Of a stretch of DNA of 38,444 nucleotides, positions 1 through 38,444 are shown piece by piece (positions within the stretch are counted from its first letter, which is position 1; each line of letters begins with the position of its first letter). The translations under genes and the position numbers were made by a program. The DNA is from a bacterium (GTDB lineage Bacteria; Hydrothermota; Tepidihabitantia; B3-TA06). The notes beneath the pieces are model-generated. The model was not told the origin of the DNA, did no database searches, and saw only the letters and a program-made list of their open reading frames with translations. Location: positions 1 through 38,444 of the forward strand of contig JAAYVC010000119.1 in assembly GCA_012517375.1 (NCBI GenBank), in the 5' to 3' direction.

Positions 1-3000
1 GAAATTCGCAGAAACATTAATAGGACTGAAAATGTTGGCTACGGCTCCGAATGTTTCAAGCATCCTTTCTTCAGGTGATTTTGCAGATTCTTTGACGATG
101 GTATCCGAAGGTATGCTGTCAATCTTGAGAGTATCATCAACCCCTATGACGGTTCCAAGAGAATCCGATTCAGCTTGCTTAGCCGCCTTCTCTTCACGAC
201 GTTTTTGAGCATTTGCTTTCATACCGTTAAAAAGCCCCCTTAAATCGAATCCAGACCATGCAAGGTTTAAAGATCCGGAGTTAGTCAAGTTTCTATCATT
301 TGGATATAGTACCTTACCGCTGTCATCAAGATTTCGATTCAGAACACCTTGAGAGTGGTCCTCCTTGAAATTGCTGTTCACGGTAACGCTCGGTCTTCCG
401 AATGAATTAAAAGAAACGTTGGAAAGACCGGCGCTCAGACGCAAGTCCCTCACAAAGAAGTACTTCGAATCAAAAAGGGTATCCAGCTTGAGATTAGGGT
501 TTTTCGCGCCGGATGCGTTAATAGCCCTTGTTTCAGAGATGTCTACGGATAAAGGAAGATATTTTACGGGAGAATAAGAAGTCCCTGCATTAAAAGTAAT
601 TGCGGCATTCTGGTTGAACAGGGTGTCATTCCACACATACGCAGAGTCGCTTCGAAAAACGGTCCTCGATAATCTGTTCTGGTCGGTTCTAATCAGCGAT
701 GATGAAAAACTTAGAGCGTTAGGAAAGTAGTTAATTTTTTCTTCACCAATCTTGAAAAATAAATCGGGACTCGAATTATATCTTAAGGAATAGCTCTGTG
801 AGAACGAAGTGTCGGTGCTTAAACCCGCACTGCTTAAAGACGAACTTAAGTTGTAATCTGCCGAAGCCCTGACCGCATCAAGGGTATACTGCAAGAGACG
901 GCTCTTGGATTGATTGTGTGACAAAGAAAAGCCAAGATTTTTTACGTTTGAATGCTGCTTGCGAAGTTCCTGTTCCTCGGTGGTCAGTATCTTGTCGGTT
1001 ATTTCTCCCGAAAACCTGGGCAATGAATTATTATCAGTTATGCTTGCCGTTAGGGGAAGCTTAAAGTCTAATTTTTCAAGACCGAACTTCTCCAGATTCA
1101 AAGCACCAGAAACGTTAAAAGACTTATATGCTCCAGTCTGCCTGGCTCCTGGGGCGGATGATATGTTGATTCCAACGAATTTACCGTCACCTACAGAGAA
1201 ACTACCGACCAATGAAGCAAGATCAGCAAAATTAAGTTTAGAACTAATTGCAACTGTGGAGCCAATATCTTTGAATGGCTCATCCAGCCTTATATCGTCA
1301 AGCCAGATTTCACCGGTTGTTGCAGCAGGTTGATTATCATTTATGACTCCTACCTCCATGTACGCTACAGAAGCAAAAGTGGGACGCCCCTTTACAAGCA
1401 TCGTCGAATCTTGCGAATAAAAAACTCGTCTTGACGTATCTGCAAGCAGGGAATCCTTCAGCTCGACGAATCTTGCAAAATCAAGAGTGAATTCACGCCA
1501 CAGCCCGTCCTGAGACTCCGGAGGCAGAACGCCGTTGGCAATTCTCTCCCGAAACTCATAATACGCAAGCGAATCAGTGCCCATCCGGATATAGAATCTT
1601 GGGTTATATTGATTGTTGTGAACGTAAACCCTCAACCTCTGGTATGCCCTGAAGTCCTGAGGCCGCTCATCAATTCTTGTTACCTTGGCCGCATGATTGG
1701 GACTTACGTTTTCATATCTTATACGAAGAGAGTTTTCGTCTTCCCTCTCCCCGGTCGACTTAATACCAAGCTTGAAAGGCGGCTTGTATTCTTTATCTTT
1801 GGAGCCTATCAAGTCGATGAAAACCTTTTCCGTAAGGGTGTCCACGAAGGACGAATCAACTGCCACTACTTCATTGTTCTTCCACTTACTGCCCACGAAT
1901 TTCCAGGCGTAGAATCTTAATGCATTGCTTCCGGACATGCCTTCAAACCATATCCTGAACATTCCGATTTGATTAACGCTCGGGGTACCGAATTTCTTCA
2001 AAAAGCTTGTATCACCAAGCGGGATGCTGATCTTGATCCATCCGTTCTCCCCCAAAGTATCTACAAACTTGTCAAAGAACGTGTCGTTATCAAAATCAAC
2101 CGTTAGTTCATAGTAATTGTTAAGTCTATCGAAACCGTCGCGCCTGAGATCTTCAGAGTCCATCCTTGAATTTCCTTCAGTTCCGTTCGGATTTGTATCC
2201 TTGTCGTAATCATCATTCCCATCGTCTCCTGCAACATTTGCAGTATCCGCTCCCATCACCCTGTCAAGACCGACATTGTAAGGCTCGTAATGTTCGTACT
2301 TAAGAGTCGAATCTTCGGTATCAAACTTTCCCAGACCGACTATTTGTTTGTGTGCGTTTAATCTCAACTCGTCTTCGTCAATCTTTGTTCCGTAATCAAA
2401 ATGTATTACTCCCTCCTGATTAGCTTGAGGTTTCATAATAATCTCCAGGAACTGCGACTGGGAGATATCAAAAGTGTTGTACTCAAAGGCAGCTCCAAGC
2501 AGGCCTGTCCATCTGGTTTCACTTTCAGGTGCAAGAGTTAAATCGAGAGTTCTATCACTATACTCGCTTTTCAGTTTACTGGATTCCTTTCCGAATATAT
2601 CCTTATCGGCATCAAAAGGTTCAGATGTTTTCCAGCCTGGCAAGTTCCTTGAATAGTTCATGGTATCCATTACAGTATCGATTGTACTATCGGCAACTAT
2701 CGTCTTTCTCAAAGGAATGCTGGTTGGATGCCAGTATTCGTTACCAAGGGGTACGGAAAAACTCTCAAGGGTGCCTTGCTCAAAGTCTTCAACCCAGACG
2801 GCTGAGGATTTGTGCGTGTTAGGGTTTGGGATGGAAAGGGCTGAATTAATCAAAAGATTAAAGTTTGATTTTGCCTCGGTCGCAACAAGAGGCAGCTTAT
2901 CAACAAGCCGGGTCAAAAAACCCAGTTCCCGTTCCATGGATGCGTCCAGCTCGGCAATCGTGTTTGAGAAAGGAGTATATCCGAGTATGGGTTTTGAGTC

Positions 3001-4824
3001 GCTTGAAAATGCCACATTCCGGAACATTAAGCTTGATCCGAGTTTTATCCCTTTAAGAGGCTCGCTCTGCGCCCTAAGGCCGAGAATAGCCCTGTTATTT
3101 AGAGAAAAGACCTCATCTCTTTCGAAAGTGATGTCTATCTTGTCGCCGATTTTAATGGGTGTCTTAAAGGTCAAGGCGCCCGAGTTTTCATCGAAAGTAT
3201 ATTCGGATTTATCTACCTCATTGCCGTTCTTTTTTACCTTTATGCTCTCCTTTTTGACCAAGAGTCCTAGATCGAAACTGGTTATATTAGATTTGTATTC
3301 GTAAGTAATCTTGAAGCTATTGAAGTTTTTCACTGTAACGCTGTCATAAATCTCTTCGATTTTTCTGCTCCCTAGGGAAGAATCGGCAAAAGGTCTATCT
3401 TTGTTGAAGATTATCATCCACAGCCTTTGCTCGTCTTGTGAAAGGGTGTGGGTTTCACCTTCCTTTTGTGTAAGCCCAAGGATATATGAATAATTAAGAT
3501 TATTGGTATCTTTTGCAACCCAGTTGTTATTCTCATCACGAACTTGTACTGTGACAGTTACTTCCGCTAATGCTTCCTTTACAGGCATTGCGTAATGGTT
3601 CCGCAGCATGTTGTTCCAGCATCTGGATGTTGCGTAGTCATCTGTATTCCTTCCCCAGATCAACATTAAAACAGCCTTTCTCTGTTGTTCGTCTTCCCTG
3701 GAACCTAAAGGACCTGCTGTTTTAGTCGTACACGCCACAGCTAGAATATCATTATCGCCAAGATACGAATTCAGCTCGATAATGGAATTCAGGAGTCCGG
3801 AACCCGCATAGCGCACATAGTATTCGTTTTTATCCAACAAATAAAAGGTGCCGGTTTCCCTGTCAAAGCTTGTATCCGTCGCGATATTTTTGGGGTTAGG
3901 CATTGCCGTCCCATTCCACGAAGGCGAAAGCGCGGATTTATCCGAGGATCTGGTTTTATCCGTGGTATAAAACCAGAAGTCTGAAACAACCGAGTCCCCA
4001 TTCTGAATGAGTGCATTTCTTAATGAATCATTGAAGATATAGAAGAATCTTTTTTTGACGAAATCCTGAGCGAATATCTCGCCACTCTGCAATTGCATCA
4101 TGCCGGTGAAGCTTGAAGCGCCTGACTCGGTTTGCTCTTTAGCCCCCACGGCATACAAGTCAACAGATCCTAACTTGAACTGGCCGTTAACGCCGAACAC
4201 GCCCTGCTGGGAGGGAAATTGTTGTCTTGAAGGAAAATTAAGAGCAATGTCGCCCGCATCAACCTTCTTTACAATCTCATCCTCGTCTCCTGTGTAGCCG
4301 ATTCTGACCTTGTTGCTGTTCAAAAAATCACTGCTCGCCGTATTGTGATCGATAACGACCTCTGTTTTCCGGGCAATTGTACCTTTTACCGATACATTTA
4401 TATCCTGCTTGAACTCCAAAGAGGTTGCTTCATTGGGATCATTACGTGCTTTATCGTCCCACACCTTCCAGGAAGGTCCAATGCTAATTTTGTCCTGTCC
4501 GCTGATACGGATATCGGTTTTCTCCTTGCCTATGGGGATATTGATGTCGGGTATGATTCCCGAAACGCTCGACTCCTCGGTTTGCGGGTATTTCTGCCTC
4601 ATGTTTTCTTTTGTCTTCTCGATATAGAGATCCCGGCCAGCAGAGGCAAGATAATCGCTCAATGTTTTTACACTGTCGACTCCCATAAACAAGGAATCGA
4701 GCCATTTTTCGTAATATACAAGTCCCGCATCATAATCGACCCTGGTCTTAATCGAAAACCCCAGCTCAGCAGCCGATCCTTCCTGCGTCTGCGATAAAAG
4801 CATAAAAGCTAAAAACAAACTCAT
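1..4824 (-). CDS. sprA: SprA-like T9SS translocon protein, N-terminal 1608 residues (partial)
   Basis: I translated the minus strand by hand. A single frame starts with ATG at 4824 and stayed open in every stretch I read (4824-3700, 3060-2400 and onward to base 1), so the gene runs off the left edge with at least 1608 codons. Bacteroidota SprA, the outer-membrane barrel of the type IX secretion translocon, is about 2400 residues long. Recognisable SprA-like stretches include AVWVEDFEQG, RLRVYVHNNQYNPRFYIRMG and GEIWLDDIRLDEPFKDIG, in a Ser/Asn/Asp-rich beta-strand background. The N-terminus MSLFLAFMLLSQ looks like a short signal peptide. The ATG overlaps the dxs stop (ATGA), so the gene is translationally coupled to the isoprenoid genes. 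SprA is known to conduct folded T9SS cargo across the outer membrane. That role here is inferred from homology and from the cargo-type C-terminus at the right edge. Confidence 0.88.
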   Translation of the reverse strand, partial: MSLFLAFMLLSQTQEGSAAELGFSIKTRVDYDAGLVYYEKWLDSLFMGVDSVKTLSDYLASAGRDLYIEKTKENMRQKYPQTEESSVSGIIPDINIPIGKEKTDIRISGQDKISIGPSWKVWDDKARNDPNEATSLEFKQDINVSVKGTIARKTEVVIDHNTASSDFLNSNKVRIGYTGDEDEIVKKVDAGDIALNFPSRQQFPSQQGVFGVNGQFKLGSVDLYAVGAKEQTESGASSFTGMMQLQSGEIFAQDFVKKRFFYIFNDSLRNALIQNGDSVVSDFWFYTTDKTRSSDKSALSPSWNGTAMPNPKNIATDTSFDRETGTFYLLDKNEYYVRYAGSGLLNSIIELNSYLGDNDILAVACTTKTAGPLGSREDEQQRKAVLMLIWGRNTDDYATSRCWNNMLRNHYAMPVKEALAEVTVTVQVRDENNNWVAKDTNNLNYSYILGLTQKEGETHTLSQDEQRLWMIIFNKDRPFADSSLGSRKIEEIYDSVTVKNFNSFKITYEYKSNITSFDLGLLVKKESIKVKKNGNEVDKSEYTFDENSGALTFKTPIKIGDKIDITFERDEVFSLNNRAILGLRAQSEPLKGIKLGSSLMFRNVAFSSDSKPILGYTPFSNTIAELDASMERELGFLTRLVDKLPLVATEAKSNFNLLINSALSIPNPNTHKSSAVWVEDFEQGTLESFSVPLGNEYWHPTSIPLRKTIVADSTIDTVMDTMNYSRNLPGWKTSEPFDADKDIFGKESSKLKSEYSDRTLDLTLAPESETRWTGLLGAAFEYNTFDISQSQFLEIIMKPQANQEGVIHFDYGTKIDEDELRLNAHKQIVGLGKFDTEDSTLKYEHYEPYNVGLDRVMGADTANVAGDDGNDDYDKDTNPNGTEGNSRMDSEDLRRDGFDRLNNYYELTVDFDNDTFFDKFVDTLGENGWIKISIPLGDTSFLKKFGTPSVNQIGMFRIWFEGMSGSNALRFYAWKFVGSKWKNNEVVAVDSSFVDTLTEKVFIDLIGSKDKEYKPPFKLGIKSTGEREDENSLRIRYENVSPNHAAKVTRIDERPQDFRAYQRLRVYVHNNQYNPRFYIRMGTDSLAYYEFRERIANGVLPPESQDGLWREFTLDFARFVELKDSLLADTSRRVFYSQDSTMLVKGRPTFASVAYMEVGVINDNQPAATTGEIWLDDIRLDEPFKDIGSTVAISSKLNFADLASLVGSFSVGDGKFVGINISSAPGARQTGAYKSFNVSGALNLEKFGLEKLDFKLPLTASITDNNSLPRFSGEITDKILTTEEQELRKQHSNVKNLGFSLSHNQSKSRLLQYTLDAVRASADYNLSSSLSSAGLSTDTSFSQSYSLRYNSSPDLFFKIGEEKINYFPNALSFSSSLIRTDQNRLSRTVFRSDSAYVWNDTLFNQNAAITFNAGTSYSPVKYLPLSVDISETRAINASGAKNPNLKLDTLFDSKYFFVRDLRLSAGLSNVSFNSFGRPSVTVNSNFKEDHSQGVLNRNLDDSGKVLYPNDRNLTNSGSLNLAWSGFDLRGLFNGMKANAQKRREEKAAKQAESDSLGTVIGVDDTLKIDSIPSDTIVKESAKSPEERMLETFGAVANIFSPINVSANF

Positions 4825-6689
4825 CTCTTACCCCGCATTCTTTTAATAGCTTCCAGAATTTTCACGGAAGTAAATCCAACATCCTCGAAAAGCTTCTCAA
4901 CAGGGCCATGCTCAATAAAATAATCCGGCAGACCTATTCTTTCCAGACGAACTTGGATTTTTTTATCTTCAAGCCATTCAGCAACAGCCGCGCCGAATCC
5001 GCCAATAAGGGCATTTTCCTCCACCGTGATTATTCCGTGATGGGTGCGCGCTATACTTAGAAGGAGCCTTTCATCAAGAGGTTTGACGAACCTTGCATTT
5101 ATTATAGTAGGATTGATTTTCGCTGAAGATTTTAAGGTCTTTTCTGCAAGTTCTACCCCTCTGCCTGCAGCCAGTATCGCCACCCCCTTTCCCCTTCGAA
5201 GAATTTCCCATGCGCCAACGGGGATTTTCTTCAATTCCTTGAAGGACTCTAACCCATTCACAGCCGAACGAGGATAGCGAATGGCAAAAGGCCCTTTCTC
5301 GTATTCTATTGCCGTGTACAGCAGGTTTCGAAGTTCGTGTTCGTCTTTCGGAGCAGCGACAACCATGTTGGGAATCATTCTGAGGTATGAAAGATCGAAG
5401 ACGCCGTGATGGGTCGGTCCGTCCGCTCCGACAAGGCCAGCCCTGTCAATTGCAAATACAACAGGAAGGTTCTGAAGCGCGACATCGTGAATGATCTGAT
5501 CAAAAGCGCGCTGAAGGAATGTCGAATACACTGCAAAAACGGGTCTCAATCCCTTAAGGGCTAAGCCTGCTGCAAATGTAACGCAATGCTCTTCAGTTAT
5601 TCCGAAGTCGTAGAATCTAGCGGGGAATGAAGCCCTGTACAAATCGAGGCCGGTTCCAAGAGTCATTCCTGCCGTTATAGCAACTATACGTTCGTCCTTC
5701 TCAGCCATCTCGGCAAGTGTACAACCTGCAATCTCGGAATAGGTTTTTGTTTTGCTGGAGTTAACCTTACAGGTCTTTAAGTCATAAGGGCCAACGCCAT
5801 GAAAGAGTTCAGGATTGTCAATGGCGCCTTTGAAACCGCGACCTTTCTGTGTTGCGACGTGCACAAGAACCGGTCCCTGAATCTCCTTAAGCCTTTGCAA
5901 GTAAAAAATGAGATCTTTAAGACTATGTCCCTCCAGAGGACCGAAGTAATGGAAACCGAGCGTCTCGAAAAAAGCGCCAGGAGTGAGTATCCCTTTAATT
6001 CCCCGTTCGATTCTTCGTGCCCAACCCCTGAGATATTCGCCTTTGGTTCTGAAAAAACGGCCTATGAAATTCCAAACTCTCGCTCTCAATCTTTGATAAA
6101 ACCTTGTTGAGGTGATTCTGTTCAGGTATGCCGAAAGCGCGCCTGTATTACGCGCTATCGACATGGCATTGTCGTTAAGTATAACAACTATATTCGTCTG
6201 AGAGGTCCCTAGGTTGTTAAGCGCCTCAAAAGCCATCCCGGAGATTATAGAACCGTCGCCGATTACGGCGACGACTTTATAATCGCTGTTTTGTATGTCT
6301 CTGGCCTTGGCTAGTCCAAATGCCGCCGAAAGAGACGTACCTGCATGGCCGGTATCAAAGACATCGTATACGCTCTCCTGTCTTTTAGGAAACCCGCTTA
6401 TACCCTTATATTGACGCAGAGTATCGAAACGATTGTTCCTGCCCGTCAAGAGCTTGTGCGTGTAGCATTGGTGACCTACATCCCATATTATCTTATCATC
6501 AGGCGCATTAAAAACGTAATGGATGGCAAGGGTTAATTCTACAGCTCCAAGGTTAGGAGCTACATGTCCTCCATTCCGGCTTGTTACTTCAAGTATTCTA
6601 TCCCTTATCTCTCCGGCAAGCGCGTTCAATTCATCTATAGTCAATCCCTTGATATCGAACGGAGAATTTATTTTATCAAGAATCTTCAT
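4821..6689 (-). CDS. dxs: 1-deoxy-D-xylulose-5-phosphate synthase
   Basis: This is the cytosolic, thiamine-diphosphate-dependent enzyme that condenses pyruvate and glyceraldehyde 3-phosphate in the first step of the MEP isoprenoid pathway. It has 622 residues, normal for the family. Visible motifs are VGHQCYTHKLLTGR (about residue 71), the TPP-binding GDGS (about 144) followed by LNDNAMSI (about 171), the catalytic-Glu region GITEEHCVTFAAGLALKG, and DRAGLVGADGPTHHGVFD in the pyrimidine domain. All three transketolase-like domains are present. The ATG overlaps the ispA stop by four bases, and the stop overlaps the sprA-like start in the same way. The cofactor links it functionally to thiC and thiL elsewhere in the window. 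Confidence 0.97.
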   Translation of the reverse strand: MKILDKINSPFDIKGLTIDELNALAGEIRDRILEVTSRNGGHVAPNLGAVELTLAIHYVFNAPDDKIIWDVGHQCYTHKLLTGRNNRFDTLRQYKGISGFPKRQESVYDVFDTGHAGTSLSAAFGLAKARDIQNSDYKVVAVIGDGSIISGMAFEALNNLGTSQTNIVVILNDNAMSIARNTGALSAYLNRITSTRFYQRLRARVWNFIGRFFRTKGEYLRGWARRIERGIKGILTPGAFFETLGFHYFGPLEGHSLKDLIFYLQRLKEIQGPVLVHVATQKGRGFKGAIDNPELFHGVGPYDLKTCKVNSSKTKTYSEIAGCTLAEMAEKDERIVAITAGMTLGTGLDLYRASFPARFYDFGITEEHCVTFAAGLALKGLRPVFAVYSTFLQRAFDQIIHDVALQNLPVVFAIDRAGLVGADGPTHHGVFDLSYLRMIPNMVVAAPKDEHELRNLLYTAIEYEKGPFAIRYPRSAVNGLESFKELKKIPVGAWEILRRGKGVAILAAGRGVELAEKTLKSSAKINPTIINARFVKPLDERLLLSIARTHHGIITVEENALIGGFGAAVAEWLEDKKIQVRLERIGLPDYFIEHGPVEKLFEDVGFTSVKILEAIKRMRGKR

Positions 6690-7561
6690 TTATTCCTCAT
6701 CACCAAATGATCTGTAAACAGCGAAAGCGTATTCCATTTTTCCCCCAGATTCGAGAATATTCTTTTTGCACGTCTGGCATAACCTTTGGCCATTCTTTCG
6801 GAATATTCAAGACCGTATACAGAAGGGTACGTAAGCTTATTGTCTTCTGAATCCTTGCCGGGCGTTTTGCCCAAATCCTTTAATGAACTTCTAACGTCGA
6901 GAATGTCATCCATAATCTGAAAACCCATACCGGCAAGAACCCCAGCTCGATGGAGTTCCGAAAGCGTGGCTTCTTCGGCACGCCCGAGAATCGCTCCAAT
7001 GCGTATTGAGAAAGAGATAAATAAGGCCGTCTTCCGCATATGAATATGACGCAGGAATTTTGCATTCGCTTCTCCCCCGTAAAGGTCGTCCGCTTGCCCA
7101 AGGGTAACACCAGAAGAACCGAGTATCTCAGTGAATTCTTTAAGCGCTCTAACTACATACTTACACGGAGCCCCTGAATGACAGACGAGTCCTAATCCAT
7201 CTATCATCAGACCGTCACCTGCAAGAATAGCCATGCCCTCGCCGAACTTCTTATGGTTAGACAGCTTGCCTCTGCGGTAGTCATCATTATCCATAGCAGG
7301 AAGATCGTCGTGAATCAAGGTAAACGTGTGCACGTACTCAAGAGCGCATGCAGCAGGCATGATTTCTTCGTAAGCCAGGCCTCCTGCCGCTTCATAAGCC
7401 AGTATTGCAAGTATGGGGCGCAGTCTCTTGCCGCCTGCAAGAAGACTGTATCGCATGGCTTCGGTCAAAAAACTATTTTCTTGTGGTAATTGGGGTAAAT
7501 AGTCTGGTAAAGCCGCCTCAATGAGTCGACGTTTTTCATCAATCAAAGCGACTAAATCCAT
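6686..7561 (-). CDS. ispA: Polyprenyl (farnesyl/geranylgeranyl) diphosphate synthase
   Basis: This is a trans-isoprenyl diphosphate synthase that elongates allylic diphosphates with isopentenyl diphosphate; the product length cannot be read reliably. It has 291 residues. GGKRLRP binds the substrate diphosphate. The first aspartate-rich motif is in LIHDDLPAMDNDDYRRG (about residue 84), with the two-residue insertion typical of bacterial FPP synthases (DDLPAMD). The second is GFQIMDDILDV. KLTYPSVYGLE near the C-terminus is also typical. The start is ATG with an AAGGAG/GAGAGG-type ribosome site upstream. The gene lies 61 bases after folD and overlaps dxs by four bases, so one transcript supplies several isoprenoid steps. 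Confidence 0.93.
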   Translation of the reverse strand: MDLVALIDEKRRLIEAALPDYLPQLPQENSFLTEAMRYSLLAGGKRLRPILAILAYEAAGGLAYEEIMPAACALEYVHTFTLIHDDLPAMDNDDYRRGKLSNHKKFGEGMAILAGDGLMIDGLGLVCHSGAPCKYVVRALKEFTEILGSSGVTLGQADDLYGGEANAKFLRHIHMRKTALFISFSIRIGAILGRAEEATLSELHRAGVLAGMGFQIMDDILDVRSSLKDLGKTPGKDSEDNKLTYPSVYGLEYSERMAKGYARRAKRIFSNLGEKWNTLSLFTDHLVMRNK

Positions 7562-7622
7562 TAATATATCCTCTCCTTATCCCCTGTTGATTCAAAAGAA
7601 TTCATCATCTACAAGCAGGATA

Positions 7623-8489
7623 CTATAAGACTCTCCTTTCCGCCGCTTGCACGACATTCGACAGCAGCATCGCAACTGTCATTGGCCCGACACCGCCGGG
7701 CACAGGCGTTATCGCGTAAACTTTATCTGAAATCAGCTCAAAGTCAACGTCTCCAACTATCTTCCAGCCCGAGGCGGTCTCCTCGGCGTTGATGCCTGCA
7801 TCAATTACGACTTGGTTTTCGTGAACAAGATTCAAATCCACAAATCGAGCCTTGCCTATTGCGGCGACAAGGATATCGGCTTTTTTGGTGTATTGAGCCA
7901 AATCTCCGGAGCGTGAATGACAAACAGTAACCGTGGCATCGCAACCTTTGCTCATAAGAATCTGCGCCAGGGGCCAGCCCACTGCCTTGCCCCGGCCTGC
8001 GATTACTACGTGTTTACCTGCAAAAGGTATTTCGTATGCCTTGAGGAGTTCGGTTATTCCAGCTGGTGTTGCCGGAAGAAACGATGATTTGCCGAAAGCA
8101 AGGCGTCCGCGATTAGATGGGTTAAGGCAGTCAACATCCTTCGTAAGCTCTATTGCGCCCAAGATGCGCTCCTCATCAACGCCCTTTGGAAGGGGCAAGG
8201 TCACGATTATGGCGTGGACGGTATCGTCTTCATTGAGATTGAAAAGAGTGTCCAGAATCTCCGGTTCCTGGACACTGGCGTCTAGATTGATGGTCTTCGG
8301 AACGATGCCGATCCGCTCGCAGGCTTTCTTTTGTGAACGCTGATAGGAGAGCGAAGCTTCATCCGCACCTGCTGATAAAAAAGCAAGCGAAGGATTAATC
8401 TCATGCTCCTCGTAGAGGCTTTTTATTCTTGAAGAAAGAGATTCCTCCCTTTCCCTGGCTACCTTTTTGCCGTCAATAATCATCGCCAC
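7623..8489 (-). CDS. folD: FolD methylene-THF dehydrogenase, cyclohydrolase residues altered
   Basis: FolD normally oxidises 5,10-methylene-THF with NAD(P)+ and hydrolyses the methenyl form to 10-formyl-THF. Length (288 residues) and overall motifs fit: TLPLPKG, KDVDCLNPSNRGRL, the dinucleotide-binding region VIAGRGKAVGWPLAQIL, and VYAITPVPGGVGPMTVAML at the end. Three active-site positions are unusual. The YxxxK catalytic motif reads YQRSQ (Tyr49, Gln53 counting from the GTG). The Gln of QLPLP is Thr97. The Gly of DVDG is Cys121. The Lys and Gln are the pair known to support cyclohydrolase chemistry, so this protein may be dehydrogenase-only. Start is GTG at 8489 or ATG at 8483; a promoter ends six bases before the GTG, so the mRNA is probably leaderless. 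Confidence 0.93.
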   Translation of the reverse strand: MAMIIDGKKVAREREESLSSRIKSLYEEHEINPSLAFLSAGADEASLSYQRSQKKACERIGIVPKTINLDASVQEPEILDTLFNLNEDDTVHAIIVTLPLPKGVDEERILGAIELTKDVDCLNPSNRGRLAFGKSSFLPATPAGITELLKAYEIPFAGKHVVIAGRGKAVGWPLAQILMSKGCDATVTVCHSRSGDLAQYTKKADILVAAIGKARFVDLNLVHENQVVIDAGINAEETASGWKIVGDVDFELISDKVYAITPVPGGVGPMTVAMLLSNVVQAAERRVL

Positions 8490-8495
8490 TAATAA

Positions 8496-8523
8496 ATTCT
8501 AGCGATTATGAGGCTTATGTCAA
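8496..8523 (-). promoter_or_regulatory. folD-ispA-dxs-sprA operon promoter
   Basis: On the minus strand TTGACA (8523-8518), a 16-base spacer and TAGAAT (8501-8496) precede the folD GTG by six bases and its ATG by twelve. No Shine-Dalgarno sequence fits in that space. The TGA stop of the upstream DUF4238 gene lies inside the -35 hexamer. Confidence 0.75.
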
Positions 8524-9515
8524 TGGGGCGTTCCATCGGGCCGACCTAAAGGTCGGCCCCTACGGTTTTGGATCAATTTAATGAGTTCTTCTGCATGACC
8601 TAAATAACCATCATTTTTAAGCCAATAAAAATCTTCATCTGCAGAAAAAATAAAACGGTGTGCGTATACTGCTGCCTCTAAAAAATTAATCACACCAACA
8701 AGTTCCTTGCTTATAGGACTCATAAAATGTTTTTCAAACGATCCGATCAATACAGCCTTTTTCGTTAAAGGAATTGAAACAGCCGTATTAATATGAGCTA
8801 ACCCCGGAGGTTTGTTTGAAGGATTAGGAATTGTCCAATCAACCACTAAAGGATAATCTGAGCATATTAAATGACTTTCTTGGGTTTCGCAAAATGACCA
8901 TTCTCTTTCCCATAGAATTTCAAATAGAGGTTTCAGCCTATCGCTCATTGTCTTTAAGTAGGCTTCTCGTTGTACCTTAATCGTGTATTTGCTTTCATCG
9001 AAAACTACCTCACGCATTTGCTCTTTACTGAAGTCTTTTCCTTCCTCACCCAATGCCCTATTTCTGAAAATTTGCCACCTCTCTTCTGACTGAGTCACTA
9101 CATTTGTTATCGCTCTTATAATTTGTTTGGTCAACTCCTCGTTTTGCTTTTGAGACCACGGCGTTCTGATTTTAAATGCCGCAATGAACTGCATCAAGTA
9201 GGAATACTCGTCGGTATCTTTTGATGGAATCGTTTTGGTCTGTAAAATGCTTTCAATTATTTTGGATGCTTTATTATCCAGTTTTTGAAAAGTCTCTGTC
9301 TCAAGAAAATCTTCGTGTTCGGTTACCCCCTCCCAACGATACAAATCCTTCTCGCAAGCAACATTTTCTGTAGTAGTTGTAAATTTCTTACCCGTATCCA
9401 AGTCAAAAACCCATAACTTATCCTCTTTCTTCCCGGATGGCGTAAACCCTGCTAAATAGAATTGAGGTAAATAATGGTGGCGACGCGCCTGTTTCCTTTT
9501 TCCTTCTTCTGCCAT
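8520..9515 (-). CDS. DUF4238 domain protein
   Basis: Function is not known. The N-terminus (ARRHHYLPQFYLAGF, then KLWVFDLDTGK and ENVACEKDLYRW) is the signature of the DUF4238 family. It has 331 residues with no signal peptide or membrane segment, so it is probably cytoplasmic. The gene is visibly AT-richer than its neighbours, with many AAA, GAA and ATT codons, which fits recent acquisition. A purine-rich ribosome site precedes the ATG. It follows the DUF4249-like lipoprotein gene by 15 bases. Its C-terminal residues RRGRPLGRPDG come from the palindromic repeat at 8537-8564, so the original terminus has been replaced or extended. The stop codon sits in the -35 box of the folD promoter. Confidence 0.85.
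   Translation of the reverse strand: MAEEGKRKQARRHHYLPQFYLAGFTPSGKKEDKLWVFDLDTGKKFTTTTENVACEKDLYRWEGVTEHEDFLETETFQKLDNKASKIIESILQTKTIPSKDTDEYSYLMQFIAAFKIRTPWSQKQNEELTKQIIRAITNVVTQSEERWQIFRNRALGEEGKDFSKEQMREVVFDESKYTIKVQREAYLKTMSDRLKPLFEILWEREWSFCETQESHLICSDYPLVVDWTIPNPSNKPPGLAHINTAVSIPLTKKAVLIGSFEKHFMSPISKELVGVINFLEAAVYAHRFIFSADEDFYWLKNDGYLGHAEELIKLIQNRRGRPLGRPDGTPH
8537..8564. repeat. Palindromic REP-like repeat, copy 1
   Basis: A 28-base palindrome with arms GGGCCGACCT and AGGTCGGCCC around a short centre, flanked by CCTACG. The copy at 23399-23426 is identical except for one central base when read on the other strand. Here it lies inside the 3' end of the DUF4238 gene and encodes most of its last residues. 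Confidence 0.8.
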
Positions 9516-9530
9516 ACCCTTTCTCCCCCC

Positions 9531-10352
9531 TTATGGAGTAATAAAGACCCTTACCGAGTCTATGGCGATGCCTGAAAAAACACCGTAGCAGGTGTCGCCG
9601 TCCTGGGTTGCAAGATTAGCCTTGCCGCCGCTAAGACCGAACTTAACGTAATTTGCATATTCGGTTCCGTATGCGTTTATACGAATGACGTACTCCCGGT
9701 TGTAAACCCATGGAATTGCGGCACGTTCCTGGAAGAATGCGTAGCTTGTATCGATTGTGAAAGATGGAATGAAAAGAAACGGTGGAAAAGAATCGTACAT
9801 CGAAGTATCGACATTCGGCACGCATTGAAGAGTGTAAAGCCCGACGTTTAAACAGTTGTTCCACGTAATGAGATGAGGATTGGCTAGCTCATTTGCTATG
9901 GAGAGGGTGTCTTCATCCTTAGGCCAGGAAAGGCTTATTTGCGACGGCATCTTCGTCTCACCCGTTACAGTATCTCCCCAGGGAAGTGAAACTTCCAATT
10001 TGTAGAGGGTCGTATCGTTTAACTTGGGATGTAACAACGCGTAATAGTGTCCTTCAGTGTATTTTCTCCAGTAATTCGAATCGGGATCAAAGAAACTATC
10101 AACGAATACATAACTGGAATTACCCGGTATGATTCTCACTAATGCATCCCTAACGCCCCACACATTTACGGTATCCTTGATATCCCAGCTTCTATCAACC
10201 CTTATCCGTTGGCTGTATGAAACATTTGGGGAATCGTTATCAATCTTCATTAACGCGAATATATCCGGTTCAGGTTCAAACTTCTGGACAATCTGTCCCT
10301 CGCACCCAAGGATCAGGACGACAAATGGGACTAGTAGCAACATTTTTTTCAT
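9531..10352 (-). CDS. DUF4249-like lipoprotein paired with TonB receptor
   Basis: A 273-residue secreted lipoprotein: MKKMLLLVPFVVLILGC is a signal peptide ending in a lipobox, so the mature chain starts at Cys17. The rest is beta-rich: a region with RDALVRIIPG, then Fn3-like strands, and a closing GVFSGIAIDSVRVFITP that resembles the end of DUF4249 proteins. In Bacteroidota, DUF4249 lipoproteins are typically encoded next to a TonB-dependent receptor with a carboxypeptidase-like N-domain. That is the arrangement here: the ATG overlaps the receptor stop as TAATG. A surface or periplasmic partner role for the receptor is inferred; the ligand is unknown. Confidence 0.8.
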   Translation of the reverse strand: MKKMLLLVPFVVLILGCEGQIVQKFEPEPDIFALMKIDNDSPNVSYSQRIRVDRSWDIKDTVNVWGVRDALVRIIPGNSSYVFVDSFFDPDSNYWRKYTEGHYYALLHPKLNDTTLYKLEVSLPWGDTVTGETKMPSQISLSWPKDEDTLSIANELANPHLITWNNCLNVGLYTLQCVPNVDTSMYDSFPPFLFIPSFTIDTSYAFFQERAAIPWVYNREYVIRINAYGTEYANYVKFGLSGGKANLATQDGDTCYGVFSGIAIDSVRVFITP

Positions 10353-12577
10353 TAAAACCTCGCTTCCAGGCCTACCGAAGGAAAGATAGGTATCATATTA
10401 ACCGCTTGTTGAACCGGAGGTTCGGAATCCATATCATAATAATAAAGCATAACGTTCTTCTGATTATATACATTTATAACGTCTGCGCGAGCAGTAAGAG
10501 ACCCCCATTTAAATTGCCAGGTTTTTGATGCACCTATATCTAAGCGATGGTATGCAGGAAACCGCAGAGTGTTTCTATCGGACTCTATTGTAAACCAATT
10601 GTATACCCACTTTTGGTAAAATGGGTCCCAGTAATATATCCTCACTCTTCCAAGCGTTCCGGCATAGGGCATGCCGGTTGCGAACGTCCACTTTGCACTA
10701 ACGTTCCACTTGCTTCCGAGATCGTAGTTGGCGACTATATTGAAGCTGTGGCGGCGATCGAAGGATGTGTAGAACTCAAGAGTGTCGGATATAAAGCGGC
10801 TGAACCCGAGCGAGTACGATATCCAGCCCGTAAGCTTTCCCGTAAGCTTTTCGACGCTGAAATCGGCTCCGTACGAACGACCTTTCCCCGCCTCAAACAT
10901 GCTTTCGTCAACGTCTTTGATGTTTATAGCCGTCTCGTTGAAAGCAAGCAAGTAAGGGTAGTATTTATAATAAGGCTCGAACCTGATTCTAGAACCGTCC
11001 TTGAACATGTGTTCGTAGCCGGCGATAAAGTGGATGGATTGCTGAGGTTCATACCTTCCGAATACGGGTATCCAGAAATTCGTAGGAATACGGCCGCCCT
11101 GCGGGAGAATCATCGCGATATTCTGATGGTAGTTACCAAGTGAGAGATTAACTGCGTCATCCGCGGTCAGAAAATATTTTGCCGAGAGCCGGAGTTCGGG
11201 TTCGGGATCGAGTCTAATCAAAGTATCCACACCAAGAACTTCATCGGTAATAGAATCCTTGAGCGTGTCCGGGTAAAGCGCATAATACATGGAGAACCTT
11301 GTGCCTGCTTCAAAAAGAAAGAGCGGCGAGGGCTTCCAGCGCCAGGTAACATAACCCGCACCGTATAGAGGCCTGCCGTCAATGTTGTATACGGCAAAAG
11401 GATCGGCATCTGTTTTATAGATAAATTTATATGCGCTTGCCTCAGCCCCGAATTCAAAAGTCGACTTCTCTGCCGCTCTCGTCATCGAGGCTTTAAGCGT
11501 GATGTCATCGATGCTGTTAAACTGATCCAGAAGATCGCTTATGTGCATTGATGCGTTATAATGAGTCCAGCCCAGCCAGAGCTTGGATACCCATGGATCG
11601 CGAAGCTGCTGAATCCAGCGTGCTGTTGCCAGATAGTTTTCCCATCCTAGGTCAAGAGGTATATCCTGCACTCCAAGGTTAAGGTTGTCTCTTGTGTAAA
11701 ACAAAGTGGTTTCGAATCTTGTTCGCGGCGTTGGACGCCAGCTACCAATAGCGTGGATGTCGGCGAATTGATAGGGAAAGTTGATTCCGAATAGCGGTAT
11801 TATTTTATCGAAGTACGTAAAACGAGCGGTGGCAAGCCCGCCTATTTTGCCCGAGTTCGCCCATATTGCACCCTCGGTGGCAAGAAGACTTGAGGAAACA
11901 TATCCTCCGAATTTTTCCGGTTCAGCACTCTCCACCGATAGAACAGACGACAACCTGTTTCCATATCGGGAAGGAAATCCGCCGGTCAAGAACTCCACAT
12001 TATCGACCGCATCAAGCATGAAAGTCGAGAAGAAACCTCCCAGGTGGAAGGGATTGTATAAAACCATATTATCGAGAAGAACGAGATTCTGATCAGGACT
12101 TCCTCCTCTCACGTAGAGAGCGGTTGTGAAATCACTCGTAAAAGTTACTCCTGGAAGAGTAAGAAGGGTTCTGAAAAGGTCCTTCTCCCCCATTGCTGGA
12201 GAACGCTTAATCGCATCGCGGTTGATGCGAAATGAAGAGGATGTCACCTCGTTCTCGAACTCGGTTCTTCGTCCGCTTATCTCGACTTGAGGAAGACCAA
12301 TTGGCGAAAGCTCAAGGGTAGCATTCTCGCGAATTCGTGAATCCTTTTTTAAGATAACGGTTCGTGTTTGTTCTTTATACCCAAGCATGGAAAAAACCAG
12401 TTTATATGAACCTTCCGGAATGCGTTCAATACTGTAGAAACCATCCTGGTCAACATTTGCCCCGAATTGGGTTCCGTCAAGATAAACATTGCAACCCACA
12501 ACGGCCTGCCGGGATTCTGCATCTATCACTCTGCCCTCGATTGTCGCATTCAAAAGAAATAATGCAAATTCAAACAC
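10352..12577 (-). CDS. TonB-dependent receptor with carboxypeptidase-like N-domain
   Basis: A 741-residue outer-membrane receptor. Residues about 12-90 form a CarboxypepD_reg-like domain (TIEGRVIDAESRQAVVGCNV, then GFYSIERIPEGSYKL). The plug follows, with LYVRGGSPDQNLVLLDNMVL, HLGGFFSTF and FLTGGFPSRYGNRLSSVLSV. The remainder is an aromatic-rich beta-barrel ending VGLEARF with a C-terminal Phe. The start is GTG at 12577; an in-frame TAG lies six codons upstream and an AGAAGG-like ribosome site precedes it. The signal peptide is very short (MFEFALFLLNA). The substrate cannot be deduced. Coupling to the DUF4249-like lipoprotein suggests a two-part uptake or sensing unit. Confidence 0.92.
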   Translation of the reverse strand: MFEFALFLLNATIEGRVIDAESRQAVVGCNVYLDGTQFGANVDQDGFYSIERIPEGSYKLVFSMLGYKEQTRTVILKKDSRIRENATLELSPIGLPQVEISGRRTEFENEVTSSSFRINRDAIKRSPAMGEKDLFRTLLTLPGVTFTSDFTTALYVRGGSPDQNLVLLDNMVLYNPFHLGGFFSTFMLDAVDNVEFLTGGFPSRYGNRLSSVLSVESAEPEKFGGYVSSSLLATEGAIWANSGKIGGLATARFTYFDKIIPLFGINFPYQFADIHAIGSWRPTPRTRFETTLFYTRDNLNLGVQDIPLDLGWENYLATARWIQQLRDPWVSKLWLGWTHYNASMHISDLLDQFNSIDDITLKASMTRAAEKSTFEFGAEASAYKFIYKTDADPFAVYNIDGRPLYGAGYVTWRWKPSPLFLFEAGTRFSMYYALYPDTLKDSITDEVLGVDTLIRLDPEPELRLSAKYFLTADDAVNLSLGNYHQNIAMILPQGGRIPTNFWIPVFGRYEPQQSIHFIAGYEHMFKDGSRIRFEPYYKYYPYLLAFNETAINIKDVDESMFEAGKGRSYGADFSVEKLTGKLTGWISYSLGFSRFISDTLEFYTSFDRRHSFNIVANYDLGSKWNVSAKWTFATGMPYAGTLGRVRIYYWDPFYQKWVYNWFTIESDRNTLRFPAYHRLDIGASKTWQFKWGSLTARADVINVYNQKNVMLYYYDMDSEPPVQQAVNMIPIFPSVGLEARF

Positions 12578-12607
12578 TAATACCTTCTCTTTCTAAATTC
12601 ATGAGGT

Positions 12608-12635
12608 TTGACAACCTACTGCACAGGTCTATAAT
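12608..12635 (+). promoter_or_regulatory. Consensus thiC operon promoter
   Basis: TTGACA (12608-12613), a 16-base spacer, and TATAAT (12630-12635). The thiC ATG begins at 12645, nine bases after the -10 box, so transcription should start two or three bases before the start codon. An in-frame TAG at 12636-12638 rules out a longer protein. Confidence 0.88.
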
Positions 12636-12644
12636 TAGCACATT

Positions 12645-13907
12645 ATGCTTACAGACGACATCCTAGTCAAGAAGGTTGCCCTGAAAGAAGGCGTACCCGA
12701 GCAGTTCGTATCTCAGGCCTTTTCAGATGGTTGTGTCGTTATTCCCTATAACAAGAAAAGACCAAGGGAGATTGAACCTTCGGGAATCGGCAAAGGTCTA
12801 AGAACCAAGGTCAACGCTAACCTCGGAACTTCCCCCTCCATCGCTGATCTGAATATGGAGAAATCAAAACTAAAGGCAGCCATTGAAGCTGGTGCGGATA
12901 CAGTAATGGACCTTTCGACCGGCGGAGATATCAACGAAACAAGACGAATGATAATCAAGGAATCGTCTGTGCCGGTAGGAACGGTGCCAATCTATCAGGC
13001 TGCCTGCGATGCACCCAAGTCAGGCAAATCCTTTCTTGAGCTTTCCGTGGATGAGATATTTGATGCCGTTCGCACTCATCTTGAAGATGGTGTCGATTTT
13101 CTGACAATACATACAGGACTCACAACTTCAGGTATCGAGAGACTGAGGAACCGCAAGCGTCTTGCCGGAATAGTAAGCCGCGGCGGCTCGATGATGGCTC
13201 AATGGATGATTCGTAACAACAAGGAGAATCCATTTGCTGAGCATTTTGACCGTCTCTTGGAGTTAATGAAGGAGTTCGGAGCATGTCTTAGCCTTGGCGA
13301 CGGCTTGAGACCGGGTTCTCTTGCGGACGCATCGGACAGCGCGCAGATACAGGAACTCTTGATCATAGGCGAACAGATAGCCCGTGCAAGAAAAGCCGGC
13401 GTCCAGGCAATGGTGGAGGGACCGGGTCATCTTCCAATAAACAAGATTGAGATGAACATGAAACTCGAAAAGGAAATATGCCACGAAGCACCATTTTACG
13501 TGCTTGGCCCTCTTGTCACGGATGTCGCTCCCGGATACGACCATATAGTCTCTGCTATAGGCGGCGCTCTGGCAGGCATGCATGGAGCGGATTTTCTTTG
13601 CTACGTAACGCCTTCAGAACACCTGGGCCTTCCTGATATCGAAGACGTAAGAGTCGGAACGATTGTATCGAAGATAGCCGCTCATGTAGCAGATATCGCC
13701 AAGTATCCAGAAAAAGCAAGACAATGGGACGATAAACTGTCGACATTAAGAGAATCACTGAAATGGGATGAAATGATAGCTGCAGCTCTTGATCCGGCAG
13801 AAGCAAGGAGGAAATTCGGAACCTACCCAAGAGAGAACGAAGATGTGTGTACAATGTGCGGAGAATTTTGTGCAATGAAACGCTCCAAGGAGGTTTTTGG
13901 TGAATAA
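12645..13907 (+). CDS. thiC: Phosphomethylpyrimidine synthase ThiC, short form
   Basis: This radical-SAM enzyme converts aminoimidazole ribotide into hydroxymethylpyrimidine phosphate for thiamine. The 420-residue form lacks the N-terminal extension of the roughly 600-residue proteobacterial enzymes. Visible motifs are PSGIGKGLRTKVNANLGTS, ADTVMDLSTGGD, TVPIYQAA, MVEGPGHLPINKIEMN and YVLGPLVTDVAPGYDHI. The cluster cysteines at the C-terminus are C402, C405 and C409, a CX2CX3C spacing; the well-studied long enzymes have CX2CX4C. The start is fixed by an in-frame stop eight bases upstream. The promoter leaves no room for a leader, so a TPP riboswitch, common upstream of thiC elsewhere, is absent. 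The aminotransferase start overlaps its 3' end. Confidence 0.96.
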   Translation: MLTDDILVKKVALKEGVPEQFVSQAFSDGCVVIPYNKKRPREIEPSGIGKGLRTKVNANLGTSPSIADLNMEKSKLKAAIEAGADTVMDLSTGGDINETRRMIIKESSVPVGTVPIYQAACDAPKSGKSFLELSVDEIFDAVRTHLEDGVDFLTIHTGLTTSGIERLRNRKRLAGIVSRGGSMMAQWMIRNNKENPFAEHFDRLLELMKEFGACLSLGDGLRPGSLADASDSAQIQELLIIGEQIARARKAGVQAMVEGPGHLPINKIEMNMKLEKEICHEAPFYVLGPLVTDVAPGYDHIVSAIGGALAGMHGADFLCYVTPSEHLGLPDIEDVRVGTIVSKIAAHVADIAKYPEKARQWDDKLSTLRESLKWDEMIAAALDPAEARRKFGTYPRENEDVCTMCGEFCAMKRSKEVFGE

Positions 13908-14991
13908 GTACCGCTTGTTTACCCCAGGTCCTGTTGAGGTCGAACAGGACATTCTCGAAGAACATGGGAAAAGATTTCCTTATCATCGCGAAAGCACATT
14001 CGCGGCAGTTCTTGAAAGACTTGCTGCCGATTTTAAGGAAATTGTATTCGCAAAAGATTCGAGGTTTTTCTTTTTTACGTCCTCCGGAACAGGCGGAATG
14101 GAGGCGTCACTCGTAAATCTTTTCTCGGAAGGAGATGAAGTACTTATAGCAAGCATCGGGAACTTTGGCCAGCGCTGGAAGGAGCTTTCAGATATCTTCA
14201 GGCTTAAACCTACATACATCGAATTCGAGTTCGGGGATACGGTAGATCCAACCAGGGTTGAAGAAGCACTTAAAAAGAATTCCAAAATCAAAGCCGTTCT
14301 TGCAACATTCACTGAAACTTCCACAGGTGCGCGTAACGATGTTAAAACCCTCGGAGAGGTAATCCAGAAGTACGATAAGGTTTTCGTGCTCGATGCGATT
14401 GCAGGGCTTGTAGCGGACGAACTCTACGCGGACGACTGGCATGTAGATGTTGTAATCGGCGGTTCACAAAAAGCCTTTGGAGCGCCCCCGGGTATATCGA
14501 TAGTAACCGTGAACGAAAGGGCATGGAAATTGGTTGAAACATCCTCAATGCCCAAATACTACTTCAACATGCAGATAGCGGAGAAATTCCGCGTTCAGAA
14601 CTTTACCCCCTGGACCCCTGCCATAACAGTAGCGATGTCGCTCGCGCTTGTAGCAAAAAAACTGAAGGAAAAAGGCATCCAGAATGTCTGGAATGAGTAC
14701 AAACACTGGGCAGGACTCTTCCGCGAGAAGGCAGGTGCAATGGGATTTGATTTTATGCCCAAAAAACCATCGAATGCCTTATCCGTAATCAAGATGCCTG
14801 AAGGAGTAGACAGCACGCCAATACTTAAAGAAATAAAGGAACAGGAAGGCATTCTCTTCGCAAACGGACAAGCTCATCTTAAAGGAAAACTCATACGCTT
14901 TGGCCACATGGGTCACGCTAACGAGGCGGATACATTAAAAGCTCTCGAAGTTCTTGAGAGACGGGCTCTTCCAAAAATATTGAAAGGATAA
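13900..14991 (+). CDS. Class V aminotransferase (alanine-glyoxylate/serine-pyruvate type)
   Basis: A PLP-dependent aminotransferase of the AGXT/PucG-like class V family, 363 residues from the GTG. RLFTPGPVEVEQDILEEHG at the N-terminus is typical. The PLP lysine lies in VIGGSQKAFGAPPGIS (about residue 193), preceded by KVFVLDAIAGLVADEL with the cofactor-binding Asp. LIRFGHMGHANEADTLKALE is the usual C-terminal signature. I chose the GTG at 13900 because AGGAGG (13888-13893) is six bases upstream; a TTG one codon earlier is only three bases from it. The start lies inside thiC. The amino donor and acceptor cannot be assigned from sequence. A role in glycine/serine or archaeal-type amino acid metabolism is possible. 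Confidence 0.88.
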   Translation: MNKYRLFTPGPVEVEQDILEEHGKRFPYHRESTFAAVLERLAADFKEIVFAKDSRFFFFTSSGTGGMEASLVNLFSEGDEVLIASIGNFGQRWKELSDIFRLKPTYIEFEFGDTVDPTRVEEALKKNSKIKAVLATFTETSTGARNDVKTLGEVIQKYDKVFVLDAIAGLVADELYADDWHVDVVIGGSQKAFGAPPGISIVTVNERAWKLVETSSMPKYYFNMQIAEKFRVQNFTPWTPAITVAMSLALVAKKLKEKGIQNVWNEYKHWAGLFREKAGAMGFDFMPKKPSNALSVIKMPEGVDSTPILKEIKEQEGILFANGQAHLKGKLIRFGHMGHANEADTLKALEVLERRALPKILKG

Positions 14992-14993
14992 AT

Positions 14994-15992
14994 ATGAGTA
15001 AAGGAAGGATTTTTTCAGGGATACAACCCTCTGGCCGACTCCACATCGGCAATTATCTTGGAGCCATTAAACAATTCATCCCTCTTCAGGATGAATACGA
15101 ATGCATCTTCGGGATTGTTGATTTGCATGCAATGACTGAGAAGTACGACGTCGAAGAACTGCCGAACCGGATAGTCAACGCAGCAGTAAATTATCTCGCA
15201 TGCGGACTCGATCCGAAGAAAGCTACGTTGATGCTTCAATCGGGTGTCATGGAACATTCCGAATTGGCGTGGATACTTGCTACGGTAACCCCACTTGCAT
15301 GGATTCAGCGTGTTCCCACATTCAAGGAAAAGGCGAAACAGCAGCCGGATAACGTCAACATGGGATTGTTTAACTATCCCATACTGATGGCAGCAGATAT
15401 TCTTGTTTATAAATCGGTAGCCGTTCCCGTTGGAGAAGACCAGCGTGCCCATCTTGAGTTAACCAGGGAAATAGCTCGTGCATTCAACGCCAAGTTCGGC
15501 GATTTCTTTCCCGAGCCTAAAGAACTTATAAGCAGCGATGAGGCAAAAGTATTAGGGCTTGACGGAAAAAATAAGATGTCCAAAAGCCTTGATAACTGCA
15601 TCTATCTTGACGACGATCCGGACGCGATAAGCTTCAAGATATCCAAACAGGGTGTTACCGATCCTGCGAGAGTGAAAAAGACAGATCCAGGCGACCCTGA
15701 TAAGTGCAATATGTTCACCTGGCACAAATTCTTCTCGTCAATAGAAGAACAGAATACTTGCTCAGACAAGTGCCGCGATGCCGCATTCGGATGCCTTGAC
15801 TGCAAAAAGATACTTATTGAAAATATCGTCAATCATTTGACTCCGATTCAAAAACGTCAGCGCGATTTGATGGATAATACCGACAACGTTCGAAAGATAA
15901 TCAAAAAAGGCACTGAAAAAGCACTCGATATTGCTGCAGATGTAATGAAGGAAGTACGCAAGATAACCGGAATGACGTTTCTTCCTAATTAA
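14994..15992 (+). CDS. trpS: Tryptophanyl-tRNA synthetase, iron-sulfur type
   Basis: A class I aminoacyl-tRNA synthetase that charges tRNA-Trp, 332 residues. SGIQPSGRLHIGNYLGA contains the HIGN-type ATP motif and NKMSKSLDN the KMSKS loop. Near the C-terminus C238, C260, C267 and C270 form C-x21-C-x6-C-x2-C. This almost matches the C-x22-C-x6-C-x2-C pattern that holds a [4Fe-4S] cluster in Thermotoga maritima TrpRS. An AAGGA ribosome site five bases before the ATG overlaps the end of the aminotransferase gene, two bases separate stop and start, and a hairpin terminator follows. Confidence 0.97.
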   Translation: MSKGRIFSGIQPSGRLHIGNYLGAIKQFIPLQDEYECIFGIVDLHAMTEKYDVEELPNRIVNAAVNYLACGLDPKKATLMLQSGVMEHSELAWILATVTPLAWIQRVPTFKEKAKQQPDNVNMGLFNYPILMAADILVYKSVAVPVGEDQRAHLELTREIARAFNAKFGDFFPEPKELISSDEAKVLGLDGKNKMSKSLDNCIYLDDDPDAISFKISKQGVTDPARVKKTDPGDPDKCNMFTWHKFFSSIEEQNTCSDKCRDAAFGCLDCKKILIENIVNHLTPIQKRQRDLMDNTDNVRKIIKKGTEKALDIAADVMKEVRKITGMTFLPN

Positions 15993-16005
15993 GAATCTTA
16001 TCTAA

Positions 16006-16040
16006 TAACGGGCCCCGCATAAAGAGTGCGGGGTCCGTTA
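16006..16040. terminator. Bidirectional hairpin terminator after trpS
   Basis: Arms TAACGGGCCCCGCA (16006-16019) and TGCGGGGTCCGTTA (16027-16040) pair over 14 bases with one G-T wobble and a 7-base loop. It lies between trpS (plus) and the convergent small exported protein (minus). There is no long T-tract. Confidence 0.8.
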
Positions 16041-16058
16041 CATTTATCTGGATTTGTT

Positions 16059-16457
16059 TTATATGCCCTTGAATTCTCCGTCTCCCGGAGGATCGCTCTT
16101 AGCCCATGTTTTGCCAAAGCATATTCCCCTGAAGTAAAATGTGCCAGTCCAGGCTCCTGCATAATCGCCGCCGAATCGACCTTTTCCAGTTACTCCGCCT
16201 GGAATCTCTGCTGTAGCAGCTCCTTTTATGGTTCCTGAATGCTCGTCATCGTACCACCATTTACCTTCAAACAGACCTGTTTCCATATCGTAGTATATCT
16301 CGAACTTCTGCCATGCTCCCGTGCCTTCTCCGGACCACGAGACGTACATAATGTTATCGTCTACTGGTGCAATGCGCGTTTTCCCTACGGGATCCGAAGA
16401 CGCTGCCAGTAGCAATCCTGCAGTTGTTGTTAAAAAAGCAGTCATTATTTTCTTCAT
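16059..16457 (-). CDS. Small exported protein of unknown function
   Basis: I do not recognise a family. The 132-residue product starts MKKIMTAFLTTTAGLLLAAS, a Sec-type signal peptide probably cut near Ala-Ala-Ser. The mature part is Gly/Trp/Tyr-rich with FEIYYDMETGLFEGKWWYDD, GVTGKGRFGGDYAGAWTGTF and FGKTWAKS, suggesting a small beta-barrel or beta-sandwich. The ATG at 16457 is preceded by AGGAGG four bases upstream. A longer reading from 16484 is unlikely because that codon lies only five bases from the -10 box of the promoter found here and has no ribosome site. It is a single-gene unit between thiL and the trpS terminator, and its promoter overlaps a large palindrome. Confidence 0.78.
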   Translation of the reverse strand: MKKIMTAFLTTTAGLLLAASSDPVGKTRIAPVDDNIMYVSWSGEGTGAWQKFEIYYDMETGLFEGKWWYDDEHSGTIKGAATAEIPGGVTGKGRFGGDYAGAWTGTFYFRGICFGKTWAKSDPPGDGEFKGI

Positions 16458-16488
16458 TTTTCCTCCTAGGTTAAATAAAGACAAAGAA

Positions 16489-16515
16489 ATTATACGATTT
16501 TACGCAAAAAGTCAA
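16489..16515 (-). promoter_or_regulatory. Promoter of the small exported protein gene
   Basis: Minus strand: TTGACT (16515-16510), a 15-base spacer and TATAAT (16494-16489), about 32 bases before the ATG at 16457, with AGGAGG in the leader. The -35 box and spacer overlap the palindrome at 16496-16534. Confidence 0.65.
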
Positions 16516-16534
16516 TACCTTTTTGTGTAAAATC
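16496..16534. promoter_or_regulatory. 16-base-arm palindrome: operator or thiL terminator
   Basis: Arms GATTTTACGCAAAAAG (16496-16511) and CTTTTTGTGTAAAATC (16519-16534) are reverse complements at 15 of 16 positions, with a 7-base centre. It covers the -35 box and spacer of the downstream gene's promoter and begins 29 bases after the thiL stop. It could be a repressor site or an AT-rich hairpin ending the lysS-thiL transcript. Confidence 0.6.
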
Positions 16535-16562
16535 AATCAGTTGTTTGGGGGAATGGAAATTT

Positions 16563-17513
16563 TTAACTACGAACGAAGTGGTCGTAACCTTTAGCGGGGA
16601 GTGGTAATAGTGTTCCGTTAGCTTCAAGGAATAGCCCCTCCCCTTCCTCTGCTATGCCGATGCGATGAACCAAAGTATCTTCGATCTCATCAGGTAGTTG
16701 TCTTGGTGAAGAAAAAAGCAGTTCGTAGTCCTCGCCGGCATTGAGAATGAGTGAATCCGTTGCCGATCCCGTACCAAGAGAAAATTTTTTGACCTCTGGA
16801 TGCAATGGCAAAAGACTGCTTTCAATGATGATTTTTACTTTGCTCATGCGAGCAAGTCTGGTCGCATCGGTAGATAATCCATCGGATGTATCTATACATG
16901 AGTTTGCATAATCGCTTATACCTAAACCAAGACGAATCAGGGGTTTAGGCCTAAGGTGTTTCTTTTTTGCTTCATCGAAACCTTCAAGACCTTGAGAAAG
17001 GGCATGTTGACCTACAGCCGATAAGCCCGGATAACCTGAAAGATAAATTAAATCCCCCGCTCTTGCACCTGAACGCATGAGCGGTTTCGAAGACTGTCCT
17101 ATCGCTGTAAGGCTGAGTATGAGATTCTCGGAAGCTACAGTATCGCCTCCTGCAATCTGGGCTCCAACATCTGCACAAACTTCCTCCATTCCATTATAAA
17201 GCTCTTTGAGTTCAGAAATATCTAGAGCCTTTGAGCAGAAAAGATTCACAAGAAGGCATATAGGTTCTGCTCCCATGGCAGCAATATCGGATAGAGTTGC
17301 AGCTGCGCATTTATATCCTGCGTCAAAGTGTGAAAAATAGTTAAGTGAAAAATGAACACCGTCTTCGTAAGCATCTGAAGTGACTACGTAGCCGTTCTCC
17401 AGGATAAGAGCATCGTCACCAATACCTGTTTTAACTTTGAGATTCTTATGCTTAATCCACGAAGGAAGCGCTTTTAGAAAACCTTCCTCGCCGATATCTT
17501 CAAGCCTGGACAT
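16563..17513 (-). CDS. thiL: Thiamine-monophosphate kinase
   Basis: ThiL phosphorylates thiamine monophosphate to thiamine diphosphate with ATP. From the ATG at 17513 the protein has 316 residues. Motifs include KTGIGDDALILE, VTSDAYEDGVHF, AAATLSDIAAMGAEP, QIAGGDTVASENLILSLTAIG, CIDTSDGLSTDATRLA and NAGEDYELLFS, all typical of the ThiL/PurM-like fold with Asp-rich metal-binding loops. A GTG at 17528 would add five residues; MSRLEDIGE at the ATG matches the usual ThiL beginning better. Either start lies inside the 3' end of mcsB. It ends the lysS-lol-mcs operon and supplies the cofactor used by Dxs. Confidence 0.95.
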   Translation of the reverse strand: MSRLEDIGEEGFLKALPSWIKHKNLKVKTGIGDDALILENGYVVTSDAYEDGVHFSLNYFSHFDAGYKCAAATLSDIAAMGAEPICLLVNLFCSKALDISELKELYNGMEEVCADVGAQIAGGDTVASENLILSLTAIGQSSKPLMRSGARAGDLIYLSGYPGLSAVGQHALSQGLEGFDEAKKKHLRPKPLIRLGLGISDYANSCIDTSDGLSTDATRLARMSKVKIIIESSLLPLHPEVKKFSLGTGSATDSLILNAGEDYELLFSSPRQLPDEIEDTLVHRIGIAEEGEGLFLEANGTLLPLPAKGYDHFVRS

Positions 17514-18552
17514 CGGCAAGCGATTCACGGACGAGTTCGGATCGTTTAACGTCCCTTTTCTCCGGCGCCATATCCTCAGCGTAATAGAATTGAAGATTGG
17601 CGGGTTTCGTGAGAATCATCAGTTTGTTGAGCTTGGCGATACTCAAGTTCGGAATCTTTTCCCATCCAAGTCTCAGGGTAGAAAGAAGATTAAACGTTTC
17701 CTCGCTCGTCAAAGTTCTCGCATATTTAAGAATACCCAGCGAACGATAGACCTTGTCAAGGATATAGTTACCCATCTTAGTATCCAGGTATTCTCGCGCA
17801 TCCTTTTCGTAGTTGATAAGCTGATGTGCCGTCTTCGTCAATGTCTCAACTATCTCCTCTTCGCTCTGCCCGAGTGTTTTCTGATTCGATATCTGGAAAA
17901 GATATCCCTTAGTCTCCGTTCCTTCGCCGTAGGTTCCTCTAACGAGAAGCCCTAACTGCAACACACCACGTAAAACACGGTCTATTTCCTTCGTTAAGAC
18001 GATACCCGGAAGATGAATCAATACAGAAGCTCTCATTCCCGTACCGACATTTGTGGGACATGCCGTAAGAAAGCCGTAACGTTCGTTGTATGCGAAGGGC
18101 AAAGAGACTGCAATTGATTCTTCAATCTTTTTTATCTTCTGCCACAAATCAACAAGAGCGAGTCCGGACGCAAACATCTGCATACGGATGTGATCCTCCT
18201 CGTTAACCATAAGACTGAAATCCTCTCCCGATGTTGCGTAGAAACCCCGCTGTGTCTGGCTATGAACAAAATCCGGTGAAACCAAGTGTCTTTCCATTAG
18301 AAATTCGGCTTCCATCGGCGAAAGATCTTCAAACTTCACAATGCCCTTGCCGTTCGAAAGCAGGGAAGCCGCAAGCGCTTTGTTGACGTGATCGAGAAGT
18401 TCAATCTGTTCTTTAACAGAAGCCTTAAGGAGAAAAGGTATTCCATCTATATTACGGGCAAGCCTTATCCTTGAACTCATTACAATGCCGGCCTCCATCC
18501 CCTCTCCCCTAAGCCATTTTCCTGTCTCTTTTGGATCAAGGCCCGTTTTCAT
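17500..18552 (-). CDS. mcsB: Protein arginine kinase McsB
   Basis: McsB phosphorylates arginines on damaged or regulatory proteins and marks them for Clp proteolysis in Firmicutes. It has 350 residues and the phosphagen-kinase fold. VMSSRIRLARNIDGIPF binds nucleotide, and the catalytic Cys165 is in LTACPTNVGTGMRASVLIHL, equivalent to Cys167 in Bacillus. GTYGEGTETKGYLFQISNQ is the other conserved loop. The gene overlaps mcsA by 17 bases at its start and thiL at its end. No clpC, clpP or ctsR lies in the window, so the usual Firmicutes ctsR-mcsA-mcsB-clpC order is broken and the target protease must be elsewhere. Confidence 0.95.
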   Translation of the reverse strand: MKTGLDPKETGKWLRGEGMEAGIVMSSRIRLARNIDGIPFLLKASVKEQIELLDHVNKALAASLLSNGKGIVKFEDLSPMEAEFLMERHLVSPDFVHSQTQRGFYATSGEDFSLMVNEEDHIRMQMFASGLALVDLWQKIKKIEESIAVSLPFAYNERYGFLTACPTNVGTGMRASVLIHLPGIVLTKEIDRVLRGVLQLGLLVRGTYGEGTETKGYLFQISNQKTLGQSEEEIVETLTKTAHQLINYEKDAREYLDTKMGNYILDKVYRSLGILKYARTLTSEETFNLLSTLRLGWEKIPNLSIAKLNKLMILTKPANLQFYYAEDMAPEKRDVKRSELVRESLADVQA

Positions 18553-19024
18553 ATTTCCTCATGTCATCTCTTATTCGAGCTGCCTTTTCGTACTCCTCTT
18601 CCTGTATAGCTCTGGCAAGTTCCTTACGCAGTCTCTTGAGTTCCACCTCTTTGAAAACCAATGAAGTCTCGTGTGAAGACCGGGCTCTTTGCCCGACATG
18701 CTGCGTGGACCCTTGAACCCTTGAGATAAGCTTTTCAATTCTCTCGCCAAAACTCTGATAGCAAGCCGAACAGCCTAGCCTGCCTTTTCCCTTAAAATCC
18801 GACCAGCTTGTACCGCATGAATTGCATACTACCTCTTCTTCGCCTTCTTGTTTCTCTTTCAAAGCATCTGAGAAAATCTCGGCAATAGGTTTTTCTTTTT
18901 GAACCAGATAACCTTTTTTCGCGGCACAAGCCTTGCATAAATGCTTTTCCTGGAGAACACCCTGTGTGTTCACCTCCGTAACAAGCACCTCGGATTCATT
19001 CTCGTGGCAGTCTTCGCAGAGCAT
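18536..19024 (-). CDS. mcsA: McsA, zinc-binding activator of McsB
   Basis: McsA is the small zinc-finger adaptor that activates McsB. The 162 residues carry an N-terminal pair MLCEDCHENE and HLCKACAAKKG, a central pair VVCNSCGTSW and LGCSACYQSF, and a C-terminal UVR motif (LRKELARAIQEEEYEKAARI, about residues 130-150) that forms a coiled coil in UvrB-like proteins. The ATG overlaps the lolD stop as TAATG. The direct linkage to mcsB supports the assignment. Confidence 0.95.
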   Translation of the reverse strand: MLCEDCHENESEVLVTEVNTQGVLQEKHLCKACAAKKGYLVQKEKPIAEIFSDALKEKQEGEEEVVCNSCGTSWSDFKGKGRLGCSACYQSFGERIEKLISRVQGSTQHVGQRARSSHETSLVFKEVELKRLRKELARAIQEEEYEKAARIRDDMRKYENGP

Positions 19025-19695
19025 TACATCCTTCCGTCAATGAGATCGAAATGCTTATCCGTGTATTTCTTTATCATGGGGTCGTGCGAAACTATAACGA
19101 ACGCAACGTTCTTTTTCCGGTTAAGAGAAGCGAAAATGTCAAGGACACCCTTCGATGTTTCTACATCGAGGTTACCCGTCGGCTCATCGGCAAGAACAAG
19201 CCGTGGGCCGTGAACGAGCGCACGGGCGACAGCGATGCGCTGCTTTTCTCCTCCTGACAGTTTAATCGGAAGAAAATCCTTTCGTTCGGCAAGCCCAACC
19301 TCCTCCAACAAGTCAGCCGCTTTACTAAAGGCATCCGAATCCTTCATGCCTGCGACAAGCATGGGTAAAGCCACATTTTCGAGCGCTGAAAACTCCGGAA
19401 GAAGATGATGAAACTGAAATACAAAACCAATCTCTTTATTGCGGAACATGGCGAGATCGTTGTCGTTCATCTGAAATATATCTTTGCCGTCGAATAGAAG
19501 CTTCCCATCGGTAGGCCTGTCAAGCCCTCCAAGAAGATGCAGGAACGTGCTCTTGCCGGAACCAGAAGGCCCAAAGATGGATACCGCCTGGCCTCGAGAA
19601 AGCTTAAGGCTCGCGTCTTTAAGCGCCTCCACCCTGTCTCCGTCGTCTACGTATGTTTTCTTGAGATTATAGGCTTCTACGAGATAATCACTCAT
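19024..19695 (-). CDS. lolD: Lipoprotein-releasing ABC transporter ATPase LolD
   Basis: This is the ATPase of the LolCDE complex, which extracts outer-membrane lipoproteins from the inner membrane. It has 223 residues. Walker A is FGPSGSGKST (about residue 39), the signature is KLSGGEKQRIAVARAL, Walker B is LVLADEPTGNLD, and the switch His is in VIVSHDP. It belongs to the MacB/LolD subfamily. Its start overlaps the end of the permease gene by eight bases. The many lipobox proteins in this window provide plausible cargo. Confidence 0.93.
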   Translation of the reverse strand: MSDYLVEAYNLKKTYVDDGDRVEALKDASLKLSRGQAVSIFGPSGSGKSTFLHLLGGLDRPTDGKLLFDGKDIFQMNDNDLAMFRNKEIGFVFQFHHLLPEFSALENVALPMLVAGMKDSDAFSKAADLLEEVGLAERKDFLPIKLSGGEKQRIAVARALVHGPRLVLADEPTGNLDVETSKGVLDIFASLNRKKNVAFVIVSHDPMIKKYTDKHFDLIDGRM

Positions 19696-20917
19696 AACGT
19701 ATTGCCTCCACTGGATCTAGTTTTGCAGCGCGAAATGCAGGGTAAATAGTGGCGATGAAGGATATCAGAAGTGCGGCGGCAGCGATTAGAACAATGTCAA
19801 GCAACTGGACCTTTACGGGAACCGTGTCGATATACCATACTTCTGAAGGTAGCTTGATTATCTTGAAATGATCGACAAACCAGGATACGAGAACCCCGAA
19901 AAGAGTTCCAAGGAATGTTCCTACTATGCCGATAAGAAGTCCGAACCAAGTAAAAACCCGCATGATTCCCCGGGAAGTCATACCTATAGCCCTCAGTATG
20001 CCTATCTCGCGCGTCTTTCTCATAACGGTCATGATAAGCGTAGCTACAATGTTGAAAGCCGCAACTAAAATTATCAGAGCAAGAACAATGAAAACAACGA
20101 CCTTCTGCATCTTCAGAGCTGAGAAAAGGTTCTTATTCTCAAGAAGCCAGTCTATAGGCGTATAAGGATAGCCTATATCGGCTCTTATTTTCTGCGACAC
20201 TTTCTGGGAAAGAAGCGGATCTTTCAGTTTTATGTCGATATTAGTTATCCGGTCGCCGTATCCGAAAAGCTGCTGGGCGTCCCGGATGTCTATGAAAACC
20301 ATTGCCATATTGTAATCATAGAAGCCTGCATCGAAAATGCCCCTGATAACGTAATTCTTTACTATTGGTATGGGACCTACTGGCGTTATGACGGTATTCT
20401 CAGGAGATGCGATCACGACGGTGTCCCCGACCTTGACGCGCAGATTCTGCGCCAGCTGCTGACCTATTACAATCCCTTTGTTCCGAAACGACCATTCTCC
20501 TTCAAGAGGGTAAGAGGGATTTGTGATGCTGGAGGTTCGCTTAAGCATCTCAAGATCAACACCCCTTAAAAGGATCCCTTCGCCGCCGAACTTTGACTGC
20601 ACAAGGGTCCTTCGCATCAAAGTGGGCGCTATGCCTGCAATCTCCCTCATCTTGTATAGCTTATCAGATACAGTCTTGAACTCATCAGCCGTTATCGGAT
20701 TTGAATAAAACTTCTGAATAGTTATATGCGGCGCCACTCCGGCGATACGGTCCTTGAGCTCACCGTTGAATCCGTTAAGAACGGATAACGCGATAATCAA
20801 AGCGGCAACGCCGACGAATACGCCTGCTATAGATATCACGGAGATAAGCCCGTAGAAACCTTCGCCTTTCCGGCGCTGACGCAAATAACGCCTGGCGATA
20901 AACAGATTAACGTTCAA
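19688..20917 (-). CDS. lolC: Lipoprotein-releasing ABC transporter permease LolC/E
   Basis: The inner-membrane permease partner of LolD, 409 residues. The N-terminus NLFIARRYLRQRR followed by LISVISIAGVFVGVAALIIA is the classic LolC/LolE start with the first membrane helix. A large periplasmic domain (about residues 50-270) follows, then three membrane helices from VVFIVLALIILVAAF onward. Only one permease gene is present, so it may act as a homodimer in place of separate LolC and LolE. The start is TTG at 20917 with GGAGG seven bases upstream, two bases after the lysS stop. Confidence 0.92.
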   Translation of the reverse strand: MNVNLFIARRYLRQRRKGEGFYGLISVISIAGVFVGVAALIIALSVLNGFNGELKDRIAGVAPHITIQKFYSNPITADEFKTVSDKLYKMREIAGIAPTLMRRTLVQSKFGGEGILLRGVDLEMLKRTSSITNPSYPLEGEWSFRNKGIVIGQQLAQNLRVKVGDTVVIASPENTVITPVGPIPIVKNYVIRGIFDAGFYDYNMAMVFIDIRDAQQLFGYGDRITNIDIKLKDPLLSQKVSQKIRADIGYPYTPIDWLLENKNLFSALKMQKVVVFIVLALIILVAAFNIVATLIMTVMRKTREIGILRAIGMTSRGIMRVFTWFGLLIGIVGTFLGTLFGVLVSWFVDHFKIIKLPSEVWYIDTVPVKVQLLDIVLIAAAALLISFIATIYPAFRAAKLDPVEAIRYE

Positions 20918-20919
20918 TT

Positions 20920-22365
20920 CTAATCCTCCCTGAGTTGAGGAAATATTATTACTTCGCGGATGGATGCGCGGTCAGCAAAAAGCATGACCATTCTATCTAA
21001 TCCAAGGCCCAGTCCGCCGGTTGGAGGCATTCCCTGCTCAAGAACAGAGAGAAAGTCCTCGTCTAAAACTGCGAATTCTTCGCGCTTTGCAACCTGTTCC
21101 TCAAAGCGCTTGCGCTGCTCCACAGGATCATTAAGCTCTGAGAAAGCGTTGCCGAACTCCATTCCTGCTATGACGGGTTCAAATCGTTCGACGATTTGAG
21201 GATTCTCTCTGTGAACCTTGGCAAGCGGAGAAATAATCTTGGGGTGGTTCATCACAAAAGCAGGACCGTGAAGGTGATCCTGAATCATTCCGGAAAAAAG
21301 CTTATCAAGCATCTTGCCGAAAGGGGTGTTGTCCGTTATCTCGATGCCGTGTTTTTTGCATTCCGCCCGCATCTCTTTTTCGCCTAAAGCAAGAGGATCT
21401 ATGCCTGTCTTCTCTTTTAACGCAGGAATAAAATCTATACGCTCCCATGGCTTCGAGAAATCGTATTCCTTTCCTTGCCAGATTATCTTATCCGTGTCCT
21501 TTAGTTCAAAAGCGATGAAACGGAAAAGCTCCTCAACCATTATCATCACGCGATGATAATCGACATAAGCTTCATAAGATTCGAAACCTGTAAACTCAGG
21601 GTTATGCGAACGGTCAAGACCCTCGTTGCGGAAGTTTTTTCCTATCTCGAAAACCTTTTCGTAACCGCCAACAATCAGGCGCTTAAGGTAAAGTTCAGTG
21701 GCAATGCGAAGATAGTAATCGCGATCCAGAGCGTTGTAATGAGTTACAAAAGGCTCTGCTGCTGCGCCTCCGTATAGAGGTTGAAGGGTGGGGGTTTCGA
21801 CTTCAAGAAAACCCCTTTCAGTAAAAAACCGGCGTACAAGACCGATGACCTTTGAGCGGATGCGGAAAACTTCCCGGGTATCATCGCCTGAAAGCAGGTC
21901 AAGATGGCGGTAGCGAAGACGCAGCTCAGTATCCTGAAGTCCGTGAAACTTCTCGGGTAATGCGGCAAGTGATTTGGCGAGCATCGAGAAGCTTTTGACG
22001 TGAACGCTCGGCTCGCCGGTTTTAGTCCTGAATAAAGGACCTTCCACGCCAACAAAATCTCCAAGGTCTATCCTATCAAGGATGGCGAAGTTCTCCTCGC
22101 CTACTTCGTCTTTACGGATGTAAAGCTGAATCTTTCCTTGCTCGTCTCTCAGATCAAAAAAGGCCGTTTTCCCGAAATCCCTGCGCGTAAAAAGTCTTCC
22201 TGCTACTTTTATAGTTGCCTGAGACTCAGAAAGCTTTTCAAAATCTGCGAGCGCCTGACCTATGGTGTGTGTGCGTTCGAAGGAGTATGGATAAGGCTCG
22301 ACACCTTTCTCGTACAACTCGTTCAGTTTTCTAATTCTGTTTTCTCTTTCATTCTGGGAATTCAT
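20920..22365 (-). CDS. lysS: Lysyl-tRNA synthetase (class II)
   Basis: It charges tRNA-Lys in the cytosol. From the ATG at 22365 it has 481 residues. The OB-fold anticodon domain (about 35-130) includes IKVAGRLFTRRDFGKTAFFD. The class II core includes FLEVETPTLQPLYGGAAAEP (motif 2 region), KVFEIGKNFRNEGLDRSHNP and the motif 3 GLGLGLDRMVMLFADRASIR near the C-terminus. A longer reading from 22458 is rejected: MNSQNERENRIRKLNELYEK matches typical LysRS N-termini, and the extra codons would lie upstream of the promoter. The ATG is seven bases after the -10 box, so the mRNA is probably leaderless. It heads the lysS-lol-mcs-thiL operon. Confidence 0.96.
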   Translation of the reverse strand: MNSQNERENRIRKLNELYEKGVEPYPYSFERTHTIGQALADFEKLSESQATIKVAGRLFTRRDFGKTAFFDLRDEQGKIQLYIRKDEVGEENFAILDRIDLGDFVGVEGPLFRTKTGEPSVHVKSFSMLAKSLAALPEKFHGLQDTELRLRYRHLDLLSGDDTREVFRIRSKVIGLVRRFFTERGFLEVETPTLQPLYGGAAAEPFVTHYNALDRDYYLRIATELYLKRLIVGGYEKVFEIGKNFRNEGLDRSHNPEFTGFESYEAYVDYHRVMIMVEELFRFIAFELKDTDKIIWQGKEYDFSKPWERIDFIPALKEKTGIDPLALGEKEMRAECKKHGIEITDNTPFGKMLDKLFSGMIQDHLHGPAFVMNHPKIISPLAKVHRENPQIVERFEPVIAGMEFGNAFSELNDPVEQRKRFEEQVAKREEFAVLDEDFLSVLEQGMPPTGGLGLGLDRMVMLFADRASIREVIIFPQLRED

Positions 22366-22372
22366 TAAATGA

Positions 22373-22400
22373 ATGATAGTCATCATAACCCGTAAGTCAA
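22373..22400 (-). promoter_or_regulatory. lysS operon promoter
   Basis: Minus strand: TTGACT (22400-22395), a 16-base spacer and TATCAT (22378-22373). The lysS ATG begins seven bases downstream. It is back-to-back with the plus-strand promoter at 22413-22440. Confidence 0.72.
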
Positions 22401-22412
22401 GGAAGACCGGTA

Positions 22413-22440
22413 TTGACAAGTCTTGATTCAGGACTATCTT
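22413..22440 (+). promoter_or_regulatory. Promoter of the plus-strand lipoprotein gene
   Basis: TTGACA (22413-22418), a 16-base spacer and TATCTT (22435-22440). The leader is about 20 bases and contains AGGAGG at 22458-22463, four bases before the ATG at 22468. Confidence 0.75.
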
Positions 22441-22467
22441 TATCGAGAATCCATTCAAGGAGGAAGC

Positions 22468-23274
22468 ATGAAACGTTTTGTGGTACCTGCAGCAGCCCTG
22501 GGAATTCTATTTTTCTCGCTTTCAGGATGCGACATCTTTAAGGGCGTCAACAAGATTTCCTATCCGATGATCTTTTGGATAAGCGAAGCAATCGGAGATC
22601 CTATCTCCTTCGAGATACGTTTTGAATTCTCAGACCAGACTCCTGACACTTCCGGCATCAACTATTCCTCGGAAATCAAAGGTGACACCATAAGCATACT
22701 CATAGAAGGCACGTCTGAAGGCACTGAGGGCGAAGGGTACTTTGCGAACGAGCTTGTATTCAATCTCGGTCAGATTCCAGCTGGCTCATATGTTCTGCAC
22801 ATCGAATCCAACAACTCGAAAGCGGACAACTTCGAGTTAACGGTCACAGACAGCCTTTATACAATTAAGGAAGCAAACATCGGAAAGATTGCCTTAAGCT
22901 ACACGTCTGATACGCTACGCAGATTCTTTGCCGATATGCTTCTTGTAGAGATAGGCGGAGACACTACTACTATAAAGCGCATGTCCGACACCCTTACCTA
23001 CAAATTAACAACTTCCGGTGCAACAAAGCTCGCCCCACTAGCCGGCAACTATTCTTTCTTTGAAGTAAATGCCGCAGGCAAAATCTTCGGAAACCGGGAG
23101 CGCAGCGACAGCTGGCAGATTTACTCAGGGTTTGACACTACCGCATGCATGCTCTTCAAGTATACGGGTGATACAATAGGTCTTTCGGCGTTCTACGACA
23201 TATACAAGGACACCATCCCCGGTTTCAGCGTAAGGACAGGCGCAGGATTCGATAGATGCAATTTTGAATATTGA
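22468..23274 (+). CDS. Lipoprotein of unknown function
   Basis: No family recognised. It has 268 residues. The N-terminus MKRFVVPAAALGI... runs into LFFSLSGC, a lipobox, giving a lipidated Cys21. The mature chain is Ser/Thr/Asp-rich and beta-strand-like, with SFEIRFEFSDQTPDTSG, a FNLGQIPAGSYVLHIES stretch resembling an Ig-like or CARDB-type fold, and a C-terminal YSFFEVNAAGKIFG region. I chose ATG 22468 because AGGAGG lies four bases before it. An upstream ATG at 22423 falls between the -35 and -10 boxes. The gene stands alone between divergent lysS and a convergent hairpin. Export by Sec and outer-membrane delivery by the Lol system is inferred. Confidence 0.82.
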   Translation: MKRFVVPAAALGILFFSLSGCDIFKGVNKISYPMIFWISEAIGDPISFEIRFEFSDQTPDTSGINYSSEIKGDTISILIEGTSEGTEGEGYFANELVFNLGQIPAGSYVLHIESNNSKADNFELTVTDSLYTIKEANIGKIALSYTSDTLRRFFADMLLVEIGGDTTTIKRMSDTLTYKLTTSGATKLAPLAGNYSFFEVNAAGKIFGNRERSDSWQIYSGFDTTACMLFKYTGDTIGLSAFYDIYKDTIPGFSVRTGAGFDRCNFEY

Positions 23275-23279
23275 TTTCA

Positions 23280-23310
23280 CCCCAAGCGAATACCATGTAT
23301 TCGCTTGGGG
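23280..23310. terminator. Perfect 14-bp hairpin between convergent genes
   Basis: CCCCAAGCGAATAC, three loop bases (CAT), then GTATTCGCTTGGGG: a perfect 14-base stem starting six bases after the lipoprotein stop. There is no T-tract on the plus side. It probably separates the lipoprotein gene from the convergent electron-transfer operon. Confidence 0.75.
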
Positions 23311-23398
23311 ACCCCTTCCCTGATGACTTTCTTGTTGTAGCCACTCTTTTCCTTATGATATGAAAAATGTATGATTAGGAAGTCCCCTTGATAAGAGA

Positions 23399-23426
23399 CG
23401 TAGGGGCCGACCTTCAGGTCGGCCCG
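23399..23426. repeat. Palindromic REP-like repeat, copy 2
   Basis: The same element as at 8537-8564 in the opposite orientation: CGTAGGGGCCGACC followed by the mirrored arm, matching 27 of 28 bases. It lies between the hairpin at 23280-23310 and the gene remnant at 23485-23547. Confidence 0.8.
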
Positions 23427-23484
23427 GATAATTATGATTACTGCACTTGCGCCTGTTTACAATAACTGTTGTATCGGATACAAC

Positions 23485-23547
23485 TTACTTCGGTTCTTCC
23501 CAGGTAACGGCTTTTTGAGCCATCTCGGAGATATTTCCACTCCACGA
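23485..23547 (-). pseudogene. Remnant of a second dicluster ferredoxin gene (C-terminus only)
   Basis: On the minus strand the frame ending at TAA 23485 reads GNISEMAQKAVTWEEPK. The end of the intact neighbouring gene reads VNINIAELASKAVTWEESK. The match covers about 17 residues and also shows at DNA level. No start codon, ribosome site or upstream homology is present, so this is the leftover 3' end of a lost paralog. The rest of the 306-base interval (23275-23580) holds the hairpin, the palindromic repeat and nothing else I recognise. Confidence 0.65.
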
Positions 23548-23580
23548 AACTACTGCGTACTTTCGCGGAGACCCCGATTT

Positions 23581-24588
23581 TTAATTGTCAGGCTTCGATT
23601 CTTCCCAAGTCACTGCTTTAGATGCAAGTTCGGCGATATTGATATTTACCGGGCAGGCGCGTCCGCAGCGTCCGCAGCCCAGGCATTGATACATGCCGAA
23701 GACCTGGTGAAAGTAGTTGAACTTGTGATTGAGCCTCTGGCGCCAGCGCTGGGCTCCGGAGGGACGGGGATTATGGCCTGATGTTTCAATGGTGTATTCC
23801 TTGTAAAGACAGGAATCCCACTGCCGCGAGCGCTTGCCGCGCGAACCCTTCGAGTCGTCGGAGATATCGAAACAGTGGCACGAAGGGCAAACGAACGCGC
23901 AGGTTCCGCAGCCGATGCAGGTGAAGTGGGTTTCCTCCCAGAACTTTGAGTCAACCATCACTTTGAGCTTTTCCGCGACGCCTTCGAGATCGTACTCCTT
24001 GATTTTGGATTCGGCAAGCGTGCGGTCGGCTTCGATTTTTGAGCGATCTTCGACTGTTTCGAACGAAAGGCCTGCAAGGGCCTCCTCCCCCTTCTTTGTG
24101 ATGACGTCGAGGAGATAGCCTTGACCTGTTGAATAGATGAAGATGTCAGAACCCTTTGATTCGTAAGGCGAGCCTTGCACGGACGTGCAGAAACATGTGG
24201 GTAAGGGTTCAGCGCAAGCCATACCGACGATGAGCGTGCGCTCGAAGCGCTTCATGAAGTAAGGATCCCTGTATTCTGTTTGATTGAACATCTTTTCTAG
24301 TTCCCATATCCCTCGAATGTCGCATGGCCGCACCCCGAACAAGACTTGCTGTCGCTCTTCGTGTTTTGGAGCTATTACGTTCTGCGCCTTGAAATGAAAG
24401 AGTGCCTCGTCCTGGGGGAAGAAAAGCTCCTTTGGCGAGAAGGCGCCCAAAAGCACCGACGACTGCCAGTCGTCGTATTGCTCAAGAACCTGATAGAGAT
24501 AACGGTTTCCGGCTTTCTTTAATCCGACAATCCGGCTTGATTTTGAGAGATGATCAAACAATTCTTTCAAGTTCTTGAGCCTGGTCAT
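23581..24588 (-). CDS. Dicluster ferredoxin subunit, sulfhydrogenase-beta/AsrA/FlxB-like
   Basis: A 335-residue iron-sulfur protein. The N-terminal two thirds carry VLFGVRPCDIRGIWELEKMF, RDPYFMKRFERTLIVGMACA and PTCFCTSVQGSP, the pattern of hydrogenase/sulfite-reductase beta-type subunits (Fer4_22-like). Two [4Fe-4S] motifs follow: TCIGCGTCAFVCPSCHCFD (about residue 219) and QCLGCGRCGRACPVNINIAE (about 304). Proteins of this type accompany HdrA and MvhD homologs in Flx/Flox-Hdr loci, and a similar electron-relay role is inferred. The ATG overlaps the preceding gene's stop (ATGA). It is the last gene of the operon, and a vestigial copy of its 3' end lies 34 bases downstream. Confidence 0.8.
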   Translation of the reverse strand: MTRLKNLKELFDHLSKSSRIVGLKKAGNRYLYQVLEQYDDWQSSVLLGAFSPKELFFPQDEALFHFKAQNVIAPKHEERQQVLFGVRPCDIRGIWELEKMFNQTEYRDPYFMKRFERTLIVGMACAEPLPTCFCTSVQGSPYESKGSDIFIYSTGQGYLLDVITKKGEEALAGLSFETVEDRSKIEADRTLAESKIKEYDLEGVAEKLKVMVDSKFWEETHFTCIGCGTCAFVCPSCHCFDISDDSKGSRGKRSRQWDSCLYKEYTIETSGHNPRPSGAQRWRQRLNHKFNYFHQVFGMYQCLGCGRCGRACPVNINIAELASKAVTWEESKPDN

Positions 24589-25538
24589 AGTATGAACTCC
24601 TCCGCATCGTCCTTCTTGTAGTTTGCTAAAGGCGGCAGTGCGTCAGGATCAACACCCGATTCGAATTCAAACCGCTCCCGCACAATGAGATTCATCTTGC
24701 GGGTCATCCACGTGAGCTTGACACCCATCGGACACGCCTCTTCACACGCGCCGCAGTCAACGCAGCGTCCGGCCTGGTGGTAGACCCTTATGAGCTGCCA
24801 TATAGCGACGTCTGTAGGCTCCTGGCCCTTTGCCACCCACTGAGGTTGGCTGATGTCAACAAAGCACTCGTCGCAGTTGCACGTGGGGCAAGCCTGGCGG
24901 CATGCGTAGCAGCGGATGCATTTCGACATTTCTTGCTTGAGGTGTTCGTGACGTTCTGATGCGGGCTTCTCGCCGAACTCGCGGATTTTTTCGTAACCGT
25001 CGCCTTCAGGTTCCGGAATAGGAACGCCAAGTGCGATGTCGGAGATAACGGGCGCGTGGTATCTGCAGGCCTCGCAGTTCGCGGGTACGAGATCGAAACA
25101 TGAAACCTCTTTGACACCCTCGACCGTAGTAAACGACCACTTCTCCCCCGCTGGCGCGTCTGCGGAGATTATTTCTCCGACTTTTTCGACAGCAACCTTG
25201 CGCGAAAGCATTCCGGGACAGTTGACACCGATTATGTAAAGCCGCTCGCGGTCTATCTGATTCTCCTTGAGCAGGGCGACAATGGAGCGTGAATCGCAGC
25301 CCTTGGCCACGATGCCGATGCGGTCTTTTGTCGTGCGAAAACGACTGAGGTAGGTTGCGAGATTCAGGAGGCCGAACGACGGCCAGATAAGCTTATCCGC
25401 ATCCTCGGGTTTTGAGATGAACACGGGCTTGACCTGAACGGCCGTATCGCCTTCGGTATAGCCGATGACGAAGTCCACCTTGCCCTCGGACAGAATCCTG
25501 CGCGCCTCTTCGCGGATTGAAGCTGTGAGATTACTCAT
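24585..25538 (-). CDS. Dicluster iron-sulfur subunit, FrhB/FlxC-like
   Basis: A 317-residue iron-sulfur protein from the ATG at 25538. RIGIVAKGCDSRSIVALLKE and YIIGVNCPGML resemble the N-domain of coenzyme F420 hydrogenase/dehydrogenase beta-type proteins, with a CD(S)R motif that echoes PCDIR in its neighbour. NCEACRYHAP adds a CxxC pair. The C-terminal part has KCIRCYACRQACPTCNCDEC and RCVDCGACEEACPMGVKL, two [4Fe-4S] motifs. The ATG has a GGGGA ribosome site; a GTG at 25565 would add nine residues. The start region is duplicated 67 bases upstream. It is likely a cytosolic electron-relay partner of the HdrA-MvhD proteins. The exact redox partner is unknown. Confidence 0.78.
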   Translation of the reverse strand: MSNLTASIREEARRILSEGKVDFVIGYTEGDTAVQVKPVFISKPEDADKLIWPSFGLLNLATYLSRFRTTKDRIGIVAKGCDSRSIVALLKENQIDRERLYIIGVNCPGMLSRKVAVEKVGEIISADAPAGEKWSFTTVEGVKEVSCFDLVPANCEACRYHAPVISDIALGVPIPEPEGDGYEKIREFGEKPASERHEHLKQEMSKCIRCYACRQACPTCNCDECFVDISQPQWVAKGQEPTDVAIWQLIRVYHQAGRCVDCGACEEACPMGVKLTWMTRKMNLIVRERFEFESGVDPDALPPLANYKKDDAEEFIL

Positions 25539-25597
25539 AAGTTCCCCTGCCCTCGGTCTGGACACTTTCCCGACTACCCATGATTACTGTGGTGAGG

Positions 25598-26041
25598 TTA
25601 CTCATCAGGATACTCTCTTTTCTTCAGGAACTGCGTGCGGTCGGAGACTTTCTTTACGGATTCGGTGACGTGCGTTACGACCTCGGCAAACTTGCCGCCT
25701 TCTGCGGCGGAGACCCATGAGAAGTGCACGCGGCCTGGTTCGAGGCCGACGTATTCCAGAAGATCACGCATGGCCGCAAACTTGCGCCTGGCGTAGTAGT
25801 TGCCCTCAAGGTAGTGGCAATCGCCCGGGTGGCATCCGGAGATCAAAACACCGTCAGCGCCCTCCTGCAAAGCCTTGAGGATGAACTGCGGATTCACACG
25901 CGCCGAGCATGGCACACGCAGCACGCGCAGATTTGGCGGGTACTGGATTCTTGAGGTTCCTGCAAGGTCCGCTCCCGCGTAGGAGCACCAGTTGCAAAGG
26001 AAGGCAAGGATACGGGGGTCATTATCGTTCGTGTTATTCAT
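25598..26041 (-). CDS. mvhD: MvhD-type [2Fe-2S] subunit
   Basis: MvhD passes electrons between a hydrogenase or dehydrogenase module and HdrA. This 147-residue protein is canonical, with cysteines at 16 and 19 (FLCNWCSYAGADLAG), 45 (RVPCSARVN), and 70 and 75 (SGCHPGDCHYLEGN). RLEYVGLEP-type residues follow around position 100 (DLLEYVGLEPGRVHFSWVSA). The ATG overlaps the end of the AT-rich inserted gene by eight bases, and no good Shine-Dalgarno precedes it, so its translation probably depends on that gene. Its natural partner is the long HdrA encoded just before the insertion. Confidence 0.92.
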   Translation of the reverse strand: MNNTNDNDPRILAFLCNWCSYAGADLAGTSRIQYPPNLRVLRVPCSARVNPQFILKALQEGADGVLISGCHPGDCHYLEGNYYARRKFAAMRDLLEYVGLEPGRVHFSWVSAAEGGKFAEVVTHVTESVKKVSDRTQFLKKREYPDE

Positions 26042-26612
26042 TTCTGTCCACAGTCCTATGTACCTTTTGTCTGGTTTGTTTTCGATATTGTTCTAAAAGA
26101 CTTAGAACTCTAACGACCTCATCATTATAATTTGATGTTCCAATTTCTTTCAACAGCTCTGGAATCACGTCATCTCTGAAGAATAGGATTGACAAACTTC
26201 TTTTCTGAATTCTAAGATTTTCCTCTTGTGAGCGTAACCATTTTTCGACTTCTTCTTTCGATTCTTTAATATCCCAAACACAAATGACACGTTTGACACT
26301 CTTATGGTCTATTCCAAATTTCTTATAGGTTTCACAAATATTCTGATAATAATTCTTAGCTTCCTTGGCACTGGGTTTAGGTTTCCCAAAGAATTTATAT
26401 TCGATGTAAGTTTCAAGTTTATTGAGACTAGGACGCCAACTGAGTTCGTGAGTCACCGTAGTTTCCACGTGAAAACACTCCCCAGATCCTTTTTGAAAAG
26501 AAAGAAGATCTATTTGCCGATTCACACCTTTTTCAACTTGAACATCCGTTATCGTAAAACAATGCTTTACCAATCTGTAATATGTCTCAACAATGTGCTC
26601 AGTCGCGTTCAT
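26034..26612 (-). CDS. AT-rich inserted gene, possible PD-(D/E)xK-like protein
   Basis: No family is confidently recognised. It has 192 residues from the ATG at 26612, one base after the hdrA stop. The segment VNRQIDLLSFQKG followed by CFHVETTVTHE has the D-x(n)-ExT spacing of a PD-(D/E)xK nuclease-like core, but the usual Lys is Thr, so activity is doubtful. The C-terminal half is Lys/Glu-rich and helical (SKEEVEKWLRSQEENLRIQK). A hand count of 26101-26160 gives 20 of 60 G+C, against 37 of 60 for 28201-28260 in hdrA. The gene interrupts an otherwise functional hdrA-mvhD pair and has no iron-sulfur motif, which points to horizontal insertion. A longer start at 26624 is possible. Confidence 0.72.
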   Translation of the reverse strand: MNATEHIVETYYRLVKHCFTITDVQVEKGVNRQIDLLSFQKGSGECFHVETTVTHELSWRPSLNKLETYIEYKFFGKPKPSAKEAKNYYQNICETYKKFGIDHKSVKRVICVWDIKESKEEVEKWLRSQEENLRIQKRSLSILFFRDDVIPELLKEIGTSNYNDEVVRVLSLLEQYRKQTRQKVHRTVDRNE

Positions 26613-26613
26613 A

Positions 26614-29600
26614 TCACACCCCACAACACCCGGTTATGTCCTCCTCCTCCCACATGAGCTGCTGGAAGGCGGAGACGAGTTCCTGGTTCGTAAAACCTGC
26701 AAGATCTATAGAGTTGGAGCGGCACGACGCCGCGCAGCCGCCGCAGCCCTTGCACAAGGCCGCGTTCACGGAGGCGACCTTCTTTTCGTGTCCGAGCACG
26801 CGTTTGGGTTCGAGCGAGATGGCTCCGTAAGGACAAACCTCCACGCAGTACCCGCAGCCGATGCAGGTGCGCTCGTTAACCGAAGCGATCTTACCCTCGG
26901 CCTCGATGTGGTCCTTGTTGAGGATAAGGATCGCTCGCGCGGCTGTGGCCGATGCCTGGGCAATGGCCTCATCGAGGAATTTAGGCGCATGCGCGAGACC
27001 GGCAAGGTATACGCCGTCGGTGGCAAAATCCACCGGACGAAGCTTCATGTGCGCCTCAAGGAAGAAGCCGTCTTCATTGAGAGGCACTTTGTAGTGCTGG
27101 GCAAGGGTTTTATTGGATTCCTTCTCGGCGATTATGCCGGTGGAGAGGGCAATAAGGTCAGGCGCAAATTCGACATCCTTTCCGATAAGCTCATCCATGA
27201 GACGAACGGTCAGTTTGCCGTTGCTTCGCGCCACGACGGGCTCCGAACCCTTGTCGAAACGCAGGAAGAGGACGCCCATCTCGCGGGCCTTCTCATACGC
27301 AAGTTCTTTGAGTCCGTAGGTTCTAAGATCGCGGAAGAGGACGATTACTTCGGTTTCAGGCGACTTTTCCTTTATTGTGAGGGCGTTCTTAACGGCCTCG
27401 GTACAGCAGACGCGCGAGCAGTATGGGTGCTCGTCCGACCGGGAACCCACGCACTGGATCATCACGACCGTTTTGGCGTCGAAGGAACCATTGTGAAGAC
27501 GCCCCTCGAGCTCGCGTTGAGGGATGACCTGCGGGTCGGTGGAGAGATACTCATCCTGCCTGGGTTGGTACTCGGACGCACCGGTCGCGATGATGGTTGC
27601 GCCGTGTTCGATTGTCTCGCCGTTGGACAGCGTGGTCTTGAAATTTCCTACAAACCCTTCCACTTTCGAGACTTCTGTATTCTTGTAAAGGTGGATGTTC
27701 GGCTCACGTTCGACTTCTTCTATAAGTCTAGCCAGATACGCCTGGCTGTCCTCGTCCCATAGGGTCTTGGTCAAATGGGATAGGTTGCCGCCGAGCGAGT
27801 CCGAGCGCTCCACGAGTACGGTCTCGAAGCCTGCCTGAGCGATAGAAAGTGCCGCCACCATGCCTGAGACCCCTCCCCCTATCACAAGGGCCGATTTGGT
27901 AACAGGAAGCTCGATGTTGGGAAGTGCGCGAAGCCTTGCCGCCTTTGCAACCGCCATGCGAACAAGGTCCTTTGCCTTCTGGGTCGCCTTGTCAGGTTCG
28001 TGCATGTGCACCCACGAGTCCTGATCGCGTATGTTGGCCATCTCGAAAAGGTACTTGTTGAGACCGGCCTCGCGTATGGTGGACTGAAAGAGCGGTTCAT
28101 GCGTTCGCGGAGTGCAAGCTGAGACGATGACACGATTTAAGCGGAAGTTCTTAATGATATCCTTTATCTTCTCCTGCGTGTCTGATGAGCACGTGTAAAG
28201 GTTCTCTCCAGCGTAAACGACGCCCGGAAGGGTCTTGGCGTAAGCTACGACCTCGGGCACGCGCACGACCGAACCGATGTTTATGCCGCAGTGGCAGACG
28301 AAGACGCCGATGCGCGGCGGCTCGGTGAAGACGTCGCGCTCCAGAGGAAGATTCTTCGCGAGCGTCTCAGAATTGCGGGAATCGCCTAAAAGCCCCTGCA
28401 CCATGCCAGCAGCACCCGAAGCCTGCGCCACGCTTTCTGGGATGTCCTTAGGCGAGGAAGCAGCGCCCGCGACAAACACGCCATAGCGGGTCGTGAGCAT
28501 TGGCGCAAAGGTCGATGTTTTCACGAAACCATGAGCGTCAAGCTCAATGCCAAGGGCTGCTGCAAGCTTAGGCGAGGTTTTGGGAGGTTCAAGCCCGACA
28601 GAGAGGACGACCATGTCAAAGGTTTCTTTTTTGAGCTTGCCGTCGTCGGTTTCGTATGTCAGAGTGACTTCTCGAGTCTGGAAATCTTCTGTAACCTTGG
28701 ATACCCTTCCCCTCACATAACGGACCCCGAACTGGTTCTGAGCCCGGTCTATGTAGCGATCAAAATCCTTGCCGTATGCGCGTATGTCCATGTAAAAAAT
28801 GGACTTCTGCATATGCGGGGCATGCTCGCCCGCGATTATGGCTTCCTTGGTGGCGTACATGCAGCAGACGGACGAACAGTAAGGGCGGTTGATGTGACGG
28901 TCGCGGCTTCCCACGCACTGAATCCATGCCACGCGCTCGACGTCCTTGCCGTCGGACGGGCGAAGTATATGCCCTGCGGTCGGTCCTGAGGAGGACATAA
29001 GCCTTTCGAATTCGATACTTGAAAGCACGTTCGGAAACCGGCCGTACCCGTATTCGCTGAGGAGGGCGGGATCGAATTCGTCGAATCCGGGTGCGAGGAG
29101 CACAGCTCCCACCTCTAGCTCTTCGACCGAATCCTTGTCCGAGTACCGGACCGCATTCGGAGGGCAGATATTCGCGCAAAGCCCGCAACCTATGCACTTA
29201 TCTTTGTCTATCGCATAGGCAAGCGGCACGGACTGGGGATAGGAGATGTAGGCTGCGCGGCGCTCGGAAAGACCCTCGTTGTAGGCGTCAACGGCGGACA
29301 CCGGACAGTTCTTGGCGCAGAGTCCGCATGCGGTGCAAACGACCGGGTCGATGTAGCGCGCGTGTTTCTGCAGTTTAACCTTAAATTTACCAGGCTCTCC
29401 CTCAAGGCCGACCAGCTCGGTGGAAGTCTTAATCTCGATGTTGAGGTGACGTCCGGTGTCGACGAGCTTGGGGGATAGTATGCACATGGAGCAGTCGTTT
29501 GTCGGGAAGGTCTTGTCAAGCTGCGCCATTACGCCGCCTATGGTGGGTTTCGAATCCACCATGTAGACCTTTATGCCGCCGTCCGCAAGGTCGAGCGCTG

Positions 29601-29664
29601 CCTGAATGCCAGCGATGCCGCCGCCGACCACAAGACAGGCGCCTTTAGTTTTTGCGTCAGGCAT
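26614..29664 (-). CDS. hdrA: Long fused HdrA-type flavoprotein (two FAD, four ferredoxin-type clusters)
   Basis: HdrA carries the bifurcating FAD in heterodisulfide reductase complexes. This 1016-residue form is a fusion. The first half has VVGGGIAGIQAALDLAD, the HdrA-type NDCSMCILSPKLVDTGRH, and two clusters, CTACGLCAKNCP and CIGCGLCANICP. The second half begins about residue 460 with GVFVCHCGINIGSVV, then SACTPRTHEPLFQ, a second FAD motif VIGGGVSGMVAALSIAQ, and two more clusters, CIGCGYCVEVCP and CKGCGGCAASCR. It is cytosolic, with no membrane segment. ATG 29664 follows GGAGG by six bases; a TTG at 29670 is less likely. It overlaps the preceding gene by eight bases. No HdrB or HdrC is encoded nearby. 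Confidence 0.93.
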   Translation of the reverse strand: MPDAKTKGACLVVGGGIAGIQAALDLADGGIKVYMVDSKPTIGGVMAQLDKTFPTNDCSMCILSPKLVDTGRHLNIEIKTSTELVGLEGEPGKFKVKLQKHARYIDPVVCTACGLCAKNCPVSAVDAYNEGLSERRAAYISYPQSVPLAYAIDKDKCIGCGLCANICPPNAVRYSDKDSVEELEVGAVLLAPGFDEFDPALLSEYGYGRFPNVLSSIEFERLMSSSGPTAGHILRPSDGKDVERVAWIQCVGSRDRHINRPYCSSVCCMYATKEAIIAGEHAPHMQKSIFYMDIRAYGKDFDRYIDRAQNQFGVRYVRGRVSKVTEDFQTREVTLTYETDDGKLKKETFDMVVLSVGLEPPKTSPKLAAALGIELDAHGFVKTSTFAPMLTTRYGVFVAGAASSPKDIPESVAQASGAAGMVQGLLGDSRNSETLAKNLPLERDVFTEPPRIGVFVCHCGINIGSVVRVPEVVAYAKTLPGVVYAGENLYTCSSDTQEKIKDIIKNFRLNRVIVSACTPRTHEPLFQSTIREAGLNKYLFEMANIRDQDSWVHMHEPDKATQKAKDLVRMAVAKAARLRALPNIELPVTKSALVIGGGVSGMVAALSIAQAGFETVLVERSDSLGGNLSHLTKTLWDEDSQAYLARLIEEVEREPNIHLYKNTEVSKVEGFVGNFKTTLSNGETIEHGATIIATGASEYQPRQDEYLSTDPQVIPQRELEGRLHNGSFDAKTVVMIQCVGSRSDEHPYCSRVCCTEAVKNALTIKEKSPETEVIVLFRDLRTYGLKELAYEKAREMGVLFLRFDKGSEPVVARSNGKLTVRLMDELIGKDVEFAPDLIALSTGIIAEKESNKTLAQHYKVPLNEDGFFLEAHMKLRPVDFATDGVYLAGLAHAPKFLDEAIAQASATAARAILILNKDHIEAEGKIASVNERTCIGCGYCVEVCPYGAISLEPKRVLGHEKKVASVNAALCKGCGGCAASCRSNSIDLAGFTNQELVSAFQQLMWEEEDITGCCGV

Positions 29665-30409
29665 TGGCAACCTCCACGTAAAGCGGCCGTTCGTGTTCTA
29701 TGCGGTCGAAACGGGCCCTTGTTTCGCGTTCGAGTTCGACTATGAGCTCGAACACCCTGCGGGCCTCCAGTCCGGTGAGTGCGGAAACCTCGACCGCCGA
29801 GCGCGGCTCAGATAACGCCTCCAGAACAAGACCCTTGCGGTATTCGGCCCGGAGTGTATCCTTCACGAGCTTCTCGTATTCGGACGAATCGAGCTTCTCA
29901 TCGAACACGTTGCCCTTGCGGACGAGTTCCAGTTCCTTTGAAAGAAGCCAGCGGACGGCTTGAGAGCGGGCAGTACGCCGCATGGCAGCTACTCGAACTG
30001 TAAGTTCCGGTTTTATTGAGACATCAGATGACAAATCTCCAAACTCCTTTAACTTCCCTTCAAACTTATCTATCGCGGATTTGAGACCGAAAGCGAGAGT
30101 CGTATCGGCATGATAGAAACCGATTCGCTCAGGCTTTAGACCTGCGAAAGACATAAGATCGGCAAGATGGTTGATTCTTGAAAGCGCGTGGTGGTTGCCG
30201 GACTCGTAGTGACAGTCGCCGAGCGGGCAGAGCGCGAAGAATATGCCGTCAGCTCCATTGGCCAGAGCCTCCACTCCATCGGCGATGTCGAATCTTGCCG
30301 AGCAACGCAGGTTGATGAAAGAAATGGATGATGAGTATTCCATCCGCTGCATTCCGGCAAAGTCGAGCGCGAACCCTGCCCAATCGCAGGTAAAGCCGAG
30401 TATTTTCAT
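29657..30409 (-). CDS. Divergent MvhD-like protein with C-terminal helix-turn-helix-like extension
   Basis: It has 250 residues. The first 135 match MvhD: FTCDWAGFALDFAGM, NLRCSARFD, ALCPLGDCHYESGNHH and FAGLKPERIGFYHAD. The second cysteine of the first pair is replaced by Ala11 (CDWA rather than CNWC), so the [2Fe-2S] site is incomplete or differently ligated. The remaining 115 residues are absent from ordinary MvhD: a helical stretch, then GLVLEALSEPRSAVEVSALT and GLEARRVFELIVELERE, which looks like a winged helix. The ATG overlaps the previous gene (ATGA) and the end overlaps the long hdrA. It probably docks to the shorter HdrA-like protein encoded before it. Whether the extra domain binds DNA or protein is unknown. 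Confidence 0.8.
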   Translation of the reverse strand: MKILGFTCDWAGFALDFAGMQRMEYSSSISFINLRCSARFDIADGVEALANGADGIFFALCPLGDCHYESGNHHALSRINHLADLMSFAGLKPERIGFYHADTTLAFGLKSAIDKFEGKLKEFGDLSSDVSIKPELTVRVAAMRRTARSQAVRWLLSKELELVRKGNVFDEKLDSSEYEKLVKDTLRAEYRKGLVLEALSEPRSAVEVSALTGLEARRVFELIVELERETRARFDRIEHERPLYVEVANA

Positions 30410-31881
30410 TTAGATTCCCCCCAAGCCTCTATCTGCGCCTGAATCGTCTCGCGTGACTTCATGGGATCCGATATCGCATATACAGGACATCCGGCCACGC
30501 ACAATCCGCATAAGGTACAGAATCTAGATGAGATGGACGCCTTGGAACCCGTATCTGTGCGTTCGAGCATGGGCGCGCCGTAGGGACATACGGCAGCGCA
30601 GTAGCCGCACCCGATGCAGCGCTCGCTGTCAATCTCTGCCGACGGTTGACGTAGCGGTCTTGAGTCGAAAAACGATTTAATCCTTGCGGCAACCTCGAAG
30701 GCCTGGTTTATGGTCTCCTCGACCGGAATGGGAGCATGAGCGGCTCCAACAATGAATATGCCCGGATGCAGGATATCCTTAGGCCGGATCCTGTAGCGGC
30801 GCTGGACGAGAAATCCTTCTTCATCTTGCGGAATTCTAAGGAGTTGCGCTAGCTTTGAAGGCAGGTTTCCAACAAGCTTGCCAAGTTTTACATGCGCTCC
30901 CTGCCAGCTAGGGCCGACCTCGCCGACTGAGATGCCGATTGCGTGCTTGGCTGCGCTCTCCTCAAAACCCAAAGGCAGTTCGAAATTCTTCGGTATGAAA
31001 AAGAATATGTTCTCCTCTGGTTTTTCGTGCTTGAGCATCACGGCGTCCCACAAAGCTGTTTCCAGGAGGAAAGGGTGTACGCCCTCTCTTACCTCAAAAG
31101 CCAGAGGACCTCTGAAGTTGATGATATCTCTCCAGCGGTACTCGAATTCAAAAAGATTTCCGCCGACCTCGTGCACGCCGGTTGCAATAACAATTGCTCC
31201 GATTAACTCCGCTTGTCCGTTAGAAAGCCTGACGCGGTATCCGTGAGGATCATCCGAAAGCTCCAAAAGCTCGGAGTCTTGATAAACCGTTACATGAAGT
31301 TCGTCCTGCAACTCATCGTATAAGCGGTGCAAAAGCTTCTCTGAATCCTCACCCGAGGGCCAAACAGTACGAGTGCGGCGCAGGGTTCCTCCGAGCCGTG
31401 ACGCCCTGTCCAGAAGAACTACATCAACACCGTTTTCTGCAAGCGCTCTTGCGCATGCAAGACCAGCAGGTCCAGCACCAATAACAAGAACTCTTTCGAC
31501 GAGATCGAGTTCCCTTTCAGTAACGGGCTTTTTGTTAACAAGTTCCGCGATTCCCATTGAAACGAGCCGCAGAGCCTTTTCAGCAGCATTTACGGAGTGA
31601 ACCCACGCACATCGTTCGCGCAGATTTACAAGTATGGATGGATTAGAGCCTGCGAGGGATTTGAAGATTTCACCGTGCGTGCGCTCGTCGCATGCGCCGA
31701 AAAGGATTGAGCCCTTAGCATCCTTTAACGCTTCCCTGGGAGCGCCGTCGCACAGTTGCGGAAGCGCCTCTGTAGATTCGACTTGCGGATGCGATTTAAA
31801 GTAATCTAACAACTTCTTGATATCAATCCTCTGCCCTATCTCGCACCCCTGGCAAAGGAAGATTTTCACCTTTTCTATCAC
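30406..31881 (-). CDS. Short HdrA-like FAD protein with two ferredoxin clusters
   Basis: It has 491 residues. The N-terminal IFLCQGCEIGQRIDIKKLLD and a later LFGACDERTHGEIFK resemble the Fe-S N-domain of HdrA. The FAD/NAD(P)-type domain starts with VLVIGAGPAGLACARALAEN (about residue 132) and continues to HPGIFIVGAAHAPIPVEETI. Two [4Fe-4S] motifs close it: CIGCGYCAAVCPYGAP (residue 422) and CTLCGLCVAGCPVYAI (residue 455). The start is GTG at 31881, preceded by a G-rich stretch. It pairs with the MvhD-like gene that overlaps its stop. The 139-base gap before it carries a palindrome, unusual in this tightly packed operon. Confidence 0.85.
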   Translation of the reverse strand: MIEKVKIFLCQGCEIGQRIDIKKLLDYFKSHPQVESTEALPQLCDGAPREALKDAKGSILFGACDERTHGEIFKSLAGSNPSILVNLRERCAWVHSVNAAEKALRLVSMGIAELVNKKPVTERELDLVERVLVIGAGPAGLACARALAENGVDVVLLDRASRLGGTLRRTRTVWPSGEDSEKLLHRLYDELQDELHVTVYQDSELLELSDDPHGYRVRLSNGQAELIGAIVIATGVHEVGGNLFEFEYRWRDIINFRGPLAFEVREGVHPFLLETALWDAVMLKHEKPEENIFFFIPKNFELPLGFEESAAKHAIGISVGEVGPSWQGAHVKLGKLVGNLPSKLAQLLRIPQDEEGFLVQRRYRIRPKDILHPGIFIVGAAHAPIPVEETINQAFEVAARIKSFFDSRPLRQPSAEIDSERCIGCGYCAAVCPYGAPMLERTDTGSKASISSRFCTLCGLCVAGCPVYAISDPMKSRETIQAQIEAWGESK

Positions 31882-31941
31882 TTCGCCCCCTTGAGATTCC
31901 CTGGGCGTTCCGGAGAGGATGAATATCCCCCTTCCCTTAAT

Positions 31942-31962
31942 CCCCTCCTGCCTAGGGAGGGG
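31942..31962. repeat. Small intra-operon palindrome
   Basis: CCCCTCC (31942-31948) pairs with GGAGGGG (31956-31962) across a 7-base loop, within the 139-base gap 31882-32020. The surrounding C-rich/G-rich sequence resembles short dispersed intergenic palindromes. It could attenuate transcription into the hdrA-like genes. Confidence 0.5.
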
Positions 31963-32020
31963 TACCTAGACGGGGGAGAATAAAAGAGGGGGTGAATCCC
32001 TGAAATGAATACAACCAATG

Positions 32021-32713
32021 TCATTCTCTTTTTTCCGCCTTCGACTCAGATTCAAGGTTCAGTTCCCCGCATATTTCACAATCGGGAGCTTCATAGTCAT
32101 ACGGATGGTTGTGAACGCCCCGCATGGGCTTCGAGACGTCCTTGAGGGATATGGCTCCTGTGGGACAGATGTAGATGCATGTACCGCAGCCTACACAGCG
32201 CTCCGAACGGCGCTCCAGGGGAGGACCAACTTGACGGTCAGCCCCGCGGTCGATGAAGCCGATTGCGTCTGCGCCGATGATCTCGCGGCAAGCGCGCACG
32301 CAAAGTCCGCAAAGTATACATTTATCGTTTTTTATGAGAGGATACCTTGATTTTTGGATCCCGTATTCCCCTGCTAGTTCAACGATTTTGGGAGCATCAG
32401 GGGCACGGGCAAGAAGAAGCTCCAGTATTGCCTTACGGTTGCGGATTACACGTTCTGAAGAAGTCTTTACGTCTATACCGGGTGCTACCTCGTAGATACA
32501 CGATGTAACCAATCTCGTACGCTTACCTGCGGTCACCTCCACCAAACACAGGCGGCACGCGCCGTAAGGCGCAATCGCCTCGTGGTGGCAGAGTGTTGGT
32601 ATATCTATCCCCTGCCTGCGTGCAACTTGCAATATCGTCTCGCCTTTGTAGCCTGTGACTTGCTTGTCGTCGATAGTGAACGTGGCTTGACCCTGCCACT
32701 CAGCATGACTCAT
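32021..32713 (-). CDS. HoxU/NuoG-N-like iron-sulfur subunit
   Basis: A 230-residue ferredoxin subunit of the NADH module. Residues about 8-85 form a [2Fe-2S] plant-type ferredoxin domain: LCHHEAIAPYGACRLCLVEV then LVTSC. Two [4Fe-4S] motifs follow, CILCGLCVRACREIIGADAI (about 133) and CVGCGTCIYICPTGAISLKD (about 172). The C-terminus adds a CEICGE pair. The His/Cys cluster of full NuoG and any hydrogenase H-cluster or molybdopterin domain are missing, so it acts only as a relay. AGGAGG lies five bases before the ATG. In bifurcating complexes this subunit carries electrons between NuoF-type and partner proteins. Confidence 0.88.
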   Translation of the reverse strand: MSHAEWQGQATFTIDDKQVTGYKGETILQVARRQGIDIPTLCHHEAIAPYGACRLCLVEVTAGKRTRLVTSCIYEVAPGIDVKTSSERVIRNRKAILELLLARAPDAPKIVELAGEYGIQKSRYPLIKNDKCILCGLCVRACREIIGADAIGFIDRGADRQVGPPLERRSERCVGCGTCIYICPTGAISLKDVSKPMRGVHNHPYDYEAPDCEICGELNLESESKAEKRE

Positions 32714-32798
32714 CTAGCCCTCCTCAGGCTCGGAATTTCTTCCAGATGTCTTTTAAGTCTTCCAGAGAGGGGGCAGAGAAAGACGTATGTGTTACGGG

Positions 32799-34811
32799 TC
32801 AATTTCCACCTTCTTTAGTCTTGGGTGAGGAGGAAGGTGTGTTACGGGTGTTACTGGTGTTACTGGTGTTACTGGAGTTACGGGTGTTACGGGTGTTACG
32901 GGTGTTACGGGTCACTGCGTCGAACTTACAGACATCGTAACAAACCCCGCATTTGATGCACTTGGATTGATCTATAGCATGGAGTTTTTTGACTTCCCCT
33001 GCAATGGCGGATGTCGGACAGTTTCTTGCACACAGTGTACAGCCCGTGCATTTATCGGTAATTTCGAATCTTATAAGAGCCTTGCAGACGCCCGCGCGAC
33101 ATTGTTTATCACGAATGTGTTCGATGTATTCATCCTTGAAAAACCGCAAGGTGGAGAGAACGGGATTTGCCGCCGAGCCGCCGAGTGCGCACAAAGACGC
33201 ATCCTGAGTGACTTTTCCAAGCTCTTCAAGAAGCTCGATATCGGATTCTTTACCATTCCCTTCCGTGATTTGAGTGAGTATCTCGTGCATCTGGGATAAC
33301 CCTTCCCGGCATGGTACGCACTTGCCGCAGCTTTCTTCTTTGAGGAACTCTATAAAATACTTGGCGACATCGACCATGCAGGTTTCGGAATCCATGACTA
33401 TCATTCCGCCTGAACCCATCATTGAGCCCGCTTCCCACAGCTTATCGAAGTCCACTTCGAGGTCTATGAGATCGGCTGGAATACATCCGCCCGACGGGCC
33501 GCCGGTCTGCACTGCCTTAAAGGGTTTGTCCTTAGGAATTCCGCCGCCTATATCATAGATTATATCCCTTAACGTAACTCCCATAGGCACTTCAACAAGA
33601 CCGGCCCTTCGAACTTTTCCGACGAGCGAGAATATCTTGGTGCCTGTAGACTCAGGATTTCCTATCCTGGAAAACCATTCCGCTCCTCTTACAGCGATTA
33701 CGGGCACGTTGTTCCAGGTTTCGACGTTGTTCAAAACGGTCGGTTGGTTCCACAGGCCTTTTTCTGCTGTGTGAGTGTACTTCGCGCGCGGTTCGCCTGG
33801 CTTGCCCTCTATTGAAGCCATAAGGGCGGTAGATTCGCCGCATACGAACGCACCGCCTCCCTTGGCGATTCGCAAGTCAAACTCGAAACCGGAACCAAGA
33901 ATATCCTTTCCCAGAAGACCCTCTGCATAGGCGTCATCTATTGCCTTCTGGAGATTCTTCACAGCCAAGGGGTATTCCGCTCTAACGTAAACGTAACCTT
34001 GCCGGGATTCAAGCGCATAGGCTCCGATAAGCATACCCTCGATTATCGAGTGCGGATCGCCCTCAAGAAGTGAGCGATCCATGTAGGCGCCAGGATCGCC
34101 CTCGTCGGCATTGCACAGAACGTAGCGGTAGCCTGGCGCGGATTTTGAGGAACGCCATTTTTGCGAGGTCTGGAATCCGCCGCCGCCTCTGCCGCGCAAA
34201 CCTGCCTTCTCTACCATGTCGATGACCTCGTCCGGTTTCATCCCGGTAAGCACCTTGTAGAGACCAAGATATCCGCCGCGAGCTATGTATTCCGATATGG
34301 ATTCAGGGTCAATGATCCCGCAGTTCCGCATGGCAAGATGCATCTGCCTTGCCGTAAAGGGAAGCCGCCAGAACTCTTCTGCAGATTCGATTTCTTGCGG
34401 AAGTTTTTCTGTGGGAAACCTGAAACGCTTATCGTGAATTACGTCCTCGACCTCCTCAATCTTGCCAAGAAGTTTATCCTTAACCAGCTTTCCTTCATAA
34501 ACCGCCGAAAGAATGCTCTTGACGTCCTTAGGTTTAACCTTTGAGTAGGTCAAACGGGGCCAGCCGGGCTTGAGTATATCGAGCAAAGGCTCCTCGTAGC
34601 ACATGCCGATGCAGCCTGTGCGCGCGATTATCGTATCTTTGCCTGCACCGTTCAAGGATTCAAGAGTTTGGGCAACGGCGGCTATGACTTCATTCGCTCC
34701 AGAGGCTATACCGCACGTTGCCGAACCTATCATAATCTTGAGCCGGGAAGGATGTATTCTGGAAGCGCCTTCGAGCGCAAACCGTTCAAGATCGGCGAGC
34801 GTTTTTATCAC
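32799..34811 (-). CDS. nuoF: NuoF-like NADH-binding flavoprotein with minisatellite tail
   Basis: A 670-residue NADH dehydrogenase subunit of the NuoF/HydB/HndC type. The N-terminal thioredoxin-like [2Fe-2S] domain has IGSATCGIASGANEV and TGCIGMCYEEP. The NADH/FMN core has GLRGRGGGGFQTSQKW (about 208) and CNADEGDPGAYMDRSLLEGD. ESCGKCVPCREG holds a [4Fe-4S] cluster. Two C-terminal ferredoxin motifs are CTGCTLCARNCP and CIKCGVCYDVCK. The protein then ends in an Asn-Thr-Arg/Ser repeat encoded by eight 9-base units (32841-32912), an extension with no iron-sulfur role. The start is GTG at 34811, overlapping the nuoE-like stop by four bases. Confidence 0.93.
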   Translation of the reverse strand: MIKTLADLERFALEGASRIHPSRLKIMIGSATCGIASGANEVIAAVAQTLESLNGAGKDTIIARTGCIGMCYEEPLLDILKPGWPRLTYSKVKPKDVKSILSAVYEGKLVKDKLLGKIEEVEDVIHDKRFRFPTEKLPQEIESAEEFWRLPFTARQMHLAMRNCGIIDPESISEYIARGGYLGLYKVLTGMKPDEVIDMVEKAGLRGRGGGGFQTSQKWRSSKSAPGYRYVLCNADEGDPGAYMDRSLLEGDPHSIIEGMLIGAYALESRQGYVYVRAEYPLAVKNLQKAIDDAYAEGLLGKDILGSGFEFDLRIAKGGGAFVCGESTALMASIEGKPGEPRAKYTHTAEKGLWNQPTVLNNVETWNNVPVIAVRGAEWFSRIGNPESTGTKIFSLVGKVRRAGLVEVPMGVTLRDIIYDIGGGIPKDKPFKAVQTGGPSGGCIPADLIDLEVDFDKLWEAGSMMGSGGMIVMDSETCMVDVAKYFIEFLKEESCGKCVPCREGLSQMHEILTQITEGNGKESDIELLEELGKVTQDASLCALGGSAANPVLSTLRFFKDEYIEHIRDKQCRAGVCKALIRFEITDKCTGCTLCARNCPTSAIAGEVKKLHAIDQSKCIKCGVCYDVCKFDAVTRNTRNTRNTRNSSNTSNTSNTRNTPSSSPKTKEGGN
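32841..32912. repeat. 9-base tandem repeat inside nuoF-like gene
   Basis: Eight units of GTTACGGGT or close variants (GTTACTGGT, GTTACTGGA) run without a break. On the minus strand they encode Asn-Thr-Arg or Asn-Thr-Ser triplets. A lone extra unit sits at 32790-32798, overlapping the stop codon at 32799-32801 only at its edge. Confidence 0.9.
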
Positions 34812-35347
34812 CCGCGTTCCCCGGATTCTTTTGAATACTGTTCGAGAAGCTTTGGGACGCCATCCTGCTTTACGTATGCATGGGTCTCCTCGTCCACCAT
34901 TACTGCAGGCGCAATTGAGCAGCAGCCTATGCAGCGCACGCCCTGAAGCGTGAACTGACCGTCCTTCGTGGTTTCATCCTGTTCGATGCCGAGTTCGCGC
35001 TTGAAGCGATCCATTACGAGCCCGGCGCCTTTTACATGGCAGGCGGTTCCCAGGCATACGTTCACTATATGTTTTCCCTTAGGTTTTAAGGAAAAAGCGG
35101 AATAAAAGGTCGCCACGTGATAAACCTGTGATAAGGGCACCCCAAGTCTTGCAGCAACCTGACGCATTGCGTGTTCCGGAAGATAATGATACTTGGCTTG
35201 CAGTTCCTGCAAAGCGGCAATAACATGCTCAGAGACTGCACCTGCACCCTGCTCCTGCACTTCAAGAGGAAGCTCTATGTGCCTTGAGGTCAATTCTTTC
35301 AAGACACGATAGGTTGCTTCACTTACTAATCCAGAATCTTCCTTCAT
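34808..35347 (-). CDS. nuoE: NuoE-like [2Fe-2S] subunit
   Basis: This is the first gene of the operon, 179 residues. The thioredoxin-like domain binds one [2Fe-2S] cluster through C98 and C103 (NVCLGTACHVKG) and C139 and C143 (VRCIGCCSIAPAVMVDEETH), the standard NuoE/HydC/HndA pattern. LQAKYHYLPEHAMRQVAARL precedes it. The ATG at 35347 has an AAGGAG about 13 bases upstream and a consensus promoter about 70 bases upstream. It passes electrons between the flavin of the NuoF-like partner and the rest of the complex. Confidence 0.93.
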   Translation of the reverse strand: MKEDSGLVSEATYRVLKELTSRHIELPLEVQEQGAGAVSEHVIAALQELQAKYHYLPEHAMRQVAARLGVPLSQVYHVATFYSAFSLKPKGKHIVNVCLGTACHVKGAGLVMDRFKRELGIEQDETTKDGQFTLQGVRCIGCCSIAPAVMVDEETHAYVKQDGVPKLLEQYSKESGERG

Positions 35348-35415
35348 AGCAATTTATAAACTCCTTAAGTTCAGAGATTAGGTGTTTCCAAAGCTTAACG
35401 AAACTAATAAGGCGA

Positions 35416-35443
35416 ATTATAAAAAGATAGCTAAGATTGTCAA
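35416..35443 (-). promoter_or_regulatory. Consensus promoter of the electron-transfer operon
   Basis: Minus strand: TTGACA (35443-35438), a 16-base spacer and TATAAT (35421-35416), a perfect match at both hexamers. The leader to the nuoE-like ATG is about 60 bases and contains AAGGAG. No other promoter was seen down to 23581. Confidence 0.88.
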
Positions 35444-35478
35444 GGAATTATTCGAAGATGCTTATCCAGGATACGGAA

Positions 35479-35646
35479 TTATTTAAGATTGCAGCGATCT
35501 GTATACTCTTCGGGTGCAGGCACTTCCCCAAGGCTTTCCTTTAGTTTTTTGTAACATTCCGGACACAAAGGAACAGGCATATCGCATTCATTCAGAAGCT
35601 GTTCGTCTATCTCTTTCCCGCATGAAATACAGGTTTTTTCAGACAT
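35479..35646 (-). CDS. 55-residue double-CxxC zinc-ribbon protein, paralog 1
   Basis: A short gene of unknown function. The translation starts MSEKTCISCGKEIDEQLLN, continues VPLCPECYKKLKESLG, and ends VPAPEEYTDRCNLK. Cysteines at 6, 9, 28 and 31 form two CxxC knuckles, a treble-clef or zinc-ribbon pattern, and a further Cys lies in the C-terminal DRCNL. AGGAGG precedes the ATG by five bases and a dedicated promoter is present at 35685-35712. The next gene upstream is a paralog with the cysteines at the same positions. Zinc binding and an adaptor-like role are inferred. Confidence 0.82.
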   Translation of the reverse strand: MSEKTCISCGKEIDEQLLNECDMPVPLCPECYKKLKESLGEVPAPEEYTDRCNLK

Positions 35647-35684
35647 CTAAACCTCCTATATCTTACGCCCTCTTACACGTCTTG

Positions 35685-35712
35685 ATTATGAAAAGAATTG
35701 GTTCACTGTCAA
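35685..35712 (-). promoter_or_regulatory. Promoter of zinc-ribbon paralog 1
   Basis: Minus strand: TTGACA (35712-35707), a 16-base spacer and CATAAT (35690-35685). The start codon is 38 bases downstream with AGGAGG in the leader. Confidence 0.68.
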
Positions 35713-35773
35713 TAAGGAATATTACCTATCTTTTATAAGGAAGTGTATGCAGTTAAGCCACTAAAGCTACAGA

Positions 35774-35944
35774 TTATCTGAGGTTGCAGCGATCGTTGTA
35801 TTCAACCGGTGCAGGCACTTTTTCTTCGAATGCGTTGCGGATCTCGTTGTAGCAATCCGGACAGATGGGCACAATAAGATCAATCCGCTTGAGCCATTGC
35901 TTATCTATCTCCTTACCACATTCGAAACAGAATATCTTACGCAA
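35774..35944 (-). CDS. 56-residue double-CxxC zinc-ribbon protein, paralog 2
   Basis: A second copy of the family, 56 residues. It begins (M)RKIFCFECGKEIDKQWLK, continues VPICPDCYNEIRNAFEE and ends VPAPVEYNDRCNLR. Cysteines 6, 9, 28 and 31 match paralog 1, and the closing VPAPxEYxDRCNL block is nearly identical. The start is TTG at 35944, six bases after GGAGG; the nearest alternative, a TTG four bases earlier, is stopped at once by TAA. It has its own promoter at 36035-36062. Separate promoters for such similar tandem genes suggest different expression conditions. Function is unknown. Confidence 0.8.
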   Translation of the reverse strand: MRKIFCFECGKEIDKQWLKRIDLIVPICPDCYNEIRNAFEEKVPAPVEYNDRCNLR

Positions 35945-36034
35945 TCAAAGCCTCCGAATTATTTAGCACGCTAGACCGTAAACACACCCTCTTTGATACT
36001 ACTGCCGATATCATCCTTTCTCGTAATATCACGG

Positions 36035-36062
36035 AATATACTCATTTTTGATTCCTTGTCAA
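36035..36062 (-). promoter_or_regulatory. Promoter of zinc-ribbon paralog 2
   Basis: Minus strand: TTGACA (36062-36057), a 16-base spacer and TATATT (36040-36035). The leader to the TTG start is about 84 bases. The rest of 35947-36199 shows nothing I recognise. Confidence 0.68.
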
Positions 36063-36199
36063 GCAATTTTTCAGGAAATTGACGTCTTAACATCTCCGAT
36101 CATCTTTTCTGACATCCGAAAAGACTCAATCTAAACATAATAGCTCTGATTTGTATTTGTATAAGCTTCAAGGAATAAGGAGATTAGATGACGTTTTTC

Positions 36200-36361
36200 T
36201 CAGTTAATATAATGATGGGTTTCTGCAACTTTCGGGTTTTCCACCACCTTGACCGACACCCTCTCCCCCTTCTCGTACACGTTCATCACCATGAGGCCGT
36301 ATTGTTCGAGAATCTCTTCAAGCAACTTCTGCGCTTCTTTTTTATCTGCAACCTGTTTCAT
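36200..36361 (-). CDS. Possible 53-residue protein
   Basis: A minus-strand frame from ATG 36361 to TGA reads MKQVADKKEAQKLLEEILEQ, then YGLMVMNVYEKGERVSVKVV and ENPKVAETHHYIN. The composition (Lys/Glu-rich helix, then alternating Val strands) is that of a real small soluble protein. An in-frame TAG lies three codons upstream, so only this ATG can start it. No clear Shine-Dalgarno is present. A weak promoter-like TTGGAA, 16 bases, TTGTAT ends eight bases before the ATG. The overlapping plus-strand reading at 36188 is His/Leu-rich and looks like its shadow. Confidence 0.5.
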   Translation of the reverse strand: MKQVADKKEAQKLLEEILEQYGLMVMNVYEKGERVSVKVVENPKVAETHHYIN

Positions 36362-36666
36362 GCTTATCTATACAATAAAGACGCGGAAATATTCCAAAGG
36401 TTACGTCTGGTCTGAAATCCGTTCGCGACTGCCAAATCATCCATGGCTTTCCCGAACCTTGAAATCACTCTTGAAGGTGTATTCTTCACAAAGTTATAGA
36501 AATATGATCTACTGGGTATCCGAAGGCAGAGAGAAAGTCGAGTGCAGGGACTACGACACAACGATAAAAGTAGCAAAGGATGAAACCACAGTCGCGGGCG
36601 CAAAGCTCGTTCTCAAAACGAACGAACCTGATTCTCTTTTCCGAATGAGAGGCGATAATTCTTCCG
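36362..36666. other. Unassigned interval, possible decayed or short gene
   Basis: A plus-strand frame from ATG 36504 to TGA 36731 has coding-like codon bias in its first 50 codons (WVSEGREKVECRDYDTTIK, then VAKDETTVAGAKLVLKTNE). It lacks a ribosome site and overlaps the end of the minus-strand lipoprotein gene. Several minus-strand frames are also open here. I cannot decide whether it is a gene fragment. Confidence 0.3.
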
Positions 36667-37197
36667 CTATTTGTGATAAGTCGACAGATGCTCGTCGTAG
36701 AAAGCGCGCAGGCCTGCGACGAACAGACTGAGCCCCCTTGAGTTTTGCGAAACGGCTGCAAGTTTTTCCCTGTAAGGAAGACTCCCGGACGCCTGCGAGT
36801 AAAACTTTTCCCATCTGTAATCCAGAGGTTCGTGAAACTCGGACATGTGCATATTGAACACCCTTTCAAAATCGAAAGCGCAGGCAACCACTATCTCGAC
36901 CTCCTGCCTTACGAGTTCGAGACGTTCAGATGCCGACAAGGCGTCGATATCCTCGGGATAGTCTATCATATCGACTTCACAGTATGCGAATAACGAATCG
37001 GAATTCGCACGTTCCAGCTTGTAAAGATCTAGGAGGTGCCCGTTGAAATCTTCCCTTATTCCTGCAAATTCGCTCCAGGCATGGCTATGCAATTCCTCTA
37101 GTTCTTTGACTTCAGCGATATCTGACTTACCGCACTGGTGCCTGGTACAACCCAGACCCGCCAGCACGAGAATACCAAGACAGCCTAAAAATCTCAT
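36667..37197 (-). CDS. Lipoprotein with His-rich helical motifs, paralog A
   Basis: A 176-residue predicted lipoprotein: MRFLGCLGILVLAGLGC gives a lipobox with Cys17. The mature chain is all-helical, with spaced motifs SEFAGIREDFNGHLLDLY (about 42), FERVFNMHMSEFHEP (about 115) and GLRAFYDEHLSTYHK at the end. AYCEVDMIDYPED in the middle matches AYCGLDNVTYAPP of the neighbouring gene, and the order of motifs is the same, so the two are paralogs. GGAGG lies four bases before the ATG. Repeated His-x4-His pairs could bind metal or heme; this is an inference. It probably shares a transcript with the next gene upstream. Confidence 0.8.
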   Translation of the reverse strand: MRFLGCLGILVLAGLGCTRHQCGKSDIAEVKELEELHSHAWSEFAGIREDFNGHLLDLYKLERANSDSLFAYCEVDMIDYPEDIDALSASERLELVRQEVEIVVACAFDFERVFNMHMSEFHEPLDYRWEKFYSQASGSLPYREKLAAVSQNSRGLSLFVAGLRAFYDEHLSTYHK

Positions 37198-37257
37198 TCA
37201 GCCTCCTTGAGTATTTTAATTCAGGTACAAAAACGCAAACCGGTTATTCCCGCAGCA

Positions 37258-37866
37258 TCACCAGTGGCCGTTCATGTGTTCGTTAAAGTCAACCATGAGT
37301 TTTGCAAGAAGGGAATCCAAGTCGCGAATCTCGATTTCGAGGATGCGGACTGCGGTTGGTTGGGCAAGTTCTTCGGACAAACGCTTGTAGGAGAGTTCCA
37401 TTTCACATTTCTTTTTTACTCCGTGACATGCCTCAAGATGACCGCAGTAGAGCTCGGAGAACTTATTCACGCAGATGTTGAGATATCCGAGCTTTTCGTC
37501 CAGAAGGCCGATGCGTTCGCTTATTGGCGTCTTGTTTGATGGCGGCGCATAGGTTACATTGTCAAGCCCGCAGTAGGCGGTGTAGGGAGTTTCGTAGATT
37601 TCGGGTGCGGGAGTCGTGTCGACGATCTCCTCGCCCGATGAGTCATATTGTACCTCCCGATACTCGAAATGACGGGTAAGGTGCTTGTTGTAGTCCTGTC
37701 TAAGTCCCGTAAACTTTGAATATAGAGCCTCAAAAGAATGTTCTATCGAAGCCATGTGCAGGTCGATGTCAGGATCTAGAGGTAATAAATCGAACCTGCC
37801 TGTCTTCGGTCCGGAGCAACTCAAGAAGGTTAACGTCAAAAAAATCACAAAACAGATGAACTTCAT
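37258..37866 (-). CDS. Lipoprotein with His-rich helical motifs, paralog B
   Basis: A 202-residue predicted lipoprotein: MKFICFVIFLTLTFLSC ends in a lipobox at Cys17. Helical motifs are SKFTGLRQDYNKHLTRHFEY (about 57), VNKFSELYCGHLEACHG (about 139) and LMVDFNEHMNGHW at the end; LDEKLGYLN separates them. It is about 25 residues longer than paralog A, mainly by inserts around EYREVQYDSSGEEIVDTTPA. ATG 37866 follows AGGAGG by four bases; a start at 37911 would lie at the -35 box of the promoter. No known family is recognised. Confidence 0.82.
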   Translation of the reverse strand: MKFICFVIFLTLTFLSCSGPKTGRFDLLPLDPDIDLHMASIEHSFEALYSKFTGLRQDYNKHLTRHFEYREVQYDSSGEEIVDTTPAPEIYETPYTAYCGLDNVTYAPPSNKTPISERIGLLDEKLGYLNICVNKFSELYCGHLEACHGVKKKCEMELSYKRLSEELAQPTAVRILEIEIRDLDSLLAKLMVDFNEHMNGHW

Positions 37867-37883
37867 TCGTCCTCCTTTGGTCA

Positions 37884-37911
37884 AGTATAAACAAGCATGC
37901 ACCTTTGTCAA
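37884..37911 (-). promoter_or_regulatory. Promoter of the paralogous lipoprotein genes
   Basis: Minus strand: TTGACA (37911-37906), a 16-base spacer and TATACT (37889-37884). The leader is only about 12 bases and consists almost entirely of the AGGAGG ribosome site. Confidence 0.75.
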
Positions 37912-37942
37912 AACATAGTTTGACAGCGAGGTTGCCCTTTGA

Positions 37943-38444
37943 TTACTTTACGATGACTTTTCTCGATACGCTTTCAGAGCCTGCCGCAAGCCGCACGAAG
38001 TAGCATCCGCGAGCGAGGGAGGATGTGTTAATATCGAGCGTGTGAGCGCCGGCTGATGATGTGCCTTCAAAAAGCGACGAGACTAGCTGACCGGATGCGT
38101 CGTAGAGCTTGAGGGAAACGTTGCAGGTCGCTGGGATTGAGTAAGAGATGCTTTTACCGGAAACCTCAAGGTTGAGCGAGGAGGGTGAGGAGGGCCCTGA
38201 GGAGGGCTCTGAGGAGGGCTCTTCGACAGCATTGAGGTCTTGGTATTTTATGAGATGCGTGTAGTACTGAGAACCGTCGTTATAGGATGCTACGGCATAA
38301 AGGTAGCCGTCCTTCCAACAGAGCGCCTCGATTGAATTGTATTTATAGAAAAGCGACACGCGATCGCCCTCGGACGTGTACTTTGCAATGACACCTGAGG
38401 ATGCAGCTTTGCCGCCGACAAAAAGGTTGCCCTGGTCGTCCGCA
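37943..38444 (-). CDS. C-terminal part of a secreted protein with T9SS sorting domain (partial)
   Basis: The frame remains open to the right edge, so the gene is cut by the window; 166 codons are visible. The visible N-part (DDQGNLFVGGKAASSGVIAK, then CWKDGYLYAVASYND) looks like beta-propeller (SBBP/NHL-type) repeats. A Ser/Pro/Glu linker, EEPSSEPSSGPSSPSS, is encoded by a 12-base repeat. The last 75 residues match a T9SS type A sorting domain: SGKSISYSIPATCNVSLKLY, DASGQLVSSLFEGTSSAGAH, and the closing RGCYFVRLAAGSESVSRKVIVK region with its terminal K(V)IVK. Such domains are known to direct passage through SprA and are then removed. A GTG at 38359 is only an internal codon. Confidence 0.85.
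   Translation of the reverse strand, partial: ADDQGNLFVGGKAASSGVIAKYTSEGDRVSLFYKYNSIEALCWKDGYLYAVASYNDGSQYYTHLIKYQDLNAVEEPSSEPSSGPSSPSSLNLEVSGKSISYSIPATCNVSLKLYDASGQLVSSLFEGTSSAGAHTLDINTSSLARGCYFVRLAAGSESVSRKVIVK

Follow-up and report, generated by a model that had tools for sequence, protein, structure and literature searches.

A FolD without the cyclohydrolase Lys/Gln pair in Hydrothermota, probably a dehydrogenase, and FTCD as its candidate partner

Results

The folD locus and its diagnostic residues

The stretch of DNA analyzed here (the window; 38,444 nucleotides, contig JAAYVC010000119.1 of assembly GCA_012517375.1) comes from a bacterium of the phylum Hydrothermota and carries on its minus strand a folD gene (7623..8489) encoding a methylene-THF dehydrogenase of 288 aa that probably lacks cyclohydrolase activity. 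The coding sequence extends from 8489 to 7626 with the stop codon at 7623-7625, and its start codon is either the GTG at 8489 or an ATG located two codons downstream. Next downstream is an ispA-like polyprenyl synthetase gene (6686..7561, minus strand; Pfam PF00348), followed by dxs (4821..6689, minus strand; Pfam PF13292) as the third gene of a folD-ispA-dxs cluster. A DUF4238 protein is encoded just upstream of folD (8520-9515, minus strand); a relative of it lies near folD in two related loci (L007 and L010), and none was found in the flanking DNA retrieved for L006, L008, and L009.

Matches to Pfam THF_DHG_CYH (107.7 bits, cut-off 32.8) and THF_DHG_CYH_C (198.5 bits, cut-off 27) identify the protein as a member of the FolD family. 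It is the sole FolD match in its genome, a draft of 125 contigs with an estimated completeness of 96.9%. The AlphaFold model of the protein has a mean pLDDT of 91.8, and its best PDB match is C. jejuni FolD (3p2o, TM 0.94).

Alignment with E. coli FolD, where the equivalent motifs are Y-V-A-S-K, VQLPLP, and KDVDG, locates three altered segments on the minus strand. In YQRSQ (8345-8331) the Tyr is kept (Y49; Y50 in E. coli) and the catalytic Lys (K54) is replaced by Gln at residue 53; in TLPLP (8201-8187) the partner Gln (Q98) is replaced by Thr at residue 97; and in DVDC (8138-8127) the substrate-binding Asp is kept (D120; D121 in E. coli) and the Gly that follows it is replaced by Cys. A preliminary description of this DNA had reported a FolD without the cyclohydrolase Lys/Gln pair from these motifs, and all three are present in the minus-strand gene. 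The human equivalents of the pair are Lys56 and Gln100 (PMC6443876, in excerpt). If the Lys of YxxxK together with the Gln of QLPLP is taken as the mark of a bifunctional FolD, the window protein falls outside that class (Q53, T97). Among the 25 listed of the 30 NCBIfam models that match it, all are nevertheless named bifunctional, so routine annotation would describe it in that way; the top score against these bifunctional equivalogs is 286 bits vs a cut-off of 438, a comparison of little weight that was made for the window FolD alone.

E. coli FolD mutants altered at the same two positions keep part of their dehydrogenase activity and lose all or nearly all of their cyclohydrolase activity. 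According to the portion of PMC5688156 available, K54N has ∼19% dehydrogenase left and undetectable cyclohydrolase, Q98H has ∼8% dehydrogenase and ∼1% cyclohydrolase, and a K54-R55 deletion has undetectable cyclohydrolase. These are selected laboratory mutants, whereas the window FolD belongs to a constrained natural family. Modeling of MTHFD2, as excerpted from PMC9173628, assigns the Lys mainly to binding in the dehydrogenase reaction, and its authors left room for the Lys to act catalytically in the cyclohydrolase reaction. Since K54N has no detectable cyclohydrolase, the best reading of the window FolD is the one that the preliminary description had put forward, a dehydrogenase-only enzyme; the residues, their conservation, and the E. 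coli mutants together make this likely.

Conservation and constraint in the window family

FolD proteins were recovered from the window genome and from five relatives of the same family (f1), and no FolD match was found in two further family genomes (G060 and G061). Identity is 64-71% for the five relatives, and Gln, Thr, and Cys occupy the three positions in 6/6 proteins. Values of dN/dS are 0.07-0.14 in the nine of 15 pairs with estimable dS, dS being saturated in the five pairs that include the window and in one other, and they denote purifying selection. The shared residues combined with this selection argue that the changes reflect neither sequence error nor decay. Gln53 is followed by KK in the window and by ER in the five relatives, and E. 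coli already has RK after K54. The KK is thus part of an ordinary helix stretch rather than a displaced catalytic Lys, and the structural replacement that the preliminary description had named as a counter-explanation fails.

The folD-ispA-dxs order is common to all five relatives (L006-L010) and to eight K/Q-intact loci of other families. It was found in K/Q-intact loci of f10, f6, and f9 and in the altered families f2 and f7, and ispA, dxs, or both are near folD in f11, f12, f33, and f37; neither gene was found in the stretches fetched, from one genome each, for f4, f5, f16, f22, f23, f25, f26, f28, f30, and f32. Horizontal acquisition of the window FolD was also considered and no sign of it was seen, the gene order being common to K/Q-intact and altered families.

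Lys/Gln states across the phylum

FolD matches are present in 133 of the 147 genomes searched, and residue states could be scored in 128 proteins, which come from 126 of these genomes and include four truncated pieces retaining the N-terminal region (L129-L132); the other seven genomes have C-terminal pieces only (G016, G041, G067, G076, G104, G115, and G140). The Tyr position is Y in 128/128. The Lys position is K in 76 proteins, I in 35, Q in 10, and L in 7. Both Lys and Gln are kept in 63 proteins, both are lost in 44, Lys alone in 8, and Gln alone in 13, where the assignment at the Gln position is alignment-dependent in families f23 and f26 because their LPLP loop is partly missing. The preliminary description had proposed an alignment with FolD homologs of the same phylum, and this places the loss of Lys in 52/126 assessed genomes and in 6/6 members of the window family. 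The 35 families divide cleanly into 16 without Lys and 19 with Lys, none being mixed. The comparison outside the phylum consisted of E. coli, L164, L165, and the literature; a WOR-3 FolD and an alphaproteobacterial FolD, the only two relatives obtained from a contig scan, have both residues intact. A literature search with folate-enzyme terms only, the phylum name not being used, found no paper on the FolD of this phylum.

A count of independent Lys losses was attempted and abandoned. A quick tree needed five changes, two of them forced by its starred branches, and a tree that groups the window family with the other altered FolDs was 38 log-likelihood units better (p-AU 0.918); given this better tree, we claim no number of losses.

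In the FolD homologues L122-L128 (f23) and L116, L117, L119, and L120 (f26), the LPLP loop is missing wholly or in part, and those of f23 also have DIEG or DVEG in place of DVDG. These proteins may be strongly altered dehydrogenases or may act on another substrate.

One-carbon genes in the window genome

The preliminary description had also suggested looking for fchA or formyl-THF synthetase. The genome encodes a 559-aa fused FTCD, a single polypeptide that joins FTCD_N, FTCD, and FTCD_C domains, and a formate-THF ligase (FTHFS) that was read as one gene split by a contig end. The FTCD C-terminal domain scores 203.6 bits against Pfam FTCD_C, over the cut-off of 24.5, and 179.8 bits against the FchA equivalog NF045657, under the cut-off of 275. 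A stand-alone FchA was not found in this genome. The suggestion that such a FolD would need a separate cyclohydrolase such as FchA thus fits in substance, with the FchA-like domain residing in a fused FTCD in place of a free-standing enzyme.

HutH, HutU, PurH, and two formyl-transferase-domain matches are also present. Because PurH and the formyl-transferase domains imply a need for 10-formyl-THF, the other possibility raised at the outset, a pathway that stops at methenyl-THF, is less likely. No match to 5-formyl-THF cycloligase was found in this genome. Bacteria with formiminotransferase-type histidine breakdown are generally without cycloligase, which the transferase can replace (PMC3223725, in excerpt), and the absence here fits that published pattern.

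Candidate partner enzymes across 147 genomes

Among the 147 genomes, FTCD_C was matched in 135, FTCD_N in 138, a HutH-family protein in 136, urocanase in 125, PurH in 125, and a formyl-transferase domain in 146; formate-THF ligase was over its cut-off in 104. Cycloligase was matched in 19 genomes and had no match in 128. The idea that FTCD_C tracks Lys loss statistically was rejected, the domain being near-universal on both sides (47/52 Lys-lacking vs 68/74 Lys-keeping genomes; Fisher p 0.76, no association).

Formate-THF ligase is rarer where Lys is lost (26/52 vs 63/74). In genomes at least 90% complete the counts are 21/36 vs 47/56 (Fisher p 0.008, uncorrected for kinship). Owing to the relatedness of the genomes, none of these counts represent independent observations. 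Were formate the usual substitute, the ligase would be expected to be commoner where Lys is lost, and the opposite is observed. Fourteen of the 15 Lys-lacking genomes that are at least 90% complete and have no ligase contain both PurH and FTCD_C, a pattern that favors FTCD_C as the cyclohydrolase. The exception, G050 (94% complete), has lost Lys and has PurH and no ligase, and no FTCD_C match was found in it. In G126 and G127, FTCD_N and FTCD_C are adjacent genes alongside a Lys-lacking FolD and a formate-THF ligase, and neither HutH nor HutU was matched in either genome. Retention of the FTCD parts without these two enzymes means that they serve a role there other than this histidine route.

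Discussion

A proposed division of labour between FolD and FTCD

From the residues, their constraint, and the gene content, we infer with a probability of roughly 0.6 that the window FolD has kept the dehydrogenase and lost the cyclohydrolase, and that the next step is carried out elsewhere, most likely by the C-terminal domain of FTCD. Using a nicotinamide cofactor, FolD would interconvert 5,10-methylene-THF and 5,10-methenyl-THF, and it would no longer hydrolyze methenyl-THF to 10-formyl-THF, a conversion that would fall to the FchA-like domain of the fused FTCD. One-carbon units from histidine would enter at methenyl-THF via the same protein, and in this genome formate-THF ligase would supply 10-formyl-THF as well. 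Taken separately, the proposal that FTCD_C is the main cyclohydrolase stands at about even odds. Counting against it are the lack of association between FTCD_C and Lys loss, the missed FchA equivalog cut-off, the case of G050, the spontaneous hydrolysis of the substrate and the slow growth of E. coli mutants without cyclohydrolase that are reported in the available part of PMC5688156, and the presence of HutH and HutU, which gives FTCD a canonical job in this genome.

Spontaneous hydrolysis and the presence of HutH and HutU also favor the strongest alternative, in which FolD is dehydrogenase-only, FTCD serves histidine breakdown alone, and 10-formyl-THF arises through formate-THF ligase and spontaneous hydrolysis. 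The ligase is present in the window genome and half of the Lys-lacking genomes (26/52). We consider this alternative unlikely, since the ligase becomes rarer with Lys loss and was not found in the family members G057, G058, G060, and G062, and since G126 and G127 keep adjacent FTCD parts without HutH or HutU, even though both have the ligase.

It is more doubtful still that FolD remains bifunctional, with Gln53, Thr97, and Cys121 together, or a neighboring Lys, replacing the lost pair. The joint fixation of the three residues in six of six proteins of a constrained gene would accord with such a replacement, and the folate-enzyme literature search found no study testing the exact Lys-to-Gln change with these companion residues; yet the E. 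coli K54N and K54-R55 deletion proteins were without detectable cyclohydrolase in PMC5688156 (excerpt), and the five relatives have no Lys at +1 or +2. That the gene is decayed, mis-assembled, or contaminating, as a draft assembly in 125 contigs might allow, is scarcely credible for a single-copy open frame under purifying selection with an intact predicted fold and five relatives that share its residues and gene order.

Extended to much of the phylum, the proposed division of labour has slightly less than an even chance of being correct. The cyclohydrolase step would have passed from FolD to FTCD, which would then have three functions (bringing in histidine-derived one-carbon units, removing 5-formyl-THF as a stand-in for cycloligase, and supplying 10-formyl-THF), leaving FolD free to dispense with Lys and Gln and, in certain families, with the entire LPLP loop.

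Relation to known systems

The split proposed between FolD and FTCD is of a known kind, and here it seems to extend through much of one phylum. Clostridium perfringens, in work attributed to Aluri and colleagues in 2016, reportedly has FolD together with FchA and Fhs. Its FolD is regarded as monofunctional. The likeness lies in the combination, within one organism, of a FolD dehydrogenase, a formate-THF ligase, and a separate cyclohydrolase whose Pfam family is the same in both cases; in the window genome, unlike C. perfringens, the FchA-like domain has a formiminotransferase as its fusion partner. The comparison concerns the gene set rather than residues; in the window FolD, both Lys and Gln have clearly given way to other residues. 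A monofunctional FolD beside FchA is thus already known, and the present case is a phylum-scale variant.

Yeast Mtd1 is said to be a monofunctional NAD-dependent dehydrogenase (a finding associated with Barlowe and Appling, 1990), and its Lys and Gln are presumably replaced as well (Thr57 and Tyr98 in PDB 1edz). It belongs to the same sequence family as the window FolD and has a single activity, but is far more diverged (69 bits vs 256-371 for the other 26 matches) and is a eukaryotic enzyme that exists alongside a trifunctional one. The available part of PMC11064299 says that fungal MTD1 has cyclohydrolase function only, in conflict with the 1990 title, which names a monofunctional dehydrogenase; no conclusion here draws on that statement.

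In 52/126 genomes the residues contradict the bifunctional label, and one-carbon models of these bacteria that follow it would contain one incorrect step. Proteins that retain the full pair, a single member of it, or neither form a natural series in which the contribution of each residue to dehydrogenase and to cyclohydrolase activity can be tested. Should FTCD be the replacement, an enzyme of histidine breakdown would be central to purine synthesis.

Arrangements of related genes in other families

In 6/8 genomes of family f23 (G037, G038, G039, G040, G042, and G043), PurH and a formyl-transferase domain lie in one ORF of 690-719 aa, apparently a fusion of two purine transformylases. In 16/18 genomes of f10 (G103-G120) the AICARFT_IMPCHas (PurH) domain was matched at two places, roughly 1-60 and 73-311, and PurH is perhaps split there. 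In G012, G021, G022, G051-G054, G137, and G138, folD directly adjoins the formate-THF ligase gene, as seen in L184.

Follow-up and report, generated by a model that had tools for sequence, protein, structure and literature searches.

Single-domain zinc-finger microproteins of fewer than 70 amino acids are a known kind of protein in haloarchaea, with phenotypes on deletion (PMC6562870). The C(P)xCG micro-proteins HVO_0758 and HVO_2753 of Haloferax volcanii carry two CxxC knuckles, one of them with CP. Another small four-cysteine (C4) finger is that of DksA/TraR (PF01258); TraR has 17 residues between its cysteine pairs and needs an N-terminal helix with a DxxDxA motif (PMC9239242). In this study, we compared with these systems two neighboring genes, A and B, of the window, the stretch of 38,444 nucleotides analyzed here.

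Gene A (35479-35646, minus strand, ATG start) encodes 55 amino acids (MSEKTCISCGKEIDEQLLNECDMPVPLCPECYKKLKESLGEVPAPEEYTDRCNLK) with the pattern Cx2C-x18-Cx2C-x20-C, and gene B (35774-35944, minus strand, TTG start) encodes 56 (MRKIFCFECGKEIDKQWLKRIDLIVPICPDCYNEIRNAFEEKVPAPVEYNDRCNLR) with Cx2C-x18-Cx2C-x21-C. As the earlier note on this DNA had described, both proteins have cysteines at positions 6, 9, 28 and 31, and their pairwise alignment contains the blocks CGKEID.Q.L, VP.CP.CY and VPAP.EY.DRCNL. The fifth cysteine reported in the C-terminal block was found at position 52/53 and is also conserved in relatives; copy A has a sixth, C21. The same note placed both proteins below the usual gene-calling length, which is incorrect, as ordinary gene callers accept open reading frames (ORFs) of 55-56 amino acids. 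The two copies are paralogs with 53% identity. With A as query, the whole genome yielded only A itself (E=3e-34) and B (E=5e-16), and a likeness by which one copy finds the other at this level is not due to chance.

In composition, A and B correspond to the H. volcanii micro-proteins: they are shorter than 70 amino acids, with two CxxC motifs, one of them with CP, and no other domain. However, their second knuckle is CPxCY rather than CPxCG, they carry an additional cysteine-bearing tail, and the match to HVO_0758 is below cut-off (E=0.022 in Pfam, 0.044 in NCBIfam). Against the NCBIfam models for HVO_0758/HVO_2753, copy B scored 13.7 bits with a cut-off of 70 and copy A 12.7 bits with a cut-off of 80. 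No Pfam or NCBIfam model exceeded its cut-off for either copy, and PHROG gave nothing better than E=0.002. The weak family matches were mostly to small C4 fingers, namely DUF7575 (1e-5, below cut-off), DksA/TraR and the haloarchaeal micro-proteins, and a profile search of solved structures gave the yeast Sir2 zinc module at E=0.001. DUF7575 (PF24460) and generic zinc-ribbon Pfam models share the first CxxCGKEI knuckle, but their match is partial (15 residues) and below cut-off. A receiver-domain protein of Victivallales has a C-terminal CxxC...GVCPDCY module whose CPDCYNEI block is 67% identical over 18 residues; this module differs in having 29 residues between its cysteine pairs, a 376-amino-acid frame with a receiver-like domain and no RCN tail. 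From their four cysteines and the company of weak C4-finger matches, A and B probably bind zinc. The window also encodes an McsA-like protein with CxxC pairs and a UVR motif, beside a McsB-like ATP:guanido phosphotransferase gene (17500-19024, minus strand); it showed no real profile similarity to A and B and was rejected as a relative.

The first homolog search covered 61 genomes, the window's own and 60 relatives. Outside the window's genome, matches were found only in genomes G001 and G003, one copy each, with 42-46% identity to the pair (E 2e-10 to 4e-10). Both genomes belong to g2, a sister genus in the same family. A profile of the four sequences yielded no further convincing homolog in 147 genomes of the phylum or in 390 genomes of 303 genera, so that 3 of the 390 genomes, the window's own included, carry the microprotein. 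The weak phylum-wide profile matches were mainly CP.CY stretches in long ORFs and were set aside, not being two-knuckle homologs. Neither the homolog nor the profile search detected the microprotein in g3, a second sister genus represented by five genomes. The family is narrow: of the three genera observed within a single family, two carry it, since g2 alone gave matches besides the window's genome and neither g3 nor the wider profile scans added any.

All four sequences, the only ones on which the alignment of the family is based, share the four ligand cysteines, CGK, D14, L18, VP.CP.CY and the RCN tail. The two g2 copies differ at 9 first, 4 second and 22 third positions of codons (22 of 35 differences thus at third positions), with a dN/dS of 0.08, and synonymous sites are saturated in the remaining pairs. 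These codon-position differences and the low dN/dS in the g2 pair indicate that selection acts on the protein. Because two sister-genus relatives carry copies with such a dN/dS between them, both ORFs are judged to be protein-coding, real genes. Thus, the tandem family claimed in the earlier note is borne out by the 53% identical paralogs and their g2 homologs as one of real, tandemly duplicated small C4 proteins of metal-binding type.

The C-terminal tail is conserved only in part. R-C-N is invariant in all four sequences, while residues 42-51 are almost unconserved between genera; tail identity is 7/9 within the A/B pair and 1 of 9-10 between genera. Conservation of the longer block VPAP.EY(.DRCNL), as the earlier note had it, is therefore a property of the tandem paralogs. 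The note had staked its proposal on the existence of homologs and on a conserved tail in relatives; homologs were found in g2, and of the tail R-C-N is what they keep. Since the tail common to A and B is absent from g2, these four sequences suggest that the genera had separated before the duplication took place. In a randomisation on the four sequences, three adjacent invariant residues in the tail arose with P ~0.045, and this marginal signal is taken as suggestive rather than strong. The invariant RCN tail offers a single, simple site for testing.

AlphaFold2 (AF2) gave a usable model for the g2 sequence (pLDDT 73 overall, about 80-86 over residues 1-40, below 50 in the tail) and a poor one with copy B as query (pLDDT 60.5). 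The g2 model consists of a knuckle, a helix at 15-20, a helix at 29-46 that starts at the second cysteine pair, and a disordered tail. That this pair sits where a long helix begins points, with moderate confidence, to a treble-clef-like fold. The term zinc ribbon used in the earlier note is thus not entirely accurate. Foldseek comparison, performed with the g2 model only, gave no significant match.

A and B have the Shine-Dalgarno sites AGGAGG and GGAGG ahead of their starts. A promoter-like site lies before each gene, both on the minus strand: TTGACA-N16-CATAAT for A (35685-35712) and TTGACA-N16-TATATT for B (36035-36062), each matching the TTGACA-N16-TATAAT pattern at 11 of 12 positions. First-order Markov sequence would be expected to give 0.8 sites of at least 11/12; the window contains 8, and the claim that each gene has its own promoter is therefore well founded at the level of sequence. 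Both g2 copies have TTGACA-N16-TAAGAT upstream, and a promoter-like site together with a ribosome-binding site occurs at all microprotein loci. The spacer was exactly 16 nt in 6 of the 8 window sites of at least 11/12 (both strands); the usual optimal promoter spacer is 17 nt.

The location of the pair invites the reading that A and B are accessory or assembly factors, or rubredoxin-like iron electron carriers, of an adjacent NuoEF-HdrA-FlpD electron-bifurcating complex. On the same strand, downstream of the pair, lie a nuoE-like gene (34808-35347, minus strand), which is the first of the NuoEF/HdrA gene run and a neighbor outside the microprotein family, a nuoF-like gene, a ferredoxin-domain gene, split hdrA-like genes and FlpD genes. 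The CPxC knuckle is as in rubredoxins, and copy B has a weak NCBIfam rubrerythrin-like match (E=0.0039, below cut-off). Against a carrier of this type, rubre_like_arch scored 16.9 bits with a cut-off of 32, over an 11-residue stretch, and the Pfam scan of A and B listed no rubredoxin model. The earlier note had associated the pair with the operon and had proposed to check whether the two track each other; they do not, because g3 has the operon genes without the microprotein and g2 has the microprotein elsewhere. Homologs of nuoE are present in all five g3 genomes, none of which has a microprotein; the closest, in four of them, are 74-81% identical, and the closest homologs of the 250-amino-acid FlpD-like subunit (72-75%) are in three g3 genomes. 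We read the DNA upstream of nuoE in six relatives (4-5 kb each, only about 0.9 kb in G006), and no frame there reached the profile inclusion threshold, the best short frames having E=0.07 and above. In g2, which lacks close homologs of the operon, the nuoE of G001 is only 41% identical and on a different contig from the microprotein, and no nuoE homolog was found in G003 (81% complete). The g2 microprotein gene lies between an unrelated 95-amino-acid orphan gene, which it follows, and cysK and/or DUF3160 genes. This orphan gene was considered as a conserved small partner and dismissed, since it matched only remotely and at other locations. In the window, nuoE has its own promoter-like site downstream of gene A (35416-35443, minus strand, TTGACA-N16-TATAAT, 12/12), separate from those of A and B. 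Co-occurrence and synteny in relatives thus do not connect the pair with the operon, and a role in the complex, largely refuted by distribution, is very unlikely; a tempting but unsupported link to electron bifurcation is thereby removed.

An action on RNA polymerase at the rim of its secondary channel, with A and B as free-standing DksA/TraR-type C4 fingers that lack the coiled coil, is possible, though we regard it as unlikely. The CxxCG.xI...L...C..C layout resembles the DksA/TraR finger, the profile matched the DksA chain 2kq9 at E=0.036, and DksA/TraR chains ranked first among solved structures in Foldseek and made up 6 of its top 12 PDB matches, all insignificant (best E=0.64). However, copy A reached only 16.4 bits (E=0.0095) against PF01258, with a cut-off of 24.9, and copy B was not listed; the cysteine pairs are separated by 18 rather than 17 residues in all four sequences; and, because only five residues precede the first cysteine (residue 6), they lack the N-terminal DxxDxA helix or coiled coil that TraR needs (PMC9239242). 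An ordinary DksA-like protein is also encoded elsewhere in the genome. An antitoxin-like, phage-derived or mobile zinc-finger gene is a still fainter prospect. Small C4 proteins are numerous in phage genomes, PHROG and BFVD showed weak similarities, and tblastn matched a Lactococcus phage ORF (E=0.02, 37% over 43 amino acids), but this match ends at residue 43 and so does not cover the tail. Searches of viral contigs (IMG/VR, either scan), phages and plasmids gave nothing convincing. Shortness and the lack of a family match above cut-off might suggest spurious ORFs; paralogy, homologs, purifying selection and the ribosome-binding and promoter-like sites already refute this, leaving it a negligible probability.

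We consider it reasonably likely that A and B belong to an orphan, lineage-restricted family of one-domain C4 zinc-finger microproteins acting as free small adaptors or regulators. In the mechanism proposed, the four cysteines (Cx2C-x18-Cx2C) would bind one zinc ion and so hold together a miniature fold comprising a beta knuckle, one short helix and a longer helix capped by the second cysteine pair; a flexible tail would end in the invariant Arg-Cys-Asn. Each copy would be transcribed from its own putative sigma70-type promoter and would function as a small protein on its own. Its most likely role is that of an adaptor or regulator whose binding partner is a protein, or possibly a nucleic acid, and the tail cysteine would serve as a contact or thiol-switch residue. 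By analogy with the known kind of microprotein (PMC6562870), and given the independent promoters, a role as small protein-binding regulators is probable. A more speculative version, to which we give little credence, is a minimal, coiled-coil-free DksA/TraR-type finger with a thiol-bearing tail that would regulate transcription or another core machine by redox or zinc state; it would occur in one bacterial family, with a duplication in a single genus. The analysis adds an unnamed family, kept under purifying selection, to the little that is known of small zinc-finger proteins in bacteria.

Several other features were observed. In G004, 1.2 kb upstream of nuoE, a 192-amino-acid membrane-type protein (L035:1883-2461, minus strand) ends in a C4 finger (CSLCGEKID...VICLNC) and matches no Pfam model above cut-off; it was rejected as a relative, with no profile match at E<=5 and absence from G002 and the other stretches read. 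Upstream of the pair, a 53-amino-acid ORF (36200-36361, minus strand; MKQVADKKEAQKLLEEIL...) was considered as a conserved small partner gene and dismissed, nine genomes yielding no convincing relative. The nuoF-like protein (32799-34811, minus strand) ends in a low-complexity repeat (NTRNTRNTRNTRNSSNTSNTSNTRNT). The Hdr cluster (23581-31881, minus strand) is unusual, with hdrA-like sequence divided between two ORFs, FrhB-like and Fer4_22 proteins, and a pair of FlpD genes, one of which is extended at the C-terminus. At 36667-37197 and 37258-37911 (minus strand) lies a tandem pair of orphan paralogs that resemble lipoproteins, have diverged to 22% identity (BLASTP E=9e-12 in a comparison of these two alone) and match no Pfam model; the second has an 11/12 promoter-like site (37911-37884) ahead of its likely start. 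A SprA_N-like protein (1-4824, minus strand) and a Por_Secre_tail C-terminus (37943-38443, minus strand) are signs of a putative type IX secretion system.
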